Source: Terriglobia bacterium
GTDB lineage: Bacteria > Acidobacteriota > Terriglobia > Acidiferrales > UBA7541
Assembly (NCBI GenBank): GCA_020073485.1
Contig: JAIQFB010000009.1
Coordinates: 1-64,000, forward strand
Reading direction: 5' to 3'
Length of the DNA stretch: 64,000 nt
Position numbers and translations under genes: made by a program. This document shows, piece after piece, positions 1-64,000 of this stretch. Position 1 is the stretch's first letter; the number at the start of each line of letters is the position of its first letter. The notes beneath the pieces were generated by a model, which was given only the letters and a program-made list of their open reading frames with translations, made no database searches and had not been told where the DNA came from.

Positions 1-66
1 GATGGCCATCACCACGAACACCGCGAGGGCAGCGCGAATCTTGTCTGTTCTCATTTTGAGAAGCAC
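1..66 (-). CDS. N-terminus of an exported protein (cut by window edge)
   Basis: The left edge holds the first codons of a leftward gene. A strong AGGAGG lies six bases before a GTG at 66; an in-frame ATG follows at 54. The peptide begins with a short basic stretch and then a run of Ala, Val, Phe and Met, as at the start of a signal peptide or membrane anchor. The rest lies outside the window, so no function can be given. It is divergent from the PadR gene at 337. Confidence 0.45.
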   Translation of the reverse strand, partial: MLLKMRTDKIRAALAVFVVMAI

Positions 67-336
67 GGGAAGCCTCCTATGAAAAACGAGTAAGGGGCCC
101 AACTACTCATCAGATGGCAGATAAGGTTCTTTTGGAAACTGTGGCTGCCTTCTATCACTGCCAATGGAGCATGTCAAGAATTTATTTTTGTATACCGATA
201 TCGCCACTCGATAGTGCGGAGTCGCTGAGACGTCCATCCGAGGCAATGTTGAGGGGGCCATTCGCTCACGAAGTCTTTACAAGATGCTTACACCTCTATT
301 GGCCAACCACGGGTAGGCTTCCGGGAGGAGGTATTG

Positions 337-756
337 ATGGACAGAATACGACTGGTGAATTCAACAAGACAACTGGATTCGGGACAGCTCTACTCGGGAA
401 TGATTCGTCTCCATGTTCTTCACCATGCAGCAAAAGAGGAAATCTTTGGCCTAGGTATTATCGAGGAACTAGCTAGGCACGGCTATAAACTCAGCCCCGG
501 AACGCTGTATCCGATCCTGCACGGACTCGAACATGAGGGTTTGCTACGCTGCTATGAGCGCTGCCTGGCCGGGAAGATTCGGCGCATGTATCGAGCGACC
601 GCAGTGGGCCAGAGGGTCTTGATGGCTGCGAAAGAAAAAGTCCGAGAATTGTTTGGCGAACTCTTCGAGGACGAGACTAGAACGCATCTTGCCGGAACGC
701 GGCGGCGGGTTGCAAAAGTTCAAGCCCGAAAACTAGCCATTGCAAAGCGCTGCTAG
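337..756 (+). CDS. PadR-family transcriptional regulator
   Basis: A 139-residue PadR-type winged-helix repressor. Such dimeric DNA-binding proteins often control nearby efflux or stress genes. The family signature is clear: after about 15 residues comes a helix with MIRLHVLHHAAKEEIFGLGI, then the turn GYKLSPGTLYPILHGLEHEGLL, and a basic wing with RRMYRAT. The C-terminal helix is short and is followed by an Arg/Lys-rich tail. I chose ATG 337 because GGGAGGAGG (323-331) is correctly spaced for it; a TTG at 334 is too close. It lies 311 bp upstream of the co-directional RND operon, which it probably regulates. That link is inferred from position only. Confidence 0.85.
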   Translation: MDRIRLVNSTRQLDSGQLYSGMIRLHVLHHAAKEEIFGLGIIEELARHGYKLSPGTLYPILHGLEHEGLLRCYERCLAGKIRRMYRATAVGQRVLMAAKEKVRELFGELFEDETRTHLAGTRRRVAKVQARKLAIAKRC

Positions 757-1067
757 CGGCCGAATTCGCGTAGGATAAAATCGAGCAGGCAGCTCGGTGC
801 ACGTTGAAGTGTCCCGCAAAGATTTCACTCACGACGGAGCCCTGCAGAGTTCCCGCAACGAAGAAATATCCAGATCTGTTTGAGGATAGACGCCGCTCCG
901 TCACTTGAAGCAAGCGATCCACTTGGTTGCTGGGCTCGATCCTTGTTCTAATCTGTTAGCGATTTAGCCATGCTCTAACATTTCAATCGACAATTGACAG
1001 CACCCCCGACATTCCCTTACTATCGTGGCCCGATAGCGTATCGCGATATACATAGAAGGGGTCTGGA
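757..1067. other. Intergenic region upstream of the efflux operon
   Basis: No convincing gene is visible here. The stretch separates the PadR gene from the outer-membrane factor gene and should contain the efflux operon promoter and any PadR operator. I see no strong long palindrome. Frames on both strands carry only short, low-quality ORFs. Confidence 0.4.
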
Positions 1068-2474
1068 GTGCCTATTCATCCGCGAACTCTTTCCTGCACA
1101 GTCGCATATCTCTCTTTATGTGTGTTTGTCCTCCCCAGGGCCATGGCGCAGGGTCAACAGATACCACCCAGAACGTTCACATTGGAACAAGCGGTGGATT
1201 ACGCTGTTCAAAACTATCCCATGATCCACGCGTCGCAGGAGCAGGTTTCCGCGGCCCAGGCTAACGTAACCCTCGCAAAGACAAACTACCTGCCGCGAGC
1301 CGACATGCTTTGGCAGGGGAATCGTGCAACTCGAAATAACGTTTTTGGACTGCTCCTCCCGCAATCGGTTATTTCACCAATTTCCGGACCCGTCCTTGCC
1401 TCCGCGTCGAATGACTCTGTTTGGGGAAGTGCCGCAGGGCTTCTTTTTACATGGGAACCATTTGATTTTGGGCGGCGGGGGGCTACGGTCAACGCGGCAC
1501 GAGCCGGGCAGAGCTTCGCCAATTCTCAGGTCTCCGTGACTCGTCTGGACATCGCGGTGGCAGCCACAACTGCATTCTTCAATGTGGTGGCTGCTCGACA
1601 AAGGGTCACCGCCTCAAAGGCCGATGTGGAAAGGCGACAGGTGTTCGCCAATGCTGTCCACTCACTTGTAACAAACCAGCTGAGGCCAGGAGCAGATGCT
1701 TCCCGCGCGGATGCGGATTTGGCGCGCGCCAGGGTCTCACTCATTCAGGCTGAACAAGCGGAAGCAGTTGGCCGTGCTGTTTTGGCGGAATATCTTGGGC
1801 TTGGCGCGAACGATGTGCAAATCAATGCGGATTCATTACTGGGCAATCCGCCAGCCCCCAATCCCCCCGCCGCGGCGCTCACGTCACATCCATTCGCTAC
1901 TGCCGAACAAGAGCGAGTCAATCAGATCGTCGCGCGAGAACACATACTGGATCGTTCCTACTTCCCGCGCTTCTATTTTCAATCCACGATTTTCGGCCGA
2001 GGAACCGGCGCCAACACAGACGGCACGCTACAAGGCGGCGCGAATGGATTGGGACTCGATCGTTCGAACTGGGCAACAGGGCTTACGGTTACATTCCCAG
2101 CTTTTGATTTTTTCCCCATCCGGGCCCAAAAAAAAATTGAATCGGCCAATGAGCGGACAGAACGTGAACTTTATCAGCAGACTATAGCTGACCTGACGTC
2201 TCAATTGCAGCAGGCGCAGGCTGCTCTGGACGGGGCGCGCCGAGTCGCTGAAAACACGCCAATCGAATTGCAAGCGGCACGGGAAGCCGAAACGCAGGCA
2301 CGCGCGCGCTACGAGGCTGGACTTGCCACGATTGTGGAGGTCGTCGAGGCGCAAGGCCTGCTGGTCCAGGCGGAGACCGATGATGCTTTAGCGCGTCTTG
2401 CCGTGTGGGACGACCTGGCATTGGTCAACGCCGCCCAGGGTGATTTGCAGCCGTTCATGCAACTTCTGCACTAG
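1068..2474 (+). CDS. TolC-family outer-membrane efflux protein
   Basis: A 468-residue outer-membrane factor, the exit channel of a tripartite RND pump. A signal peptide with hydrophobic core SLCVFVLPRAMA precedes a likely cleavage before QGQQ. The mature protein starts with the typical TFTLEQAVDYAVQNYP motif. Two long Ala/Gln/Glu-rich helical hairpin repeats follow (around residues 45-110 and 150-240, then again 280-450). Length is normal for the family. The GTG start at 1068 is the one that gives a full signal peptide. It is the first gene of an operon; the permease begins 22 bp after its stop. Having the channel gene first, before permease and adaptor, is less usual than adaptor first. Confidence 0.9.
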   Translation: MPIHPRTLSCTVAYLSLCVFVLPRAMAQGQQIPPRTFTLEQAVDYAVQNYPMIHASQEQVSAAQANVTLAKTNYLPRADMLWQGNRATRNNVFGLLLPQSVISPISGPVLASASNDSVWGSAAGLLFTWEPFDFGRRGATVNAARAGQSFANSQVSVTRLDIAVAATTAFFNVVAARQRVTASKADVERRQVFANAVHSLVTNQLRPGADASRADADLARARVSLIQAEQAEAVGRAVLAEYLGLGANDVQINADSLLGNPPAPNPPAAALTSHPFATAEQERVNQIVAREHILDRSYFPRFYFQSTIFGRGTGANTDGTLQGGANGLGLDRSNWATGLTVTFPAFDFFPIRAQKKIESANERTERELYQQTIADLTSQLQQAQAALDGARRVAENTPIELQAAREAETQARARYEAGLATIVEVVEAQGLLVQAETDDALARLAVWDDLALVNAAQGDLQPFMQLLH

Positions 2475-2496
2475 AAGATTTGGGAGGTCACAGGCT

Positions 2497-5400
2497 GTGT
2501 GGTTAATTCGGGCAGCGTTGCGCAGGCCGATTACGATGATCGTCATCGTGGTCGCCCTAGCTCTTTCTTCCATTCTTGCGCTGCTGCGCACGCGTATTGA
2601 CATTTTCCCGGATTTGAATCTGCCCGTCATTTATGTGGCCCAGCCCTATGGCGGTATGAGCCCGCAGCAGATGGAAGGCTTTCTCTCCTACTACTACGAG
2701 TACCACTTTCTGTACATCAATGGAATCGAGAGCGTGGAGGCAAAATCAATTCAGGGCATCGCGCTGCTCCGGCTTACTTTCCATCCCGGGACGGATATGA
2801 GCGAGGCGCTGGCACAGACGATTTCCTACGTGAATCGCGCTCGCGCCTTCATGCCGCCTGGCACCGTTTCTCCATTTGTGTTCCGTTACGATGCCGGCAC
2901 CCTGCCGGTCGGGTATCTCGTTTTTTCGAGCGAATCGCGCACGCTCGGCGAAATTCAGGACCTTGCGTTGAACCGCGTGCGGCCGGTTTTTGCAACACTG
3001 CCGGGAGTTTCCTCGCCACCACCTTTTGGAGGCAACCAACGCACAATCGTCGTCAGTGTTGATCCGAGCAAATTACACGCATACGGACTGTCCGCACAGA
3101 GTGTCATTCAGGCCCTGGTGGCAGGAAACAGTATCGAACCGGCAGGAAATGCCAACGTCGGAAATTACCAGACGATTGTCACCACCGATTCAACCGTCGG
3201 GCAGATTTCCGATTTGCTCGATATACCATTACGCACCGGCTCGGGACCTTCGGTTTATCTGCGTGATGTCGGAACCGTTTCCGATTCCTCGGACATTCCC
3301 GCGGGTTACGCTCTGCTGAACGACAAACGAACCGTGTACATTCCAGTCACGAAGCGCCCCGATGCTTCGACCATTACCGTGGTTAACGAAGTTCGCGCGA
3401 GCCTCCCGCGATTTCAGTCTCTGGTTCCCGAAGACATCAAGATTACCTACGAATTCGATCAATCCCAGTATGTTCGCGATGCGTTGTTCTCGGTCCTGCG
3501 CGAAGGATTACTTGGCGCGATTCTTACGGGACTCACCTTGCTTTTCTTTTTGCGCGATTGGCGCAGTTCGCTAGTCGTCGTCATTACCATCCCACTTGCT
3601 CTACTTATGGCGGTAGTAGCTTTGTGGGCCACGGGACAAACCATTAACATCATGACCCTTGGTGGGCTGGCCCTTGCCGTCGGGGTGCTTGTTGACGAGG
3701 GCACCGTGCTTCTCGAAAACATTCATGTGCATCTGGCCCAGGGCGAACCGAAGTCGCGTGCGGTTTTAGAAGCCAGCCGTGAGGTGGCCATCCCGCGATT
3801 GCTTGCGATGCTATGCGTGCTCGCCGTCTTCTTGCCTTCCTTTTTCATGGTTGGCCCGGCCCGATCTCTTTTTGTTCCGCTTTCGCTCGCGGTCGGATTT
3901 TCGATGGGCGCATCGTATCTGCTATCCAGCTCTCTGGTGCCGGTGCTTTCCAACTGGCTCCTCAAGGCAGAGAAAGTGCATGTGGACGGCTCCGCAGAAT
4001 CAGGTTTCGACCGCTTCCGAAAGAGATTTTACAACCGGCTGGACAGTCTCATGGCTCGTCCGGCATTGCTCCTGGGGGGTTACACGGTAGTGGTGGTCGC
4101 CGTGCTGCTTTTGGCCGGTCCGCGGCTCTCCCAGGAAATCTTTCCTTCAGCGGCGGCAAATCAATTTCGTCTGCGCTTCGATGCTCCCGACGGCACGCGC
4201 ATGCCGGTGACCGAGGAGATGGCGCGGCGAGTCCTCGATACGATTCATCGCGAGGCGGGACCCAGCGATGTTGCTCTGACTCTGAGTTATGTGGGCACGC
4301 AAGGTTCCTCATATCCAATTAACGCAATATTTCTCTGGACGAACGGGCCGCACGAAGCCGTCCTAAACGTCGGGCTTCGTCCTGGGGCATCCATCTCGCT
4401 TCGCAACTTGGAAGAAAAGCTCCGCAACACGTTGCCGCAACAAATCCCGGGATCGCACTTCTCCTTCGATCCTGGCGACCTAGTCAGCCAGACGCTCAAT
4501 TTCGGTACGCCTTCGGTAATTGAGATTGCGACGACTGGTCCGGCGTACAACGATGTGCTGAGCTATGCTGGACGGGTTGAGCGGGAACTTGCGAAAATCG
4601 ACGAACTGCGGGATCTCGGATACGAACAGCCGCTCCATTACCCCTCGGTTGATGTCCGCATAAACCGCGTGTTGGCAGGCCAGCTTGGCGTAACGGCGGA
4701 TCAGGTTGGACAGGCGGTCGTATCCGCAACCGCTTCGAGCCGCTTCGTGGCCCCCAACTACTGGCGTGATCCAGCGTCCGGTGTCAGCTACCAAGTGCAG
4801 GTGGAAGTGCCTCAGGCACAAATGACCTCCATCAAGGATATTGAGACAATACCGGTCGCGAGCCTAACCGGAGCGGATCCGCTCATCAACCAAGTGGCCT
4901 CTGTGCGCGCCGGGAGCGTGCCCGGTGAACTGGACCGTCAGAACGGACTTTGGATGATTGGACTTTCCGCCAATCTTGCAAAGAGCGACCTATCTCGTGC
5001 AGCCTCCGACATCGACCAAGCCATCGCAAATGCCGGCAGCCCGCCACGTGGGGTAACCGCACAGGTGCGAGGACAGGTCAGCGCCATGCGGCAGATTTTC
5101 GGCAACCTGAGCATAGGGCTTGCACTCGCCATCTTCGTAATCCTATTGTTACTCGCGGCGAATTTCGAGTCCATCCGACTCCCGTTGATCGTATTCTCCA
5201 CTGTTCCCGCTGTGCTTACGGGCGTCGTCCTGATGCTGTTAGTCACCGGGACAAGCCTGAACCTTGAAAGCTTCATGGGCGCAATCATGGCGATTGGCGT
5301 TGCCGTAGCAAACGCGATTCTGCTCGTCACCTTCGCCGAAAAGAACAGGAAGAATGGCGCGGATGCTAAGACCGCCGCACGAAATGCCGCTGGCGAGCGC

Positions 5401-5658
5401 CTCCGCCCCGTGCTGATGACCAGCCTTGCGATGATCACGGGGATGATCCCTATGGCGCTCGCGATTGGACGCGGAAGCGAGGAAACCGCGCCACTTGGCC
5501 GGGCTGTCATTGGCGGGCTGATAGCAGCAACCGCAGCAACTTTGCTTGTGCTGCCAACTGTTTTTGGACTCGTGCAAAAACGCGCTTCTCTTCTCTCGCC
5601 TTCTCTCGATCCTGAAGACCCGAATAGCCCGCAGGCAACAGCCTTGGAGACTTCGTAA
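2497..5658 (+). CDS. RND efflux transporter permease
   Basis: A 1053-residue inner-membrane proton antiporter of the RND superfamily. It has twelve expected membrane segments and two large periplasmic loops. TM1 starts within RRPITMIVIVVALALSSI. TM4 carries the proton-relay acids as GVLVDEGTVLLEN (Asp-Glu rather than Asp-Asp). TM10 reads GVAVANAILLV, so the Lys used by AcrB is Ala here, as in several non-AcrB branches. The frame is open back to 2398, inside the TolC gene, but GGGAGG at 2482-2487 and homology to the RND N-terminus point to GTG 2497. Its stop overlaps the adaptor start (TAATG). Substrate cannot be read from the sequence. Confidence 0.93.
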   Translation: MWLIRAALRRPITMIVIVVALALSSILALLRTRIDIFPDLNLPVIYVAQPYGGMSPQQMEGFLSYYYEYHFLYINGIESVEAKSIQGIALLRLTFHPGTDMSEALAQTISYVNRARAFMPPGTVSPFVFRYDAGTLPVGYLVFSSESRTLGEIQDLALNRVRPVFATLPGVSSPPPFGGNQRTIVVSVDPSKLHAYGLSAQSVIQALVAGNSIEPAGNANVGNYQTIVTTDSTVGQISDLLDIPLRTGSGPSVYLRDVGTVSDSSDIPAGYALLNDKRTVYIPVTKRPDASTITVVNEVRASLPRFQSLVPEDIKITYEFDQSQYVRDALFSVLREGLLGAILTGLTLLFFLRDWRSSLVVVITIPLALLMAVVALWATGQTINIMTLGGLALAVGVLVDEGTVLLENIHVHLAQGEPKSRAVLEASREVAIPRLLAMLCVLAVFLPSFFMVGPARSLFVPLSLAVGFSMGASYLLSSSLVPVLSNWLLKAEKVHVDGSAESGFDRFRKRFYNRLDSLMARPALLLGGYTVVVVAVLLLAGPRLSQEIFPSAAANQFRLRFDAPDGTRMPVTEEMARRVLDTIHREAGPSDVALTLSYVGTQGSSYPINAIFLWTNGPHEAVLNVGLRPGASISLRNLEEKLRNTLPQQIPGSHFSFDPGDLVSQTLNFGTPSVIEIATTGPAYNDVLSYAGRVERELAKIDELRDLGYEQPLHYPSVDVRINRVLAGQLGVTADQVGQAVVSATASSRFVAPNYWRDPASGVSYQVQVEVPQAQMTSIKDIETIPVASLTGADPLINQVASVRAGSVPGELDRQNGLWMIGLSANLAKSDLSRAASDIDQAIANAGSPPRGVTAQVRGQVSAMRQIFGNLSIGLALAIFVILLLLAANFESIRLPLIVFSTVPAVLTGVVLMLLVTGTSLNLESFMGAIMAIGVAVANAILLVTFAEKNRKNGADAKTAARNAAGERLRPVLMTSLAMITGMIPMALAIGRGSEETAPLGRAVIGGLIAATAATLLVLPTVFGLVQKRASLLSPSLDPEDPNSPQATALETS

Positions 5659-6806
5659 TGAGATCGTATTTCTTAGCCCTTGTCTTCAGCCTCACGGTTA
5701 TTGGCTGTAGCAGTTCCGCCGTCCAGCAGTCGCAGGCCAATGAGGCAGCCGCTGCAAGGTCTCCTCAGCATGTCGCAGCGGCGTCGGTCGAATCTCAGAA
5801 GCTGGATACGACCCTGAGTCTACCTGCTCAGATCACGCCGTACGAGGCTGTGGACGTATACCCGAAGGTAACCGGATTTATTGACATAATCCTCGTTGAT
5901 CGCGGATCACATGTGAAATCTGGCGAAGTCATCGTCCGTCTATCGGCTCCGGAACTAGTCGCGCAACGCACACAGGCGGAGGCCGGTCTGCATAGCGCCG
6001 AAGCGCAGCTTGCTGCTGCACAGGCGAAGTTCGCATCCGATCATGGAACATATTTGCATTTGGCAGCAGCTGCAAAGACGCCCGGAGTTGTCGCGGGAAA
6101 TGATCTTCAAGTGGCCGAACAGACTGCCGCAGCCGACAATGCGCAACTGGAGGCCGCTTCGAATAATGTACAGGCGGCGCGCGAAAGTTTGCGCGGCGTA
6201 GCTCAATTGGAGTCCTACCTGGAAATCCACGCCCCGTTTGACGGCGTGGTGACTCAGCGGAACCTGCATCCTGGAGCACTTGTCGGCCCCGCATCAGGGC
6301 AGGGCGGGGCACAGCCCATCGTCCAAATCGAAAGTGTAAGCCGCTTGCGAGTTGTCGTTCCTGTGCCCGAAGCATATGTTGGCGGAATTCAAGAGGGCCA
6401 GCAAGTCGCGTTCAGCGTACCTGCCTATCCGGGACGGACTTTTCGCGCTCCAGTCGCGCGCATCTCTCACGATATTAATCAGAACACTCGAACCATGCAG
6501 GTAGAACTCGATTTGCATAATGCCGATTCTCAAATCACACCGGGAACATATACAAGCGTGGAATGGCCGATCCATCGTTCTTACGCAACCCTGTTCGTAC
6601 CCTCGTCGGCGGTAACGACGGACCTTCAACGCACATTCGTCATTCGCGTGCGTCAAGGAAAAACGGAATGGGTTGACATCAAAGCTGGCGTCACGGTGAA
6701 TGGGAAGACTGAGGTCTTTGGCGACTTGCAGCCCGGCGACGTTGTTGTGGCCAATGCAACAGATTCAATTCGAAGTGGGACGGCTGTATCAGCGCAGCCC
6801 AAATAG
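5658..6806 (+). CDS. RND efflux periplasmic adaptor (membrane fusion protein)
   Basis: A 382-residue HlyD/AcrA-type adaptor that bridges the permease and the TolC-like channel in the periplasm. The N-terminus is a lipoprotein signal with lipobox VIGC followed by Ser residues. A split biotinyl-lipoyl-like domain (PKVTGFIDIILVDRGSHVKSGEVI and later EIHAPFDGVVTQRNLHPGALV) surrounds an Ala/Gln-rich alpha hairpin (about residues 95-175). The beta-barrel and membrane-proximal domains follow. Translation is probably coupled to the permease through the one-base overlap. It ends the operon; the next 1.2 kb has no intact gene. Confidence 0.92.
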   Translation: MRSYFLALVFSLTVIGCSSSAVQQSQANEAAAARSPQHVAAASVESQKLDTTLSLPAQITPYEAVDVYPKVTGFIDIILVDRGSHVKSGEVIVRLSAPELVAQRTQAEAGLHSAEAQLAAAQAKFASDHGTYLHLAAAAKTPGVVAGNDLQVAEQTAAADNAQLEAASNNVQAARESLRGVAQLESYLEIHAPFDGVVTQRNLHPGALVGPASGQGGAQPIVQIESVSRLRVVVPVPEAYVGGIQEGQQVAFSVPAYPGRTFRAPVARISHDINQNTRTMQVELDLHNADSQITPGTYTSVEWPIHRSYATLFVPSSAVTTDLQRTFVIRVRQGKTEWVDIKAGVTVNGKTEVFGDLQPGDVVVANATDSIRSGTAVSAQPK

Positions 6807-7494
6807 TTTGAAGGCAAGGTGTCTGGGCTGATCTCCGCTTGACTTGCGAGCTCGTCAGAGCAAGAGCGCGTTTTCTAAACCACGCTTTGATTCTAAATCC
6901 TGGAACTAGATCCAAAGTCAAGCCTATTTGGGGGGAGAGATATCTCAAGAAGGGGGCGCGCAAAACTTGCCTCAGGCCCAATCTATGCAATGCTAGCTTT
7001 TGGGGGCTGTCTTTGAGCATCGGCTTGCCGTCCGTGCCGTCGGAGTCTTGGGCCGGAAGCCGATTTCTTACATGCTAAGTGCATGGGTAGCGGAGTTGCG
7101 AGCTGAAACTCGATGAGAAACGAGGGAAGAATTTGGGGAAAAATGAAATATCCGAGATCGGCCCTCAAGAAGCTGATCCGCAATATTCGACCTGTTACAG
7201 TTCATCGGTGGAAGGTCATGACGTTTCAGAAAGCGTGCCTCTTTCGGTTACACCTGAGGACTGCAATGAGAGGGAAGAGTTGCGGGTAATTGAGGAATAG
7301 ACGTCACAAACTTCTGAAGCCCAAAATACTAGGTGCCGGTCTCTCTCCACGATGGTCGCATTTCTGGTCTCCGAGGCCCGACGATAGAGGTCCATTGCCC
7401 CCGGGATGGCCAGTGTGGGGTATATGAAAGACACTGGTGCCGAATTTGACAAGCGACTCGACGTGCGTTAGAGGCCTGGATGGATGCCCCTCCT

Positions 7495-7761
7495 TTAATT
7501 GCAGATTGTGTTGTCGCTCTTCATGCTGACGCGGACTTCATCCATCTGGTGCGGTGATTGTAGCGTGACAACCTGATGGATCTTCCGGCCTTGTTCGTTG
7601 GTGTAGTCTACATCCATCATCTTGTCTTCGTTCTTGATATACTCCTTGGTCTTTACGACATCAAAACAAGCCTTATCAAATCCTTCGTATTTGAGTAACT
7701 CGTTCCATGTGCTCAGGCCCGGCCCGTTCTGGCTCGCTGTGCTCGGTTGTTGGTTTGCCCA
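7495..7761 (-). pseudogene. Orphan C-terminal coding remnant, family unknown
   Basis: On the minus strand an 88-codon open stretch ends in TAA at 7495-7497 and has no start codon in its first half; an in-frame TGA lies just upstream at 7762-7764. The translated tail looks like real soluble protein (contains LLKYEGFDKACFDVVKTKEY and later DEVRVSMKSDNTIC), with alternating charged and hydrophobic residues. I do not recognise the family. It is most simply the C-terminal piece of a gene that has lost its 5' part. The rest of the 6807-8006 spacer shows nothing I can support. Confidence 0.4.
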
Positions 7762-8006
7762 TCACCTGATTACAAGAGACGTAATCATCATCCTACCAAC
7801 AAGTCAGGGTAAGGCCCTAATCAATCTGCCGATGTTGCAGGCAGGGCTAAACGCTGGGAAGGGGCCTGAGTCCTGTAAGCGCCCAGATAATTTGCCATAT
7901 AGGCCGCTGGATTGACCCTCGTCCCTGCGAACTGAAGGATGGTAGCGGGTAGACGGACGAAGTGTATGTTGCTGAGGAGGTTGGCCCTGATACAATTGAT
8001 GCACAT

Positions 8007-9350
8007 TTACAGGTCCGGATCAGCCTGCAAGTGGTAGGCGGTGTTGCTCCGAAGAAAGTGACTCGCCAGAATAGCGGCAGCGGCCAGGATCGCAGGAATC
8101 GCCCCAGCGGCCAATATCTGCCGCGCCGACCAATCCAGTGACATCATAATCCCGCCAAATACCGGACCGGCTATGGACCCGAGACGGCCCAGACCCAAAG
8201 CCCAGCCCACGCCGGTAGACCGGATCGAGGTCGGGTAAAAAGTCGCGGCTAGAGCGTTAAGTCCAGCCTGCGCCCCCTGAACGAAAATACCTAACAGAAA
8301 CGTGACAATAATAAGGAGCGGAAATCCGGTGACAACTGCAAGCGATCTAATCAGGATCGCGCAGAACACAAACTCCGTCAACAGCGTGGCAAAACCACCC
8401 CATGCGCGCATCGGGCGACCTTGTAGTAGAGATCCGACGACGCCCCCTAAACTAAAAACAGACACAGCAATAATTCCTCCTGAAAGCGGCATGTGGGTCT
8501 GCAGGAGCAGTGCTGGCAGCCAACTCACGATGAAATACAAGATCAGAAGGTTCATGAAGAAGGGTATCCATAACAATAATGTTCCCACTGCGCGCCCTTG
8601 GGTAAACAGGTACATAAAGGGAACTCCTGTCCGCAGTTTGTCAACGGAAATTGAATAATCGACGGAGCCCCGTACAAATCCAGGCGAAATCCGCGAAAGA
8701 ATCCCATCGGCGTTCGTTCGATCAGCACTCGTCAAGGCTAGAAATCGGATCGATTCGGGAAGGATCTTAATCAGAACTAGCGCCACCACGATTGGCAGTA
8801 TGCCCCCGACGTAAAAAACGGCCCGCCAGCCCCATATGGGCAATATCACCGCGCTGACAATACCTCCAAGAAACGCACCTAGAGGCATGCCACAAAAGAG
8901 CATCGTCACCAAAATCTGCTGTAGCTTTTTGGGAGCGTACTCGGAAGTTAAAGCGACGACATTGGGCATAGCACCGCCTAAGCCGAGCCCTGTCAAAAAA
9001 CGATAAGCCATCAGCTGATTCAATGACGAAACACTGGTTGTAATTAGAGCAAAAGTTGCAAATATCAGAGTGGAAGTTACGATCGGCCATTTGCGGCCAA
9101 GCCGGTCGGCGATCGGGCCTGCCGTCATAGAGGAGATCATTAGCCCTAATAGTGCTGCTGCGAAAACAGGACCGAATGTTTTCACGGGAACCTGAAGAGA
9201 TTCAGCCATCGCGGGCGCAAGAAAACCAATACTCTGTGTGTCGAAACCATCCAGAACAAGCACGAGCCCACAAAGTAGGACCGTTGTTATTTGATATCGA
9301 CTCAGGGGTGCCTTGTCTATTATTTCGCTAACCGTGAGAGAGTGGTTCAC
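8007..9350 (-). CDS. MFS transporter, aromatic-acid:H+ symporter type
   Basis: A 447-residue major facilitator with twelve predicted membrane segments. The family motif DGFDTQSIGFLAP at the end of TM1 is typical of the aromatic acid:proton symporter (AAHS) branch (PcaK/BenK-like). The loop 2-3 motif GPIADRLGRKWPI is also present. The likely start is GTG 9350, five bases after the stop of the preceding cupin gene, so it is the last gene of a cupin-cupin-MFS operon. The Shine-Dalgarno is weak, which suggests translational coupling. It probably imports an aromatic or other organic acid handled with the cupins. The substrate is not determinable. Confidence 0.88.
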   Translation of the reverse strand: MNHSLTVSEIIDKAPLSRYQITTVLLCGLVLVLDGFDTQSIGFLAPAMAESLQVPVKTFGPVFAAALLGLMISSMTAGPIADRLGRKWPIVTSTLIFATFALITTSVSSLNQLMAYRFLTGLGLGGAMPNVVALTSEYAPKKLQQILVTMLFCGMPLGAFLGGIVSAVILPIWGWRAVFYVGGILPIVVALVLIKILPESIRFLALTSADRTNADGILSRISPGFVRGSVDYSISVDKLRTGVPFMYLFTQGRAVGTLLLWIPFFMNLLILYFIVSWLPALLLQTHMPLSGGIIAVSVFSLGGVVGSLLQGRPMRAWGGFATLLTEFVFCAILIRSLAVVTGFPLLIIVTFLLGIFVQGAQAGLNALAATFYPTSIRSTGVGWALGLGRLGSIAGPVFGGIMMSLDWSARQILAAGAIPAILAAAAILASHFLRSNTAYHLQADPDL

Positions 9351-9355
9351 TTATG

Positions 9356-9703
9356 TCAACTTGGAATCTTAGGAACAGACAAGTGAAAGAGCTTTAGAGA
9401 CGTAACCGCTGTTTGTTTGATTTGCGCCTCATCGCGAGGCTCAAGATAGACGCCGGCCCCCTTTTTTAAAGTATGCTGGTTCGCGTTTAACGTAACGATT
9501 CCCTCCCCCTCCATCACATAATATAGCTCATGCGTTTCGCTGTTGCCTTGCAGATTCAATGTCTCCCCATCGCGCAACCAATGCAGTGTCACAACAGAGC
9601 GTTCAGCTCCGCAGAGCGCCTTGTTTAATATCTCCGTGAATTCGCCCGACTCTGAAGTTTTTAGTCGTGCCAGCTCGTTTGTGTTGATGATAGTAACTGA
9701 CAT
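9356..9703 (-). CDS. Cupin-domain protein (small, partial metal site)
   Basis: A 115-residue single-domain cupin. The fold signature is visible as THELYYVMEGEG with following beta strands and a second motif around GAGVYLEPRDEA. Only His-Glu of the usual HxH...E metal site is seen in motif 1, so metal binding may be reduced or lost. The start is ATG 9703, preceded by GGAAGGGGA; the longer frame back to 9769 has an unconvincing Cys-rich leader. It lies 40 bp downstream of another cupin gene and 5 bp upstream of the MFS gene. Possible roles are a sugar- or acid-binding or isomerase-like enzyme. Confidence 0.75.
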   Translation of the reverse strand: MSVTIINTNELARLKTSESGEFTEILNKALCGAERSVVTLHWLRDGETLNLQGNSETHELYYVMEGEGIVTLNANQHTLKKGAGVYLEPRDEAQIKQTAVTSLKLFHLSVPKIPS

Positions 9704-9743
9704 AATGCATATCCCCTTCCGCTGATTTGGTGCGCAGTAGATA

Positions 9744-10157
9744 TTAGCTTTGCACCCAAACGCTACCATCTACTCTTTCCCATCGTAGATCGTCCGCCGT
9801 TCCGTCCAATATTGTCGTCTCGAAACGATTCGGCGCTTGAAATTCGAAATAGAAAAGGCCATCGACCGCAGAAAGGCGATGGCTTTCCTCAGCCGGAATA
9901 AATACCATCGCGCCAGGGCCGACCTTTCTGGTTCCTTCCTCCGTTTCAATGGTGCCATTGCCTTCCATAATGAAGTAAAAATGCTCACAATTCTTATGGA
10001 AGTGGTAAGGGGATGCAGCGCCTTTTTCATATCGCATAATACCCGCAAGCATGTCATCCATATGCGAGAGTTCCTTATTTACAAAAAATGTGCGCTCATG
10101 ACCAGGCACTACCGATACCAACCTAGGTAATTGATCTTCATGGAATATATAGGCCAC
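9744..10157 (-). CDS. Cupin-domain protein with complete metal-binding motif
   Basis: A 137-residue cupin. Motif 1 is complete: YHFHKNCEHFYFIMEGNG has HxH, Glu and the closing Gly. Motif 2 reads GPGAMVFIPAEESHRL with the fourth ligand His. Such proteins include dioxygenases, isomerases and binding proteins, and this one cannot be assigned more closely. The start is GTG 10157 behind GGAAGAGGAGG. It is the first gene of a leftward operon with a second cupin and an MFS symporter. The AT-rich spacer to the divergent IclR gene is the likely shared control region. Confidence 0.8.
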   Translation of the reverse strand: MAYIFHEDQLPRLVSVVPGHERTFFVNKELSHMDDMLAGIMRYEKGAASPYHFHKNCEHFYFIMEGNGTIETEEGTRKVGPGAMVFIPAEESHRLSAVDGLFYFEFQAPNRFETTILDGTADDLRWERVDGSVWVQS

Positions 10158-10519
10158 TTATTTCACGCCTCCTCTTCCCCGAACACAGCTGTGGGCAGAA
10201 ATCATCAAACAATAGAATCGTTTCGGATTATAGTCTTTGCTATCTTAATTTATTAGCATGCGACACTAACACCCTGGTTGAATAATAGTTTTATTGAATC
10301 GCGAATAATTTATACACTTTTGTAAAATAAAATGTCAACCAAAAAGAATGGGGGTCGGCTCTTGTCTCTGGCAATAATTCCATGTTTGGCTTTCAAGCAT
10401 GCCTTCTGACCGTAAATAGAAGATTGACTTAAGTTCTCTACTCGACAGAGGGAAATCGATGTTCTCATGCTATTATTAGGTTTCGTAAAATCTAGCGCTG
10501 ACTTTCTTGGGGTTATCGA
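10158..10519. promoter_or_regulatory. Divergent promoter region, cupin operon / IclR gene
   Basis: A 362-bp spacer, markedly more AT-rich than its neighbours, lies between the leftward cupin operon and the rightward IclR gene. The section around 10275-10330 has repeated GAATAAT and TTATTGAATC stretches. These could be operator half-sites for the IclR protein, but I could not define a clean palindrome. No gene is seen. Confidence 0.35.
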
Positions 10520-11293
10520 TTGAATACCGGAGATAAGCTTCTATCAATCTTGCAGCTGTATACCGTCAAGAAATCTGAATGGACTGTAGAGGAAGCCGCC
10601 TTAGAACTCGGTGTTTCCGTGAGCACGGCCTATAGGTACTTCAGAAGCCTCTGTAAGATTGGCCTCCTCGATTCATTTAATAGCGACGCGTACGTCCTGG
10701 GGCCTGGACTTATCGAGTACGATCGGCTGATGCGTGTGAACGATCCTATGATTAAAGTGGGACGGGCCGTAATGCAGCGCCTTATCACCCGTTCGGGCGG
10801 CACCGGAATAGCACTCCTGTGCCGCGTCTACCGAAATTGTGTCATGTGCGTCCATCAGGAAGGCGACGCTTCACCAAGAAACGGTGTGAGCTACGAACGC
10901 GGGCGGCCAATGCCGCTGTTCCGGGGAGCATCGTCGAAAATCATTTTCGCACACCTTCCGGCGCGCTCTATCCGTTTGTTCTTTGAAAGATGCCCCAAGG
11001 ACATCGCCAAAGCCGGACTCGGATCTAATTGGGAGACACTCAAGGCCAATCTTCGGAAAATCCGCAAAGCTGGCCTCGTGGTCGCGCGGGGCGAAGTCGA
11101 CCAGAACCTAGTAGGAATTGCTGCGCCTGTCTTCTATCCTGACAAAAAAATAATAGGCAGCATTACAGTAGTTATGATGCAGAGTCAAGCTTCTCCACAG
11201 ATGGTTGCTAATGTGTCCGCTCTTGTCGACGCCGCTGGGCAAGAGATTCACGCTGGTCTCTTGAATCTTCATGGCGACACTTCTAGTTTCTAA
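10520..11293 (+). CDS. IclR-family transcriptional regulator
   Basis: A 257-residue regulator with an N-terminal winged helix (ALELGVSVSTAYRYFRSLCK, residues about 27-48) and a C-terminal IclR effector domain (from about residue 75, with GIAAPVFYPDKKIIGSITVV near the end). The start is taken as TTG 10520; it gives the expected short lead into the helix-turn-helix, though the ribosome site is only GGGG. IclR proteins commonly control adjacent catabolic or transport operons in response to a small acid. Its divergent partner is the cupin-cupin-MFS operon, which it probably regulates. Confidence 0.87.
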   Translation: MNTGDKLLSILQLYTVKKSEWTVEEAALELGVSVSTAYRYFRSLCKIGLLDSFNSDAYVLGPGLIEYDRLMRVNDPMIKVGRAVMQRLITRSGGTGIALLCRVYRNCVMCVHQEGDASPRNGVSYERGRPMPLFRGASSKIIFAHLPARSIRLFFERCPKDIAKAGLGSNWETLKANLRKIRKAGLVVARGEVDQNLVGIAAPVFYPDKKIIGSITVVMMQSQASPQMVANVSALVDAAGQEIHAGLLNLHGDTSSF

Positions 11294-11511
11294 AATAGCA
11301 AGCTTCTAAATCAAAAACATAACTGTCCGTTCGACACACGATGTCGAGCGGAGCCGCGTTAACTCTGTGCAAAAAAAAGAGACGGTCACGCCCGTTCAAC
11401 ACGCAAACGCATGTTCTGGGGCAATAAGCGTAATGGTTCATCTGAAATTACGCGTAATATTCGGGCTATGAAGCGAGGATTTTTCTCATCGACTTTCTTT
11501 GCATCAGAAGA

Positions 11512-12180
11512 CTATGGCGCGAGGTGAGATTGCCGAGGCTCAATCAGCGTACCAGCAAGGCCGTGGAGAAATGCGGCGGCGTGAACTCTGTCGACCACGC
11601 GGTTGTCGGAGGATAGTGTCATGGAAATGACGGGGCGCGCAGCGGGCTGGCCGCAATCCTTACACGAGAGGATGGGGCACCCAAAACGGGGCCGGATACC
11701 GTGGCTGCAGAGAGAATATCAGCGGCGAGGAATTCGCCATTCGGGCATGAGCCAAGCCACCTCGTGAGGCTGATATTGCGCTCTTTCGCGAGGCGGCGCG
11801 CCTTGGGCGTGAGGCGCAGCTGACGGGCCCCTTGCTGGATTGCTGTCGCTGGCGCGGCCTTCGCTCCTTGCGCGACGGCCGAGGATGCGGGGGACCGGCA
11901 TCAGCAGCGGTTTGCGTGGGACCAACGCCCGAGGGAATGCTCTCGCCCGGGGCAAGCAGCTACGCGATCATCCGCCCGATCGTAATCACGTCACCGGGCT
12001 GCGCCTTGCCACCGAGACCTCCGTCGGCGGGCGCTTCGACTTCGACGACGGCTTTGTCCGTCTCGACCTCGAGGAGAATTTCACCCTTGGTGACCGATTC
12101 ACGTGTTTTTTCCGCCAGGAGATAAGCTTCCCAGTGTCCTGGGCCATTTTGAGCGCGGGGATTACAACGCTGATGGCCAT
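11512..12180 (-). pseudogene. Decayed dihydrolipoamide acyltransferase (E2) gene
   Basis: Fragments of one E2 gene can be read in order on the minus strand. A lipoyl domain starts at ATG 12180 with IPALKMAQDTGKL. After a frameshift near the A6 run (about 12085-12107) it continues as GEILLEVETDKAVVEVEAP with the lipoylated Lys intact, and soon meets a TAG. In another frame comes a clear E3-binding domain, TPKARRLAKERNISL then NGEFLAADIL. Most of the catalytic domain is missing. A final piece reads MTLSSDNRVVD, where the active-site His of DHRVVDG has become Asn, ending at 11512. The gene is therefore dead by frameshift, stop, deletion and active-site loss. It lies 145 bp downstream of the M24 gene. 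Nothing is seen in 11294-11511. Confidence 0.85.
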
Positions 12181-12325
12181 ATTCGGTTAGGTAATCCTAT
12201 TGGAAATTTACGAATCGCAGCGAAAACAAAAAACAGATCGCCGCCCCCGTGCGCCAAAACAGCAACCAGGATCGGGTGACAATCTCGAGACAATTTCGAT
12301 GCAACTCGGCAACCGCAATTGCAAA

Positions 12326-13672
12326 TCAGTCGGTAACGCCGACGCGCTCCGATCTGGCGCTGGCTTCGACCATCTCCACCACATTCTGGCTGGGCGGAGC
12401 TTCGGTCTCGCGCGTGGTTTCCAGCGGTCCATCGACACTCACATAGTGCGCGCCGGCGACCAGCAACTTTTCCGCAGGGAAGCGCGTGATCACTTCGTGG
12501 CCCGTTTCGGTGACCACAATTTCTTCCTCGATGCGCGCCGCGCTCCACCCGTCGGTTGCCGGCCAATACGTCTCCAGCGCGAATACCATGCCCGGCTTGA
12601 TTTCGTGCGAATGTTCCAGTGACACCAGGCGGCTGATGACCGGCTTTTCCCAGATCGCCAGGCCAATGCCGTGCCCGTACTGCAGCGCGAAGGCCGCTTC
12701 TTCATCGGGGAATCCGAACTCCTTCGCTTTCGGCCATACCGCGGCGATTTCCGCAGTCGTGCGCCCGGGGCGCACCAGCGAGATCGCGGCGTCAAGGTAG
12801 TCGCGGCAGCGTTTGTAGGCGTCTACCATCGCGCGCGATCCGTAGCCGATGGTGAAGGTGCGGTAGTAGCACGTGCGGTAGCCCATGTAGGAATGAAGGA
12901 TGTCGTAATACACCGGATCGCCGGGCCGCAAAATGCGATCGGAAAATACGTGCGGGTGGGGATTGCAGCGCTCGCCCGAAATGGCGTTCACCGCTTCCAC
13001 GTATTCGGAGCCGAGATCGTACAAAACCTTGCTGACCAAGCCCACGGCTTCGTTCTCGCGCATGCCCGGCTTCATCGCGCAATACAGATCGTGGTACGCC
13101 GCGTCCACCATCATGGCCGACGTATTGAGCAGCGTGATTTCATCGCGCGTCTTGATCACGCGCGCGTCGGACATCAACTGCTGCCCGTCGACCACGGTGA
13201 TTCCTTCCTTCTGCAGGGCGAATAAAATCGGCGGCTCGACGATGTCCACGCCGAGCGGTTCCTTGTGCAGGCCGCGCATCTCGAGTTCCACGCGAATTTT
13301 TTTGGCCACGTCTTCGGCGCGGCCCATCTCCGGAGACATTGCGCCGCGCAGCAGGGGAATTCCGGCGCGCGAACGTTCGCCGAGCCACGGGCAATGGATC
13401 TGGTGATGCTTTGCGGCCGAGCCGAAATCCCAGAGGATGGGTTCGTCGTTTTGCGGCAGCAGAGTGAAGCGGCTCATCTTATCCTGCGCCCAGGTACCAA
13501 TGTGCGTCGCCGTAATGTAGCGTACATTGTTCATGTCGAAGCAAAGCAATGCGCCCATTTCCGATTTCGCGAGGAGCGCCTTTACGCGGGCAAGACGCTC
13601 ACGGCGCAATCGCTCGAAATCGATGCGCTGTTCCCAATCAACCGCCATTGCACCGTAAGTGGATAGTGCCAT
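12326..13672 (-). CDS. M24-family (Xaa-Pro aminopeptidase / creatinase-like) protein
   Basis: A 448-residue protein with the creatinase N-terminal domain (residues about 20-170) and a pita-bread M24 domain (about 175-400). Four of five expected metal ligands can be aligned: Asp257 (VYYD), His334 (YGHGIGLAI), Glu367 (MVFALE) and Glu382 (ARIEEEI). The second Asp is Cys268 in GYRTCYYRTF. It may therefore be a one-metal or metal-free enzyme, as creatinase is, rather than a true aminopeptidase. ATG 13672 has AAGGAGG at ideal distance, so the longer upstream frame is rejected. No signal peptide is seen, so it is probably cytoplasmic. The E2 relic lies downstream, and a fragment of a paralogue lies at 23375-23446. 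Confidence 0.87.
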   Translation of the reverse strand: MALSTYGAMAVDWEQRIDFERLRRERLARVKALLAKSEMGALLCFDMNNVRYITATHIGTWAQDKMSRFTLLPQNDEPILWDFGSAAKHHQIHCPWLGERSRAGIPLLRGAMSPEMGRAEDVAKKIRVELEMRGLHKEPLGVDIVEPPILFALQKEGITVVDGQQLMSDARVIKTRDEITLLNTSAMMVDAAYHDLYCAMKPGMRENEAVGLVSKVLYDLGSEYVEAVNAISGERCNPHPHVFSDRILRPGDPVYYDILHSYMGYRTCYYRTFTIGYGSRAMVDAYKRCRDYLDAAISLVRPGRTTAEIAAVWPKAKEFGFPDEEAAFALQYGHGIGLAIWEKPVISRLVSLEHSHEIKPGMVFALETYWPATDGWSAARIEEEIVVTETGHEVITRFPAEKLLVAGAHYVSVDGPLETTRETEAPPSQNVVEMVEASARSERVGVTD

Positions 13673-14128
13673 GCATGCCTCCTTCGTTGGCAAAAAGTGA
13701 AACCGAAAACCAAAAGCTTCAGGCCTTTCGCGCAAACACAAACAGATTAAGACCGGTTTCAGAGTGTGCGGGCTGCAACCCATTACCCGGCTGGGATCGG
13801 CATTTTTATAGGGATATATTTATCTACTCAGTAATCTAGCCCATTCGAAATATATAGATTACCATTGGAATCCACGCTGAAGTCCTGCGGACCGGCCACA
13901 CCCCTGGAATAATTTCTCTCCGTACCTAGGGTTAACATTCACGGTTCAAGCTGGATTTCTACCAGAGCTTGTAAGTGCCCTTTTATAATCATCATGGTGC
14001 GTGGGGTCCGCGAAATCCGGCTGACCAGTGCTCGCAAGCACTAGCGCTCTTAATTGAGAAACTCGGCGCCTAATCAAACCCAAATCCCTGATTCACGACT
14101 TGGAGCACAACAAAGTGCCAAATCGCTA
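13673..14128. other. Intergenic region, no gene seen
   Basis: A 456-bp spacer holds the promoter side of the M24 gene and the end of the 14129-14668 gene. It is AT-rich around 13800-13870. I see no supported gene, RNA or long repeat in it. Confidence 0.4.
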
Positions 14129-14668
14129 CTATTCTTGCCGATCGAATACAAAGACATTCTGATATTCGGGGGTCTCGGGACTCCATGCCGTGACTGTATA
14201 TACTTTGCCATCGGACGAAATTGCGTAGGACACAAACTCCTTGACCTCCCCATTTCTCTTTCCCACCCGGATAAAGAAGTAAGGGTTGATCCGCGTGAAC
14301 GAGAGTGTTTCGCCTTCGCTCGTTCCAGACTCGAAACATGACATCTTCTCAACGCATGGATAGTCCTTACCGTCTGCTATGAGCACAAACGATCGGGCAG
14401 GCTTTGGAGAGGGATAGGTCGGATAATTGCTAAATTTCAAACCATCCTTCTCTTTCGCAAAGATCCAGGTCCATGTATCGGAAGGATGCATAGTGACTGT
14501 TCCTGGGCCATTTCGGCCGAATGATGACTTGGCAAGGTTGATTCTCCACGTACCAATGATCTGATCCTGCTGGTCAGCTTTCTGCGCAAGCGTCACATTG
14601 CCAATCAATAGAGAACCCATCCCGAGAGTGGCGATAAACAATGAAAGACGAAAAGCGATTTTATACAT
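14129..14668 (-). CDS. Secreted protein of unknown function (paralogue A)
   Basis: A 179-residue exported protein. Residues 1-29 form a signal peptide ending near LAQ. The mature part begins with IIGTWRINLAKSSF, a layout common in small secreted acidobacterial proteins of unknown function. It also has DGKDYPC, a second Cys (MSCFES) that could pair with it, and a C-terminal block SYAISSDGKVYTVTAWSPETPEYQNV. The start is supported by GGAGGAGG. A close paralogue lies at 23771-24322 and a pseudogene of a third copy at about 20030-20390 on the other strand. The fold may be a lipocalin-like beta barrel, but that is a guess. No catalytic motif is seen. Confidence 0.75.
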   Translation of the reverse strand: MYKIAFRLSLFIATLGMGSLLIGNVTLAQKADQQDQIIGTWRINLAKSSFGRNGPGTVTMHPSDTWTWIFAKEKDGLKFSNYPTYPSPKPARSFVLIADGKDYPCVEKMSCFESGTSEGETLSFTRINPYFFIRVGKRNGEVKEFVSYAISSDGKVYTVTAWSPETPEYQNVFVFDRQE

Positions 14669-14743
14669 CGATCCTCCTCCAAATCTTAATGTGCGCTAAA
14701 CCCGCCCCTACCCACAACGGAATTGAAATGCCAATTCACTAAA

Positions 14744-15133
14744 CTACTTGTGCGAACTGAAACCCCAAAATATACGCCCGTCAGCGAACTCAACCTTCAC
14801 CAGAGCCCCCCTGAGCTCGCCATTTTTAGCGCGGTGAAGGTAAAAGGTGACTTCGTCGCCAGGCTTCAGCGTGTCTGGAGTCCAACCTTCATCCCTCACC
14901 ATACGAACGTGACCGAATTCCGCAATCCAATGCTCCACTTTCCCCTTTTCGTCCTTCGTGTCAAAGGAAACTGTTGAATGGGGATTCATCTCCTGATAAT
15001 TAGTTACCGTACCCTTCAGTGAAAGGACCTTGGTTTCGTCATATGCCGCATATCCATGGTGAGCCGAGACGGAAACTACACCAACTAGAGAAATAAACAA
15101 TCCAGCTCCCAAAATCATTAGCCTTTTCAGCAT
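14744..15133 (-). CDS. DUF6152-type periplasmic protein
   Basis: A 129-residue protein with a signal peptide (MLKRLMILGAGLFISLVGVV, cleavage near VSA). The mature N-terminus HHGYAAYDETK is followed by a small beta barrel: SLKGTVTNYQEMNPHS, then WIAEFGHVR and LKPGDEVTFYLHRAKNGE. This matches the DUF6152 pattern (HHS/G-x-A-x-YD then an OB-like domain). The function is unknown. ATG 15133 has AGGGAGA upstream and is preferred to the frame start at 15166. It is co-directional with the secreted protein at 15209 and with the receptor gene upstream, an arrangement I associate with acidobacterial envelope loci. Confidence 0.75.
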   Translation of the reverse strand: MLKRLMILGAGLFISLVGVVSVSAHHGYAAYDETKVLSLKGTVTNYQEMNPHSTVSFDTKDEKGKVEHWIAEFGHVRMVRDEGWTPDTLKPGDEVTFYLHRAKNGELRGALVKVEFADGRIFWGFSSHK

Positions 15134-15208
15134 ATAAAATAATCTCCCTTGTCTTTTTAACCTCACGGCTATTTTGACTGTTGCTCCTCGGCCAAAAGTC
15201 GTTATCGC

Positions 15209-16039
15209 CTACTTCTTGGGTGCGGCCTTTGGCACGTTAAGCTTCTTGGAGCCGTATGCGGGCTTCATTACTTCTTGGTTATACTCTGCGTCGACGCCTG
15301 GAACACAGATCCATTCCTGGAAGCGATCGTTTTGCAACTTCAGCTCTCTTGTGAAGCCTGCCCACGGCTTATCGCCCCAAAATTTCGCATCGTAGAACGT
15401 CATTTCCACTTTTATCGTGTTGTAGCTGGTGCGTCTATATCGCTCGATAAGGTGAAATTGGTCACTCATGGGGTGATCCACATACTCAGTAATCCAATCT
15501 TTGCCGTTATATCCGATCGTGTCGACTACAAGTGTGTCGCCGTCCCATTTCCCAATCGAATCCCCCATGTACGTAGGCAACAAATCATTGCCCTTGGGAT
15601 GTTCTTCGCCAATCCAAATATCGCGAAACTCCCGATGAAGCTCGAAAGCCTGATGGATCCGACCGGGAAGTTGAATGTTTTCCAGAGGGTAGAATTGTAG
15701 ATAGGCGAACTGCGCAGGGAAACCGATCGGATCACAGTTCTGTCCCGCAAATCCACCGCTGACCGTTATGTCTTTGTCTTTGGCGGCATGCGTAATTCCT
15801 TCCGGAAAAAGGTGTTGCTTGCCCCAAGCCGTCAACGGAGGTTCCGGTTCTGAGCTAATGAATGGAATACTTGACTTGGGTATCTCCGAGAGCCGCCAAA
15901 CCCCGGATAGATCATGAGGGTCAAATGTCTTGTCACTATCCGGTACATCGACCGACTTTGCCGGGCCCTGCGCAAATAGAACGGGTGCCAAAGCGAAGAG
16001 CGCACCCGTCAACAATAATCCTACTAGGCGAAACCTCAT
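15209..16039 (-). CDS. Secreted protein of unknown function, acidobacterial type
   Basis: A 276-residue exported protein. The signal peptide (residues 1-23) ends near LFAQ. The mature chain has DPHDLSGVWRL, then NCDPIGFPAQ, FYPLENIQLPGRIHQAFE and the conserved-looking core GKWDGDTLVVDTIGYNGKDW with HPMSDQFHLIERYRR. I recognise this as a widespread secreted family of Acidobacteriota with no established function. GGAGA precedes ATG 16039. It lies 65 bp downstream of the Oar-like receptor and 75 bp upstream of the DUF6152 gene, so the three are likely co-transcribed. No enzyme motif is evident. Confidence 0.7.
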   Translation of the reverse strand: MRFRLVGLLLTGALFALAPVLFAQGPAKSVDVPDSDKTFDPHDLSGVWRLSEIPKSSIPFISSEPEPPLTAWGKQHLFPEGITHAAKDKDITVSGGFAGQNCDPIGFPAQFAYLQFYPLENIQLPGRIHQAFELHREFRDIWIGEEHPKGNDLLPTYMGDSIGKWDGDTLVVDTIGYNGKDWITEYVDHPMSDQFHLIERYRRTSYNTIKVEMTFYDAKFWGDKPWAGFTRELKLQNDRFQEWICVPGVDAEYNQEVMKPAYGSKKLNVPKAAPKK

Positions 16040-16103
16040 AGATATCTCCGCATTAGTGGAAATCGTGTTACCACAAACCTGCCATCTAATCCGCATCATG
16101 ACC

Positions 16104-19100
16104 TCAGAATAATATCTTTAGGGAAAACTGAATCTCTCTTGGATCGGTTGATGTTGTTGTAATACTGCCCGCAGTCGAACTCGGTGATTGCGCTGCAGTC
16201 GCAACACTCCCCGTAAATGCCGTTTGGCTCACAATGCCGAAATTGGCATGATTCATGAGGTTAAAAACTTCAGCTCGAAATTGAACCATCCCTGATTCCC
16301 CAAGAAATTTGGCGCGCGTGTCTTTATTCAAAGACATATCCCACGTGGCAAGCCCGGGACCCGTAAGACTATTCCTTCCAACATTCCCGGGACTACCAAC
16401 CGCCGGCAATGTGAACATATTCGCGTTAAACCATTGGCCTGGATTACCCGTAATAACAGCGTTGGGATCGTACACGACGGCATTTGGCTGGCCATTCGCT
16501 TTGACTGCCGCTAGATTAGCGGAGGTGACATAATCGGGTCTGTCAATGCCTGACGCAGCCCCACCAATGCCAGATTGTTCGCGGTCTGTCCCGAGCACGG
16601 GCGAGAACGGGTAACCTGTTTGGACTGAAACAATATTTCCCATCCACCAGCCATTCACGAGCTTGCTCTTGAGGCCCTCTGCCTGGATTGTCGGGAAATG
16701 GTAAAGGAGACTGAAGCGCCAGTTTTGCTTAACATCGAATGAGGCTCGGGCCCAATCAGAAATCGGAGAAAACGGATTTTGAACGTTCAGCGGACTCGCC
16801 GAGTTTTCCTGTCCCAGGAAGCCTTGCGAATCGTCGAGAGCCTTAGCCCATGTGTACGCGCTATGGAACTCCAATCCGTGACTTATGCGCTTGGCAAGAT
16901 CAACTTGGAGGGCGTTATACCAAGATACACCCACTGTATTATTTTCCGTGATATTGCCCCAGAAGGGGTTCAGCCTCGGAGTGGTAACGCCTGCATTGGT
17001 AGCCGGATTGACTTTCGAAGACCATGCAGTAGGCCCTATTGTAAAAGGAACGGTCGTGCCATCCGATAGGGTCACGGTCGCACTGCAGCCTGCCGGAAGA
17101 AATGGATTCGATACGGGGCAGCGGGGATTCGCTTCCGTGTACGACCAGAGGTGCGTACCTCGAGAGCCCGCGTAAACAACGCTTAATGCCATACCAAAGG
17201 GTAGTTGTCTTTGAATCGCCAGGTTCAGATCAACCATTCTGGGCGACCGATAATTGTAGTTTGAGATGAGAGGAGTTGTCCCCTGCAGGCATGTCGACGG
17301 CGAAGTTGCTGCTTGAGTTGCCGTGGTGCAAGCGGTGGCGGGAATTATCAACGGGAGAGGCTGAAGCGGAGCATTGGTTGGATTCGTAACGGTATAGAAA
17401 ACCGAAAAGGGAGGAGTGCCTGCGCCGGAATTCACAAAAACTTCTCCCAAGGTGGCAATGTCGTAGAGCAGTGAAGCGCCTCCGCGAACTGAGGTCTTGC
17501 CATTCCCAAACACGTCCCACGCGAACCCAACACGAGGACCGAAATCGTGTAAGGTGGGATTTCCGAGAAGGGGCCCGACGACAGGAGTATTGTCGAACGG
17601 AGGATTATCGAAATGTCCTTGCCGCCCATCTTTTTCGTTAGGTGTCGTGGCGAATTCATAGCGTAGTCCCAGATTGAGGGTCAACCTTGGCAATACGCGG
17701 TAGTCGTCCTGAATATAGAACCCGGCTGTGTTATAGAGCATGTATTGCTGTTGCCCAGTAAAACTCGGAGCGTAGACGAAATAGGTCTGAAACTTGCCGG
17801 TCATAAATTGTGCGAGGCCAGCAAACGCCACATTACTGTAAACACGCGATTCGTTGTCAGCGTCCTGGATATAATGATTAATTAGAGTCCCAAATTTCAA
17901 AGAGTGTTTGCCCTTTGTCCAGAAGAGATCGTCACCAAAGCTATATACATTTTGAATGTTAGTTAAAAATCCGCCCCCTCCACCTTCTCCAACCAAAGGT
18001 GTCCCACCCGAGTAGGCGACCTGGCCTTGCTGCACATCATTTATGTTCAAGGGTGTAAGGATGTAAGGTGCAACGTTATAGCCAGCCGAATTGGTCGAGT
18101 GGGTGTGCACAGTGACCCTACTGAAGGAGATCCTCGCCGAATTAAGCAGCGATTGAGAAAAAATGTGATTCTCGGCAAGCGTTAGGTACTGCTCTCTTTC
18201 CACCCAGTGATCGGTCCACTGCGGCAAAGAGAAGGGCCGATTTTCATCTGCATCATCGATGGTATAACGACCAAACAAGGAGTCATTGGCTGAGAAATTG
18301 TGATCAATGCGCATCTGCCCGTAGTTTTCGTTGACTTGCTGCTTGCTCAAATAGCCAAACTGTGGTTGTTTCGTAGATGAAGCCGTATTTGGATTTGGAA
18401 ATTCTGCTAGGAATGGGGCCATAACCGGTGAAATGGTTACCGAGTTTGTGCCGGCACCTCCGGGGTTAGATCCGAGTTGAGAGCATGGCCCAATTGATCC
18501 TGCGGGTTGAGTACCTTGACCGTTCCAGACGACAGTTCCGGCCGATCCGTGACATGCCGCAGCAGGTACATTGGCCACTCCAATGTAAGACGGGTTGCTA
18601 AGGTAGTCCCTATAACCTTCGAAGGTGGTGAAAAAGAAGGTTTTGTTTTTTCTTATAGGCCCACCCACCGATCCACCGAACTGATTTCTCTGGAAAGGTG
18701 CTACACGCCGCCCCCCTCCAGGAACAGTCGAAGGTAATTGATTCAAAACATCGAAAAAATTCCGCGCGTCGAGCACGCTGTTCCTGAAATACTCGAAGAT
18801 ATCACCGTGAAATGTGTTCGTCCCGCTCTTGGTCGCAATTGTCATCTGACTACCCATTGTCAAACCGTATTCGGCGCTGAATGAGTTGGTCATCACTTTG
18901 TATTCTTGAATGCCGTCCACACCAAGAGATGTGCCCGTTACAGATGAGGCGGTCGCGCCCACGACGCCTCCCATGATGGCTCCATCGAGCATGTACATGT
19001 TCGATCGCATAGGGGCGCCATTGCTGCTGTACCATGTGCCCGCAAAACCCTGTGCAGTCGTAAATCGACTATATTGTGTTATCCCCGGCTGCATAAGGCT

Positions 19101-19601
19101 CAGATCGATGAAATTTCGACCGTTGAGAGGTAGTTGGGCAATCTGATCTTGGTCCACTAAGTGAGCCAGCGTGCTGCCGGATACATCGATTTGTGGAGCT
19201 TCCCCCATTACAGTGATTTCCTCCTGCGATGAGCCGACCTGGAGGGTAAAATTAATCGCCGCCGCTTGCGCGATATCGAGAGTTATCCCAGTCTGTGCCT
19301 GCCCCTTAAACCCGGTAATTTCCACTCTTGCCGTGTAGCGCCCAACTGGCAACCCTGAGAAACGGTACGTGCCATCCTCGCCAGTCATCGCCGTCCGAGT
19401 GAGATTTGACTCCTCGTTTTTCATTGTGACTGTGGCATTAAAGATCGACGCACCACTCTGATCTTTCACCGCGCCCAAAATCGTACCTGTCGGGATCTGG
19501 GCCAAAAGCGGACAACTTGCAAATAAAAACAGCAAAATCATTGCCACAACAGTTGAAACAGCCAACGAACGTTTCTCCGCACTTAACCAAGAGTTCGTCA
19601 T
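16104..19601 (-). CDS. Oar-like TonB-dependent receptor with carboxypeptidase-regulatory-like domain
   Basis: A 1165-residue outer-membrane receptor. After a signal peptide (core VSTVVAMILLFLFASCPLLA) comes a carboxypeptidase-regulatory-like beta domain (about residues 35-115, GTILGAVKDQSGASIFNATV and GTYRFSGLPVGRYTARV). A plug-like region follows (QLPLNGRNFIDLSLMQPG) and then a long beta barrel. The C-terminus REIQFSLKILF ends in Phe, as outer-membrane barrels do. ATG 19601 sits just after a GGGGGGGG stretch that acts as ribosome site; the upstream frame to 19682 is not needed. It probably imports or exports a large ligand. The downstream secreted proteins may act on the same ligand. A second Oar-like receptor is at 39807-43169. 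Confidence 0.9.
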   Translation of the reverse strand: MTNSWLSAEKRSLAVSTVVAMILLFLFASCPLLAQIPTGTILGAVKDQSGASIFNATVTMKNEESNLTRTAMTGEDGTYRFSGLPVGRYTARVEITGFKGQAQTGITLDIAQAAAINFTLQVGSSQEEITVMGEAPQIDVSGSTLAHLVDQDQIAQLPLNGRNFIDLSLMQPGITQYSRFTTAQGFAGTWYSSNGAPMRSNMYMLDGAIMGGVVGATASSVTGTSLGVDGIQEYKVMTNSFSAEYGLTMGSQMTIATKSGTNTFHGDIFEYFRNSVLDARNFFDVLNQLPSTVPGGGRRVAPFQRNQFGGSVGGPIRKNKTFFFTTFEGYRDYLSNPSYIGVANVPAAACHGSAGTVVWNGQGTQPAGSIGPCSQLGSNPGGAGTNSVTISPVMAPFLAEFPNPNTASSTKQPQFGYLSKQQVNENYGQMRIDHNFSANDSLFGRYTIDDADENRPFSLPQWTDHWVEREQYLTLAENHIFSQSLLNSARISFSRVTVHTHSTNSAGYNVAPYILTPLNINDVQQGQVAYSGGTPLVGEGGGGGFLTNIQNVYSFGDDLFWTKGKHSLKFGTLINHYIQDADNESRVYSNVAFAGLAQFMTGKFQTYFVYAPSFTGQQQYMLYNTAGFYIQDDYRVLPRLTLNLGLRYEFATTPNEKDGRQGHFDNPPFDNTPVVGPLLGNPTLHDFGPRVGFAWDVFGNGKTSVRGGASLLYDIATLGEVFVNSGAGTPPFSVFYTVTNPTNAPLQPLPLIIPATACTTATQAATSPSTCLQGTTPLISNYNYRSPRMVDLNLAIQRQLPFGMALSVVYAGSRGTHLWSYTEANPRCPVSNPFLPAGCSATVTLSDGTTVPFTIGPTAWSSKVNPATNAGVTTPRLNPFWGNITENNTVGVSWYNALQVDLAKRISHGLEFHSAYTWAKALDDSQGFLGQENSASPLNVQNPFSPISDWARASFDVKQNWRFSLLYHFPTIQAEGLKSKLVNGWWMGNIVSVQTGYPFSPVLGTDREQSGIGGAASGIDRPDYVTSANLAAVKANGQPNAVVYDPNAVITGNPGQWFNANMFTLPAVGSPGNVGRNSLTGPGLATWDMSLNKDTRAKFLGESGMVQFRAEVFNLMNHANFGIVSQTAFTGSVATAAQSPSSTAGSITTTSTDPREIQFSLKILF

Positions 19602-20029
19602 CGCCCCCCCCCTTTTTGACCCAACACGTTCTTGAGACGCGCACGTGGATGGGTGTCTTTGGTCGTTGTGGTCGTTTCTCAATCTTGTGAATCTTTGTCG
19701 CTTGGTGAACTTCTATGGTATATGCAAGATAAAGTCAAGCCATATTTTAAGAAAAATGCAATGTTATATGATCAAAATTAGCACATAATGATAATTCAAT
19801 AAATTGTAGAACGTTCCGAAAAAAAACGAGAGACTCCATTAAGGCGTAGTGAACCAGTTTGCTCGCAGTCAGCTTCATTGTGTAGGATAGTCAATCTTGC
19901 CTATCCGCTTGTCTTGGGGCGAATGATGCGGGGCAGACAAGAGTGTCTATCCCACTCAGCAAACTGAGTCACTGACCCTTCAGGTAGAATCAGCACGTCC
20001 CAAGTCAGGAAGCAACATGGGCAGGAACC

Positions 20030-20390
20030 CACGCGTAAATCGAACCTACGAAGAAAGGTGGCAGTTCGTGCAGGAGGGCATCAAGAGCGTGGACATCTCG
20101 GAGACACGAGGCGTACTTACTTCGCGACGCTCGATGGCAAAGAACATCCCTGCAAGATAGAACGGTCATGCTTTGATAGCAACCCAACTTCAGGAAAGCA
20201 CGAGACCATATTCTTTGCGACTCACTAATCTTAATCTGCTTACGTACGTGGTAACGGAGAATGGACAAATGTGGAAACTTGTAACCTACGCGGTTTTTTC
20301 CGATGGCAAAGTTTTTAGCTGCATCAGTTAGAGTCCCAAAACTCCGCAAGATCACAACCTCAATGCATTCGACCGGCAGCAAATATTAGC
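20030..20390 (+). pseudogene. Broken third copy of the secreted unknown family
   Basis: On the plus strand, pieces of the family at 14129 and 23771 can be read in shifting frames. NRTYEERWQFVQEGIKSVDI comes first. It is followed, after a shift, by YFATLDGKEHPCKIERSCFD (the DGKDYPC...SCF block). After another shift comes TENGQMWKLVTYAVFSDGK, then an in-frame TAG, then SPKTPQDHN and FDRQ, matching the SPETPEYHN and FNRQ end. At least two frameshifts and one stop kill it. Its orientation is opposite to the intact copies. The remaining spacer (19602-20029 and 20391-20509) is AT-rich and shows nothing else. Confidence 0.75.
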
Positions 20391-20509
20391 CAGGATCGGA
20401 ATGGAAAGGTCCTCAACCAACGGCAAAGTCGGCTCGGGTCTGGAAGCCGCCCTATTCGGTACAATCAGATCTGATCTGTTAACCTACGAATTAGCAGAGC
20501 AATTCTAGA

Positions 20510-21487
20510 TTACTTCTCCTCGGAGGCTAATTTCTCTTTTGCGACCATGAGGATTTCATCAAACCACTGATTGATTCTTTCGGGTCCAATAACCCCCGGA
20601 TAAGACTCCTTCACAGGCTTCAAATCCTGAAAAATAAAATCGCTCGGCGCGATTGCGGAATCACGTGGCATCAAAAACGCATGGTTCGGCAACAGTGTAT
20701 CCCACGGACCCATGTTCTTGAGGCGTTCGATGCTATTGATATAGGGCTTCGTCAAATCGGGGCTGGGATTGATTCCTACGCACGGGCTTAGGGCGCGATA
20801 AGTCTTCCCGCCCGCACGGGCGGGAATTTCTACTGCCAATGAACCCGGAGTATGGCCCGGCGTCACATAGAATTTCAGCGTGGTGTCGCCGAGCTTGATG
20901 GTGTCGCCATCCTTGATGATGAGATCACGTTCCAAGGGCAGGCCGAGATTCTGGTCGCCTACCTGAGGGCCACTCTGCTGGCGCTCGACGCCTTCCCAAT
21001 CCACCGCCGACATTCCAACTCGTGCGTGTGTCACTCTTTGGATCCGCCCAGCGCCACCGAAGTGATCAAAGTGTTGATGCGTAATAATCAAATATTTGAT
21101 GCTCGCCGGATCGAAGCCGAGTTTACGAATGCCCTCCAGCACGGTGTCCGCTGTCTCGGCATAGGTCGCGTCGATCAGAATAAGCCCCTCGCTCGTCGTA
21201 ATGATGTATGCCCCGACGACTTGAACGCCAACATAGTAAACGTTGTCGAAAACTTTGAAAGGCTCAACCTTCTCCGCAGTTAGCGGAAGCCCCGCCCATC
21301 GCGTCCGAACCGCCGCTTCCATTGGTCCCCACGGCATTTTCGTATTCCAACTAATTGGAGGCGCCTGCTGGGCAATTCCTGCTTTCGCGTCTGCGTGCCC
21401 CCCGCCATCCGTTCCTTTTTGAGCCAGGACCGGCGATGCGGCTAAAAGAATGACAATTGCGTTGGCTAGCCACTGGTAACGCTTCAT
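20510..21487 (-). CDS. Secreted metallo-beta-lactamase-fold hydrolase (B3-like)
   Basis: A 325-residue exported MBL-fold protein. The signal peptide ends near VLAQ. The zinc motif is HQHFDH (His137, His139, Asp141, His142), followed by His212 in TPGHTPGS and a late His in LLPNHAFLM. This is the ligand set of subclass B3 metallo-beta-lactamases and related lactonases. The overall length and the MPWGPMEAA-type N-terminal region resemble B3 relatives. Whether it hydrolyses beta-lactams cannot be told from sequence. GGGAGG precedes ATG 21487. It is co-directional with the secreted amidohydrolase upstream (115-bp gap). Confidence 0.85.
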   Translation of the reverse strand: MKRYQWLANAIVILLAASPVLAQKGTDGGGHADAKAGIAQQAPPISWNTKMPWGPMEAAVRTRWAGLPLTAEKVEPFKVFDNVYYVGVQVVGAYIITTSEGLILIDATYAETADTVLEGIRKLGFDPASIKYLIITHQHFDHFGGAGRIQRVTHARVGMSAVDWEGVERQQSGPQVGDQNLGLPLERDLIIKDGDTIKLGDTTLKFYVTPGHTPGSLAVEIPARAGGKTYRALSPCVGINPSPDLTKPYINSIERLKNMGPWDTLLPNHAFLMPRDSAIAPSDFIFQDLKPVKESYPGVIGPERINQWFDEILMVAKEKLASEEK

Positions 21488-21602
21488 GGGAACCTCCCAA
21501 AATTGTTAACTTCTATCGCTTTACGATCTGTGCCTACGATCACTCTGTGTCACAGGCGAATTGAGAAAACTGAATTTAGGCCGGGTCGCTCCATTCGACA
21601 GC

Positions 21603-23318
21603 TCAACGTTTTGCAAGGACGCCCGTGTCGTAAACGATTTTTCCTCCAACAATTGTAAGAACCGATGAGATATGCTTAATGGATTCATCGGGAACTCGAA
21701 CGCGATCAAGGAAATCATCGCTCAAAACTACTAGATCGGCGAGTTTACCTGGCTCGATGGAGCCAAGTTCTTCTTCATCCCGGGCGAACCACGCATTATC
21801 AATGGTGTACAGGCGAAGTGCTTCCATCCGAGTGACCGTTTGGCCGGAATCAACCTTCGCCCCTATACTATTTTTATTTGTAACCATATAGTATATATGC
21901 AACCAGGGATCTAAGGGTGCCGCACTGCCACCATCACTGCCGTATCCTATCCGGATGCCGCTATCTATTAGGCTACGCAATGGCGCAGGTTGTCTTCGGA
22001 CCTCGCCTAGGTAAGAACCCGCCGGCGCCACCGCCGCTCCGATCGCTTTGAGACGGTTTATGGTGACCGCATCAACGCCTGGCACATGAGCAAGACACCA
22101 TCGAAGTCCGGCGATCGGTGTCGTCGCATTAACTTTCTCCCACACACTGGTAATAGCCCTTTCGTCTTCCAGCGCTTCACTGTGTTGATCGTAGCTCCAT
22201 CCCCTTTCGGCAACAAGGCGGGCAGCCGCTTCATAGATGGGGAGCGGATCCTTTAGAGTACCGGCCGCGATCCATTCGCCCACTCCAGTTGTCTTAAGAT
22301 AGCCATCACCGAAATTGGGAAAGGTATTATTGAGACGCTGCCTCAGGAAAATAAGGTGCGGTCCCAGATCCTTGATATAGAAGAACAGGCGCAACCGTAC
22401 GGACATTTGACCCTCTCGATCAAGCTGAACGAGGGTGTTATATCCGGTGAATGGATCCAACGAACTCGAATTATTGGATGTCTCAACCAGCCCTTTCCAG
22501 GGCGGCGTGGTTCCGAATTCAGGCGGGGGGCCGAAATTGACTGGCGGAAATCCTCCGCCTTGGTCATCATGGGTCGTGAGACCGACGCTCAATGAGTACT
22601 TCATCGCATCGAGCGCCGCTTGCCTTAAGTCTTTCTCCGTCTGGATCGATCTCAAAGCATCTATAGCTTCAAGGCTGGAGTTTGCCCCCCCAAAATTCCC
22701 ACCTGATATAATGCCGTCTGAGCCTACGGCAATTCCGTTGCTCTCAAAAAATCTCTTTCCCAAGGTGTTCGTGCTACTCGGACCAACCAAACCGATAGAA
22801 AGCAAAACTGGATTATTCGGAACGGCACGGTCGAGTTCGGACAGGTTTGGCAATCGCTTCTCCGCCAATTGTGCGATTGCGTCCCAACCTCCAATAGATG
22901 AAATCCATTCACCGTTATTGAGGGATTTACTCTTGAAATGAATCATTTCTTGTACTTCTGAAACCGAAGTCGCAGTCTCAAGACGTACATCATGCCCAGG
23001 TCGCCTACTGAGGACAACAAAGTGATCATGGCTGTCGATCAGCCCTGGAATCACCATGCGGCCGCGTAGATCAACTGTTTCCGCGCACGGCAGATGCTTC
23101 GGAATCCCATGGCCGGAACCTATTGCAGCGATTCGACCATACTTAATTGTTACAGATGATACGATCGCATCGTGTCGATCCATCGTGGCGATCTTGCCAT
23201 TATAGAGGACCAACTCTTGGCAAGCATCATGGCCATCAGCAAGAGCGGAAATACTTGGCATAAGCACGCCGAAGAGCAAGGCGCCAGCAAGCAGCCGTTT
23301 TATTGAGGGTCGAGTCAT
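21603..23318 (-). CDS. Secreted metal-dependent amidohydrolase (YtcJ-like)
   Basis: A 571-residue exported amidohydrolase. The signal peptide covers residues 1-27 (core LLAGALLFGVLMPSISALA). The N-terminal beta sandwich leads into GLIDSHDHFV, with the HxH metal motif of the TIM-barrel amidohydrolases. The C-terminus has the typical YTIDNAWFARDEEELGSIEPGKLADLVVL, as in YtcJ-type enzymes. Likely substrates are amides or cyclic ureas, but this cannot be fixed. The start ATG overlaps the TGA of an upstream open frame, and no clear ribosome site is visible. The region just upstream is made of gene fragments, so this gene may have lost its original promoter neighbourhood. Confidence 0.87.
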   Translation of the reverse strand: MTRPSIKRLLAGALLFGVLMPSISALADGHDACQELVLYNGKIATMDRHDAIVSSVTIKYGRIAAIGSGHGIPKHLPCAETVDLRGRMVIPGLIDSHDHFVVLSRRPGHDVRLETATSVSEVQEMIHFKSKSLNNGEWISSIGGWDAIAQLAEKRLPNLSELDRAVPNNPVLLSIGLVGPSSTNTLGKRFFESNGIAVGSDGIISGGNFGGANSSLEAIDALRSIQTEKDLRQAALDAMKYSLSVGLTTHDDQGGGFPPVNFGPPPEFGTTPPWKGLVETSNNSSSLDPFTGYNTLVQLDREGQMSVRLRLFFYIKDLGPHLIFLRQRLNNTFPNFGDGYLKTTGVGEWIAAGTLKDPLPIYEAAARLVAERGWSYDQHSEALEDERAITSVWEKVNATTPIAGLRWCLAHVPGVDAVTINRLKAIGAAVAPAGSYLGEVRRQPAPLRSLIDSGIRIGYGSDGGSAAPLDPWLHIYYMVTNKNSIGAKVDSGQTVTRMEALRLYTIDNAWFARDEEELGSIEPGKLADLVVLSDDFLDRVRVPDESIKHISSVLTIVGGKIVYDTGVLAKR

Positions 23319-23374
23319 TTATTCGCGTCTAATTTGGCCCTCGGGATAGACGTGATGATGTGGCCAACAGAGAT

Positions 23375-23446
23375 GAGTTCGCCTTCCCGCGCAGGAAGTT
23401 CCCAGCGCAAACGATCGAAGTCTACCCGCTGTTCCCAGTCCACTAC
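23375..23446 (-). pseudogene. N-terminal fragment of an M24 (creatinase-like) paralogue
   Basis: The minus strand encodes VVDWEQRVDFDRLRWELPAR, nearly the same as the VDWEQRIDFERLRRERLAR near the start of the M24 protein at 12326-13672. The similarity stops after about 24 residues and the frame runs out into the start of the amidohydrolase. It is a short relic of a second M24 gene, deleted for almost all of its length. Confidence 0.6.
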
Positions 23447-23630
23447 TATCGTTCGATGCAAGATACTGACAACTCGAATATTCCGTGGGGAAAACGGAAC
23501 CGACGCATGCATCGCTCCGACCCCTTTAGAGCGAAATGTCCAGACCGCAGAACGCTCCCGCGACAATTGGCGACGCCCGTCACCTCTCGTACTTTTATCC
23601 ACCACAGTGGCCCACGAATTTCTTGCTGAT

Positions 23631-23768
23631 TCAATGAGCGTTTTCATCCAACTTCCAGGTCGCCCGAGGGTCACCGATCAGGGCACCGATCCCGATTTCT
23701 TCGAGCAACGCCGCCACTCCCAGAGCCACATGCATCAGGCTGCTGGTCGCTCGAAAATGCAGGACTAA
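23631..23768 (-). pseudogene. Unidentified C-terminal coding remnant
   Basis: A 45-codon minus-strand stretch ends in TGA at 23631-23633 and reads like the tail of a real soluble protein: SSLMHVALGVAALLEEIGIG, then GDPRATWKLDENAH. It has no start of its own in the window. I do not recognise the family. Together with the M24 fragment next to it, it suggests a former operon (unknown gene, then M24) that was mostly deleted. Confidence 0.35.
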
Positions 23769-23770
23769 GT

Positions 23771-24322
23771 TCAGTTCTGCCTATTAAAAACCTGTACATT
23801 GTGATACTCGGGAGTCTCTGGACTCCAGCTTACGATACTGAGAACTTTGCCATCCGAGGAAATTGCATACGTAACGTACTCCCCCATCTGCCCGTTCGTC
23901 TTTGCCAACCGCGCTAACAAGTAAGGACTAATCTTCAAGTAAGCAATTGTTTCACCCTTCCCGCTCCCCCCTTCTGCATAGCAGGAGCGCTCTTGCAAGC
24001 ACGGATAATCTTTACCGTCCATTCTAAAAAAGAATGAGCGAACGGGAGCTGGCGAGGGATAGCTACTGTAAACGCTCATTCGAAAACCTTCATTTTCATG
24101 CGTGAAGATCCAGGTAAATGTACTGGATCGTGGAGTCCCTGGATGACCAGGGCCTTCGCGATTCAGTTTTGTCTTGGAAAGATCGATCTGCCAGGCGCCA
24201 ATGAGAGGCTCATCGCCACCCTTCGCCTCTTTCTGTGCAGACACTACCCGTCCTGAAAAGCATTGAACCAGCATCAACGCGAAAGCAAAGAGACCCACGT
24301 ACCATCGGTGATAAATTCGCAT
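23771..24322 (-). CDS. Secreted protein of unknown function (paralogue B)
   Basis: A 183-residue exported protein of the same family as 14129-14668. The signal peptide covers about 1-29 (ends VVSAQ). Then come LIGAWQIDLSKTKL, the FTWIFTHENEGF block, DGKDYPC with a later RSCYAE, and the C-terminal block TYAISSDGKVLSIVSWSPET. The two intact copies match along their full length and diverge moderately, so they are old duplicates. GGCGGGG precedes ATG 24322. It is divergent from the DUF4440 gene at 24493, and the AT-rich 170-bp gap should hold both promoters. Function unknown. Confidence 0.75.
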   Translation of the reverse strand: MRIYHRWYVGLFAFALMLVQCFSGRVVSAQKEAKGGDEPLIGAWQIDLSKTKLNREGPGHPGTPRSSTFTWIFTHENEGFRMSVYSSYPSPAPVRSFFFRMDGKDYPCLQERSCYAEGGSGKGETIAYLKISPYLLARLAKTNGQMGEYVTYAISSDGKVLSIVSWSPETPEYHNVQVFNRQN

Positions 24323-24492
24323 GTCCCCGCCTTTGTGAGAGAGGTTATTTCCTCGCGAATCTACATCATCACTATTTCTCAGTCAATGAAAATAAATATT
24401 TCTATTAATAAAATTTTCTTGTATTCTGGCAATACTTCCGTAGAATACGCAGCGGTATTATCATTTTAAATTAAGCGAGAGAGGACTGAGCT

Positions 24493-24942
24493 ATGAACAA
24501 TGCAGCCAGGATTGCTAGGATAGCTTTTGCGATTTCACTATTCCTCCCCACAATAGCACTTGCCCAATCGATCCCGTCCGAATTTGAACATGCCAAAGTG
24601 GCCCGACTCGAAGCTCTACGTACGGGGGACGCCGAAACGTACGCGCGCTACACCAGCGACAACTTCCACGTCACTTTGCTCGACGGCCATGTCGAAAACA
24701 AGGAGATAGCCGTGGCGCGTGTGGCCAAGATTAAAACAAACCCTCCCGCCGGCGGAATCCAGCCACCAGTAAAACGCAGAGAAGAAAAATTTGATGCTTA
24801 CAATGGCGACACTGTCGTCGAGTATTGGACACAGGATGTTCCTGGGGGGCAGGAGGGGCGTTTTACCGAAGTTTGGGTAAAGGAAAAAGGGGCTTGGATC
24901 TGCGCGGCCGCTCACGCTTCTATCGTAACTATGGTGCACTAG
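24493..24942 (+). CDS. Secreted NTF2-like (DUF4440/SnoaL-type) protein
   Basis: A 149-residue protein with a signal peptide (residues 1-24, ends ALAQS). The NTF2-like cone fold is suggested by EHAKVARLEALRTGDAETYA, then TSDNFHVTLLDGHVENKE and the final strands VVEYWTQDV and FTEVWVKEKGAWICAAAH. DUF4440-type proteins bind small ligands or act as isomerases or cyclases; no activity can be assigned. GAGAGGAC precedes the ATG. It faces away from paralogue B. Confidence 0.75.
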   Translation: MNNAARIARIAFAISLFLPTIALAQSIPSEFEHAKVARLEALRTGDAETYARYTSDNFHVTLLDGHVENKEIAVARVAKIKTNPPAGGIQPPVKRREEKFDAYNGDTVVEYWTQDVPGGQEGRFTEVWVKEKGAWICAAAHASIVTMVH

Positions 24943-24975
24943 CTCTCAATTGCCGCGATATATGAATCAAGTAAG

Positions 24976-25317
24976 GTGACAATTACAGGGCGCCTTTTCG
25001 GAAAACCAGATGGTCTGATAACGAAAGTTCTGGGTGGGGAGATTGCTTTCCAGCTGACCAAAGTGGGCTACGTGCCGCTGGCGGAAATCGGCGCGGAGTT
25101 TTTATTCCAGGTGATCGCCGAGCGGGCCGAACGAGCCACGCTGATCGTGACCACGAACTTACCCTTTTCGGAATGGACGCAAGTATTTCCGAATCCGCGA
25201 TTGTGCAAGGCGCTGCTGGATCGCATCACCGACCGCGCACACATCATCGAAACCGGCACGGAGTCATATCGCTTCCGGCGCACGGTGGAAGGACGACAGA
25301 AGAAAAAAGCTTCGTAA
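24976..25317 (+). pseudogene. IstB-like transposition ATPase, C-terminal relic (IS21 type)
   Basis: From about 25045 the frame encodes the C-terminal part of an IS21-type helper ATPase: [20 protein letters not shown], then [15 protein letters not shown] and [20 protein letters not shown]. The Walker A region and the first two thirds of the protein are missing. The leading residues (24976-25044) belong to unrelated sequence. The right end of the element is marked by a tandem repeat at 25470-25517. No IstA gene is in the window, so the element is dead. Confidence 0.8.
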
Positions 25318-25346
25318 CGGGCTGAACCGGACGCTGCCATGCGACT

Positions 25347-25426
25347 CCGTATCCCCGGAGTCCGCTGCGTCCTAAACGCGGTCCTGGAAATCGGACCGCA
25401 GGACTCCGCTCCCTCCGGGGATACGG
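25347..25426. repeat. Long imperfect palindrome inside the IS21 relic
   Basis: An 80-bp inverted repeat has outer arms CCGTATCCCCGGAG (25347-25360) and CTCCGGGGATACGG (25413-25426), a perfect 14-bp match. A nested inner hairpin GCGGTCC/GGACCGC lies at 25378-25384 and 25393-25399. It lies 30 bp after the IstB-like stop. It could be a terminator without a T-tract or a REP/MITE-like insert. Confidence 0.7.
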
Positions 25427-25469
25427 AAAGGAACCCCCCCGGAAGAAGAAGGAACAGAAACGGCCTTAG

Positions 25470-25517
25470 GGTGGGCCAAATGAAACTATCAAAGGTGGGC
25501 CAAATCAGGTTGTCAAA
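25470..25517. repeat. Tandem 24-bp repeats, IS21-type terminal end
   Basis: Two adjacent 24-bp units share GGTGGGCCAAAT and end in TCAAA (25470-25493 and 25494-25517). IS21-family elements carry such multiple repeats at their ends, so this is most likely the right terminus of the IS21 relic. The opposite end is not seen. Confidence 0.6.
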
Positions 25518-25699
25518 CGCAACGTTCAGTGTATCGCGTTATCGGCACGCGATTGAGCCCCTTATGGTCTTGCTCATTTCATATGCCGGCGTGAAGGCCG
25601 CTTGCGCAGCCCGCGAAGCGCTTCGCCGCTGATTACTCGGCTGTTTGTCGCGGCTCGAGATGCCTGCGGAAGCGATGATTTCTCATCCGGGTGTAGATG

Positions 25700-25890
25700 A
25701 TTTTGTAACTTCGAAAGCACCAAACTTCAACAAGCTTCAACAAAGTTCAACAGGTGGACCGCAAACGATTCAACAAGAACCACTTAGAATCCACAAGATT
25801 CAATAGGGCTGAACAAGCCTTGGCGCCTGGTTCGGGACCAGGAGGCCGGAGGTTCAAATCCTCTCGCCCCGACCATTTATTTTCAATGAT
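25700..25890. repeat. Left copy of a 190-bp direct repeat (iterons plus tRNA-Pro 3' half)
   Basis: This segment recurs at 32823-33012 in the same orientation. Both copies start at ATTTTGTA, pass through CGAAAGCACCAAAC, carry an array of about six TTCAACAA-like heptamers/octamers, and end with the 3' half of a tRNA-Pro gene and TTTTCAATGA. The two copies differ at scattered positions. They bracket a 7-kb signalling operon and look like att-type duplications. Confidence 0.8.
25826..25875 (+). tRNA. tRNA-Pro(CGG) 3'-half fragment (left copy)
   Basis: The sequence has the 3' side of the anticodon arm with stem CCTGG/CCAGG around loop TTCGGGA (anticodon CGG), a variable region, the T-arm with GGTTCAAATCC, the acceptor 3' strand CGCCCCG, and CCA. 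The 5' acceptor strand and D-arm are absent: nothing resembling CGGGGCG lies upstream. It cannot make a tRNA. It has the form expected of an att site left by an integrase that uses the tRNA 3' end. Confidence 0.75.
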
Positions 25891-26053
25891 ATATGCCGTT
25901 GGGCGTGGCCCGAAACTCAAACCTCTGGTTTCAGCCCAGGTGACCTAGCGCGAAAACGCGCAAGAAATAACGAATTCTAGCGGCAATGAGTGTGCTTGAG
26001 TTGTAACAAAAACTTCTACAGTCTGTTTCCGACACAGGATACCTACCTACCCA

Positions 26054-27616
26054 TCAGACAAGTCGCACTGGGCGTGGGTGGTCCAATACACCCCTGATCA
26101 TTTGACTAATGCTGCGCTGGGAGTACGGTTTTTGAAGGAAGGACGCACCCCTTTCAATCATCGAAGTCAGAGATGCTGCTTCGCTCGTATAACCAGTAGT
26201 GAAGACCACTCGCAAATTGGGCTGGAGGCTAGCCATTTGCAGAAATGCGTCCGGTCCGGATAATCCGGGCATCACTACGTCCAGAACAACCAGAACTACG
26301 TGTTCGCAATTCGCCTTGAACAGTCGGACTGCTTCCAGGCCATCGGCCGCGGCAATAACGCGATAGCCGAGTGTTTCCAATATTTCTTGGGCCGATTGCC
26401 GGAGTCCCTCGTGATCTTCGGCCAACAGGATTGTTTCGTTGCCTCTCCGTGGTATTTCTTCAGATTGAGCCTCACAGGTTTCTGATGCTCCACTACTGGC
26501 TGGAAGATAGATTCGAAATGTTGTTCCTTTCCCCACCGCACTATCCACGTCGATGAAGCCGCCATGCTGCTTCACGATCCCGTACACAGTTGCCAAACCG
26601 AGCCCTGTTCCTTGTCCTAATTCCTTTGTGGTGAAAAATGGTTCGAAGATTTGCTCAATCGTTTCTGCATCCATCCCAAGGCCCGTGTCTGACACCGACA
26701 GCAATACATAGCCTCCTGGGCGCGCGTAGCTGTGGAGACAGCAGTATTCTTCTCCGATCTCAACATTACTGGTTTCGATAATCAGTTGCCCGCCGTTCGG
26801 CATGGCATCCCTCGCGTTTAAGCAGAGGTTCATAAGCACTTGGTCGGCCTGCACCGGGTCCACTAGCGTGATGTGTAAGTCATGCGCAGTTTGAACTGAA
26901 ACTGTGATGTGTTCCCCGATAACTCTGCGAAGGAGACTTATGCCTTGCAAGACGTGCATGTTCAGGTCGATCCTTCTCGGTTGCAGGATTTGGCGTCGCG
27001 CAAACGAAAGAAGTTGAGAAGTCAATCCCGCAGCCCGCTTCGTTTGGTCCATAATCTTCTGCAAACGTTCGTGAAGATGCGTGCCTGGTTTTGTTTCCTC
27101 ATGGCAGAGTTCTGCCCAGCCCAATATTGCGCCAATAACATTATTGAAATCATGGGCTATTCCACCTGCTAACCGTCCGATCGCCTCAAACTTTTGTAAT
27201 TGTTGCACCTGGTGTTCCAACTGCTTACGCTCATGCCGTTCCTTGGCCTCCCGGAGTTCGCGTTGAACGGCAGAAACGAGCCGCTTCAAGTTCGTTTTCA
27301 TGAGGTAATCTTGGGCGCCGTCCTTCAATGCGGCGACGGCAGTCTCTTCCCCAATCGTTCCAGAGACAAAAATGAAAGGTATTTCGGATCCATGAGATCT
27401 CAGAATGTTCAGCGCATCGATTCCGGAAAAATGCGGCATGGAGTGATCTGAGATCACGAGGTCCCATTTATGATTGTGCAACGCCGCAGTCAGCGCAACA
27501 GAGGTATACACACGCTCGTGGCTGACATCGTAGCCACCACGCCGCAATTCGCGCAGAAGCAACGCTGCGTCGTCCTCGGAGTCTTCAATCATCAACAAAC
27601 GAAGGGGGATTGGCAT
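26054..27616 (-). CDS. Hybrid sensor histidine kinase (REC-HisKA-HATPase-REC)
   Basis: A 520-residue soluble signalling protein. An N-terminal receiver (residues 5-120, phospho-Asp57 in LVISDHSM) is joined by a coiled coil (about 120-145) to a histidine kinase core. The phospho-acceptor His155 lies in GGIAHDFNNVIGAIL. The ATPase has N-box NLCLNARDAM, then SVSDTGLGM and GTGLGLATV. A C-terminal receiver contains VLDVVMPGLSG. No membrane segment is present. It is the last gene of a five-gene leftward operon; its ATG lies three bases after the stop of the single-domain receiver gene, and GAGGAGA precedes it. It probably takes phosphoryl signal from the upstream kinase and receiver. No DNA-binding output is encoded in the operon. 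Confidence 0.92.
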   Translation of the reverse strand: MPIPLRLLMIEDSEDDAALLLRELRRGGYDVSHERVYTSVALTAALHNHKWDLVISDHSMPHFSGIDALNILRSHGSEIPFIFVSGTIGEETAVAALKDGAQDYLMKTNLKRLVSAVQRELREAKERHERKQLEHQVQQLQKFEAIGRLAGGIAHDFNNVIGAILGWAELCHEETKPGTHLHERLQKIMDQTKRAAGLTSQLLSFARRQILQPRRIDLNMHVLQGISLLRRVIGEHITVSVQTAHDLHITLVDPVQADQVLMNLCLNARDAMPNGGQLIIETSNVEIGEEYCCLHSYARPGGYVLLSVSDTGLGMDAETIEQIFEPFFTTKELGQGTGLGLATVYGIVKQHGGFIDVDSAVGKGTTFRIYLPASSGASETCEAQSEEIPRRGNETILLAEDHEGLRQSAQEILETLGYRVIAAADGLEAVRLFKANCEHVVLVVLDVVMPGLSGPDAFLQMASLQPNLRVVFTTGYTSEAASLTSMIERGASFLQKPYSQRSISQMIRGVLDHPRPVRLV

Positions 27617-27619
27617 TTA

Positions 27620-28063
27620 TCATCTCCTCGCCGGTGGCCGTTCGTTGAGAACCAGCCAGTACAATCCGAGTTGGCGAACGGCCTCGATGAACTTAGTGAA
27701 GTCGACGGGCTTGCGCACATAACTATTCGCGCCCAAATCATACCCGCGGTACCGGTCCTGCTCTTCGTTGGAAGACGTCAGAATCACTACGGGCAGCAGT
27801 TTTGTACGCTCGCTTGCCCTTAGCTGCCGCAAGACTTCCAAGCCATCGACTTTGGGTAACTTCAAGTCCAATAAGACAACATGTGGTAATAGGTTCGGGT
27901 CTCTCCCGGAGTATTTTCCGGCGCCAAACAAGTAATCGAGCGCTTCAGCGCCGTCGCGTGCGACGACCACTTGATTGAGAATATTGTTCTTTTTAAGCGC
28001 CCGAAGCGTAAGCGCTTCGTCGTCCGGATTGTCTTCGACCAAAAGTATGACGTTGTCACTCAT
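27620..28063 (-). CDS. Single-domain response regulator (receiver only)
   Basis: A 147-residue receiver of the type often paired with Hpt- or phytochrome-type kinases. The acidic pair (VEDNPDDE), phospho-Asp in VVLLDLKLPKVDG and conserved Lys in YVRKPVDF are present. There is no output domain. The open frame continues upstream to 28375, but AAGGAT precedes ATG 28063 and the receiver fold starts there; the extension overlaps the kinase gene. It lies between the CHASE-type kinase and the hybrid kinase and probably shuttles phosphate between them. Confidence 0.9.
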   Translation of the reverse strand: MSDNVILLVEDNPDDEALTLRALKKNNILNQVVVARDGAEALDYLFGAGKYSGRDPNLLPHVVLLDLKLPKVDGLEVLRQLRASERTKLLPVVILTSSNEEQDRYRGYDLGANSYVRKPVDFTKFIEAVRQLGLYWLVLNERPPARR

Positions 28064-28091
28064 TGTTTCATCCTTGAACGAACCGAGTTGG

Positions 28092-29534
28092 TCACAATGT
28101 AAAGTAGAAAGTTGCACCCTTTTCGACAACCCCTTCCGCCCAAATCTTTCCTCCATGCCTGTGGATGATTCGTTGCACCGTGGCGAGACCGACGCCCGTC
28201 CCTGGGAACTCAGTCGCCGTGTGAAGGCGCTGGAAGGCTCCGAAGAGACGGTCCGCGTAACGCGGATCAAAACCCGCGCCGTCGTCGCGCACGAAAAATG
28301 AACTCTTGCCGTTCTGCTCGTTCTTGCCGAATTCGATCCGGGCACACGGGTGGCTGGAGGTGTATTTCCAAGCATTGCGAAGCAGGTTTTCCATCGCCGC
28401 TCGCAGTAGCTGCAAATCTCCCGTGGCCGTTAAATCATTTTCGATCAAGAACTCCACTCGGCGGCTCGGCTCCGCTTCCTGAAGTTCCGCGGCAATTGAT
28501 TTTGCAACAGCGCTCAAGTCGAGATTCTCGCGGTGTATCGCGCTTCTGGTCACGCGGGAGAGATTCAGCATGTCGTCAATCAGTGTGGCCATATGCTGGG
28601 CCGCGCGGCGCACGCGCTGAAGATGATCCTGGGCGTTGGAATCGAGCTTGTCGGCATAATCTTCCAGGAGCGCTTGACTGAATCCATCGATGCTGCGGAG
28701 CGGTGCTCGCAAGTCGTGAGAGACAGAGTAGGAAAAGGATTCGAGCTCCTTATTGATCGTAGCCAGCTCGGCCGTTCGCTCTTGAACCCGTTGCTCCAGC
28801 TCGTCGTGAGCCTGTTGTAAGGCCGCGTCGCGCTCTTGGATCTGCGACAACATCCCGTTGAATGCTTCAATTAAGACTGACAATTCATCGTGGTTGCCTG
28901 TAGGTGTGGCTCGTACCGAATAATTCTTGTCGCGAGAGACGATGCTGGCGACCTCCGCCAAATGAACGATCGGTTTAGCGATGGCCCGGCGAAAAATCGG
29001 CGAAACCAGTAAGGCTGCCAGTAGACAAACGACCATTACGATGCCGGAGATTCCCCCATATAGCCAAAGGCGAGCATTCAATCTTTGCAAGTCCGACCGG
29101 ATATAAACGATTCCAGTCGGCTTGCCCTTGAATACAATCGAGCGGACCAACAATACATCGCCACTCCCGAAGCGATACGTCTCGGTCTGTCCCACGGGAA
29201 TTGGAGGCAGCGCTGGGACTTGGGTGTCGCGATCGCGCGAATACGTCGCAAATGGACGGCCGTCGAGCGTTAAAATGCCCGCGGAAATGATGTTGGGCGA
29301 AGCCTGCAGCGCGGACAATGTATTCTCTGCCGAAATCGAATCGTCAAACAGCAACGCGGAAACAGTATTGGATCCAGCGATTTGTGCCTGGATGGAAAGG
29401 TTGTAGATCGTGCTTTGTCGAAAGGAGACCCGATCGTAGGCAATAAATGACGTACAGGCCAGAAGCAGCGCCGCGCCGCTAACCAGTATGTTCATCCATG
29501 TCAGCTTCTTGGCGATCGAATAATGTCTGAACAT
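28092..29534 (-). CDS. Membrane sensor histidine kinase with periplasmic sensor and HAMP
   Basis: A 480-residue kinase. TM1 is about residues 13-35, followed by a periplasmic domain (36-152) resembling the CHASE8 type (ALLFDDSISAENTLSALQ). TM2 is about 158-178, HAMP about 180-232, and a coiled coil 232-265. HisKA has phospho-His273 in SYSVSHDLRAPLRSIDGFSQ, and the ATPase has NLLRNAWKY, VRDDGAGFD and GTGVGLATV. It lies 6 bp after the YfiR gene, so the periplasmic YfiR protein is a natural candidate for its sensor partner. The downstream genes encode a receiver and a hybrid kinase. Confidence 0.92.
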   Translation of the reverse strand: MFRHYSIAKKLTWMNILVSGAALLLACTSFIAYDRVSFRQSTIYNLSIQAQIAGSNTVSALLFDDSISAENTLSALQASPNIISAGILTLDGRPFATYSRDRDTQVPALPPIPVGQTETYRFGSGDVLLVRSIVFKGKPTGIVYIRSDLQRLNARLWLYGGISGIVMVVCLLAALLVSPIFRRAIAKPIVHLAEVASIVSRDKNYSVRATPTGNHDELSVLIEAFNGMLSQIQERDAALQQAHDELEQRVQERTAELATINKELESFSYSVSHDLRAPLRSIDGFSQALLEDYADKLDSNAQDHLQRVRRAAQHMATLIDDMLNLSRVTRSAIHRENLDLSAVAKSIAAELQEAEPSRRVEFLIENDLTATGDLQLLRAAMENLLRNAWKYTSSHPCARIEFGKNEQNGKSSFFVRDDGAGFDPRYADRLFGAFQRLHTATEFPGTGVGLATVQRIIHRHGGKIWAEGVVEKGATFYFTL

Positions 29535-29540
29535 CGTCGA

Positions 29541-30185
29541 TCAGTCTCCAGGCTGTGAAGTTCTTCTCACAGCAGCAGCTACTTTCAATAAATCAGAGCT
29601 TAAAGTCAGACCTGCGTCCTGGGCGCTTGTGAGATTCACCTCGAAACGAATCTTGCTCCCCACCATGACGAACTGGATCATCCCGCCGCGCTGCGAGAAC
29701 TGCGGCATGTCACTGACGGTCAGGACCCCCGCCTTATCGAGCGCCGCCAGGAGTTCCTTTAGTCGACTGCCCTCGGACGAGCTTATATACAGAACGCGGC
29801 AATTCGCGGCATCTTGCGGTTTTGCAACTCGCTTCGCCACCACAGCCTTGCCGTCTATGGTTTCACCCGCAAGCATGCCGTCAAGAGCGGTGCCGAATGG
29901 ATCCTGCCCAATCACGCAAATGGAAAACGAATCGCCCTTCGCCGCAGTGGCATTGGGGGGCCATTGGACAAATCGACCGAAATTATAAAGATAGGTGGCC
30001 TTCACCTGATACTCGGACACTTTTGGTTGTTGGGCTTGCAGGACGGGAATGTGTAGAAAAGCCAACATCACGATAACCGCTGTGGGGCACTGCCACACGC
30101 CAAGGTAACGATTGGAAACACGGTTGCGCGGAGCGCATTGGTCCGATGCGGAGCTACTCGAGCGCGTCATGGATATCGGTACCAA
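29541..30185 (-). CDS. YfiR-family periplasmic protein (DUF4154)
   Basis: A 214-residue exported protein. A long N-terminus precedes a hydrophobic stretch (VIVMLAFLHIPVLQA) and the mature YfiR domain: YQVKATYLYNFGRFVQWPPN at its start, then SICVIGQDPFGTALD, CRVLYISSSE, LTVSDMPQF and GGMIQFVMVGSKIRFEVNL. In Pseudomonas YfiR is a redox-responsive periplasmic repressor of the diguanylate cyclase YfiN. Here no cyclase is nearby and a kinase follows instead. TTG 30185 directly follows the receptor stop and has GGAGAAGG upstream, so translation is coupled; ATG 30170 is an alternative. Confidence 0.87.
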   Translation of the reverse strand: MVPISMTRSSSSASDQCAPRNRVSNRYLGVWQCPTAVIVMLAFLHIPVLQAQQPKVSEYQVKATYLYNFGRFVQWPPNATAAKGDSFSICVIGQDPFGTALDGMLAGETIDGKAVVAKRVAKPQDAANCRVLYISSSEGSRLKELLAALDKAGVLTVSDMPQFSQRGGMIQFVMVGSKIRFEVNLTSAQDAGLTLSSDLLKVAAAVRRTSQPGD

Positions 30186-32321
30186 TTACCTTCTCCACGT
30201 AACCTTTCCGTAAATGCTTCTCTTGATCCCGACCAACGGGCCAGCATCCCCTCCAAATTCGTTGTGAGAGGGCTGCAGGAGGTTCTGCCCGATGACCGAA
30301 AGATCGAGACCCTCTCCACGGTGCCATCCTAGCCGGACGTCAGCCGTGCTATAGGCGCTCACGTTGTATTGAGGAAGCCCGCTCATGTATCGGTACGTCA
30401 TGTCGAGTTCGAAATGCTCTGGCAAGTTGATGAGCGATTGGAAGCCCAGGACGTGGCGAGGGCTTGAGCCCATGTAGTTCGCGAGCAAATTTCCCACATC
30501 CGTGAACCCCGGCTTGTCCTTCAGCGCCATATCCAGATAGGAATAAGACCCGCGCAGCTGCCACCAATGCGTAATTTTCCAATCGGGAGCGATTTCCACG
30601 CCGGCCGTGTGGCCCTCGATAATGTTGGCATAGGGCAGGATGAAGAAAACGGGCGCGGTGGGCGAGTCCTGGCTGACCACGGCTGGGCCGTAGCCCTGCA
30701 GATCGTTATACGTATTGTAAAATGCGGTAAAATCCAGGTACACGTTGCTGTTGACCTGGGTGCGGTATCCCACTTCATAGCCGATCAATTGCTCCGCCTT
30801 AGCCTTGGGATTTCCCTGGATCTCGAAGTAAACGGGTACGGGTGATGGCGGCGTTCCGAGATTAAAGTTGCCAGCAAAGATGTCGAACACAACATCCTGG
30901 TCCTGGCGCGACGGTGTCCGTACGGCCCGCGTCACTGCGGCCCAGATGGACTGGTGCTCCGTCGGCGTCCACAGCAGCCGCACGCTGGGCTCGTATTCAA
31001 AACCGCTGAAGTTGTTGTGCTCCAGCTTGGTTCCCGCTGTCAGCGTGAGCTTGTCGTGGACGATAGGAAATTCATATTGCAGAAAGCCGCTGTAGATACT
31101 GTCGGTTTGTTTGCTCGGCAGAAAATTCACGCCTGGCGCAGTCTGAATGAAGTTGCTCGGGCTCACCCTTGCCCCCAGGCCCCAGGTTAAATCCTGGTCG
31201 CCAAGGATGCGCGCATGCTGGACATAATCAATATCGAACGTATCGCGCGTCTCAGCGCCTTCAATGTCCCCCCGATTGGTCCGGTCGAAGTACGCTTTAA
31301 TCTGGATGTCCGAGCCTTCCCCGGTCGTGCGCTGCCATCGTGCCAGCAAATTGCCTCCGGTGGCGGACGCTATGGCGTCCTGCCGCACTTCGGCACCCGG
31401 AGAAAATAAAGCGAGAAGGGATGTCTCTCCGCTTCCCGCACTGTAAGTATCGCCTTGCACGGTAAAGGTGTCTTTGTCGCCGCTCTTCCAATCTGTACGG
31501 AAGCCCACCTGGCCCATCCGCCAGCGGTCGAAGCCGTCCCCATCCGGGTGAAACTCCGGCCCGCGAATAGAACCTGTGCCATAGATGCGATAGTTGAAAT
31601 CCTTTCCGACCGTGCCGCCATAACGAACGCTGCCCGTCCCCTGATCGACATTTCCGCCGCCCAGTGTGACCAACGCACCATGGGTGTTCTCTGCACTCTT
31701 CGTGATGATGTTGATCACCCCGTTGACCGCGTTCGCTCCCCAGATCGTACCACCCGGTCCGCGGACCACCTCGATGCGTTCAACGTCCTCGAGCATCACG
31801 CTCTGCACGTCCCAATACACTCCTGCGAAGAGCGGTGTGTAGACGCTCCGGCCGTCAATCAAAACCAGCAGGTCCTTTGAGAACTGGCCGGCTAACCCGC
31901 GAATCGCGACAGACCAATGATCCGCATCGATGCGCGCCACCTCCACACCCGGCGCCAGGCGAAGGGCCTCCGGGATGCTCGTGGCTCCGGAACGCCGGAT
32001 GTCTTCCTGCGTGATGACAAAGATCGCTGCGGGAGTCTTCAGAACCTGCCGCGGGTCCTTGGAAACAGTGGTCACTTCAACGTTTCCCAGTTGTTCCAAG
32101 CTCAGTTGCTTAAGATTCCCACTGTTATCCTGGCTATTTTGCGAGTCGCGTGCCCAACTACCTTTGAGCGTGAACGGCAGCAAAACGAGCCAGATTCCGA
32201 TCGTTGAGGCGACTCTACGTCGAGTGCACATAGCCGACCGGATGGACGATGTTCTGCATGGTCTTCTCGAGTGTTGGGTCGGCAAGGACATATGTTTCGA
32301 AAAGTCCCTAAGAGCGCTCAT
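30186..32321 (-). CDS. TonB-dependent outer-membrane receptor
   Basis: About 711 residues. After an Arg-rich leader and a signal sequence (GIWLVLLPFTLKGSWA) comes the linker LEQLGNVEVTTVSKDP and a plug domain with RRSGATSIPEALRLAPGVEV, then IRGLAGQFSKDLLVLIDGRS and VERIEVVRGPGGTIWGANAV. A 22-strand type barrel follows, ending SIYGKVTWRR. It is a classic siderophore/vitamin-type receptor, unlike the two Oar-like ones. The start is uncertain: ATG 32321, 32291 and 32231 are possible and none has a strong ribosome site; 32231 would already give a signal peptide. It heads the operon with YfiR and the kinases, suggesting ligand-coupled signalling. Confidence 0.87.
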   Translation of the reverse strand: MSALRDFSKHMSLPTQHSRRPCRTSSIRSAMCTRRRVASTIGIWLVLLPFTLKGSWARDSQNSQDNSGNLKQLSLEQLGNVEVTTVSKDPRQVLKTPAAIFVITQEDIRRSGATSIPEALRLAPGVEVARIDADHWSVAIRGLAGQFSKDLLVLIDGRSVYTPLFAGVYWDVQSVMLEDVERIEVVRGPGGTIWGANAVNGVINIITKSAENTHGALVTLGGGNVDQGTGSVRYGGTVGKDFNYRIYGTGSIRGPEFHPDGDGFDRWRMGQVGFRTDWKSGDKDTFTVQGDTYSAGSGETSLLALFSPGAEVRQDAIASATGGNLLARWQRTTGEGSDIQIKAYFDRTNRGDIEGAETRDTFDIDYVQHARILGDQDLTWGLGARVSPSNFIQTAPGVNFLPSKQTDSIYSGFLQYEFPIVHDKLTLTAGTKLEHNNFSGFEYEPSVRLLWTPTEHQSIWAAVTRAVRTPSRQDQDVVFDIFAGNFNLGTPPSPVPVYFEIQGNPKAKAEQLIGYEVGYRTQVNSNVYLDFTAFYNTYNDLQGYGPAVVSQDSPTAPVFFILPYANIIEGHTAGVEIAPDWKITHWWQLRGSYSYLDMALKDKPGFTDVGNLLANYMGSSPRHVLGFQSLINLPEHFELDMTYRYMSGLPQYNVSAYSTADVRLGWHRGEGLDLSVIGQNLLQPSHNEFGGDAGPLVGIKRSIYGKVTWRR

Positions 32322-32822
32322 AGGGTTGGGTTGGCTCCCAGTGGGAGAGAGCATGGGGGCCAATGTTTCAAATTTTACTTCACACAATCGCATCACGCTG
32401 GATTCAAAGTTGCATACGTGTCTAAAAGTGAATTGGCTGGCTTTTCCGTTCGTCAGCTGATCCAACGCGATCACTGTTGGCATCACTGATAGCGGTCTCA
32501 GTGGAACTGTCTCCGTGCGAACTGGCGTTCGATTGGGGGGCCACCAACCTTTAACCATGAGGGCCCACTTTACGAAGGGACGATCTGGTGAGCTGCGAAT
32601 TCGATTTTGGCCACGTAAAACTCGAAGATTGAGATTGGCGGAGCGCTGGTCGGAACAGTCGTGCCTAAGAACCGACGATCAGTCAATTTTGAAGGCAAAG
32701 TCCCCCAAGTCTTGGGCGAGCGGCATTTTCAAACTTTGTTCTGGCACTGCTCGACTCATGGGTAATCGCGTTGGCTTTCAGACACCCCTAGAATAATGCT
32801 TCGTGATTTCATAGTGTTGGCA
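32322..32822. other. Upstream region of the signalling operon, no gene seen
   Basis: About 500 bp between the receptor start and the right-hand direct repeat. The promoter of the leftward operon should lie here. No supported gene or RNA is visible; short frames on both strands have no recognisable content. Confidence 0.35.
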
Positions 32823-33012
32823 ATTTTGTAGCTGCGAAAGCACCAAACTTCAACAAGATTCAACAGAGTTCAACAAGCGAGCCGCAAACGTTTCAACAGC
32901 AATCACCTAGAAACCACAAGATTCAACAGACTTCAACAAGAGTTGGCATCTGGTTCGGGACCAGGAGGTCGGAGGTTCAAATCTTCTCGCCCCGACCATT
33001 CTTTTCAATGAG
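32823..33012. repeat. Right copy of the 190-bp direct repeat (iterons plus tRNA-Pro 3' half)
   Basis: This is the direct-orientation partner of 25700-25890. It has the same order: ATTTTGTA, GCGAAAGCACCAAAC, an array of TTCAACAA/TTCAACAG units, the shared CCGCAAACG and CCACAAGATTCAA spacers, the tRNA-Pro 3' half and TTTTCAATGA. Scattered substitutions separate the copies. With the left copy it brackets the TonB/YfiR/kinase operon. Confidence 0.8.
32950..32998 (+). tRNA. tRNA-Pro(CGG) 3'-half fragment (right copy)
   Basis: Anticodon arm CTGG TTCGGGA CCAG, T-arm GGTTCAAATCT, acceptor 3' strand and CCA are present. The 5' half is absent, as in the left copy. One T-arm position differs (ATCTTCTCG against ATCCTCTCG), so this copy has also drifted. 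It is not a functional tRNA; it probably marks an attachment site. Confidence 0.75.
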
Positions 33013-33155
33013 ATTGTTTGCCGCCTTTTTTGCGGCGTTGCTCCCGTTGCGAAAGCCACGGCTCGACATTGAGAAACGCGCTGAAGTACCATAAATGGCC
33101 CAAACAAGAACCTACGCTGGCTGAAGGTGGTGTTCGACGTTTGCTTACAGTGATT

Positions 33156-33362
33156 CTACGCGCGGCGCCGATATCCACAGGGGCATCGCTTTGTCTTCAC
33201 GTTAAAGCGGTGAGAGCCATAGCGAGGACATTTAGGGAACTCACGCGGTCTCCCACCAAGTTTGCCATTGCTGCGCGCCGCCGCGGCTTTAGCCTTTGAT
33301 TTGGTTCTTCCGCCCCGTTGAGCCAGGATACGTGCCGCTCGCAACACAATATCTTCCTTCAT
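33156..33362 (-). CDS. Small basic protein with Cys-rich ribbon, unknown
   Basis: A 68-residue, strongly basic protein. The N-terminal half has RAARILAQRGGRTKSKAKAA, then ARSNGKLGGRPRE, a motif seen in small proteins of mobile regions. The C-terminal half has FPKCPRYGSHRF and KRCPCGYRRR, where three Cys and a His could form a small zinc ribbon. ATG 33362 is the first sensible start but has no clear ribosome site. It sits between the right tRNA-Pro fragment and a truncated recombinase. A DNA-binding role is plausible but unproven. Confidence 0.4.
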   Translation of the reverse strand: MKEDIVLRAARILAQRGGRTKSKAKAAAARSNGKLGGRPREFPKCPRYGSHRFNVKTKRCPCGYRRRA

Positions 33363-33628
33363 ACTATTTTTGTAAACCCATCCGGTCAGTTTGTCCAATT
33401 CTGTACAGCTTAAGTGTAGTAGTTACCCATTGATTTGCGTATGACACTTTACGTCGCTCTGAAGCATTTTGGGACATTTCTCAAGGCGATCCCCTGGAAA
33501 AGTTGGCTTTACATTCAATACACACGACTTATAGTTCTCGTCGAATGCACAGAATGCTTCTACAGTGCAGTCGATTTAGATCGACAAACCTAAACGGACG
33601 GCTTCTTATCATTCTAGTAGAGAACATT

Positions 33629-34012
33629 ATGTATAACCAAACCGAAGCTCAACAGGCACAGTCAGCAAACCAGAGAACTCATCTCAGCGAGTCAGAAATG
33701 CTCGATATCCTCGAACTGGCGCGCAAGACCAATGCTCGCGATTGGGTGATATTAGTTTTGGCTTTTCATCATGGTTTGCGCGTTACCGAGGTCTTGGAGC
33801 TCAATATAGAGGGCAGCATTAATTGGAAGGACCGCACGCTGACCGTCAAGCGTTTGAAGGGCAGCCTGACCACGACACAACCATTGGTCGAGATCCGCGG
33901 CAAGCCCGCCTTGTCCGAAGTGGCCGCCCTGAAAGCCTACCTTAGAAGTATCGGGCCTGAGCTAAATTTAGATCGTGGGGTTTCGCAGGAAACATCTCCT
34001 GCGCGCGTTTAA
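33629..34012 (+). pseudogene. Tyrosine recombinase, truncated after the first catalytic Arg
   Basis: A 127-codon frame encodes the start of a tyrosine-recombinase catalytic domain: HLSESEMLDILELARKTN, then AFHHGLRVTEVLEL with the first catalytic Arg, and LTVKRLKGSL with the beta-strand Lys. The normal HxxR and Tyr regions are missing; after ALKAYLRSIGPEL the reading turns to unrelated sequence. It lies 630 bp beyond the right tRNA-Pro fragment, consistent with a relic of an element that used such att sites. Confidence 0.7.
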
Positions 34013-34205
34013 GCGGAGGGTGGAGCTCGCAACTGGCAGTACGAGAAAAACTGAACTTTCCAGTCAGGGGCTGGTTCTTCCGATCGATAGAAAAAAGTCG
34101 AAGTAGCCCTGGCCGTGGAGCCCCTGGATAGTGGAAGACACGGCTTCAGTGAATCTCCAAACAGACATTTGAAAGGGGCAGCAAATTTCGATGTATGGCC
34201 ACTAG

Positions 34206-34355
34206 AAACTTCCAGAACCGCCCTGCCTGGGAGTGGCGCACTTTGATCTTGACCGCATGCACTCCTGTACCGAGGTGTTTTGCGTCGAGATTGTAAATAT
34301 ACTGGCAATCGCTTATGCGGAAGTTTGAGCCAGTATCTGCCACACCTACCACGCA
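34206..34355 (-). pseudogene. Possible fragment of an extracellular Ig-like (PxKF-type) domain
   Basis: The minus strand reads GVADTGSNFRISDCQYIYNL, then DAKHLGTGVHAVKIKVRH and a terminal FWKF. This resembles the last beta strands of the PxKF-type C-terminal domain of secreted proteins (YxYN, TK-L--G, LxVxV). The frame has no proper start and continues into unlikely sequence. The rest of 34013-34639 shows nothing I can support. Confidence 0.3.
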
Positions 34356-34639
34356 CGTGCGTGTATCTTCCGCGGATTTCCCAAGTCTTCTTCCTGTCGA
34401 GAACCATCTCGACACAAAGAACCCTTATAATCAAGCCGTTCAGGAGCGCACGAAACTCCCCCAAATTATCATCCTCGGCTTAGGTTAGGTTTGTATTGCT
34501 CCCCTCTAAAACTGGTCCGGCTCAAGGACACCGCCATAGAGGTACATTGTGTAATTGCTCTTTGGTGGCAAATTCTCTATGTTGAACCATAGAGCCAAGT
34601 ACGAAGCGCACGACAGAGAGTCAAATCGGAAGTTCCGGC

Positions 34640-36214
34640 CTACTTCGCCCCGCTTCGGCCTGCGCGCGATTCGTTGACTCCGCCGGTCGGCATGCGGATC
34701 ACGCCGACGTTGTTCTCTATGGAGATGGTTGTCCCAAACTGCTTGGAGATCTTCTGCATCTTCGCGAGTATTTTTTGGGCTACTTCGGGCGACGGCGTCA
34801 TGGGGATTCCTAAACGCGATAGGGGGCGCATCATTTCCTGGCCAAGATCTGCCGGGTACAGGCGCACCTCCACCAGCTTGCCGCCCTCGTAGTGGGCCGA
34901 CACCAAAAGCACTTCCAGTTCGTCAGGATGGTACCGCTGGCCGCGCCACCCGCTTTCTATTTCGGTGAAAGGTCCATTGCCCGGGTTGGCGGGTTCGGCG
35001 CGGATTCCATAAAGACCCTGGGAGACGAAGCTTGCGATTCCGTAGAAGATTGGTTTGCCCTTGTAGATCTCGACGCCGCGCAGGGTGTGGACGCCTTCGC
35101 CGATGAAGACGTCGGCGCCGTTGTCGATGGCCTTGTGCGCGAGCTCGACCAGAAAGTCGGGGACATCGTCGTCGAGGCTGTATTCCTGGAAGGCGTAGTT
35201 GGCCTGATGGCAGTGGATGGATGCGACCATGAAGTCCGAGTTTTCCTTGCCGAGGCGGATGCTGCGCAGGATTTCCTGCTCATCGCGAGGGTCCATGGTG
35301 TAGCTGATGTCGCCTGCCTTGGGGCCGGCCTTGTACCAGATGCCGAAGAGCTGGAGCTGGTCGGGGGGTTCATTGGGATCGATGGGAGGGACGGCTAGAG
35401 ACGTAGCGGGGACTTCGCTGCGGCGGGCGTAGACGGAATCGCGAATTTTTCGCAGGGCGTCGAGTTGTTCCTGGGTGACGATGAAGTGCGGCGTGACGTG
35501 CAAGGGATTCATACCGGGCGCGCCGCCCTGGTCGCCTTCGCGGTAGGTTGCGGCGACCACGGGACTCGGTTCGCTGGTGGGATCGATGGACCACATGGAA
35601 ACCAGGCCTACGCTGCCCTTTGCTCCGTTATAGAAAGCCGCCGCTCGCGCCTCTTGCAGATTCCGGCCGGTGCCAGCGTGGACGATGCCACCCTCGTCCA
35701 GGTTTTTGATCGTCTCGAAAAGACCGGGTGCCGATCCGTCCCAGGAGTGGTTGTTTGCGGTGCTCATGATGCGTATGCCCATGGCCTTGATATCGGCGAG
35801 AGCCCCCTTGGGCGCGCCACCGCCGATGGGGTTCGGGAAATTGTCGAAGTCGAGCAGCGTGCCTTCCATGTTGGCGAAGGAGACGTCGGCGTCGCGCAGG
35901 TGCTGGATCAGAGATTGGAATTTCGGGTCGGCGAGTTGCGCCACGGGGTGCCGAATGATTATGTCGCCGACGCCTGCGAAGGTGAACGGCTCCTTTATCT
36001 TCATGCCCAGGTCTTGGAATTCGAGCGGCAGGCGAGCGCCTTGCGGGACGCCGCCTGCGGCGGGAGTGGGTCTCGCGACCTGCTGCTGGGCATAAATTGG
36101 GTTCGCGAAGCCCTGCGACAGCGCGTGCGCGACGAAGAGGATCCCCGCCGTGAGTGCCAGAACTAGAATGCGCGAGGCCCACTGCCGGCCATTGCAGAAT
36201 CGCATTTGGATCAT
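34640..36214 (-). CDS. CapA-family (PgsA-like) exported protein, copy 1
   Basis: A 524-residue exported protein of the CapA metallophosphoesterase-like family, known from poly-gamma-glutamate capsule loci. The signal peptide has core LVLALTAGILFVAHAL. The family motifs appear in order: FTFAGVGDIIIRHPV, DADVSFANMEGTLL, STANNHSWDGSAPGLFETIK with HAGTGRNLQEA, ASIHCHQANY, and GADVFIGEGVHTLRGVEIYK followed by KPIFYGIASFV. A roughly 100-residue insert lies between the HAGTG and HCHQ motifs. ATG 36214 has GGGGGGAG upstream. It is 34 bp downstream of the Tat-exported M28-like gene, in an operon with a second CapA and an Oar-like receptor. Confidence 0.87.
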   Translation of the reverse strand: MIQMRFCNGRQWASRILVLALTAGILFVAHALSQGFANPIYAQQQVARPTPAAGGVPQGARLPLEFQDLGMKIKEPFTFAGVGDIIIRHPVAQLADPKFQSLIQHLRDADVSFANMEGTLLDFDNFPNPIGGGAPKGALADIKAMGIRIMSTANNHSWDGSAPGLFETIKNLDEGGIVHAGTGRNLQEARAAAFYNGAKGSVGLVSMWSIDPTSEPSPVVAATYREGDQGGAPGMNPLHVTPHFIVTQEQLDALRKIRDSVYARRSEVPATSLAVPPIDPNEPPDQLQLFGIWYKAGPKAGDISYTMDPRDEQEILRSIRLGKENSDFMVASIHCHQANYAFQEYSLDDDVPDFLVELAHKAIDNGADVFIGEGVHTLRGVEIYKGKPIFYGIASFVSQGLYGIRAEPANPGNGPFTEIESGWRGQRYHPDELEVLLVSAHYEGGKLVEVRLYPADLGQEMMRPLSRLGIPMTPSPEVAQKILAKMQKISKQFGTTISIENNVGVIRMPTGGVNESRAGRSGAK

Positions 36215-36248
36215 AATGCGCTCCCCCCCCAAAAATTTTAGCGGCGGC

Positions 36249-38270
36249 TCAGGACAACTTGGAAATTTGGCCATCCACCAAGGCACTCAATGGAGCTTGC
36301 TTGTCCGGCACAATCCAGGAGGAAACATTGGTTGCCAAGTTTTTGAGCGCGCTCCTGGCATCCGCGTTGGCTGCAACTTCCACCTTTCTGAATGCGGCGA
36401 CGTATTGGTCCACTAATTTCTGCCGTTGAGTCGCGCCGTCTTGCCGGGAGACGAAGTCAGAATCCGGAATTTTGATTAGCGCTGATTTGAGATCGCCCCA
36501 TCCGAGGTCAATGACAACGGGCTTGACCAGCGATAATTCACCCGCCAACTGAGACAATCCGGATATCTGCTGCATGAAATACTTTTCGTCAAAGCCGTGA
36601 GGCCCCGCTTCCGTGTCCACTTGCGCAAAACTCTGGGTCCAGGCACCGGGCCAGTCGGCAGCAAGTCCGATTCCCGGGATCTTGAACATCCTACCCTTGT
36701 TCATCGGACTTTTTACTTGGCCCTGAAACCCACCGTTGACGCCAGGCTGAGTGCTGCCGGCTTTTACATCGACCCTTGGCCAATGATTGTCGGTGGCGGC
36801 TTTGGCGATCGCTTCGACCAGCCAGACGTTGTTGTTGTAGACGTCGAACAGGCTGGTGATGACGCCGCCATTTTCCGGGGTTTCGGGGGAATAGACGTAC
36901 TCGTTGCGGCCGGGTCCGGTTTCGATGGTCTGGCGGCCGCCCATGTGCTCCATGCCGAGCGTTGCGACGATGGATTTCAAGTGCTCGGGGTGAATGTTGT
37001 AGTAATCGAACTGCGGCCACGCGGGCTCACCGCCCGGCATGAAATGCCGGCAATCGAAGTAGAACACCAACGTCCGCGGCCTGGCCGACTTCGGAATTTT
37101 ATTGAAGTAAGACATGATGGCCAGCATGCCCAGGCCGCCGACTTCCTCGACCAAGGACATCGCATCGGTGTGCGTTGCGAGCATGACCTGCTCGTCAAGC
37201 GGCGTGCCGTAATTTTTCCCCGGTAAATACGCGATCATGGCTTTTCCTACGTCCCGCTGGAAATGGCCGATCAGCGTCAAAGTAGCCGTCTTGCCGGCCT
37301 TCGCGTCCGCGAGCACTTTTGCTCCGTTTACACGATCGAGAGCAAGAGTGGGGCAGTTGACATATTTCGCGCCGAGTCCGGCTTTGCCGTCGGGCGTGAA
37401 GACGCTTCGTTGTGTAAGCCCGAACGCTGCTCCAGGCGACAGGTCGTAGACAACAACCATGCCGGCAGCATGTCCGTTGATGCCGATCCTGGCAGAACGG
37501 CCAGTCGCGTTTGGAACAAAAGGTGAAAGGAAAAAAGGGTCCACAGCCTGGCCGATCTGACTCCAGACCCAACGGGAATGATATGAGGTGGTTACGCTTG
37601 TGGGCACCGGCTCAAACAAAGGGCCCCACTTGCCCGGGGAGCGCCACTCGTAATCGGTCATGGTGTAACTATCCAGAAACGCTTTGCTGTAGGGGGGCGG
37701 TGGGTATGGATCGGTTTGGAAGACCAGAATTTTCCCGGCAATTTCCGCGTCGGACGGTGGATTGGACGGATCGTAAAACAGCATTGGAGCGGTAATTCCT
37801 TCGGGCGGCGTGAAGCCCGATGTCATGCCGTACGACGCGACCACCGGAACGGGTGTGCCGTCGGTAACAAGCTTCTCCACAGCCATTCCGGAGTCATAAA
37901 TGTGGGTCCTGCGATCGGGCCAATCGTCCACGATGTGATGATCGTAGGGGATTTCAATAAAATCTAGGTCGACGGCACCGAACTGCGGCATTTTCGAGAT
38001 CAGAAAATCGGTGAATTGTTTCCAGCCCGCGCTGCCCGCCCATGTGGGACCGCACTTGGCTTTGAACTTAGCCCACTCCAGTGCTTGCTCGGGCGTAATC
38101 ATGAGCTTCTGATCGATTTTCGGGAATGCGAGGTTGCTCTTCGCGGCTGCGGCCACGGGCATGCCTTGGGTCCAAAGTGGTTCCCCAATTAAGGCCGCGC
38201 CGGCGGTGGCGCCGGCCGTCTTCAGGAAATCCCGACGGGAAGAGTTGGGATTGTTTTTCGATTTGCTCAT
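36249..38270 (-). CDS. Tat-exported M28-like (PA/aminopeptidase-type) protein
   Basis: A 673-residue protein with a twin-arginine signal, SSRRDFLKTAGATAGAALIG. The middle part (about 130-300) looks like a protease-associated insert region with AGKILVFQTDPYP. The region from about 385 resembles an M28 peptidase core: MLATHTDAMSLVEEVGGLGM, then RTLVFYFDCRHFMPGGEP. The usual Glu-Glu catalytic pair of M28 is not clear, so activity may differ or be lost. AGGAGG precedes ATG 38270. Export in folded form suggests a metal cofactor. It sits between two CapA genes; a shared substrate, perhaps a polyamide or peptide, is an inference. Confidence 0.65.
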   Translation of the reverse strand: MSKSKNNPNSSRRDFLKTAGATAGAALIGEPLWTQGMPVAAAAKSNLAFPKIDQKLMITPEQALEWAKFKAKCGPTWAGSAGWKQFTDFLISKMPQFGAVDLDFIEIPYDHHIVDDWPDRRTHIYDSGMAVEKLVTDGTPVPVVASYGMTSGFTPPEGITAPMLFYDPSNPPSDAEIAGKILVFQTDPYPPPPYSKAFLDSYTMTDYEWRSPGKWGPLFEPVPTSVTTSYHSRWVWSQIGQAVDPFFLSPFVPNATGRSARIGINGHAAGMVVVYDLSPGAAFGLTQRSVFTPDGKAGLGAKYVNCPTLALDRVNGAKVLADAKAGKTATLTLIGHFQRDVGKAMIAYLPGKNYGTPLDEQVMLATHTDAMSLVEEVGGLGMLAIMSYFNKIPKSARPRTLVFYFDCRHFMPGGEPAWPQFDYYNIHPEHLKSIVATLGMEHMGGRQTIETGPGRNEYVYSPETPENGGVITSLFDVYNNNVWLVEAIAKAATDNHWPRVDVKAGSTQPGVNGGFQGQVKSPMNKGRMFKIPGIGLAADWPGAWTQSFAQVDTEAGPHGFDEKYFMQQISGLSQLAGELSLVKPVVIDLGWGDLKSALIKIPDSDFVSRQDGATQRQKLVDQYVAAFRKVEVAANADARSALKNLATNVSSWIVPDKQAPLSALVDGQISKLS

Positions 38271-38357
38271 GGTGCGCCTCCTGGAAGATATTGTCATATA
38301 ACCGAAAGCGTCGAGTTCCTTCGCTACGCCGGTTGCGGTTGCCACGAAGAAATCCCC

Positions 38358-38373
38358 GTCCGCCGCGGCGGAC
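38358..38373. repeat. Short perfect palindrome between CapA copy 2 and the M28-like gene
   Basis: GTCCGCCGCGGCGGAC is a perfect 16-bp palindrome in the 146-bp spacer. It could act as a weak transcription pause or operator. No T-tract follows on the minus strand. Confidence 0.4.
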
Positions 38374-38416
38374 AGGCTACAGCAGCTGCGCTGCGCGCGA
38401 TCGATAACGATACGTT

Positions 38417-39637
38417 CTAATTTCCCGTGTGCCTCAAATTAATTTCCGCCGTGTCGCCATTTACTACCACATTTGTGCCGAAGGGGCGCGAGGAATCGGC
38501 CAGACGCTCGAGGATATAATGCGCCTTTTCGCCCGTAGCCGGCGCGGGCAAGCCGCGTGTGGCGATGAATGGCCGCGGAAACTCCGGCAGACTGAACGGA
38601 CGGTCTTCTTCCGAGTCGGGCTGACCGTGGCCCATCTGATTCAACGCGATCGGGCGGAAGGTGATCGACTTCAGATTTTTTCCTTGAAATTCCACCGACG
38701 CGATTACGCTTTCCCAGACGATCGGTTCGAGAAGCTGTGTCGCTTCCATCAGCGGCAGATTGAAAATGAAATTACCGAGGTCGTAGAAAATCGGGCGGCC
38801 TTTGTAGATTTCCACGCCTTGCACCAATGGCGCGCCATGCATCACGATGATGTCCGCACCCGCATCGACTTCCGCGTGCGTCCATTTCTTGATCCAATCC
38901 GGAGGCGCCAGGCGGTCCGGCAATTCTTCGCTGAAAATCATGCCGAAATCTTTATCGTAGATGTGATTGTGCTGGTAGACGATCACCAGGTCGGCGTGCT
39001 TGCTGGCATCGCGGATGCTTTGCAGGATGCGCTGCGTGTCCTCCTTGCTCGGAACGTTTCCGGTTTCTACGCGCAGTTCATTCACTCCCGGTCGATTCAT
39101 CGTGGCCGGCGCTCCCGCGCGGACTCCGCCCGATGCCATGGCGATCAGTGCAACTGTGCCTTTGGGTGTCCGCAGCATGCCTGGGCCGGCCGCTTCCTCC
39201 AAAGTGTTGCCGGTTCCGGCGTGAGTGAAGTTGCGTTTGTTGGCTTCGAGGATGGCGTTTTGCACGCCTGGAATTCTGAGATCCCACACGTGATTGTTGG
39301 CCAGCGAAAACATATTGAAGCCCATGTCCTTGAGCGCGTCCATCGCCTCCGGTGGGGCGAGGGAGTTGCCTTCGCGAGGCGCCGCATTGTTGGGCTGGCC
39401 CTTTTCGGCGACGGTGGCCTCGAAATCAGTGAAGACCACATCGCCTTTCAGCAGCGGAGCCATCGTCGAAATTTCGCCGGGTTTGTATAGGCGGATATCG
39501 GACCGGATCATGGATTGCCCGGTCAAAACGATTTTGATAGGAGCCGCCTGCGGCCACGCGGCGGCCGCATTCGTGAGTGCGATGGCCAGGCAGATTGCTG
39601 CCAGCGTGAGGCGGCCATATTTTAATTCTCTTGGCAT
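38417..39637 (-). CDS. CapA-family exported protein, copy 2
   Basis: A 406-residue CapA protein with a signal peptide (core LTLAAICLAIALTNAAAA). Motifs: IKIVLTGQSMIRSD, where the usual Gly-Asp is Gly-Gln, then GDVVFTDFEATV, SLANNHVWDLRIPGVQNAI with HAGTGNTLEEA, LVIVYQHNHIYD, and GADIIVMHGAPLVQGVEIYK followed by DLGNFIF. The altered first motif may change metal binding. AGGAGA precedes ATG 39637. It is shorter than copy 1 and clearly diverged from it. It lies between the Oar-like receptor and the Tat-exported M28-like gene. Confidence 0.87.
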   Translation of the reverse strand: MPRELKYGRLTLAAICLAIALTNAAAAWPQAAPIKIVLTGQSMIRSDIRLYKPGEISTMAPLLKGDVVFTDFEATVAEKGQPNNAAPREGNSLAPPEAMDALKDMGFNMFSLANNHVWDLRIPGVQNAILEANKRNFTHAGTGNTLEEAAGPGMLRTPKGTVALIAMASGGVRAGAPATMNRPGVNELRVETGNVPSKEDTQRILQSIRDASKHADLVIVYQHNHIYDKDFGMIFSEELPDRLAPPDWIKKWTHAEVDAGADIIVMHGAPLVQGVEIYKGRPIFYDLGNFIFNLPLMEATQLLEPIVWESVIASVEFQGKNLKSITFRPIALNQMGHGQPDSEEDRPFSLPEFPRPFIATRGLPAPATGEKAHYILERLADSSRPFGTNVVVNGDTAEINLRHTGN

Positions 39638-39714
39638 CAGTATTCTCCTGGAATTCGCATCTCTCGAAAAAAATGGGCCGGACTTTTCCTTACGACGTTC
39701 CGAACGGGCCGATG

Positions 39715-39745
39715 GAATACACCCGGTCCCGAGCCGGGTGTATTC
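39715..39745. terminator. Strong hairpin after the Oar-like receptor gene
   Basis: A 12-bp perfect stem GAATACACCCGG/CCGGGTGTATTC with a 7-base loop lies in the 169-bp gap between receptor and CapA copy 2. A second stem GGCCGGG/CCCGGCC is nearby at about 39763-39786. No clean T-tract follows on the minus strand, so these may be an attenuator, processing site or partial terminator that lowers expression of the downstream genes relative to the receptor. Confidence 0.5.
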
Positions 39746-39806
39746 TCCCGGCGACGGAACAAGGCCGGGCATGGTCGACCCGGCCCTTTTCAATCGAAGT
39801 TGATTC

Positions 39807-42800
39807 TTACCAGACAATCTTCGCTCCCAGTTGAATGATGCGTGCTGGGGTGGATGTTGAGTCGATCAGACCGAGAGTCCCTCCCATCGAATTGTTGTCC
39901 ACTGGTGCCTGGAGATTGGTGTGATTAAAAATATTGAAGAATTCAAACCGTAGTTGCAGGTTAAAGTTCTCCGAGATTTTCGGAACATACGTGTTCTTGA
40001 CGAAGGACATATCGAAGTTCACAAGGCGCGGACCAACCAACGAGTTGCGCCCATTGTTGCCGAGAACCGGACCGGCGGCGGTGATTGGCGCGACAATGAA
40101 GCAGCTCGCGTTGAGATAGTGGACGCCGCCCTGGATTGGGTTGCAACCAGATACTCTGTTCGGGAAGTCGATCGCGTCCGTGCTATTCGAGCCCAACGGG
40201 TCGCCCCCCGTGACCACGGTAAAGGGTACGCCGGAGCTCACGGTTCCAATCCCTCCGAACTGCCATCCGCCGGCAACCCACCGAAGAGCTGAGTCTCTCT
40301 TAGGCCCCGGAATGTCATAAAGGTAGTTGATGGAAAGGTTTTGGCGTAAGTCGAAGTCGCACGGGCCGTACCTCATTGCCGGGTTAAAGTACTGAAGCGA
40401 TGTGAGCGAATTCTGGAAGGGATCTCCAAATTGCGCCGCATCTCCACCGGAGCTGCAGTGGCTATAAACATACGTAATCTGCCCCTGGAGATTGTGCGTC
40501 GGTCGAAGTTTGAGCTCGGATTGAAGACCTTCATACTTGGCAGTGTTATCCCAGAATATCTGTCGAAGGGTACGAACGTTCGGGTCAAGGACTGTCCCGC
40601 TGCCAATCGGCAAGGGCCAGGTAAAAACTCCGTTGACCAGCGTAGGCAGAACCATGTTGGTCTGGTCCGTGGTGAACGAATTATGGGTCGTGATCGAGCC
40701 CACGTACCCCACCATCGCCGTCAGATTCCTGGAAATCTGGTGCTCGATGTTCAGGTTCCAATTCTGGGAGTAGGCGCGCTTCGGGTTTGGCTCCACGTAG
40801 CGTCCACCCGGAACGCCTTGGGCAACGTAAGGGATAATGTTCGGGAATGCACCTTGCGCTATGCTATTCACTGGCGCGGTGAATCCAATGGAGAATGGGT
40901 AGGTGACCACGAATCCGTCCGAATAAATATAGGGAAGCGGGAGCACATCGAAGATTCCGTACCCTGCGCGCACCGCTGTTTTTCCGTCATGGAACGGATC
41001 CCAGGAGAATCCAACCCTGGGGTCGAAATCGCGAACAGTGGGGTTAGAGTTCCAGAGTTTTGAAATGGGAACCGGACATCCGGGGACAGACGTGGGACCG
41101 AAAGTATTGGGATAGAGGTTGGTACAGGGTCCGGATCCCGGGGGCGCGGTGAAACTGTTGAGCCGCGTAAAGCGGTTATAAGCCTCGGTAGGGTTGGTCA
41201 GCATTTCGTAGCGCAGGCCCAAATTAACTGTGAAGTAGGGGCGGGCGCGCCAGTCGTCTTGAACATATCCCCCAAAGATACTGTCCCTGGGCTCGATCTG
41301 TTGGCCTATTCCAGGAGTTGCTAAGCTTGCGAGCGGGGTGGCCCCGCCAGTCCGTGGCTTGTCGAGCAGGAAATTCTCCATCGCGTCCGCAATGGTTGCT
41401 CCGCCGACGACGGTGGAAGCGAACGTGATGCTGCCGTTGTTTTCGCCCTCCAACAGCCCGCCCGAGCCGACCTCGTACTGGATCCGCTCGAAGGCAAACC
41501 CGAATCTCAAAGAATGCAACCCGCGGATCAGGGATAGATCGTCATAGGCTTGATAGGAATTGATTCGATGCTGCCAGTGAGAGATGCCCTCCCCTCCCAT
41601 GGTTACGGGGGAGTTGGAACCGCTGAAAAGAAATTGCGGCGGCCCTCCTGCGAGCGCTTGACCGGGAATTGCGAGTCCCACATTCACCGACGCCGGATTG
41701 TTTGCTATATACGGCTGGTTGGCCAGCCCTGCGCCTCGGTTGTAGCCAATCCTGACGATGTTGACAAGCGAAGGAGTGAAAATATGGGTCTCGGTGACGC
41801 CGGCCATCTGCCGTCGAGCCAGCTCTTTGTTGACCACATTGTTCAGGGCGTCGGGAACGGTTTGTGGAGAATTATCAAAGAAATAGCTTAAGGCGAGGCT
41901 GTCGGTGTTGGAAATTTTGTAGTCGCCCCGCAGCGTAAAGTAGTCCTCATTGGAAATTTTGCCGCCGAAGGTGTGGTAGATGGCCGCGTTGCCGTTGTCA
42001 CTAGGCCCGCCCACAGGGAGCAGTTGCGCCGTGGCGGGATTCGGGTAAAGGGCGAGATACGGCACAATGTTCGGAGACACGGTTATGGTATGCGGCGAAC
42101 ATGCGTTGGGACCGCTGGCGATCGGGATCGAGCACATGTTTCCAGCTTCGGCCGCCGCCGACGGGACGACGTCGCTGAAAGTTTCGCTCAAATTCTGACG
42201 GACCGCCTCGTAATCTCCGAAGATGAACAGCTTGTCTTTAATAATCGGGGCTCCCGCGGACGCGCCAAACTGTTTCTGTTGAAAAGGCGGGATTTTGGCC
42301 GGGTCGAAGAAATTGCGGGCGTCAAAAACCTGATCGCGGTCGAAGAAATACGCGGTGCCATGGAGCTGGTTCGTCCCGGACTTGGTGATGGCGTTGATGA
42401 CGGCACCCGAGGTTCTCCCATACTCAGCGGTGTAGTTAGTGGTAACCACACTGAATTCCTGTATGGCATCGACGCCCAAATCGGCGGCGAGAACGCTGCC
42501 CGGGGCTCCATTTGTATAATCGTTCACGTTAATGCCGTCGATGCGGTAGGTGTTTTCGTTCGGGCGATGGCCGCTGTCGCTCAGTTGATTTCCAAAACCG
42601 CGCTGGGCGCGGTTGGCGGTGCTGTTGGTGGAAGTCTGGGCGCGGATCGCGGTGATGCCGGGTTGCAGAGTCGCGAGTTGCGTCCAGTCGCGGCCGTTCA
42701 GCGGCAGTTCGACGACCGTTTTCTGTTCCACAGTCCCGCTCATCGTGGATGAGGTGGTGTCCACACTCGGAGGCGCAGCGCTCACTTCCACGGCCTGTTG

Positions 42801-43169
42801 AAGTTGCCCGACTTTCAACGGCAGATTCAGCACCTGGTTGGCGCCGACGGATAGTGTCAGGCCCCTCTGCACCATCGTTTCAAATCCCGACGCCTTGACC
42901 GTAACGTCGTAGACGCCCGGCAGGAGGTTTGGGGCTGAATACAAGCCCTCCGGGTTTGATGTCACCACTCGAACGGTGCCGTTGGCAACGTTTTGAATGG
43001 AGACGTTCGCGTTGGGCACGGCCGAGCCCGATTCATCCTGCACAACCCCGGACAGGTTTGCTCCTGCCAACTGCGCATATGCCTGCGCATCGAAAAGAAC
43101 GAATAGGATTGCCGTCAGAAGTACGACCCAGGCCCCGGAATGTACTTTTCGTAGACGTAGAAATTGCAT
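39807..43169 (-). CDS. Oar-like TonB-dependent receptor, second copy
   Basis: A 1120-residue outer-membrane receptor. The signal peptide (core WVVLLTAILFVLFDAQAYA) is followed by a carboxypeptidase-regulatory-like domain (ANLSGVVQDESGSAVPNANV, then LLPGVYDVTVKASGFE). Plug motifs are ELPLNGRDWTQLATLQPG, IDGINVNDYT and GAVINAITKSGTNQLHG. A long barrel follows, ending RIIQLGAKIVW with terminal Trp. GGGAGGTAAGGA precedes ATG 43169. It heads an operon with CapA, Tat-exported M28-like and CapA genes. The membrane-spanning regulator at 44814 is transcribed divergently, but an IS element now separates the two. Confidence 0.9.
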   Translation of the reverse strand: MQFLRLRKVHSGAWVVLLTAILFVLFDAQAYAQLAGANLSGVVQDESGSAVPNANVSIQNVANGTVRVVTSNPEGLYSAPNLLPGVYDVTVKASGFETMVQRGLTLSVGANQVLNLPLKVGQLQQAVEVSAAPPSVDTTSSTMSGTVEQKTVVELPLNGRDWTQLATLQPGITAIRAQTSTNSTANRAQRGFGNQLSDSGHRPNENTYRIDGINVNDYTNGAPGSVLAADLGVDAIQEFSVVTTNYTAEYGRTSGAVINAITKSGTNQLHGTAYFFDRDQVFDARNFFDPAKIPPFQQKQFGASAGAPIIKDKLFIFGDYEAVRQNLSETFSDVVPSAAAEAGNMCSIPIASGPNACSPHTITVSPNIVPYLALYPNPATAQLLPVGGPSDNGNAAIYHTFGGKISNEDYFTLRGDYKISNTDSLALSYFFDNSPQTVPDALNNVVNKELARRQMAGVTETHIFTPSLVNIVRIGYNRGAGLANQPYIANNPASVNVGLAIPGQALAGGPPQFLFSGSNSPVTMGGEGISHWQHRINSYQAYDDLSLIRGLHSLRFGFAFERIQYEVGSGGLLEGENNGSITFASTVVGGATIADAMENFLLDKPRTGGATPLASLATPGIGQQIEPRDSIFGGYVQDDWRARPYFTVNLGLRYEMLTNPTEAYNRFTRLNSFTAPPGSGPCTNLYPNTFGPTSVPGCPVPISKLWNSNPTVRDFDPRVGFSWDPFHDGKTAVRAGYGIFDVLPLPYIYSDGFVVTYPFSIGFTAPVNSIAQGAFPNIIPYVAQGVPGGRYVEPNPKRAYSQNWNLNIEHQISRNLTAMVGYVGSITTHNSFTTDQTNMVLPTLVNGVFTWPLPIGSGTVLDPNVRTLRQIFWDNTAKYEGLQSELKLRPTHNLQGQITYVYSHCSSGGDAAQFGDPFQNSLTSLQYFNPAMRYGPCDFDLRQNLSINYLYDIPGPKRDSALRWVAGGWQFGGIGTVSSGVPFTVVTGGDPLGSNSTDAIDFPNRVSGCNPIQGGVHYLNASCFIVAPITAAGPVLGNNGRNSLVGPRLVNFDMSFVKNTYVPKISENFNLQLRFEFFNIFNHTNLQAPVDNNSMGGTLGLIDSTSTPARIIQLGAKIVW

Positions 43170-43392
43170 TTCCTTACCTCCCTAAGTGATTAACATGCCC
43201 GTCTAGCGTGAGCAGCTTTTTGGATGCTGGTCGGTTGTGGGAAATAGCATGGACACAAGAAGGTTGGCAAGTGCGAGTAGGTGAGAAACAGGTGTCATAC
43301 TTTTTCGGCGGTGTTACAAGGCATCTATGTCGCTGACCTACCAACATTTAGCGAAAATAAGGAAACTGATCGATCTGCTGGACTTCGGTGGT

Positions 43393-44767
43393 GTCCCGAA
43401 TTCTGTAGAAAAGTTGATAGCGCATTTTGTCTGAAGATTCATTCCATTCTTTTCTAAGCAGCAGCTTCTTCTTTCCCTTCTAATTCGCGGTAGTCTCTGA
43501 TGCCGCGCAGATTCATCTGTCCGCTGATCCACAACCCGAAGAACACCCGCAGCATGGCACCTTTGTTGGGCAGGGCCGCCTGGGTTTTGATTCGGCGGTG
43601 AAACTCTTGCTGCATCCGCTCGATGATGTTTGTCGTGCGCAGCGACAGGTGCTGGCTCGCCGGGAACTGGTAGAACGTCAGCAATTGCTCGCCGGCCTCT
43701 TCCAAACTCGCCGCGACCGCAGGGCACAGTTTCTTCCACTTCAACAGAAACGCCGCGCGCGCCCGTTGGCCCGCGTCCCGAGTTCCGGCGTAGACGATCC
43801 GGTGGTAGTCCTCACGCACCGCTTCGTGCGCGTGTTTCGGCGCCTTGGCCATCAGATTCCGTAGCTTGTGCACCGTGCAGCGTTGGTGAGCCACGCCCGG
43901 CCACAGGCGGTCCAGCGCCGCTCCCAGCCCCGGGTTGCCGTCACTCATCACCAGTCGCGGACGGCCCATCTTCCGTGAGGCCAGGTCTTCCAGCAACATC
44001 TGCCAGCCGTCGGTGCTCTCCGCTCCGGCGCTCATCAGACTCAGCAACACCTTCTCGCCCGTGTCCTTCACTCCCAACGCCACCAGCACCGCCAGCGACA
44101 CCACTCTCCCCGCGCTGCGCACCGTCGGATGAATCGCATCCATGTACAAAGTACAAATACAGAATCCTCTCTTCCGCCAGATCGCGCCGCTGCCAGAGGC
44201 GATAGCTTTCTTCCAGCCGCAACACCAGGCGGGATACCGCGCTCTTCGACAATGCCGCCCCGCTAAGCAACGCTTCCGGCGCCCCGCGGATCCGCCGCGT
44301 ATTCGATCCCGATAGATACACGCTCAGCACGCTCTGCTCGACTTCGGCGCTGCTCCGCCGGTACCGTGGCACCAGTTGACTGTGCCATTCCCGCTCGCCG
44401 CCGTCGGGCGTGACCAACCGCCCCCGCGGCACTGCCAAATCGACCGCGCCCGTGCGCAGCGTCAACCTCCTCGGCTTGCGTCCATGCCGATACCCGCACC
44501 GCTCGGCCACCCGCTGGCTGCACCCCGCTCCCAGCGCTGCATCCACTTCTTCCTCCAGGATCAACTCGATTACTTCCCGCACGCGTTCCCGAATCGCCGC
44601 CTCTAACCTCTCTTGTAGAGAACCCTCTTGGACCACTTCTCTGCCAATGCTAGTCTTCGCCATGGCGTATCCTCCTGTGCCCGAAACCTCCTGCTAAGAG
44701 ATTCCGGGTTCTTTGTTCAAGTCTCCTCAGGAGAATACGCCTTCCCTTTTTCTACAGGAATCGGGAC
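43393..44767 (-). mobile_element. IS256-type insertion sequence
   Basis: A 1375-bp element is bounded by inverted repeats. The left end begins GTCCCGAATTCTGTAGAAAA at 43393. The right end, read inward from 44767, is GTCCCGATTCCTGTAGAAAA, 18 of 20 identical. The length and transposase are typical of IS256. I see no matching target-site duplication next to the ends (left flank TTCGGTGGT, right flank GGAACCGTG). It lies between the receptor gene (43169, leftward) and the regulator gene (44814, rightward), so it splits their control region. Confidence 0.85.
43454..44663 (-). pseudogene. IS256-family transposase, frameshifted by a 7-bp duplication
   Basis: The N-terminal part (from ATG 44663) reads LEEEVDAALGAG, GYRHGRKPRRLTLRTGAVDL and SKSAVSRLVLRLEESY in one frame. 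The C-terminal part reads MDAIHPTVRSAGRVVSLAVL, LVMSDGNPGLGAALDRLWPG, CTVHKLRNLM and RTTNIIERMQQEFHRR in another. The switch falls on a tandem repeat GTACAAA GTACAAA (44144-44157, plus strand). Removing one copy joins the two parts as ILYLYMDAIHPTVR with the first catalytic Asp in place. Together they make about 400 residues, the normal length. The element is probably inactive unless the shift is bypassed. Confidence 0.88.
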
Positions 44768-44813
44768 GGAACCGTGGACTTCCAATAATGAGGGCAGTAT
44801 ACTCGCGCCAATC

Positions 44814-46133
44814 ATGGGTACGGTACCCGCAATTCAGGCAAGTTCAGGCCTCACAGATGAAAAAATTCTGGCCCAAATGGACCGGATTGTCCAAAGTGAA
44901 GCCTTCCGCAACTCCAGAGTCCTGCAACGCCTTCTAAGATTTCTGGCGGATAAATACATCTCCGGCGAAGCTCAGCAACTCAAGGAGTACACGGTCGCGG
45001 TGGAAGCGCTCGGGCGGCCGTCCACGTATGATCCCCGGCATGAGTCGGCCGTGCGGATTCAGGTCGGAAGGCTGCGGCAGAAGCTGGCGGAATACTATCG
45101 AACCGAAGGGAGCGGCGAGGAAATCATCATTGATTTGCCAAAAGGGCGTTTTCAACTGTCCTTTGAGTTGCGGCAACCGGTTAGCGAGGCTGCCCAGCGC
45201 AGATCGATGGCTTCCATCGGTCAGATTCTAGTTTACGCGGCCCTGGCAATATCAACTGTCTGGGGAACTTATGCGACGGTAATGTTCAAGCGCGAACACC
45301 AGAAAAATGCCTCCACTCGGGTGATTTTGTCCCCGGCAATAGAGCAGCTGTGGCAGCCGTTTTTTACAACCAACCATCGCATCATCATCGTGTTCGAGGA
45401 TCTTCTGTTTTTGCGATTGCGATTCCATCCGGGAGACCGGTCGCTGCTGTTCCGCGACACCACGGTCAACGAATGGTCGCAAGTTGACAATTCCCCAAAC
45501 GTGAAAGCGATTCGCAGCGCGCTGAAAAATTCGCGAGTGGATCCGGACCAATCCTTGACCATGGCGTCGGAAGTGGTCTCTTCGTTTTTACTGGGGAAGC
45601 TCTTGGGGACACGGCAGCAGAATATCTCGATGGTAAAGAGCAGCCAGATTTCCTGGCGTGAGCTTTCCGACGAAAATGTGGTGTACGTCGGGTCGAGCCC
45701 GTTTTTTGATGTTTCTTCGGTCGGAATGCCACTGGTGCCGCAGTTGGTGCAAGTCAGAAGCGGCGTCCAGAATCTGAAGCCGGGCCTGGGTGAACCGGAA
45801 ATATTCCTGGATCAAAACGGGCCGGGGGGCGCGGATGACGGGGAGCTTTACGTGGTGGTGACGCACATTCCGGGAAAATTGGGGAGCAGCGACATTCTCA
45901 GCTTCACTAGCAGCCGGTCACCCGGTTTTCTGGGAGCTGTCGAGTGGTTCACCAATCCAAATCTGGCACAAACCTTGGTAGAAAAGATCAAGAAGACGCC
46001 CTCTGGAGAGTTGCCGCGCTATTACCAGATCCTGTTCAAAGTGAAATTCAAGGACGGAGTCTCGACGCAGACTTCGTACGTACTCCATCGGGAATTGCAC
46101 TTGCCCGACAAATCAACCGTTGTGGAACGGTGA
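44814..46133 (+). CDS. Membrane-anchored winged-helix regulator
   Basis: A 439-residue protein. The N-terminal 100 residues form the winged-helix domain seen in many acidobacterial one-component regulators: LQRLLRFLADKYISGEAQQL, then LKEYTVAVEALGRPSTYDPR, SAVRIQVGRLRQKLAEYYR and a basic DLPKGRFQLSFE end. A single membrane segment (IGQILVYAALAISTVWGTYA) follows, then a 290-residue extracytoplasmic domain of unknown type. This is a ToxR/CadC-like layout. ATG 44814 is chosen; the frame extends into the IS end, which is not part of the gene. It probably regulates the divergent receptor-CapA operon. The IS256 end is only 46 bp upstream of its start, so its own promoter may be replaced. Confidence 0.75.
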   Translation: MGTVPAIQASSGLTDEKILAQMDRIVQSEAFRNSRVLQRLLRFLADKYISGEAQQLKEYTVAVEALGRPSTYDPRHESAVRIQVGRLRQKLAEYYRTEGSGEEIIIDLPKGRFQLSFELRQPVSEAAQRRSMASIGQILVYAALAISTVWGTYATVMFKREHQKNASTRVILSPAIEQLWQPFFTTNHRIIIVFEDLLFLRLRFHPGDRSLLFRDTTVNEWSQVDNSPNVKAIRSALKNSRVDPDQSLTMASEVVSSFLLGKLLGTRQQNISMVKSSQISWRELSDENVVYVGSSPFFDVSSVGMPLVPQLVQVRSGVQNLKPGLGEPEIFLDQNGPGGADDGELYVVVTHIPGKLGSSDILSFTSSRSPGFLGAVEWFTNPNLAQTLVEKIKKTPSGELPRYYQILFKVKFKDGVSTQTSYVLHRELHLPDKSTVVER

Positions 46134-46553
46134 TTGAACTCCAACGTTTCTGGAAGTTGAGACTTTGACCGCTCAATCTTCGAGTCTCGTTCTCGGGCCA
46201 AAGGGATCCGATTGAGACGTGGCGCAAATGTTTGCGTCCTAGTGTCCTCTGGGAGATTTTAGGGGACCCATGCCCAAGACGGCTGCTGAAGGATTGGCTC
46301 GTTTTTTCTCAATGCCACAGATCGAGCGGATTTTGAAGAGAGGCAATTGCGCACGCCTAATTCGATCAGGTCACGATCACCCATGGAAACCAAGTGAAAT
46401 AATGCGCTGAAGCGGGTAGCTCGTACACCATCGCCGATAAGATCCTACTCTTTTTTCCAGTTAACTCTCTTTATAGATTGAATAGCAATAACTACATCTT
46501 TATGCAAATGTATAGCATTTCGTCCTTCTTGGAAAACGATGTCTCTGCTAGCT
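46134..46553. other. Intergenic region, no gene seen
   Basis: A 420-bp stretch between the regulator gene and the lyase relic. No open frame with recognisable content, RNA or strong palindrome was found. Confidence 0.35.
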
Positions 46554-46829
46554 TTAATTAGCGAGCGGGCTTGGGCGCAGCCGGATGTGAGTAACATAGC
46601 CCATTCGTGTTTCCGTAAATCTGGGCAAGTACGAACTAAATGTCGCCCACAGCCCACGGCCTTTCCAGCCTGCGTTGGCATCGTCGATTCGCCCGTCCAA
46701 ACCTCGCGTGTAGAAAGGCATCGGGTATGGCATTCGTATAACCAAAAATGTTTCCTTCTTGGGATCGAACACCAACATCGAATCTGCATTCGCACCCGTT
46801 AAAATTACGGTGTTCTTCCCTACGGAAGC
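46554..46829 (-). pseudogene. Vgb/SMP-30-like beta-propeller lyase, C-terminal relic
   Basis: The minus strand encodes the tail of a streptogramin-lyase-like beta propeller: VILTGANADSMLVFDPKKET, then MPYPMPFYTRGLDGRIDD, NAGWKGRGLWATFSSYLPRF, TETRMGYVTHIRLRP, with a stop at 46554. The similarity ends abruptly at about 46829, where the TIR gene frame begins on the other strand. The 5' part of the gene has been removed or displaced, which marks this point as the edge of an insertion. Confidence 0.65.
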
Positions 46830-47426
46830 TTGCATAATATTAAAGTGTCTGGCAAGGACATGGTTTTCCGATTTGAAGAAAAGGGGAAATTTCAACGGTC
46901 TGTCGTGGAGGAGTTTGCTGGACGCCTTGGAATTGACTCATGGGAACAACACAGGACCCATTGGGCGGTAAAGGATGCGGGCCTGCCAAGGGCTATGCTC
47001 GCCAGATTGATGCTCTCCTATGACGTCGTACTTTCTTTCGCGGGGGAGGACCGAAAATACGTCAAGCAGGTTGCAGCTTATTTGCAAGCCAGGGGAGTTA
47101 AAATTTTCTACGACGAATACGAACAGGTGCATCTTTGGGGAAAGGATTTGGCCGAACACTTTGAACTTGTATACCGACGCAGCGGCCAATACTGCGTAAT
47201 TTTTATTTCCAAAGACTACGTCAAGAAAATGTGGACGAGACATGAACGCCGCGCCGCATTGTCACGGGCGCTGAATGAACAAGTAGAGTATATTCTGCCT
47301 GCCCGATTCGACGACACAGAAGTCCCCGGAATCTTGCCAAGCGTCCACTATATTTCCCTTCCCGATAAATCGCCAGCCAAGTTCGGAAAGGCTATTTTGG
47401 AGAAGCTGGGCAAACATACCTCGTGA
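46830..47426 (+). CDS. TIR-domain protein with unassigned N-terminal segment
   Basis: Up to 198 residues. The C-terminal part (about 63-198) is a TIR domain: SYDVVLSFAGEDRKYVKQVA, then GVKIFYDEYEQVHLWGKDLA, YCVIFISKDYVKKMWTRHER with the expected catalytic Glu at position 139, and YILPARFDDTEVPGI. This fits NADase-type TIRs used in bacterial defence (Thoeris-like and others). The first 60 residues (FRFEEKGKFQRSVVEEFAGR, then WEQHRTHWAVKD) match no domain I know. The start is TTG 46830 or ATG 46860; neither has an ideal ribosome site. It lies on a small island between a truncated lyase and an integrase relic. No Thoeris partner gene is next to it. Confidence 0.82.
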   Translation: MHNIKVSGKDMVFRFEEKGKFQRSVVEEFAGRLGIDSWEQHRTHWAVKDAGLPRAMLARLMLSYDVVLSFAGEDRKYVKQVAAYLQARGVKIFYDEYEQVHLWGKDLAEHFELVYRRSGQYCVIFISKDYVKKMWTRHERRAALSRALNEQVEYILPARFDDTEVPGILPSVHYISLPDKSPAKFGKAILEKLGKHTS

Positions 47427-47436
47427 GCGAAAAGAA

Positions 47437-47464
47437 AAGAGCCGCCCGGTTAAGAGCGGCTCTT
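47437..47464. terminator. Hairpin between the TIR and integrase genes
   Basis: A 9-bp perfect stem AAGAGCCGC/GCGGCTCTT begins 10 bp after the TIR stop. On the minus strand it is followed by TTTTCTTTTC, so it is a good rho-independent terminator for leftward transcription from the integrase side. It may work both ways between the convergent genes. Confidence 0.7.
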
Positions 47465-47519
47465 GAGATGCGAGCAGTGGTAGAATCAGCCGCACGGACA
47501 AAATCGTCTGCGAGCCGTA

Positions 47520-48314
47520 CTATCCCGCTAGTCGGAACGCTTTCAACGAGCCAAGAAGTATATCAAGAGAATGATCGGGCCGGAGATGGCGAGCACATTC
47601 CGCACCTGAGCCCAACAAAGAGGTACAGGAGTGCTTTGGTATTGCTCGGAAAGCCGCGAAGAATGCCTTCAACTCCTCATCGCTGTAATAGTCGACCTCC
47701 GGCTCCACATACTTCGGGATGTCGCCGCCCTTGCGGTGGCCGACGGCTCGGAATTTGAACTCCACCTCATGCTTGCAATTGCTGAGGAACGTCCCGAGGG
47801 ATTGAATTCGGTTGAACACGGTCCGAGGCTGACTCTTGAGTTTCTTCTGGTAATGCGCGATGAGCTTGAAGATGTCGGACCGATCGACATCAGCCAGATA
47901 CCTTTTCCCGCAAACCTCGGCGAATAGCTCCAATTCCCACTTCCATCGAGCTAGCCCTCGGGCATCGGTCTGCGTAGAACGCTCAGAGAGGAACGATTCA
48001 ATGGCTTCTGTGAGGGTGGGCCTGACGGCTGGAGATCGTTCCTCAGAAGGGAGAGCTTCCCCGGCGAGGACCCTCTCTTGCCTGAATTGAGCCAGAAGGG
48101 CGTCATTCGGGTCCGGGCCAACCCGCTTCCAGACCTGTTTTTTGCCCTCATACCACCGGATGTAATAAACCCCTCCGGGACATGGAAACTCACGATTTTT
48201 GGATTTTCCGACCAGAGGCTTGAGTTTTGAGTTGCCCGCGTAGGCCGCTGGCACTGTGCGCCGCCTACTATTTGCGGTGAAACAGATGAATATGCTGACC
48301 GTCGTGTTCGCCAT
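47520..48314 (-). pseudogene. Phage-type integrase, catalytic domain lost
   Basis: A 264-codon frame keeps the N-terminal arm-binding part (PCPGGVYYIRWYEGKKQVWK) and the core-binding SAM-like domain (TLTEAIESFLSERS to RIQSLGTFLSNC). After YYSDEELKAFFAAFRAIPKH the reading degenerates and ends; the Arg, HxxR and Tyr catalytic residues are absent. It starts 131 bp from the 3' end of tRNA-Gln, the usual place for an integrase that targets a tRNA. It is a relic and could not mobilise the island now. Confidence 0.8.
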
Positions 48315-48444
48315 TTCCCACTCCTGGCTCTAATACTCTACTCAGGAAATAGTAGGCGGTTACAGTAGGCGCAGAAATAGCCCGTTCAGGCTACCCCGCT
48401 AGTACCAGCGTTTTTATTGGCTTTTTATTGCCTTCGAGAAAATT

Positions 48445-48519
48445 TGGCTGGGAGGCCTGGACTCGAACCAGGATAATCAGAGTCAGAGTCTGATGTACTG
48501 CCGATTGTACGACCTCCCA
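48445..48519 (-). tRNA. tRNA-Gln(CTG)
   Basis: A complete cloverleaf on the minus strand: acceptor TGGGAGG/CCTCCCA, D-arm with GGCAGTAC, anticodon arm TCAGA CTCTGAC TCTGA with anticodon CTG, T-arm CCTGGTTCGAGTCCAGG, discriminator G and encoded CCA at 48445-48447. Length 75. It flanks an integrase relic and is the likely attachment site of the small TIR island. Confidence 0.93.
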
Positions 48520-48540
48520 GCCGAGGGAGAGCAAAGAAAA

Positions 48541-48581
48541 GGGTCGCGGCAAGCCGCGTACTTCGTGCGGCTTCACGACCC
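48541..48581. repeat. REP-like hairpin upstream of tRNA-Gln
   Basis: Nested inverted repeats: outer GGGTCG/CGACCC (48541-48546 and 48576-48581), inner AAGCCGC/GCGGCTT (48551-48557 and 48567-48573). The motif of a GTCGCGGC core is shared with the palindrome at 51013-51032, so both may belong to one REP-like family. Confidence 0.5.
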
Positions 48582-48801
48582 AGCTTCTTTACTGTAGACA
48601 GGAAAACGAAATCCGTCAACCGCGCCGGGCACGCTATTCCAAAAAGCGTTCCCGGGAAATCGCCCAGGAGCGCAGGCTGTACCGCGTTGTCGCAAAGCAG
48701 CATCTGCGGCCCACGGCAACGCAAATTCGAGCCCGGATGGGCGTATACTGGCGGCATCTCTGCGGGGCAAGACTGCATCGTAGTTGTCTGCGAGGGTCAA
48801 C

Positions 48802-49581
48802 ATGAAGACAAAATGGCCGCTTCTCACGCTTGCCGCGTTGCTGGCCAGCGGCGGTGCGTTACATGCCCAGGCGCCCGATGCACCGTCCGCCCAGGCTTCC
48901 CCTGCCCCGGCCCCTGCGGCGAAAGCGCGGCCGGAAACGCTGACCGTTCCCCTGGGCACGCGCTTGCCGCTGATCCTGCACAACGCGCTGACCACGCGCA
49001 ATGCCAAGCCGGGCGACCCCGTCTATCTCGAAACCCTTTTCCCCATCGTGATTCAAAACCGCATCCTGATTCCCGCGGGCTCCTACGTGCAAGGCGAGAT
49101 TACCGACGCGAAGCGTCCCGGCAAGGTAAAAGGCACCGGTGAAATCCGCATGCGCCTGAACACCATGATTCTTCCCAACGGCTACACCGTGGATTTCAAC
49201 GCCGTTCCCACCAATGCTGGCACGGGCAGAAATGAAGCCACCGATCCCGAAGGAAACATTCACGGCGATACCGACAAAGGGACCGATGTGGGGACGGTCG
49301 TAAAAACCACCGGGATTGGCGCGGGCATCGGGGCCATCGCCGGGAGGAGCGCCGCAGGCGCGGGGATCGGCGCGGGAGCCGGAGCGGCCGTCGGACTCGC
49401 GACAGTCCTGCTCACGCGCGGCCCGGAACTGGAGTTGCCGCGCGGCACCACGGTCGACGTCATCCTCGACCGAGACGTCCGCCTTGATTCCAGCAGAATC
49501 AATTTCACCGATCCCGGACACTCCTCGACCATGCCCGGCCCGGAAAATCGCGAGCCCACGCGCAGCCGGTCGCCGTTTTAA
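48802..49581 (+). CDS. Exported glycine-zipper protein with VirB10/TrbI-like barrel region
   Basis: A 259-residue protein. The signal peptide (core LLTLAALLASGGALHA) is followed by a Pro/Ala linker. A beta-rich domain (about 45-150) contains VPLGTRLPLILHNALTTRNA, then ILIPAGSYVQGEITDAKRPG and GEIRMRLNTMILPNGYTVDF, a pattern like the VirB10/TrbI barrel. A glycine zipper (GIGAGIGAIAGRSAAGAGIG) and a final LELPRGTTVDVILDRDV strand pair follow. GAGGG precedes ATG 48802. A second protein of the same layout is at 58505-59182. It is probably an envelope protein; its function is unknown. Confidence 0.7.
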   Translation: MKTKWPLLTLAALLASGGALHAQAPDAPSAQASPAPAPAAKARPETLTVPLGTRLPLILHNALTTRNAKPGDPVYLETLFPIVIQNRILIPAGSYVQGEITDAKRPGKVKGTGEIRMRLNTMILPNGYTVDFNAVPTNAGTGRNEATDPEGNIHGDTDKGTDVGTVVKTTGIGAGIGAIAGRSAAGAGIGAGAGAAVGLATVLLTRGPELELPRGTTVDVILDRDVRLDSSRINFTDPGHSSTMPGPENREPTRSRSPF

Positions 49582-49658
49582 GTAAAACTGGCTGCACCTG
49601 TATGCTTTTGATTTAGGGAAAGCAACAAGTAACGAGGATGTGAAATAAAACAAGACAT

Positions 49659-49757
49659 CGTCATTCCGAGGCAGGTTTATCGCCGAGGAATCCCTCCTTT
49701 TTTTGCGTCTACACCGAAGAGGGATTCCTCACCCGCAGGAGCGGCATCGGAATGACG
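49659..49757. repeat. Palindromic repetitive element (CGTCATTCCGAG type)
   Basis: A 99-bp imperfect palindrome: CGTCATTCCGAG (49659-49670) pairs with TCGGAATGACG (49747-49757), and GAGGAATCCCTC (49685-49696) pairs with GAGGGATTCCTC (49719-49730). Such GTCATTCCGAG...GAGGAATC palindromes are dispersed repeats in acidobacterial genomes. It lies between convergent genes and may also end transcription. The rest of 49582-49831 is empty. Confidence 0.75.
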
Positions 49758-49831
49758 GCGTGGTAGGAGGGGCCGCAACTGGACAATCTTGTCTCACTTC
49801 AGCGGCTGAATGCCCCCCGGGCAATTGTTCG

Positions 49832-50986
49832 CTACGACGCCGCTGCGGGCCGATCCGCATTCCCCCGCGCAAATCGCATCGGACTGAACTCATCCCAACT
49901 CAGCGATGTCCTGCGCTCAGTGATCCATTCCGCAATCAGTTTCGCAGTAATGGGAGCCAGCAGAATCCCGTTCCGGTAATGCCCCGTCGCCAGCAGCAAT
50001 CCTTCCATGTCCGTCGGCCCCAGGATCGGCAATTGATCCGGAGTCCCCGGACGCAGGCCGGACCATGTCTCGGTGATTTCCGCGCGGGCTAGTTCCGGAA
50101 CCAGTTCGTTGACGCCAGAAAATATTTTCTCCATCCCGCCCGAGGTGACGCCCGTTTCGTACCCAACGTGTTCGAGCGTGCTGCCGACGACGAGCATCTG
50201 CGGACTGTCAAAGTCCCGCGGCACAATATAACCGCGCTCGGACCGCAGCACGCGGCGTATGGGTTTGCCCGCATGCACCAGGGCGGCCATCTGCCCGCGC
50301 ACCGGATCCGTCGGCGCATAGCGCGCGACTTCCGGAATCCGGCTGGTCCAGCAGCCCGCCGCAAAAATGACGTGAGCCGCCGAAAACATTTTACCCACCG
50401 AAGTTTTCACCCCCGTGCAGCGGTTCCCTTCGCGGGCCAGCGCGATCGCTTCCACACCCGGCAGCAGCGTCACGCCGGAGTTTTCCGCAGCCGCCAGCAG
50501 TGCGGCGGTCAGGCGGCGCGTGTTCACCGTGCACTCGTCCGGAAGCAAGGCCGCGGCGCGGACATCGCGCCCGAGCGCCGGCTCCATTTCCAGCGCGTCA
50601 TCCAGCGGAAGAGCCTCGCAGGCAAGGCCCAGTCCGTGGTGAAGCGCCACCAGCGTGCTCAGTTCGCGCTCCGCATCGCCATGACACAAAGTTTCGATGG
50701 CTCCATCCGCGCGATACCCGGTTCGCAGGGAGGAAGCCTCTTCGATGGCCGCGACATACTGCGGATACAACGTGAGGCTGGCGCGTCCCAGCGGCACCAA
50801 AGGGATATCAGCAGGAAAATGCGGTGCGGAGGAAAGCATTCCCGCCGCCGCCCACGAAGACTCCCGCAGAAATTCCTGACGGTCCAACACGGCAACGCTC
50901 AATTTTCGCTGCGCCAGCTCGAAGGCGATGGAGGTTCCGATAATCCCCCCGCCCACGATCAACACATCGCATGTACTCATCTCCAT
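49832..50986 (-). CDS. thiO: Glycine oxidase ThiO (FAD-dependent)
   Basis: A 384-residue DAO-type flavoenzyme. The FAD-binding Rossmann motif DVLIVGGGIIGTSIAFELAQ is at the start, followed by ESSWAAAGMLSSAP, the ThiO-type substrate-side motif, and PVRGQMAALV. The C-terminal FAD motif is GLRPGTPDQLPILGPT with ATGHYRNGILLAPITA. ThiO oxidises glycine to iminoglycine for the thiazole part of thiamine. No other thiamine gene is adjacent, so sarcosine or another amine is also possible as substrate. Two ATGs (50986, 50980) are close together; ribosome-site spacing does not decide between them. Cytoplasmic. Confidence 0.85.
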   Translation of the reverse strand: MEMSTCDVLIVGGGIIGTSIAFELAQRKLSVAVLDRQEFLRESSWAAAGMLSSAPHFPADIPLVPLGRASLTLYPQYVAAIEEASSLRTGYRADGAIETLCHGDAERELSTLVALHHGLGLACEALPLDDALEMEPALGRDVRAAALLPDECTVNTRRLTAALLAAAENSGVTLLPGVEAIALAREGNRCTGVKTSVGKMFSAAHVIFAAGCWTSRIPEVARYAPTDPVRGQMAALVHAGKPIRRVLRSERGYIVPRDFDSPQMLVVGSTLEHVGYETGVTSGGMEKIFSGVNELVPELARAEITETWSGLRPGTPDQLPILGPTDMEGLLLATGHYRNGILLAPITAKLIAEWITERRTSLSWDEFSPMRFARGNADRPAAAS

Positions 50987-51012
50987 ATATTATCAGCAAT
51001 CCAGCCTTGTGG

Positions 51013-51032
51013 GTCGCGGCTTCAGCCGCGAC
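51013..51032. repeat. REP-like perfect palindrome
   Basis: GTCGCGGCT TC AGCCGCGAC forms a perfect 9-bp stem with a 2-base loop in the spacer between the ThiO gene and the lipoprotein gene. The same core occurs in the hairpin at 48541-48581. It is a common type of dispersed repeat in GC-rich soil bacteria. Confidence 0.6.
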
Positions 51033-51182
51033 ATCAGAAAGTCTTAAGAACTTGGCTTTAGCCTCTGACGCGCGGATCGCGCTTCGTGCGCTGGGAGTGG
51101 TGAGACGAGGTGAACACGGCGTACGCCATGTCCTTTGCGCCGGCTGGCTGTAAGATTTTGAATCCCCGGCGGGAAACGCGGA

Positions 51183-51740
51183 TTAAAACGTTTTCACCAG
51201 TTCGACGGAAAGCACGCGCGCCTTTTCCGCAAGGTTCTGCGCCCGCACCCAGTCGTCGGCCGTGATCGCTTCGTGAGCCTCGTTCAGAAAACCGCTGATC
51301 TTGTCGGCCAAGTCCTTTTGCGCGGGGTTGAGCGGCTTGCCACTGGACAGCTGCAGATTCTGTTCCGCCGTCAAAATATTCTTCTTGGTATTGGATTGCG
51401 TTGCGGCCAGGTCCTTGGCCGAAAGCTGCGGCGAAATCTGCGGCGGGGCAGGCTTCGGAGGCGTCGCTTCGGTGGTATCGGTCTGTGCGGGCCGCGGGCG
51501 CGGCGGCGCGGGACGTTTCGCCGGAACCAGTGGCGGCGCCGGCGCCGCAGCCGCCGGAGGAGGTTCCGCGGGCGCTTCCGCCGGCGGGGGCGTTGCCGGA
51601 ACCGGCATCGGTTCGGCTATGTCCGGGGGCGGCGTGCTTACCGAGGGAGGGGCCGCGCGTACAATATGTTTGCTCGCGCACCCCGCGGTTCCCAGGGCGG
51701 CGGCACACAACAAAACCAGAAATCCGGGTTTCCGCATCAT
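51183..51740 (-). CDS. Pro/Ala-rich lipoprotein, unknown
   Basis: A 185-residue lipoprotein. The signal ends in lipobox GTAGC at about residue 21. A Pro/Ala-rich flexible stretch (about 30-105) could span the periplasm. The last 80 residues are helical (LSAKDLAATQSNTKKNILTA and ISGFLNEAHEAITADDWVRA, then NLAEKARVLSVEL). Its ATG overlaps the stop of the sensor kinase gene (ATGA), so it is the last gene of the NtrC-NtrB operon. It may help sensing or be an output of that system. No known domain is recognised. Confidence 0.8.
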   Translation of the reverse strand: MMRKPGFLVLLCAAALGTAGCASKHIVRAAPPSVSTPPPDIAEPMPVPATPPPAEAPAEPPPAAAAPAPPLVPAKRPAPPRPRPAQTDTTEATPPKPAPPQISPQLSAKDLAATQSNTKKNILTAEQNLQLSSGKPLNPAQKDLADKISGFLNEAHEAITADDWVRAQNLAEKARVLSVELVKTF

Positions 51741-53659
51741 GTATTCCGCGCTACGGCCGCGCCTGTTTCGCGAGGACGAGAGAGCACGGTCTCCAACTGC
51801 CGGGCCAGCGGCAATTCAATCCGAAACGTCGTGCCGCGTCCCAATTCCGAGTCAAATTCGATGGATCCGTTGTGCAGCTGCACCGTCCGAAACGTGCTTG
51901 CCAGTCCGATGCCGCTTCCTTTGGGCCGAGTTGTAAAGAACAGCTGGAAAACTCGCTGCTTGTTTTCAGGAGCAATTCCCCGGCCCGTGTCGCCAATCTG
52001 AATTTCCGCCATTTCTCCGTGCCGCGCCAGCGACAGCGTGAGCACTCCGCCACCCGGCATCGCTTCCACCGCGTTCACCAGCAGATTCACCAGCGCCTGC
52101 TTCAGCAGCTCCCGGTCCACCAGCACCGGCGGCACATCGTCAAACCGCGTGACTACCTTGATGTTGGCCTTGTCCATCTGCGGCGCCTGGACGCTGAGAA
52201 CTTCTTCTAAAATTGTCTTCAGGCTGGCCTCTTCCTGGTGCATCTCTGGAGGACGTGTGAAATCCAGGAATCGTTTCACGACGTTGTCCAGCCGGTCAAT
52301 TTCATTGTCCAAAACGCGCACGGCCTGCTGCGGCATCTCGTCGCCCGCGGGCAAGCTGGCCTTCAGATTTTCCAGCCACAGGCGCATCGAGTTCAACGGA
52401 TTCTTCACTTCATGCGCCACGCCCGCCGTGATCCGCCCGAGCTGCGCCATGCGCTCGGAGACCTGCAATTGCGTGCTGATGCGCTCGCGCGATTCCAGGT
52501 CCGTGAATTTTACCAGCGCGCCCATGCGCGTTCCGCCCTCGGTGATGACTTCCACGCTCAAGCCCACGCGCCGCGGCGGCATGTCCGGCCCGGCCAGGAT
52601 TACCTCGGTCGACGCGACCGGCTCGAATTCCCCGCCCACCAGTTTGATCGCTTCCCGGACCGGATGGTCGGGCGGAAAAATATCCTCGGCGCGCCGCCCC
52701 AGTAACCTGTCGGAAGGCATGGACAAAAACCGCTCGACGGCTGGACTGACCATGACCGCGCGGCCATCGAGTGAAAATAAGAGCAGCCCGTCGTCCAGCC
52801 CGCCAAGCACCTGGTCCAGGTTCTCGCGCAACGTGCTGAAAATTTCCCGCACGCCCCGCAACTGCATTCCAATCTGGCTGATCTTCGTGCTGACCTGGCC
52901 GAATTCGTCGCCGCGCTGCAGCGGCTTCTGGTCGAATTCGCCTTTCGAGATCCGGTCCAACTGCGCCGTGATCCGCGGCAAAGGAGAGAGAGAGATGCTG
53001 CTGACCAGGCCCGCCAGCAAAACTGAACCGATGACCGAGGCCAACGCCAGCAGCCCCGCTGAGCGCAACGCGGGCGTTATCTCATTGCGCAGCAGGCCGC
53101 TTTGCACTGCCACGTGGATCGCCCCGAACGGAGCTTTATTCCCCGCCGGGCCCTGTTCAAATGCGTAGGAAACCTCATAGGACCGTGCCGGACCATAAAG
53201 TGTGCGAAGCTGGCTCGAAAAGCCGCCGGAAACCAATTGCTGGAAATCCGTCCTTTCGGGCAATTGCTTCTCGGGCAGGGAAAGATCGCTGGAGGCCAGC
53301 ACCATCCCGTTGGCATCCGTAATGGAAATCTCGTAGATCAGCGGAGAGTATCCCATTTCCGCTGTGATCGAGGATTTCAGCGAATCGCTGTCTTCCAGGG
53401 AACTTTGCAGGTAAGCGCGTAAATCCTCGGCGCTGTCCGAAGCCGGTACTTTTCCTTCCTTCGCTGAATCGGCCAGGGCCGTCTGAATTTGAAAGAAAAC
53501 GTGGTGGGTAACGACAAGCGCGCGCTCATTGGCCTGGCGGATGACCTGGCGCGTCAGCGTCATCACGTACAGGGTGGAGTTCACGCCCACCACGGCCAGC
53601 ACCAGAGCCGCCATGGTCAGCGTGATTTTGGTTTTCAGCCGGAGTTGCATGGGTCGCAC
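51737..53659 (-). CDS. NtrB-like membrane sensor histidine kinase
   Basis: A 640-residue kinase. TM1 is about 12-35, followed by a periplasmic sensor domain (36-195) with TM2 about 200-222. HAMP spans about 224-275 and a PAS domain about 280-390 (LDDGLLLFSLDGRAVMVSPA). The HisKA domain has phospho-His416 in GRITAGVAHEVKNPLNSMRL. The ATPase has NLLVNAVEAMPGGG, IGDTGRGIAP and KGSGIGLAS. It follows the sigma-54 activator gene by 6 bp and overlaps the lipoprotein gene. GTG 53659 (AAGG upstream) is preferred; ATG 53650 is possible. It most likely phosphorylates the adjacent NtrC-like regulator. Confidence 0.92.
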   Translation of the reverse strand: MRPMQLRLKTKITLTMAALVLAVVGVNSTLYVMTLTRQVIRQANERALVVTHHVFFQIQTALADSAKEGKVPASDSAEDLRAYLQSSLEDSDSLKSSITAEMGYSPLIYEISITDANGMVLASSDLSLPEKQLPERTDFQQLVSGGFSSQLRTLYGPARSYEVSYAFEQGPAGNKAPFGAIHVAVQSGLLRNEITPALRSAGLLALASVIGSVLLAGLVSSISLSPLPRITAQLDRISKGEFDQKPLQRGDEFGQVSTKISQIGMQLRGVREIFSTLRENLDQVLGGLDDGLLLFSLDGRAVMVSPAVERFLSMPSDRLLGRRAEDIFPPDHPVREAIKLVGGEFEPVASTEVILAGPDMPPRRVGLSVEVITEGGTRMGALVKFTDLESRERISTQLQVSERMAQLGRITAGVAHEVKNPLNSMRLWLENLKASLPAGDEMPQQAVRVLDNEIDRLDNVVKRFLDFTRPPEMHQEEASLKTILEEVLSVQAPQMDKANIKVVTRFDDVPPVLVDRELLKQALVNLLVNAVEAMPGGGVLTLSLARHGEMAEIQIGDTGRGIAPENKQRVFQLFFTTRPKGSGIGLASTFRTVQLHNGSIEFDSELGRGTTFRIELPLARQLETVLSRPRETGAAVARNT

Positions 53660-53665
53660 CGCGCC

Positions 53666-55075
53666 TTAGTGCGAGGGAGCTTTCGCGGCCTCGTATTCCT
53701 TCAACTTGTTGTGCAGCGTTTTTAAGCTGATCCCCAGCAATTCGGCGGCGCGCGTCTTGTTGTTGGTCGACGCCAGCGTCTGCAGGATGAGTTCGCGCTC
53801 AGCCGCCTCCACCGTGGTCCCTATCGGGAACCGGATGGAAGTCAGTTCCGACGCCGAAGCCGCCGGGGCATGTCCGAAATCGGCGGGCAGGTTCGCGCGT
53901 CCGATCAGATCGCGGTTGGCCATGATCGCGGCGCGCTCCAGAACGTTGCGCAGCTCTCGCACGTTTCCCGGCCAGGAGTAGCTCGCGAACATTTCAATGA
54001 CCTCGGGATTCACGCCGCGCACCTGCCGCCCGTGCTTCGCGTTGATGTCCCGCAAAATATGTTCCACCAGCAGCGATATATCTTCCTTGCGATCGCGCAG
54101 CGGCGGCAGGTGAATATGAAATACGTTCAGCCGGAAATAAAGATCCTGCCGCAACTCGCCCTTGGCCACGGCCTGCTCAGGTTCCTTGTTGGTGGCCGCA
54201 AGCACGCGCACATCCACGGGAGTTTCCACTTTGCTCCCGAGACGCCGCACCTTGTGATCTTCCAGCACGCGCAACAGTTTCGCCTGCGTTTGCGCCGGCA
54301 TCTCGCCGATTTCGTCCAGCAGCAGCGTGCCGCCATCTGCCAGCTCGAAGCATCCGATCCGCCGCTCCGCCGCGCCCGTAAATGCCCCGCGCTCATGCCC
54401 GAAAATTTCGCTTTCCATCAAGGATTCGGGAATCGCCGAACAGTTGATGGCAATGAACGGACGGTCCGCTCGCGGCGACAGCCGGTGAATCGTGCGCGCC
54501 AGAATCTCTTTACCCGATCCGGTCTCCCCGGTGATCAGCACCGACGCCGACGACGGCGCGACCTGCTCGACCACGCGCATGATGTCCTGCATCACTTTCG
54601 ATTCGCCGACCAGATCGCCGAGCCTGCCGCTTTCGCGCAACTGCCGCGTCAGCGCCGCCACCTGCCGCTGATCGCGCACGCGCCCCAGCGCCCGGTCCAA
54701 CAGCGTGCGCAGCACCGCGCCCTTCAGTGGCTTCTCGATATACCAGAACGCGCCCGCTTCAATCGCCGCGATGATGCGTTCTTCGCTGCCTTTTCCCGTG
54801 ATGATGATCGCCGGAACGTTTTTCAATTCTTCGCCGAGCCGCGCCAGCAGGTCCAGCCCGTTCATCCCTGGCAGCTCAACGTCGGCGATCAATGCCGCGG
54901 GCGCAAACTCGGAAAAACGCGCCAGCGCGTCTTCCGCGGTACCCACTCCCAAAACCTCAAAACCCCACCGCCGCAGCAACGCTTCGTAACCGATGCGCGC
55001 GTTCTCCTCATCCTCCACGATCAGGATGCGGTCGGCAGCGGGTTTGGTCGATTCAAAGCGAGTTGCGTCAGCCAT
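53666..55075 (-). CDS. NtrC-family sigma-54-dependent response regulator
   Basis: A 469-residue activator. The receiver spans about 16-130 with phospho-Asp65 (ALIADVELPGMNG) and Lys in YIEKPL. The AAA+ domain (about 155-390) has Walker A GETGSGKE (183-190), the sigma-54 contact loop GAFTGA (230-235), Walker B GGTLLLDEIGEM and the arginine-finger region. A Fis-type helix-turn-helix closes the protein (TRAAELLGISLKTLHNKLKE). No strong ribosome site precedes ATG 55075. It is first in an operon with its kinase and a lipoprotein. The kelch lipoprotein gene upstream on the same strand carries a good sigma-54 promoter match and is a possible target. Confidence 0.94.
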   Translation of the reverse strand: MADATRFESTKPAADRILIVEDEENARIGYEALLRRWGFEVLGVGTAEDALARFSEFAPAALIADVELPGMNGLDLLARLGEELKNVPAIIITGKGSEERIIAAIEAGAFWYIEKPLKGAVLRTLLDRALGRVRDQRQVAALTRQLRESGRLGDLVGESKVMQDIMRVVEQVAPSSASVLITGETGSGKEILARTIHRLSPRADRPFIAINCSAIPESLMESEIFGHERGAFTGAAERRIGCFELADGGTLLLDEIGEMPAQTQAKLLRVLEDHKVRRLGSKVETPVDVRVLAATNKEPEQAVAKGELRQDLYFRLNVFHIHLPPLRDRKEDISLLVEHILRDINAKHGRQVRGVNPEVIEMFASYSWPGNVRELRNVLERAAIMANRDLIGRANLPADFGHAPAASASELTSIRFPIGTTVEAAERELILQTLASTNNKTRAAELLGISLKTLHNKLKEYEAAKAPSH

Positions 55076-55412
55076 GGAGTTTGCAGGCAGCCCATAATCC
55101 CCCGGGACTGCGGCCTCATAACGAATCTACCAGCAGCGCGAGCCGCTGCCAAGCTGAGATCGCGAAGTGGTGGCTTCCACGCTCGCACGCGGGTCCGCGT
55201 CCTGATTACATTTGCGATGATTGCCGGTTCCAGTCTTTTGAACGGCACGGCATGCCGAGAGAATAGGAAGGATGTAAGCTTAATGTAGGACGAGACCTCT
55301 TAAGAGAGCCGGGAAAATTCCAGTCCGTTGCAGGTACGAAGGTATCGCTACGATTAGTCCGGAGCCGCTGGAGAATCAATCCAGCAACCCCGGCCTAACC
55401 ATATCGCATGCC
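55076..55412. other. Intergenic region upstream of the NtrC-like operon
   Basis: A 337-bp spacer after the kelch lipoprotein gene. It should hold the promoter of the two-component operon. No gene, RNA or strong palindrome is seen. Confidence 0.35.
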
Positions 55413-57866
55413 CTAGTTCAGGAACGGCAGATAGGTCCACAGATCGTTGAGGTATCCAGGCGGATTGCCCTGGGTGACATCCAACCCCTCGCCGCCGAAT
55501 ACCCAGACATAGCCATTCCTATCCGGCTGCCATAGTGCCGCTCCTCGGCGCGCGCCAGCTTCGTACTTTACAAAAGGTACGCCGTTGACAAGTCCGGGGA
55601 TGGTATAGGTGCCATTCTGGTTCACGTTGGTAGAGCCCTTCCACCAGATCCACTGGCCTGTGCTGTTCTGATACTCCCAGATGTCATCCAGGAATCCGGT
55701 CGGGTCCGTGGTAACCGAACCGAACCCCCATCCTCCATAGAACCAGAGATTGCTGTGGATATCGGTCCAGCCGGCGGCGCCCCAGCGCGAACCTGGAAAA
55801 TCCGTTGCCGCGCCGGGACTGACGTTGCTTGTAGCCTGCGTGCCGTATACGCCGGTCTGATTGGCAAGATTGCCGCCCGATATCCAGATCCACTGGCCGC
55901 CGGTAAATTCCCATAAATCGTTGAGGATCGCTCCTTGGGGCGTCCCTCCTGCCGGGCTACCCGTTCCGGCGGAATCAAAGCCGAATCCACCGAACAGCCA
56001 TATGTTACCGGAAACATCGACCCAGAGAGTCGCAGCCTGACGCGCACCGGGTGCGCCTCCCGTCGCGGATCCCTTTGTGCCATAAACCCCGTTGGTGTTG
56101 ATGAGGTTCGGCCCGGCAACCCATGTCCACTGTCCGCTGGCGATATTGTACTTCCAGAGATCGCTGAGCAAGCCAGTGCTGCCAGCCGAATCGACTCCTT
56201 GGCCGCCGAACAACCAAACGTTGGCCCCGGTTGAATCCGTCGCGCTGGCGGCCGCCCAACGCGCCCCTGGGAGGTTCGCTGTGGAGCCAGTGCCCTTCGT
56301 GCCATAAGCGCCTGGCTGGTTACCAGTTTGCGAACCGCCTCGCCAGACCCACTGGCCTGTGAAGGTGCCAGCATTGACGGAAGTGCCGGCAGGAACTGGA
56401 CTCGGCGGAGTGCCCGGAATCCACTCCCAAACGTCATTGAGAAGGGCGTCCTCGGGAACTCCCTTTGCATCCATACTCGGGCCCTGACCGCCAAACATCC
56501 AAAGGTTACCGGGTTGGTTGGGGCCGGTTGGTTGCGTCCAGGTGGTCATACCCCAGCGAGAGCCGGGAAATGCCGGACTTGCCGTGTATGCACTCTCGAC
56601 GTTTTCATCAATCAGATTGGCGATATTCACCTGCCAATCGCCGGCTTTGTTCGTAAAGGTAGGAAGATTGGCGGGAACCCAACCTGTGCCGTCGTTGACC
56701 CAAAGATCGTTCAGTAAAGCGGCAGGTTGTTTGCCAATGGGAGAGGGGTAAGGGAAGCCATTTCCGCCGAAGAGCCACTTTCTCCCCAACCCATCCGTCC
56801 AAGTCCCGGCAAAATCCCTTCCGCCTGGCGTGCCGAGATTCTGAGGATACTGGGAATCCGAAGGAAACAGCGGCATGGTTACCGAAGCGTACTGATTTGC
56901 CGAATTCGTGGTGGGAATATACCAGGTTTCCCAATTCCAATCATTGTGCTGGCAATCAACCACTACCGTATTGATATTAGCGGTAGTTATGCCCGTATAA
57001 AAGAAGTCGTTGCAGGCCTGCGGCTTGTTGCTTGTCGGCGAAATAAATGTCTGGACATTGTAAATGCCACCATATGTCACCGGAATGGGGAACGTAAACA
57101 CGGTATCGCCGGTAACGAAAAGATCGTCGCCCGCATTGTCTTGCAATTCGAGGGTGTCACCCGGCCCGACAACCATGCCCACGACCGAACCTCCAATGGT
57201 GAAGGAAGGTTGCGAGCAAGAAACCTGAATGTTCGTGACATTCCCGCTCACGGTGCCCGTGCCGTTGGAGACAAAGCAAGCTTGCGTCGGGTTGGTTGGC
57301 TGAGTCAGGACGGTCACAGCATACGCGGAGCCAGGGGTAACCGGCGCCGAAAACGTGAAGGTCAGACTTCCCGTCCCGGAAACATTGAACGTGTTGCCCC
57401 CATTATTTTGCAGGGCCAACCCGCCTCCAATTAGCCCGGTAATCGAACCGCCGATCGTCAGGCCCTGGCCGCAATTAATTTGCACGTTGTTAATATTAGT
57501 AGTGGCGGCGCCCGAACCGTTCGCCACGGTGCAATTCTGTGTGGGGGTGGAAGGCTGCGTTTTGATCGTCACCGCATAAGCCCCGCTCACCGGAGTCTTG
57601 AAGGTGAAAGCGCCGTTTGCATTAATGGGGAGGTCGTCACCGGCATTGTCCTCGAGCACCATCCCAGTTCCCAGAAGGCCGATGACCGTGCCGGCAATTG
57701 TTTGTGTCGGCGTTGATCCGGATCCCGAACCGGATCCTGAGCCGGATCCAGATCCAGACGAGGATCCACCGATGCCACCGAGGCTGTTCACCCGGCAGGC
57801 AGAAAGCAACAGTGAGAGACAAACGAGCACATAAAGCGGAAACTGTTTGAGCGGCGACTTCATCAT
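55413..57866 (-). CDS. Large lipoprotein with three beta repeats and a kelch-like propeller
   Basis: An 817-residue lipoprotein (lipobox LLSAC near residue 22). A Gly-Ser linker (GSSSGSGSGSGSG) is followed by three repeats of about 85 residues, each with an IGG/IAGTVxGL start, LQDNAGDDL or LQNNGG, FTF, YAVTV-TQP and a closing Cys pair. From about residue 340 the protein has at least six kelch/galactose-oxidase-like blades with the theme GSRWGAA, GNLWLFGG, LNDLWEY and QWIWISG. It is an extracellular surface or outer-membrane binding protein rather than an obvious enzyme. AAGGAG precedes ATG 57866. The linker DNA is a GGATCC-rich repeat, prone to slippage. Confidence 0.82.
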   Translation of the reverse strand: MMKSPLKQFPLYVLVCLSLLLSACRVNSLGGIGGSSSGSGSGSGSGSGSGSTPTQTIAGTVIGLLGTGMVLEDNAGDDLPINANGAFTFKTPVSGAYAVTIKTQPSTPTQNCTVANGSGAATTNINNVQINCGQGLTIGGSITGLIGGGLALQNNGGNTFNVSGTGSLTFTFSAPVTPGSAYAVTVLTQPTNPTQACFVSNGTGTVSGNVTNIQVSCSQPSFTIGGSVVGMVVGPGDTLELQDNAGDDLFVTGDTVFTFPIPVTYGGIYNVQTFISPTSNKPQACNDFFYTGITTANINTVVVDCQHNDWNWETWYIPTTNSANQYASVTMPLFPSDSQYPQNLGTPGGRDFAGTWTDGLGRKWLFGGNGFPYPSPIGKQPAALLNDLWVNDGTGWVPANLPTFTNKAGDWQVNIANLIDENVESAYTASPAFPGSRWGMTTWTQPTGPNQPGNLWMFGGQGPSMDAKGVPEDALLNDVWEWIPGTPPSPVPAGTSVNAGTFTGQWVWRGGSQTGNQPGAYGTKGTGSTANLPGARWAAASATDSTGANVWLFGGQGVDSAGSTGLLSDLWKYNIASGQWTWVAGPNLINTNGVYGTKGSATGGAPGARQAATLWVDVSGNIWLFGGFGFDSAGTGSPAGGTPQGAILNDLWEFTGGQWIWISGGNLANQTGVYGTQATSNVSPGAATDFPGSRWGAAGWTDIHSNLWFYGGWGFGSVTTDPTGFLDDIWEYQNSTGQWIWWKGSTNVNQNGTYTIPGLVNGVPFVKYEAGARRGAALWQPDRNGYVWVFGGEGLDVTQGNPPGYLNDLWTYLPFLN

Positions 57867-58504
57867 TGCTCTAGCTCCTTCACGCTTTGAGGAATTTCCC
57901 TCGCATTTGGCCGTTCCACACCCAGACCCTGTTTTCAAGGTCTTTCGTTTTCTTCCCCCGGGCGTCGTTCGGGAATTTGTGACTCTATGAATCGCAGGGA
58001 AGACTTGCAGTCCGCGTCAAGAATCAACCCCGGTTGAATCGTGAGACTAGAAAACCCCGGAAAACCAAGTGCTACGCGTAAAGTCCCAAAACTTCCGGCA
58101 AAGCACAGCTGTAGCGCTTGTTTTCTCTTAATTTCCGCCCAATCAAGGTGCAAGTCTTGCACCATGAATGGCCATCGCGTATGTGTCTGATTACAAAGCG
58201 CTACACGGGTTGCGGAGGAGACCGGTGTCCCAATACGGGCAGGGGGGTGGGTGAAAAGGTTACAAAATAAGCTACTTACAGCATTCCCGCTTTGGGCACC
58301 AGCTTAGTGGTTGAGTAATGTGGCGGAAGAATAACAGCTAAGTTATTTATTTCCAATAATAGGAGAAACGGTGAATCCTGGCAGCGTTCGACTTCCCATC
58401 CGGATTCCATAACCTAATCTAAGACCTGAAGGAATTTTGGCAGGTTCTCGGTCGAAATGTACACAAAACCACAATAGCGGGGGTAGTTGGATCCCTCCGT
58501 CAGC
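57867..58504. other. Long leader/promoter region of the kelch lipoprotein gene
   Basis: A 638-bp stretch without a supported gene. On the minus strand it holds a sigma-54-type promoter match at 58149-58164 and, downstream of it, a leader of about 270 bases before the ATG at 57866. The leader has several short GC stems, but I could not match it to a riboswitch class. The part from 58200 to 58500 is AT-rich and shows nothing I can name. Confidence 0.4.
58149..58164 (-). promoter_or_regulatory. Putative sigma-54 (-24/-12) promoter
   Basis: Read on the minus strand the site is TGGTGCAAGACTTGCA. The GG and GC elements are separated by exactly ten bases, and TTGCA matches the -12 consensus fully. 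It also forms part of a near-perfect palindrome (58147-58163), so an operator is an alternative. Start of transcription would be near 58137. The adjacent operon encodes a sigma-54 activator. Confidence 0.5.
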
Positions 58505-59182
58505 CTAGGGCGCCATGTACAGCGGGCGGTCCAGCACGAGATCGAGCTTAGTGCCCTTGGGCAAATCCAATTCCTGGCCAATGCCGGAAGAGGCCACGAA
58601 CCCGGCTACCCCGCCAGCCGCCGCGCCAATCGCGGCCCCTTTGCCGCCGTGAGCTGCGGCTCCCGCGGCAGCGCCGATCGCCGCGCCCGTGGCTGCGGCT
58701 TCCAGGTCTCGCGTCCCTTTGCTGGTGCGCGCCTCGATCTCTCCCTCTTTGCTTTCGCCGGGGCGCACGGCAAAATCTCCAGGAACGCTTGAGACTTCCG
58801 CCACCAGGGGCAAGCGGCCGTGGTGGGTGTCGATGTCGTCAAACGTCAGCCACAGGCGTGCGCGGCCGGTTAGCCCGCCTGGCTCGATCCGGGTGATGTG
58901 CCCGCGAATTTTTGCTCCCGGGGGAAGGATGCTGCCACCTGTGGTTTGCAGCGGATCGAGTGTCGTGGCTCGAAATTTCTTGTTTACGGGGTTCTTACCG
59001 GAATTCAATTCGTCATCTAGGCGAACCAGAAAATGCGTTCCGTTGGGGACCAGATTGGCGACTGCGGTCGGGACCGTATCCTCGCCCTGCGCCGCCAACT
59101 CGGATTCGGTGCACACAAACAGGCCAAGCGACATCGCCAGGACAGCACCGCCCAGCGCCAACGATTTGAATTTCGTCCGCAT
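58505..59182 (-). CDS. Exported glycine-zipper protein (second copy)
   Basis: A 225-residue protein. The signal peptide (core LALGGAVLAMSLGLFVCTE) is followed by a beta-rich region (VPNGTHFLVRLDDELNSGKN, then GGSILPPGAKIRGHITRIEP and RARLWLTFDDIDT). A double glycine zipper comes next (AAATGAAIGAAAGAAAHGGK, AAIGAAAGGVAGFVAS), and the end is LDLPKGTKLDLVLDRPL. The layout matches 48802-49581, so the two are distant paralogues. GGAGGAG precedes ATG 59182. It is divergent from the OmpA-type gene. An envelope role is likely; no enzyme motif is present. Confidence 0.72.
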   Translation of the reverse strand: MRTKFKSLALGGAVLAMSLGLFVCTESELAAQGEDTVPTAVANLVPNGTHFLVRLDDELNSGKNPVNKKFRATTLDPLQTTGGSILPPGAKIRGHITRIEPGGLTGRARLWLTFDDIDTHHGRLPLVAEVSSVPGDFAVRPGESKEGEIEARTSKGTRDLEAAATGAAIGAAAGAAAHGGKGAAIGAAAGGVAGFVASSGIGQELDLPKGTKLDLVLDRPLYMAP

Positions 59183-59578
59183 GTGACTCCTCCGGCCAAT
59201 TCGGGCCCTTGAACTCCATGGCCGCATGACCCTGAATTTTTCCAGACTCGCACCCGGATCAGAAGCCTCCACTGGTTTGAGGCCTGCAAGTCAGATGACG
59301 CCAAAGGCTTGCGGGTGGCCCGCGAGAAATCCATCTCTTGAAGTGGCCCTGCTTGCGGATGGGATCCAGGCCTTGCCATTCGCGTGTACAAGACGGAAAA
59401 AATTGTTGTGGGCGATTTTGGGAATATATAATGGCGGCGGCTCGTTGGCTCAGGATGGTACAGATGGGCCGGCGATTGCGGATTCTGCGTGCCGAGTTAA
59501 GCGGTCAAGGCAATGGTTCGGCTACCGGAATGTTTGCTGGTTTTGTGCTGTTCAAGGTCACCGTGGAGGTTCACGTTC
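59183..59578. promoter_or_regulatory. Divergent promoter region, glycine-zipper / OmpA-type genes
   Basis: A 396-bp spacer between two divergent envelope genes. A TATATAAT stretch near 59425 could serve as a -10 element for the rightward gene. No operator palindrome or gene is evident. Confidence 0.35.
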
Positions 59579-61639
59579 ATGATGCGACTGCTGTTGAGGG
59601 CTGGGACGATCGTCACGCTGGGGCTGGTCTTGCTGCCGTCGGCTTTCGCCCGTACCCCGGCGAAACGCAAACACGCAAGACCCGCGGACGCCAATGATTC
59701 GGCTGTGACGTCTCCGGCAAACGCGGGGACGGAAGTCCCGCCAACTCCCGCGGCGCCCGCACCTGCGGCTCAGACTGCGAGCAAGAAAAAAGCGGATGCG
59801 GACTTGGCCGATTCCAAACCCGTGCCGAAATTTCTCCCCATGCTGGCGACCACCGGCACTATCGGCCTGTTCACGGTGGAAACGGCCGACACGCTGCCAA
59901 AGGGCGGTTTTGCATTTTCCGCTTTTGGAAATAAGTTCGGGCGAACGCCGGGAAGCATCACCATTTTCCAACTGGGCCTGGATCTGAGCTACGGCGTGAC
60001 CGACCGCATCAATTTGTATGCTTCCTTCGACCCGTATCAACATGCCCATATCGGAAATGGCAGCCAGTTGAGCCTGTCGCCACTGAACAGCTTGAACCCG
60101 ACTTACCTGACGACTATTTTCCCGATAATTCCATCCACCGGCACGCCCGGCTCCGTCGAGGATTATCCGTTCGCCGCCAATAATGGCGGCGGGATCGGCC
60201 CCGTCACTCTGGGATTTAAATTTGCATTTCTATCCGAGCGATTGGGAGATCCCTTCAGCCTTTCTGTTCGCAATGATTTGATCATTTCGACGCGATCGAA
60301 CATCCCGAAATTGCTCGCGAATGGAACGCTTGGAAGCCCGCTCAGCGATTTGGTTTCCATGGCCGTCAGCAAGAAGTGGAGCAACGTGATGACGACCACG
60401 TTGAACCTGGGTTATCTGCGAACCACCAGCCCGAGAGACTTCATGCACCAGCAGGCCTTCCTGATGGCCGATCAGTTCAGGACCTCCGCGGGTTTTCTTC
60501 TCTTTCCGGAAAGCCGTTTCCAGCCCATGAGCGAGTATTCCGCTGTTTTCTTTAGCGGCGGCACTCCGGACACCACCTTCGGCGCCCGCGATCCTGTCGA
60601 TGAGGTTGTGGGTCTCCGGATGTATCCGTGGAAGTACCTCGCGATGGACGTCGGCTACCGGGCCATGTTGAATTTGAAGCAGCTGAACGATCGCCATGGA
60701 TTTGTGATCAAGCTTGGCACGGCGTACTGGCCTGAAAAAGCGCCGCCACCGCCCAATCACCCGCCCACGGTTTTGCTTTCCGCGGATAGGAACATGGTGT
60801 ATGAGGGCTCCGGCGATGCGGTCGGGCTGACCGCGACGGCTTCCGATCCGGACAACGATCCGCTCACCTACACATGGTCCAGCACATGCGGCCATATTGA
60901 TGGCGACGGGCCTCATGTACGTTGGCTCTCCGCCGGCACCCCCGTGGGAGCCTGCACAACGACGGTAAAAGTGGACGACGCGCACGGCGGCTTCGCAAGC
61001 GTCTCCACGGAAACTCTCGTGCAAGTGAAACCCAATCATCCGCCTACCATCAACTGCTCGGCGGACCGCTCCTCGGTCTTCGCCGGCGAGCGCGTGCACA
61101 TCACCACCAACGCCAGCGATCCCGACGGCGATCCGCTGACTTACACTTGGCGCGCCAACGCCGGACAGGTTGTGGGCAACGGCGCCGCAGTGGACTTTGA
61201 CACCACGGGTCTGGCTCCCGGCACCTACAGCGTCACCGTGCGAGTCGAGGATGGCAAAGGCGGCGCGGCTGATTGCTCGTCCACGATCGACGTGAAGCCC
61301 GTGCCTCCGCCGCCGCAGGCAAGCAAGATCAGCGATTGCGCCTTCGGCAAACCGCTCAGCACGCGCATCGACAACGTCTGCAAGCGCATCCTCGATGACG
61401 TGGCCCTGCGCCTGCAAAGCGAGCCGCGCGCTTCGGCCGTCATCATCGGCTATTCCGATCCGAAGGAAGCCAAGCCCGATAAAATCGGAGGAGACCGCGC
61501 CACCAACGCCGTGAAATACCTCGGCGAAAAAGGCATCGACGCCTCGCGCATCACGACGCGCACCGGTGCCGGCCAGGCCGGGGCCACCAACAACCGCCGC
61601 ATCGACGTCATCTGGGTTCCCGAGGGCGCCACGTACTAG
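59579..61639 (+). CDS. Outer-membrane barrel protein with two PKD/Ig-like domains and OmpA C-terminus
   Basis: A 686-residue protein. A signal peptide (core AGTIVTLGLVLLPSAFA) and Ala/Pro/Lys-rich linker precede a beta-barrel region (about 80-380) with GTIGLFTVETADTLPKGGFA and LGLDLSYGVTDRINLYASFD. Two PKD/Ig-like domains follow (NHPPTVLLSADRN, SDPDNDPLTYTWSS; then NHPPTINCSADRS, SDPDGDPLTYTWRA). The OmpA-like peptidoglycan-binding domain ends the chain (SAVIIGYSDPKEA, GEKGIDASRITTRTGAGQ, NNRRIDVIW). GGAGG is nine bases before ATG 59579; the frame start at 59513 is rejected. It probably links outer membrane and cell wall and displays the PKD modules. Confidence 0.85.
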   Translation: MMRLLLRAGTIVTLGLVLLPSAFARTPAKRKHARPADANDSAVTSPANAGTEVPPTPAAPAPAAQTASKKKADADLADSKPVPKFLPMLATTGTIGLFTVETADTLPKGGFAFSAFGNKFGRTPGSITIFQLGLDLSYGVTDRINLYASFDPYQHAHIGNGSQLSLSPLNSLNPTYLTTIFPIIPSTGTPGSVEDYPFAANNGGGIGPVTLGFKFAFLSERLGDPFSLSVRNDLIISTRSNIPKLLANGTLGSPLSDLVSMAVSKKWSNVMTTTLNLGYLRTTSPRDFMHQQAFLMADQFRTSAGFLLFPESRFQPMSEYSAVFFSGGTPDTTFGARDPVDEVVGLRMYPWKYLAMDVGYRAMLNLKQLNDRHGFVIKLGTAYWPEKAPPPPNHPPTVLLSADRNMVYEGSGDAVGLTATASDPDNDPLTYTWSSTCGHIDGDGPHVRWLSAGTPVGACTTTVKVDDAHGGFASVSTETLVQVKPNHPPTINCSADRSSVFAGERVHITTNASDPDGDPLTYTWRANAGQVVGNGAAVDFDTTGLAPGTYSVTVRVEDGKGGAADCSSTIDVKPVPPPPQASKISDCAFGKPLSTRIDNVCKRILDDVALRLQSEPRASAVIIGYSDPKEAKPDKIGGDRATNAVKYLGEKGIDASRITTRTGAGQAGATNNRRIDVIWVPEGATY

Positions 61640-61795
61640 CCCCCGCCGGATCCAGCAATCTCCGGGCCCCGCGCCGTTCCGCCGCCGCGGAAGGTGTGGG
61701 GCCCATTTTCTTTTTGGCGAAGTAGAGCCTTGTGCTTGCCGCATGATGCAGATTTCCCCGTTGTGCGTCAGAGCAGGAAAGTTCAATATTCAGCA

Positions 61796-63832
61796 ATGCG
61801 CAGGTCTTTCATTCCGGCGTGTCTCTTGCTAGCCGCAGCGGCCGCGCAGGCGCAGACGTGGAAACCGCTTGGCCCTCCGGGAGGAGATGTTCGCGCGCTC
61901 GCTACCGATTCCGCGCATTCCGGGCGTGTTTTTCTTGGCACCGCTGATGGCCACGTTTTCGGCTCCGCGGATTCCGGCGCACATTGGACGCTGCTGGGGC
62001 GCGCAAGTGAGCGCCTCGATGCCGTGATCACCGCGATTGTCGTGGACCCGCGCGATTCGCAAGTACTGTTTGCGTCGTCCTGGACGCGCGACTCGGTCGC
62101 GGGGGGCGGGGTATTTCGCAGCGCGGACGGCGGCAAGACCTGGACCGAGGCGGGCCTTGCCGGACAGGCCGTGCGTGCACTGGGCATGGCGCCCTCCGAT
62201 CCCAACGTGCTTGTGGCCGGGACGCTGGACGGCGTGTACCGCTCGGTTGATGGATCGAAATCGTGGGAGCGAATTTCTCCCGAGCATCACGAGGAACTCC
62301 GCAATCTGGATTCGCTGGCCATCGATCCGCGCGATCCGCGGACCATTTATGCCGGAACGTTTCATCTCCCCTGGAAAACCACCGATGGCGGGCACACCTG
62401 GCGTCCCATTCATGATGGCATGATCGATGACTCGGACGTAATGAGCCTTTTGATCGACAGTCCCCATCCCGGGCGCCTCTACGCCAGCGCCTGTTCGGGG
62501 ATCTACCGCAGCGATGATGGCGCCGCGCAATGGAGAAAGATCCAGGGCATTCCCTACACCGCGCGCCGCACCTACGCGATCATCGAGGATCCCTCGAATC
62601 CGGACCGCGTGTATGCCGCGACTTCGGAAGGACTGTGGAAGACGGAAGATGCCGGAAAAGACTGGCGGCGAACCACCCCCGAGACCTGGGTGGTGAACAC
62701 CGTGGCGGTCGCCGCGGGCCATCCTGGGCGCGTACTGATCGGCACCGAGGAGTTTGGGATGCTCGCGAGCGACGATTCCGGCGAGCATTTTCAGGATGCC
62801 AACGACGGATTTTTTCACCGGCAAATTCTGGCCCTTGCAGCCGACGAGGCGCATCCGGGACGCATCCTGGCCGTGCTGGCACATGCCCCGGAACCAGTCC
62901 TTGTCACCGACGATGACGGCAAGTCCTGGAAGCCTCTCGCGCCGGGCTTGCAGACAGGGCAGGTCCTTCGTGTGTATGCGTCGCCGGAGGGCTGGTGGAT
63001 GTCACTGGCCGGCGGCGGACTGATGAAATATGACGTCCAACGCAAGGCCTGGGCGCGCGCCGGATCGTCCGTCAAAGAGGCCGCAGGCGGTTCGGTGACG
63101 TCATTTGCGCGTGCTTCCGGTGGCCCGCGCAACGGGATAGCGGGCGGGCAGAATCTTCAGCAGATTGTCAACGAAATGGCCTTCAGCTCGAACGCGTGGT
63201 ATGCGGCTACGGACGCGGGATTGTACTGGTCCTCGGATCGAGGCAGAACCTGGACCCCGAAACCCATAGGGCCGCTCACCACGCTGCCGGTGCAATCCGT
63301 GCGCGTTTCACCGGACGGAGAAAGGATCTGGGTGGTGTCGTTGCGGGGGCTTGTATTTTCCATGGACGGCGGGAAGTCATGGTCCTGGCATGACTTACCG
63401 CTAAGCTCCGGCGGGACCCTTTCCCTGGAATTGGACCGTGACGACCCAAGCACGATGATCGCAAGGGCGCACAATGGGCTTTATATTTCGCGCGACGCCG
63501 GGAGCACCTGGCAGCAGGCCGGGGCGGGCCTGCCCGCGACGCCGGTGCAGGATTTTGCGGCCTCCGAAGGTGTTTTTCTGGCGTCCATGCGCACCGGCGG
63601 GCTGTACGTCTCGTCTGACGCCGGCCGGACGTGGACGCGCCTGGCTGGCACGCTGGGCGAGGGCTTCTTCCCGGCGATCCTGCGGGAAGGCCATGCCGGA
63701 GTCATCTTCGCTGCCTCCGCCACAGAGGGGCTATATTCGATCCAGTGGAGCAATTCCGCGTCAGCCGGGACAAATGCTGCGGGCGCGAACGGCGCCGCGA
63801 GCTCCAAAATGTCACGTAATGTTCCAAATTGA
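61796..63832 (+). CDS. Secreted BNR/VPS10-type beta-propeller protein
   Basis: A 678-residue exported protein. The signal peptide (MRRSFIPACLLLAAAAAQA) is followed by ten or more BNR repeats with the Asp-box theme SxDxGxTW (for example SADGGKTWTEAG, SSDRGRTWTPKP, SMDGGKSWSWHD, SRDAGSTWQQAG, SSDAGRTWTRLA). These fill the protein as two propellers. No sialidase Arg triad or catalytic motif is evident, so a binding or scaffold role is likely. The ATG at 61796 is chosen for its signal peptide; the ribosome site is weak. It lies 156 bp downstream of the OmpA-type gene and may be co-transcribed. Confidence 0.85.
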   Translation: MRRSFIPACLLLAAAAAQAQTWKPLGPPGGDVRALATDSAHSGRVFLGTADGHVFGSADSGAHWTLLGRASERLDAVITAIVVDPRDSQVLFASSWTRDSVAGGGVFRSADGGKTWTEAGLAGQAVRALGMAPSDPNVLVAGTLDGVYRSVDGSKSWERISPEHHEELRNLDSLAIDPRDPRTIYAGTFHLPWKTTDGGHTWRPIHDGMIDDSDVMSLLIDSPHPGRLYASACSGIYRSDDGAAQWRKIQGIPYTARRTYAIIEDPSNPDRVYAATSEGLWKTEDAGKDWRRTTPETWVVNTVAVAAGHPGRVLIGTEEFGMLASDDSGEHFQDANDGFFHRQILALAADEAHPGRILAVLAHAPEPVLVTDDDGKSWKPLAPGLQTGQVLRVYASPEGWWMSLAGGGLMKYDVQRKAWARAGSSVKEAAGGSVTSFARASGGPRNGIAGGQNLQQIVNEMAFSSNAWYAATDAGLYWSSDRGRTWTPKPIGPLTTLPVQSVRVSPDGERIWVVSLRGLVFSMDGGKSWSWHDLPLSSGGTLSLELDRDDPSTMIARAHNGLYISRDAGSTWQQAGAGLPATPVQDFAASEGVFLASMRTGGLYVSSDAGRTWTRLAGTLGEGFFPAILREGHAGVIFAASATEGLYSIQWSNSASAGTNAAGANGAASSKMSRNVPN

Positions 63833-64000
63833 ACCGCAAGCGATTCCCATTCTTGCTTTACACTGCGCGGGAAGGACTTCCCTGTTTTGAACCATGAAAC
63901 CGCTTGCATAATTTCCCGATTCGGCAATAGAATCACCCTCCAATAGATTGCGCGTGTCACGATAAGTGACTGTTCGCCGCAGGGTTATAGTTATCTCCTG
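63833..64000. other. Right edge of window, no gene seen
   Basis: The last 168 bp after the BNR protein show no supported gene or signal. Any downstream gene begins outside the window. Confidence 0.4.

Follow-up and report, generated by a model that had tools for sequence, protein, structure and literature searches.

The TTCAACA array that precedes each of two tRNA-Pro(CGG) fragments in the DNA analysed here is probably the P-arm block of a tyrosine-integrase attachment site, with integrase-free cassettes stacking behind tRNA genes and an integrase that most likely acts in trans. The stretch, hereafter the window, comprises the first 64 kb of contig C2 in a Terriglobia genome (46 contigs, 5.05 Mb). 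Below we describe the anatomy, conservation and orientation of the array-bearing unit, the tandem series of cassettes that it closes and the turnover of cassettes at one tRNA gene.

Two copies of one unit in the window

The window contains 15 matches to TTCAACAR, compared with 4.2 ± 1.8 in 100 dinucleotide shuffles, none of which reached 15; ten of the 15 matches fall within two arrays. The initial annotation had described irregularly spaced TTCAACA(A/G) repeats at 25700–25830, in the same phase to the tRNA piece in both copies. All positions do coincide: measured from CTGGTTCGGG of the tRNA-Pro(CGG) piece (25827 in copy 1, 32950 in copy 2), boxes lie at −101, −91, −81, −58, −28 and −18 in each. 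Their spacing is uneven, as had been stated, but not loose, for the same 10/10/23/30/10 series recurs in both copies and forms a ~10-bp grid with breaks. Because the two copies are related by descent, these identical positions are conservation, not independent origin.

The feature also proved longer than first delimited. The unit measures ~185 bp (about 25692–25875 for copy 1 and 32815–32998 for copy 2) and consists, in order, of a TGTAGnnnAnTTTGTAGC pair (hereafter the TGTAG pair) 135 bp left of the core, the TTCAACA boxes and a tRNA 3′ half running from anticodon stem to CCA. In its layout the unit agrees with the P arm and core of an attachment site for a tyrosine integrase. The features are as follows.

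25692–25709, + strand: copy 1 TGTAG pair (TGTAGATGATTTTGTAAC), at the outer P-arm end and exactly 135 bp to the left of the core; proposed integrase arm-type site, predicted to be bound
25726–25816, + strand: copy 1 TTCAACA array, exact boxes at 25726, 25736, 25746 and 25769
25799 (TTCAATAG) and 25809 (TGAACAAG), + strand: diverged boxes of copy 1, in the same register as the copy 2 boxes
25827–25875, + strand: copy 1 core, 3′ part of tRNA-Pro(CGG), anticodon stem to CCA, matching the intact tRNA-Pro(CGG) of contig C40 at 49/49 positions
25876–32998, + strand: interval between the two core ends, 7,123 bp, with Pfam genes; read as one cassette
32815–32832, + strand: copy 2 TGTAG pair (TGTTGGCAATTTTGTAGC), 135 bp left of the core
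32849–32939, + strand: copy 2 TTCAACA array, exact boxes at 32849, 32859, 32869, 32892, 32922 and 32932
32950–32998, + strand: copy 2 core, 3′ part of tRNA-Pro(CGG), 47/49 identical to the intact tRNA
33434–34009, + strand: open frame of a truncated tyrosine recombinase, after copy 2 (Phage_integrase, E = 9.7e-9 for frame 33503–34012)

The copy 1 core gave one Rfam match, to tRNA and slightly below the gathering score. Between the core ends, Pfam identified a hybrid histidine kinase, a response regulator, a CHASE8 histidine kinase, a YfiR-like protein and a TonB-dependent receptor; by analogy with tandem series in other genomes, we infer that these genes may form a single cassette. A fragment of an IstB (IS21) ATP-binding protein lies at 24976–25317, just left of copy 1.

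The array accompanies every full copy in the genome

Using the 191-bp region as query against the whole genome, we obtained 16 matches, four of them full-length: two on C2 (C2a and C2b), one on C26 and one on C40. In all four the array stands on the element side of the tRNA fragment, with the tRNA 3′ half directly after it. The refuting condition named in the initial annotation, other tRNA-Pro-derived copies that lack the array, was thus not borne out by the full copies. The conserved spacer reported earlier, CCGCAAACG, is present in C2a, C2b and C26, and C40 carries the variant CCGTAAACG. Among the loci examined, the sole intact tRNA-Pro(CGG) shares contig and orientation with the C40 copy, from which it is 1.1 kb distant; the flank of the C40 copy is a repeat-rich gene. 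The 3′ halves match the intact tRNA at 49/49 positions in C2a and C40 and at 47/49 in C2b and C26. No tRNA-Pro was found on contig C2, and the intact tRNA is not on the same contig as the C2 and C26 copies.

The unit is conserved across related genomes

BLAST with the array part located the unit in 14 of 201 relatives. An alignment of 13 units from nine genomes spans 138 columns with few gaps (9–10 columns in three rows, two breaks of ≤9 columns at the end of one row and, at most, one row with a 1-column gap). With a sequence-only search model built from this alignment, 42 of the 201 relatives gave matches at E ≤ 0.01. At E ≤ 1e-4 the model matched 62 genomes in a set of 399 from the class, and in a phylum-wide draw of 297 genomes it matched 15, seven of them outside the class and mostly with partial matches; these genome samples overlap. 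One genome, G387 (L181, L195, L196, L205), gave 34 arm-model matches at E ≤ 1, on both strands and many to the TGTAG end only. We found no description of the 138-bp arm in the literature on acidobacterial tRNA islands, consulted mostly outside subscription journals.

The distance between TGTAG pair and core was analysed in 72 arm–core pairs with 72 distinct arms, namely those 100–150 bp apart among 108 pairs; the other 36 (<100 or >150 bp), many of them probably chance, were left out. It is exactly 135 bp in 40 of the 72 and 134–136 bp in 48, and nine pairs form a class at 125–127 bp, about one helical turn shorter. Across these pairs, boxes with ≤2 mismatches concentrate at −101, −91, −81, −58, −38, −28 and −18, with 304 boxes compared with 94 ± 9 after mononucleotide shuffling; since the unit itself was the query with which these loci had been gathered, the box and distance counts describe conservation within it. 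The grid seen in the window copies thus recurs in related genomes, with repeated motifs in a fixed register to a dyad core, as in the P arm of a tyrosine-integrase attP. The 8-bp boxes lie 10–30 bp apart and the bases between them are partly conserved across genomes; near-constant repeats with unique spacers are absent, in line with the earlier argument against a CRISPR array. The proposal that the repeats are protein-binding sites draws support from the register of the boxes, which points to a fixed arrangement of putative sites.

The tRNA half is swappable and the unit follows its target

In most genomes displayed, the arm runs into a tRNA-Pro(CGG) 3′ half. In others it precedes the 3′ half of tRNA-Ala(TGC) (G018:C148, G119 and probably G169), of tRNA-Pro(TGG) (G132, G110 and G254) or, judged by eye, of tRNA-Arg (G095 and G101). 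The tRNA half of the unit is therefore swappable, and the fragments start mostly at the anticodon stem.

We counted by eye the orientation of units on contigs where a unit and its intact target tRNA are no more than about 75 kb apart. In 11 of the 12 (G000:C40, G018:C95, G018:C148, G006:C50, G306:C1, G210:C1, G102:C82, G321:C40, G213:C4, G033:C98 and G254:C31) the unit lies on the 3′ side of the tRNA and in equal orientation; the exception is G054:C30, where the unit is inverted relative to its tRNA. The count leaves out weak partial units as well as G161:C7 and G270:C1, in which more than 200 kb separate the two; in the single-contig genome G270 the unit is distant from both tRNA-Pro matches. 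Together with the element-side position of the array in the four full copies, this upstream tRNA supports the earlier link between the array and site-specific integration at tRNA genes.

The tRNA 3′ half is missing from some units, for example from four of the five on G132:C68. At L186, L189, L191 and L202 the unit core passes into CCAGGTTCTCGACCC-like sequence and not into a tRNA half, and such cores may be sites that never held one; at L186, L189 and L191, CTACAG, the inverse of TGTAG, occurs about 110–125 bp further on. On G018:C95 (L093 / L282 15378–15549), the first unit is followed by its tRNA 3′ half and then by two further tandem copies of that half, with a period of 85 bp.

Units close cassettes that stack behind tRNA genes

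Units close cassettes behind tRNA-Pro and tRNA-Ala genes, with up to four in tandem. On G018:C148, an intact tRNA-Ala(TGC) at 8566–8641 is followed by four units on the same strand at 15722, 22550, 44688 and 57320, giving intervals of about 7, 7, 22 and 13 kb in a series that spans 8642–57455 (L141–L143). The cores of these units are identical to the intact tRNA-Ala(TGC) at 48–49 of 49 positions. According to Pfam, each interval holds one functional module: a respiratory cassette (cytochrome c, molybdopterin oxidoreductase, iron–sulfur protein, NrfD and DUF3373), an RND efflux pump (OEP, HlyD and AcrB), a NiFe hydrogenase (large subunit, 20-kDa-type small subunit, Nuo51-type and FlpD proteins, along with the maturation and other proteins HycI, HypD, HypE-like, HypB-like and HypF) and a chemotaxis cassette (CheW, CheR, MCP, CheA-like, CheB and a hybrid kinase). 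No recombinase or transposase was detected in 39 scanned frames of the series (37 chosen, at least 110 aa long, plus two added). The PF00589 profile had four matches in the G018 genome, none of them on C148 or C95.

On G018:C95, MerT/HMA and CopZ-type proteins adjoin tRNA-Pro(CGG) and are followed by a cassette with GAF and bestrophin-like proteins. The cassettes on C148 and C95 have attachment sites at both ends and no recombinase found among frames of at least 110 aa, the combination by which cis-mobilizable elements are recognized. A cassette in G306 encodes a DEAD-box helicase that partially matches helicases of defence systems; we make no assignment to Hachiman, given only partial HamB-like helicase matches and no HamA in five frames.

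The same tRNA-Pro(CGG) locus could be compared between G018 and G006, which belong to one genus. Its flanks are 77–86% (left) and 72–84% (right) identical, and the two genomes have one cassette in common at 83–86% identity. The cassette next to the tRNA differs, measuring 3.6 kb in G018 versus about 11.6 kb in G006.

These observations bear on the possibility that the units are relics, that is, decayed ends of ordinary integrase-bearing islands that lost their integrase genes, with no movement in trans. Integrase remnants do occur near tRNA genes or units (the window frame at 33434–34009, G035 and the G199 locus L199), and the missing tRNA halves would also suit decay. Yet C2a, C40 and two of the four G018 units retain cores that agree with the intact tRNA at 49/49 positions, the four G018 cassettes are complete, each with one function and without a recombinase among the 39 frames, and the tRNA-side cassette differs between congeneric genomes. 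We therefore regard relics as a rather unlikely account of the units, and cassettes served by an integrase in trans as the preferred one.

Integrases near units and the TGTAG pair

We searched for integrases near units with a profile built in this analysis. Apart from the C26 integrase and one located centrally in the 25-kb G102:C82 island, matches were limited to the truncated frame that is the window's entire integrase content, a fragment at L156, and genes or remnants at L198, L199 and L204. The remnant at L199 (G199) lies 1.8 kb from a unit but faces tRNA-Glu, and those at L156 and L204 lie beside tRNA-Met and tRNA-Val. The truncated window recombinase has 11 matches in 8 of 61 genomes, and of the contigs concerned only that of the window has a listed unit. 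In the selection of integrases compared, we saw no non-Xer family common to unit-bearing genomes; G110 and G102 each have two adjacent Xer-like recombinase genes (L159, L169). For one integrase from the window's genome, the four named relatives are Acidobacteria/Terriglobia metagenome bins.

The C26 integrase is the one intact integrase beside a unit. The 3′ ends of members of its family (L045–L073) face tmRNA, tRNA-Lys, Leu, Cys, Ser and others, with a TGTACC direct-repeat pair between. Given these relatives at tmRNA and many tRNAs with TGTACC pairs, the C26 integrase is probably not the owner of the array. Between a tmRNA and the C26 integrase (L017 4548–8444) are a nucleotidyltransferase-like frame and a HAD-SIR2-SLOG fusion protein, a cargo that possibly serves defence. 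A viral origin of the array was also rejected: 11 viral-contig loci found with a relaxed pattern were all judged by eye to be chance matches, and a tRNA gene was present in none of the 11.

A different integrase family is marked by the TGTAG pair, which reappears downstream of some intact tRNA-Pro genes in unit-bearing genomes. In G013, the pair and the 3′ end of an integrase gene next to tRNA-Pro(TGG) overlap. Relatives of this integrase occur in 39 of 399 genomes. Inspection of 23 of the 30 loci returned showed a tRNA facing the gene in 14, another orientation in four and no tRNA in five. Of the 14 facing tRNAs, 11 have the TGTAG pair within 140 nt, compared with 1 of 21 for C26-type integrases, none of 19 other tRNAs and 0.6% for random positions. 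The pair follows only 6 of 24 intact tRNA-Pro genes in unit-bearing genomes and 3 of 30 unit cores; 30 of 62 pairs at 124–138 bp had an intact 3′ end plus enough following sequence for the test. G013-type integrases and units co-occur weakly (10 genomes versus 6.1 expected, P = 0.06), and the window's genome has no G013-type match at E ≤ 1e-24. In a G013-family element on G035:C29, the integrase gene is truncated, and the far end has a clean tRNA-Pro(TGG) fragment without an array. Full-length elements that carry both an integrase and the TTCAACA array, which had been suggested as a check, were not found.

The array had first been read as integrase arm sites, but TTCAACA is not common to both arms, whereas the TGTAG pair recurs. 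That the boxes themselves are arm-type sites, with the TGTAG pair bound by another factor, has some precedent: such sites typically comprise several direct repeats that keep a fixed register to the core, and the attP of a Mesorhizobium ICE has, in the cited part of its description, five arm-type motifs that are all required for integration (PMC11963761). We consider it improbable here, as the boxes were seen on one side of the core only and the TGTAG pair occurs, in some cases, on the other side as well and beside integrase genes; TTTTCAA after CCA, a possible single box of the other arm, was rejected as unspecific (10 of 24 tRNA-Pro genes versus 6 of 19 control tRNAs). Replication iterons, which phased direct repeats resemble, or operator sites of a cassette regulator are highly improbable, given boxes locked to the tRNA core and not to any gene, varying cassette content and no replication initiator named among the proteins reported individually for the G018 series and the window.

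A proposed mechanism

Because the TGTAG pair recurs across the core and beside integrase genes, unlike TTCAACA, it is the more likely putative integrase arm-type site. In phage lambda, Xis sites lie between the arm sites and the core. The TTCAACA boxes, found on one arm only and likewise between arm pair and core, are by this analogy more likely to be a platform for an excision or bending factor. One such factor, RdfS of the Mesorhizobium ICE, oligomerises and binds within attP without a clear motif, according to the cited part of the report (PMC11963761).

From the outside in, the preferred reading would thus comprise the TGTAGnnnAnTTTGTAGC arm-type pair, six to seven TTCAACA boxes that form a platform on a ~10-bp grid, and a core formed by the anticodon-stem dyad (for example, CTGGT-TCGGG-ACCAG), with recombination expected in the tRNA anticodon stem-loop. 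Integration would restore the tRNA at one end of the element and displace its 3′ half to the other end, beside the P arm. Cassettes in which we detected no integrase gene would insert in tandem behind the tRNA, and each array with its tRNA piece would therefore mark the far end of a cassette. We infer that the cassettes are moved by an integrase in trans, most likely supplied by transient elements; the G013-type family, whose other arm has the same TGTAG pair, is the best candidate.

Relation to known systems and implications

The closest known kind of element is the tRNA-targeted, cis-mobilizable genomic island. Islander maps islands targeted to tRNA and tmRNA genes and, in the cited text, requires an integrase gene for each island, tandems included (PMC4383910). 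Like the islands described there, the elements reported here have a displaced 3′ fragment at one end and, on most contigs counted, an intact tRNA in the same orientation at the other, with a probable anticodon-centred crossover and the possibility of tandems; unlike them, the G018 cassettes have no tyrosine integrase that we could find, and a conserved 138-bp arm is common to several tRNA targets. In Dehalococcoides, 15 ssrA islands without an integration module were called possible cis-mobilizable elements (PMC3146451). As far as the cited account goes, those islands also stand in tandem behind an RNA gene, with 3′ repeats between them and a conserved motif beside the repeat, but they involve a single RNA gene, a motif of 15 bp and a serine recombinase, in place of several tRNA genes and a 138-bp arm with phased boxes, and here no integrase module in the same genome is tied to the arm. 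Additive islands of Methylophilaceae and tycheposons both place cargo behind tRNA genes (PMC10872708). The additive island is marked, as here, by recurring tRNA 3′ repeats, in that case of tRNA-Lys, whereas tycheposons contain a tyrosine recombinase, and we saw no comparable arm in the cited description. Island finders that require an integrase gene would miss the cassettes described here.

Integrons stack cassettes that lack a recombinase of their own and are marked at one end by a shared site. The cassettes found here are likewise stacked, with no recombinase of their own found and a shared site at one end; they differ in being operon-sized and in having tRNA halves as cores. More tentatively, and with considerable doubt, the units may represent a phylum-spanning, integron-like system in which one arm, a matching tRNA 3′ half and an integrase in trans stack operon-sized, integrase-free modules. 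New cassettes would then enter next to the tRNA and push older ones outward, building up modules for respiration, efflux, hydrogenase, chemotaxis and metal handling behind tRNA-Pro, tRNA-Ala and other tRNA genes.

The 138-bp arm predicts candidate binding sites for an integrase and probably for an excision factor. As a searchable tag of cassette ends, it makes the content, order and turnover of cassettes mappable across a phylum of hard-to-culture soil bacteria. For these organisms the cassettes look like a route to complete functions, such as the hydrogen use and chemotaxis encoded behind the tRNA-Ala gene of G018.

Follow-up and report, generated by a model that had tools for sequence, protein, structure and literature searches.

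A 5'-truncated TIR gene in a decayed island at tRNA-Gln and the RTHWAVK domain of its intact relatives

Genes between the lyase remnant and tRNA-Gln

The window, by which we mean the whole 64-kb stretch of DNA analyzed here, is the first 64 kb of contig C2 in the 46-contig genome G000. The locus under study consists of a lyase remnant, a TIR frame, an integrase relic, and an intact tRNA-Gln, all of which had been named in a preliminary description of this DNA and were confirmed as real by Pfam, homology, and ARAGORN searches. All three protein-coding genes are truncated. The lyase gene is present as a Vgb-lyase-like 3' remnant on the minus strand (46554..46829), with 91 codons and the stop codon retained and ~590 codons of the 5' part missing. 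Positions 46557-46829 share 67% identity with residues 592-682, the last 91, of a 682-aa Vgb-lyase-like protein of the same genome (G000:C29), and the Vgb_lyase match of the remnant is weak (E 1.9e-5, under the Pfam cut-off). Lyase-type proteins in G004, G011, and G061 extend well beyond the point at which the window copy is cut. On the other side of the locus, the intact tRNA-Gln (CTG) was identified by ARAGORN on the minus strand (48445..48519), is conserved in the sister genome G005, and is taken as the integration target. The neighboring tyrosine integrase relic, also on the minus strand (47520..48314), is 3'-truncated, with homology stopping at ~47604-47660 and the C-terminal catalytic half missing. 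The relic alone matches no Pfam family, and its identification therefore rests on comparison with G005, in which residues 31-216 of an intact 402-aa integrase (L021:311-1519; Pfam Phage_integrase, E 4e-19) are 38% identical to it. The G005 integrase adjoins the same tRNA-Gln, so that a tyrosine integrase gene abuts the tRNA 3' end in both genomes, as a relic in the window and intact in G005.

The TIR gene (46830..47426, plus strand) comprises the remainder of an N-terminal RTHWAVK domain and a complete TIR_2 domain (PF13676, E 1.7e-19, 70.9 bits against the Pfam cut-off of 28). AbTIR is among the best PDB sequence matches for this frame, and the Glu of the motif WTRHERR (residue 139 of the frame, codon 47244..47246 on the plus strand) aligns with the Glu of WTNYELDG in AbTIR, the catalytic residue of that enzyme, making the Glu of the window frame the putative catalytic one. 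The frame is open across 198 codons with no stop, and its start at 46830 is merely the first TTG; TIR-family homology begins at ~46812, with a stop codon just upstream in the TIR frame. Alignment with relatives of 270-272 aa revealed that the window frame is ~68 residues shorter at the N-terminus than the full-length proteins, and it does not contain the complete N-terminal domain found in the intact RTHWAVK-TIR relatives of ~270 aa. Judged from its sequence, the TIR gene of the window is itself a relic, 5'-truncated inside the N-terminal domain. The enzyme domain is kept, and because half of the putative trigger domain and the native start are lost, this copy is probably a non-functional relic. 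Neither a Thoeris, Sir2, or STING partner, whose absence had already been pointed out, nor a CBASS or retron partner was found near the TIR frame among the neighboring frames and in the Pfam scans. A hairpin at 47437..47464, 11 bp past the TIR stop codon, is terminator-like solely in the minus-strand reading and is not significant (one found versus 2.8 in shuffles).

A different reading of the short frame is that loss of the regulatory half released the TIR domain and left a working gene, with a product starting from TTG 46830 or ATG 46860. Such a gene would agree with the uninterrupted frame, the retained catalytic Glu, and the complete TIR fold, and the frame of L038, which begins just before the RTHWAVK motif, offers a parallel. 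However, L038 is itself interrupted after ~94 codons, and the region upstream of the window frame lacks a clear ribosome-binding site as well as any plus-strand match to a sigma-70-like promoter. The start would moreover fall inside a folded domain according to the structural model, and a cost would be expected from an NADase that lacks regulation. We consider a working short gene unlikely and retain the reading of the window copy as a relic.

Comparison of the homology limits of the lyase and TIR genes placed the head-to-head junction at 46812..46829, where the 5' ends of both genes are lost. Lyase homology reaches ~46820-46829 and TIR-family homology starts at ~46812, giving an overlap of at most 18 bp. 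The preliminary description had set an exact boundary at 46829/46830; given this overlap and a TIR start defined only by the first TTG, the boundary is less sharp than described there. We searched for the junction in 89 family genomes, the window genome included. It occurred in none of the 88 other genomes, a few of which contain lyase-type DNA, and in no relative is the lyase truncated in the same way, in keeping with the preliminary description. The missing 5' parts of the TIR and lyase genes were found neither in the 64-kb window nor in C7:1-40000. Since the two genes stand head to head, both 5' parts would have been lost at the same junction, most simply through a single deletion. If the junction were instead a product of transposition or of assembly, the frameshifted Mutator-type transposase at 43454-44663 and the start of the contig in a repeat common to C7 could provide the means. 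The junction lies, however, inside a long contig, and the repeat scan gave no inverted repeats and, at some distance from the junction, a single weak direct repeat of 24 nt, leaving this explanation quite improbable beside a deletion.

Probable extent and composition of the island

Analysis of the att core suggested that the acquired DNA probably reaches far beyond the locus itself. The core corresponds to the tRNA-Gln 3' end (48443..48462, minus strand), and an exact 20-bp copy is located at G000:C7:22023-22042, outside any tRNA and beside a permease gene, against a chance expectation of ~1e-5. The preliminary description had proposed looking further left in the genome for such a copy, and the sister species G005 carries the same att copy beside the same permease. 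A direct repeat of the tRNA 3' end is thus present at a far end, although its membership of the same element as the tRNA-proximal end is uncertain. The window has no direct-orientation repeat of the tRNA 3' end with a length of at least 11 bp, so none lies between 46830 and the tRNA. The earlier picture of a small island bounded by the lyase gene finds no support, and the acquired DNA probably comprises the left part of the window and ~22 kb of C7.

Comparison of G000 and G005 revealed ~86% identity to the right of the tRNA and from C7:22024 onward, with synteny lost both at the tRNA 3' end and next to the att copy. Between these points, window positions 26,500-46,499 and C7:1-20000 are not syntenic with G005 and show scattered partial matches, mostly to large outer-membrane barrel genes. 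The GC content is 0.538 both in C2:1-48443 and in C7:1-22022, versus 0.604 to the right of the tRNA and 0.589 in the C7 flank. We assign positions 1..48443 to the tRNA-proximal part of the island, of which the alignment covered 26,500-46,499. Based on the synteny, the GC content, and the repeated arm-type motifs described below, the DNA between tRNA-Gln and the C7 att copy is interpreted as an island. C2 and C7 are separate contigs in the assembly; C2:1-219 and C7:11365-11583 have the same sequence, and this repeat may have caused the assembly break. The island would span at least 70 kb, provided that the two contig ends lie opposite one another at the assembly gap. Among 30 loci around the tRNA 3'-end sequence (up to ~1.5 kb on each side), the permease appeared in 0 of 30, and no contiguous empty site was found. 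The island genes include an RND efflux system, an MFS transporter, outer-membrane barrels, and sensor kinases, and its far end carries an AAA_25 protein, DUF4238, and an N6 methylase fragment. This N6 DNA methylase fragment (L029:967-1734, equivalent to G000:C7:20967-21734) lies near the distal att copy, beside the last residues of a second integrase. A Mutator-family (IS256-type) transposase gene at 43454-44663 is split across two overlapping minus-strand frames and is probably inactive.

The two ends of the island differ in their short repeated motifs. At the tRNA end, putative attL arm-type sites are located at 48240..48394 and consist of four copies of GTAGGC/GCCTAC and one of GGCTAC; the GTAGGC/GCCTAC cluster is the densest of its kind in the 64-kb window, with 0.09 expected per 260 bp. 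The motif GGCTAC/GTAGCC has four copies at the C7 end and, in G005, three copies at one end and five at the other, again with 0.09 expected per 260 bp. At the att sites, these hexamers form clusters toward the element and not toward the chromosome. The C7 end also keeps the C-terminus of a related second integrase (C7:21774-21866). Because the arm motifs differ at the two island ends, two elements in tandem are likely, in which the tRNA-adjacent, TIR-bearing element would be distinct from the source of the C7 att copy. A further GTAGGC cluster, sought as the far end of the TIR element, was seen neither in the window nor in C7:1-40000, and for this reason the far end may have been lost in the same deletion as the 5' parts of the lyase and TIR genes. 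A small self-contained TIR element of ~1.6 kb (46830-48443) inserted in the lyase gene and the tRNA would explain why the lyase and TIR boundaries coincide and why the integrase faces the tRNA, but it is very improbable, since no tRNA 3'-end copy lies at 46830, where the TIR gene too is truncated, the att copy sits beside the permease on C7, and a tRNA-directed integrase would not also join at the lyase gene.

The tRNA-Gln is occupied in a similar way elsewhere in the family. G008, G011, G018, and G024 each carry the tRNA 3' end a second time, 0.1 to 28 kb downstream of tRNA-Gln within one contig, which makes this hotspot a practical spot to seek further defense cargo in this bacterial family. 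In G024 (L134:3519-3697) the second copy lies ~0.1 kb downstream and is possibly the scar of an element that has been almost wholly lost.

Intact relatives and the RTHWAVK domain

A scan of genome contigs recovered relatives whose similarity to the window TIR frame begins at its first residue. Three of them have 270-272 aa, and the fourth (L039) has the same start with its 3' end cut short. These four relatives, which come from Opitutaceae, another Verrucomicrobia MAG, and an Acidobacteria MAG, align to the window frame from their residue 66-69 and all contain ~68 extra N-terminal residues with a conserved MYNVIVAY..WETDQLMRMD..RFKEY segment that is absent in the window. Structure prediction gave a pLDDT of 51 from 5 sequences and of 90.8 from 24 sequences, the latter for the intact Opitutaceae relative L037 (L037:5779-6594). 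The best match of the predicted TIR part of L037 is AbTIR (Z 18.1, rmsd 1.7 Å over 128 residues). Relatives are plasmid-borne and have integrases, AbiE, and restriction genes in their vicinity, and the intact ones look like single-gene NAD-targeting defense cargo.

The N-terminal domain has ~125-130 residues, is marked by the motif [NS]RTHWA[VL]K, and belongs to no Pfam family. It showed no convincing structural match in a PDB comparison that covered mainly residues 136-272 and barely this domain, and a PDB profile search with the domain returned merely a stray designed TPR protein (E 0.005). A likeness to an ASCH-type phage "activating signal cointegrator" in BFVD (E 0.015) was too weak to be accepted. 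In viral contigs, the domain precedes a TIR domain, an FRG domain (Pfam E ~1e-21), or a CAP12-type TIR (E 4e-38), or it stands alone, and profile comparison of the TIR-type and FRG-type N-terminal domains gave a probability of 99.2 with E 9.6e-20. The carriers, with TIR, FRG, or CAP12-type TIR partners or with the domain alone in prophage contigs, are L037:5779-6174, L094:8001-8390, L095:8001-8400, L091, L104, and L105. FRG is a member of the ADP-ribosyltransferase superfamily and has been proposed as an NADase effector (PMC9503650). In the part of the literature covered, we found no paper describing an N-terminal domain common to TIR and FRG proteins. We see an even chance that this domain is an undescribed trigger module, common to TIR, CAP12-type TIR, and FRG effectors predicted to act on NAD and also occurring alone in prophage contigs, of which the window relic would be a TIR member with half of the module lost. 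A 589-aa protein of S. meliloti pSymB (L144:5001-6770) matches the N-terminal domain with 43% identity over 132 residues and has a different C-terminal part; its gene is flanked on one side by an AbiE pair and on the other by a type I restriction gene.

Proposed history and comparison with known systems

The model that we regard as probable combines an island at tRNA-Gln, a TIR-bearing element, a deletion junction, a relic TIR gene, and, in the intact family, a two-part abortive-infection effector. In this bacterial family, integrative elements would use tRNA-Gln (CTG) as their site of entry. One with a tyrosine integrase and a single-gene TIR effector would have inserted there, next to older acquired DNA reaching the permease gene with the second att copy. 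One deletion, most likely, would then have removed the far end of the element as well as the 5' portions of the TIR and outlying lyase genes, creating the junction at 46812-46829, and separate damage would have taken the catalytic half of the integrase. In the intact family, the N-terminal RTHWAVK domain would respond to infection and switch on the C-terminal TIR domain, which would cleave NAD+, so that a single protein could bring about infection-triggered NAD+ depletion. This two-part, NAD+-cleaving mechanism is suggested by the fold, by conservation of the catalytic Glu, and by the domain architecture common to these proteins. Entry of an integrative element at tRNA-Gln and its later decay, as put forward in the preliminary description, are supported by the att copy and the synteny breaks; the cargo is not intact, as the TIR gene is 5'-truncated. 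The locus is a clear case of an element-borne immune gene decaying after capture, a broken gene and not an intact defense system. As a relic it is fairly ordinary, and the intact gene family is more useful. In that family, a single conserved N-terminal domain precedes various enzymes predicted to target NAD, encoded on plasmids, prophages, and islands, and this domain is a testable candidate for a common infection sensor.

Comparison with known systems indicated that the likenesses of the protein lie in its TIR part. The window gene resembles AbTIR, the TIR NAD+ hydrolase of Acinetobacter baumannii, in the TIR fold and the conserved Glu, whereas the segment preceding the TIR domain has no match in AbTIR and the window gene is truncated. 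PDC-S66, a phage defense candidate and the best PADLOC match of the TIR frame (E 7.7e-18), is of similar size and likewise has its TIR domain in the C-terminal half, but the match covers the TIR part alone (profile positions 148-239 of 282), and the N-terminal halves do not align, intact relatives included. The TIR domain also matches Thoeris ThsB (E 1.5e-10), but no ThsA (Sir2-SLOG) is located near the window TIR gene and the N-terminal half is unmatched. In the case of Retron-TIR (RT-TIR, type XII), there is a TIR subfamily match (NCBIfam E 2.2e-14) that involves the TIR part alone and reaches 53 bits against a cut-off of 600, and the window protein has no reverse transcriptase domain. Although the window island is decayed, probably composite, and has its ends on two contigs, it resembles tRNA-targeting tyrosine-integrase islands in the integrase at the tRNA 3' end, the att duplication, and the hotspot in relatives.
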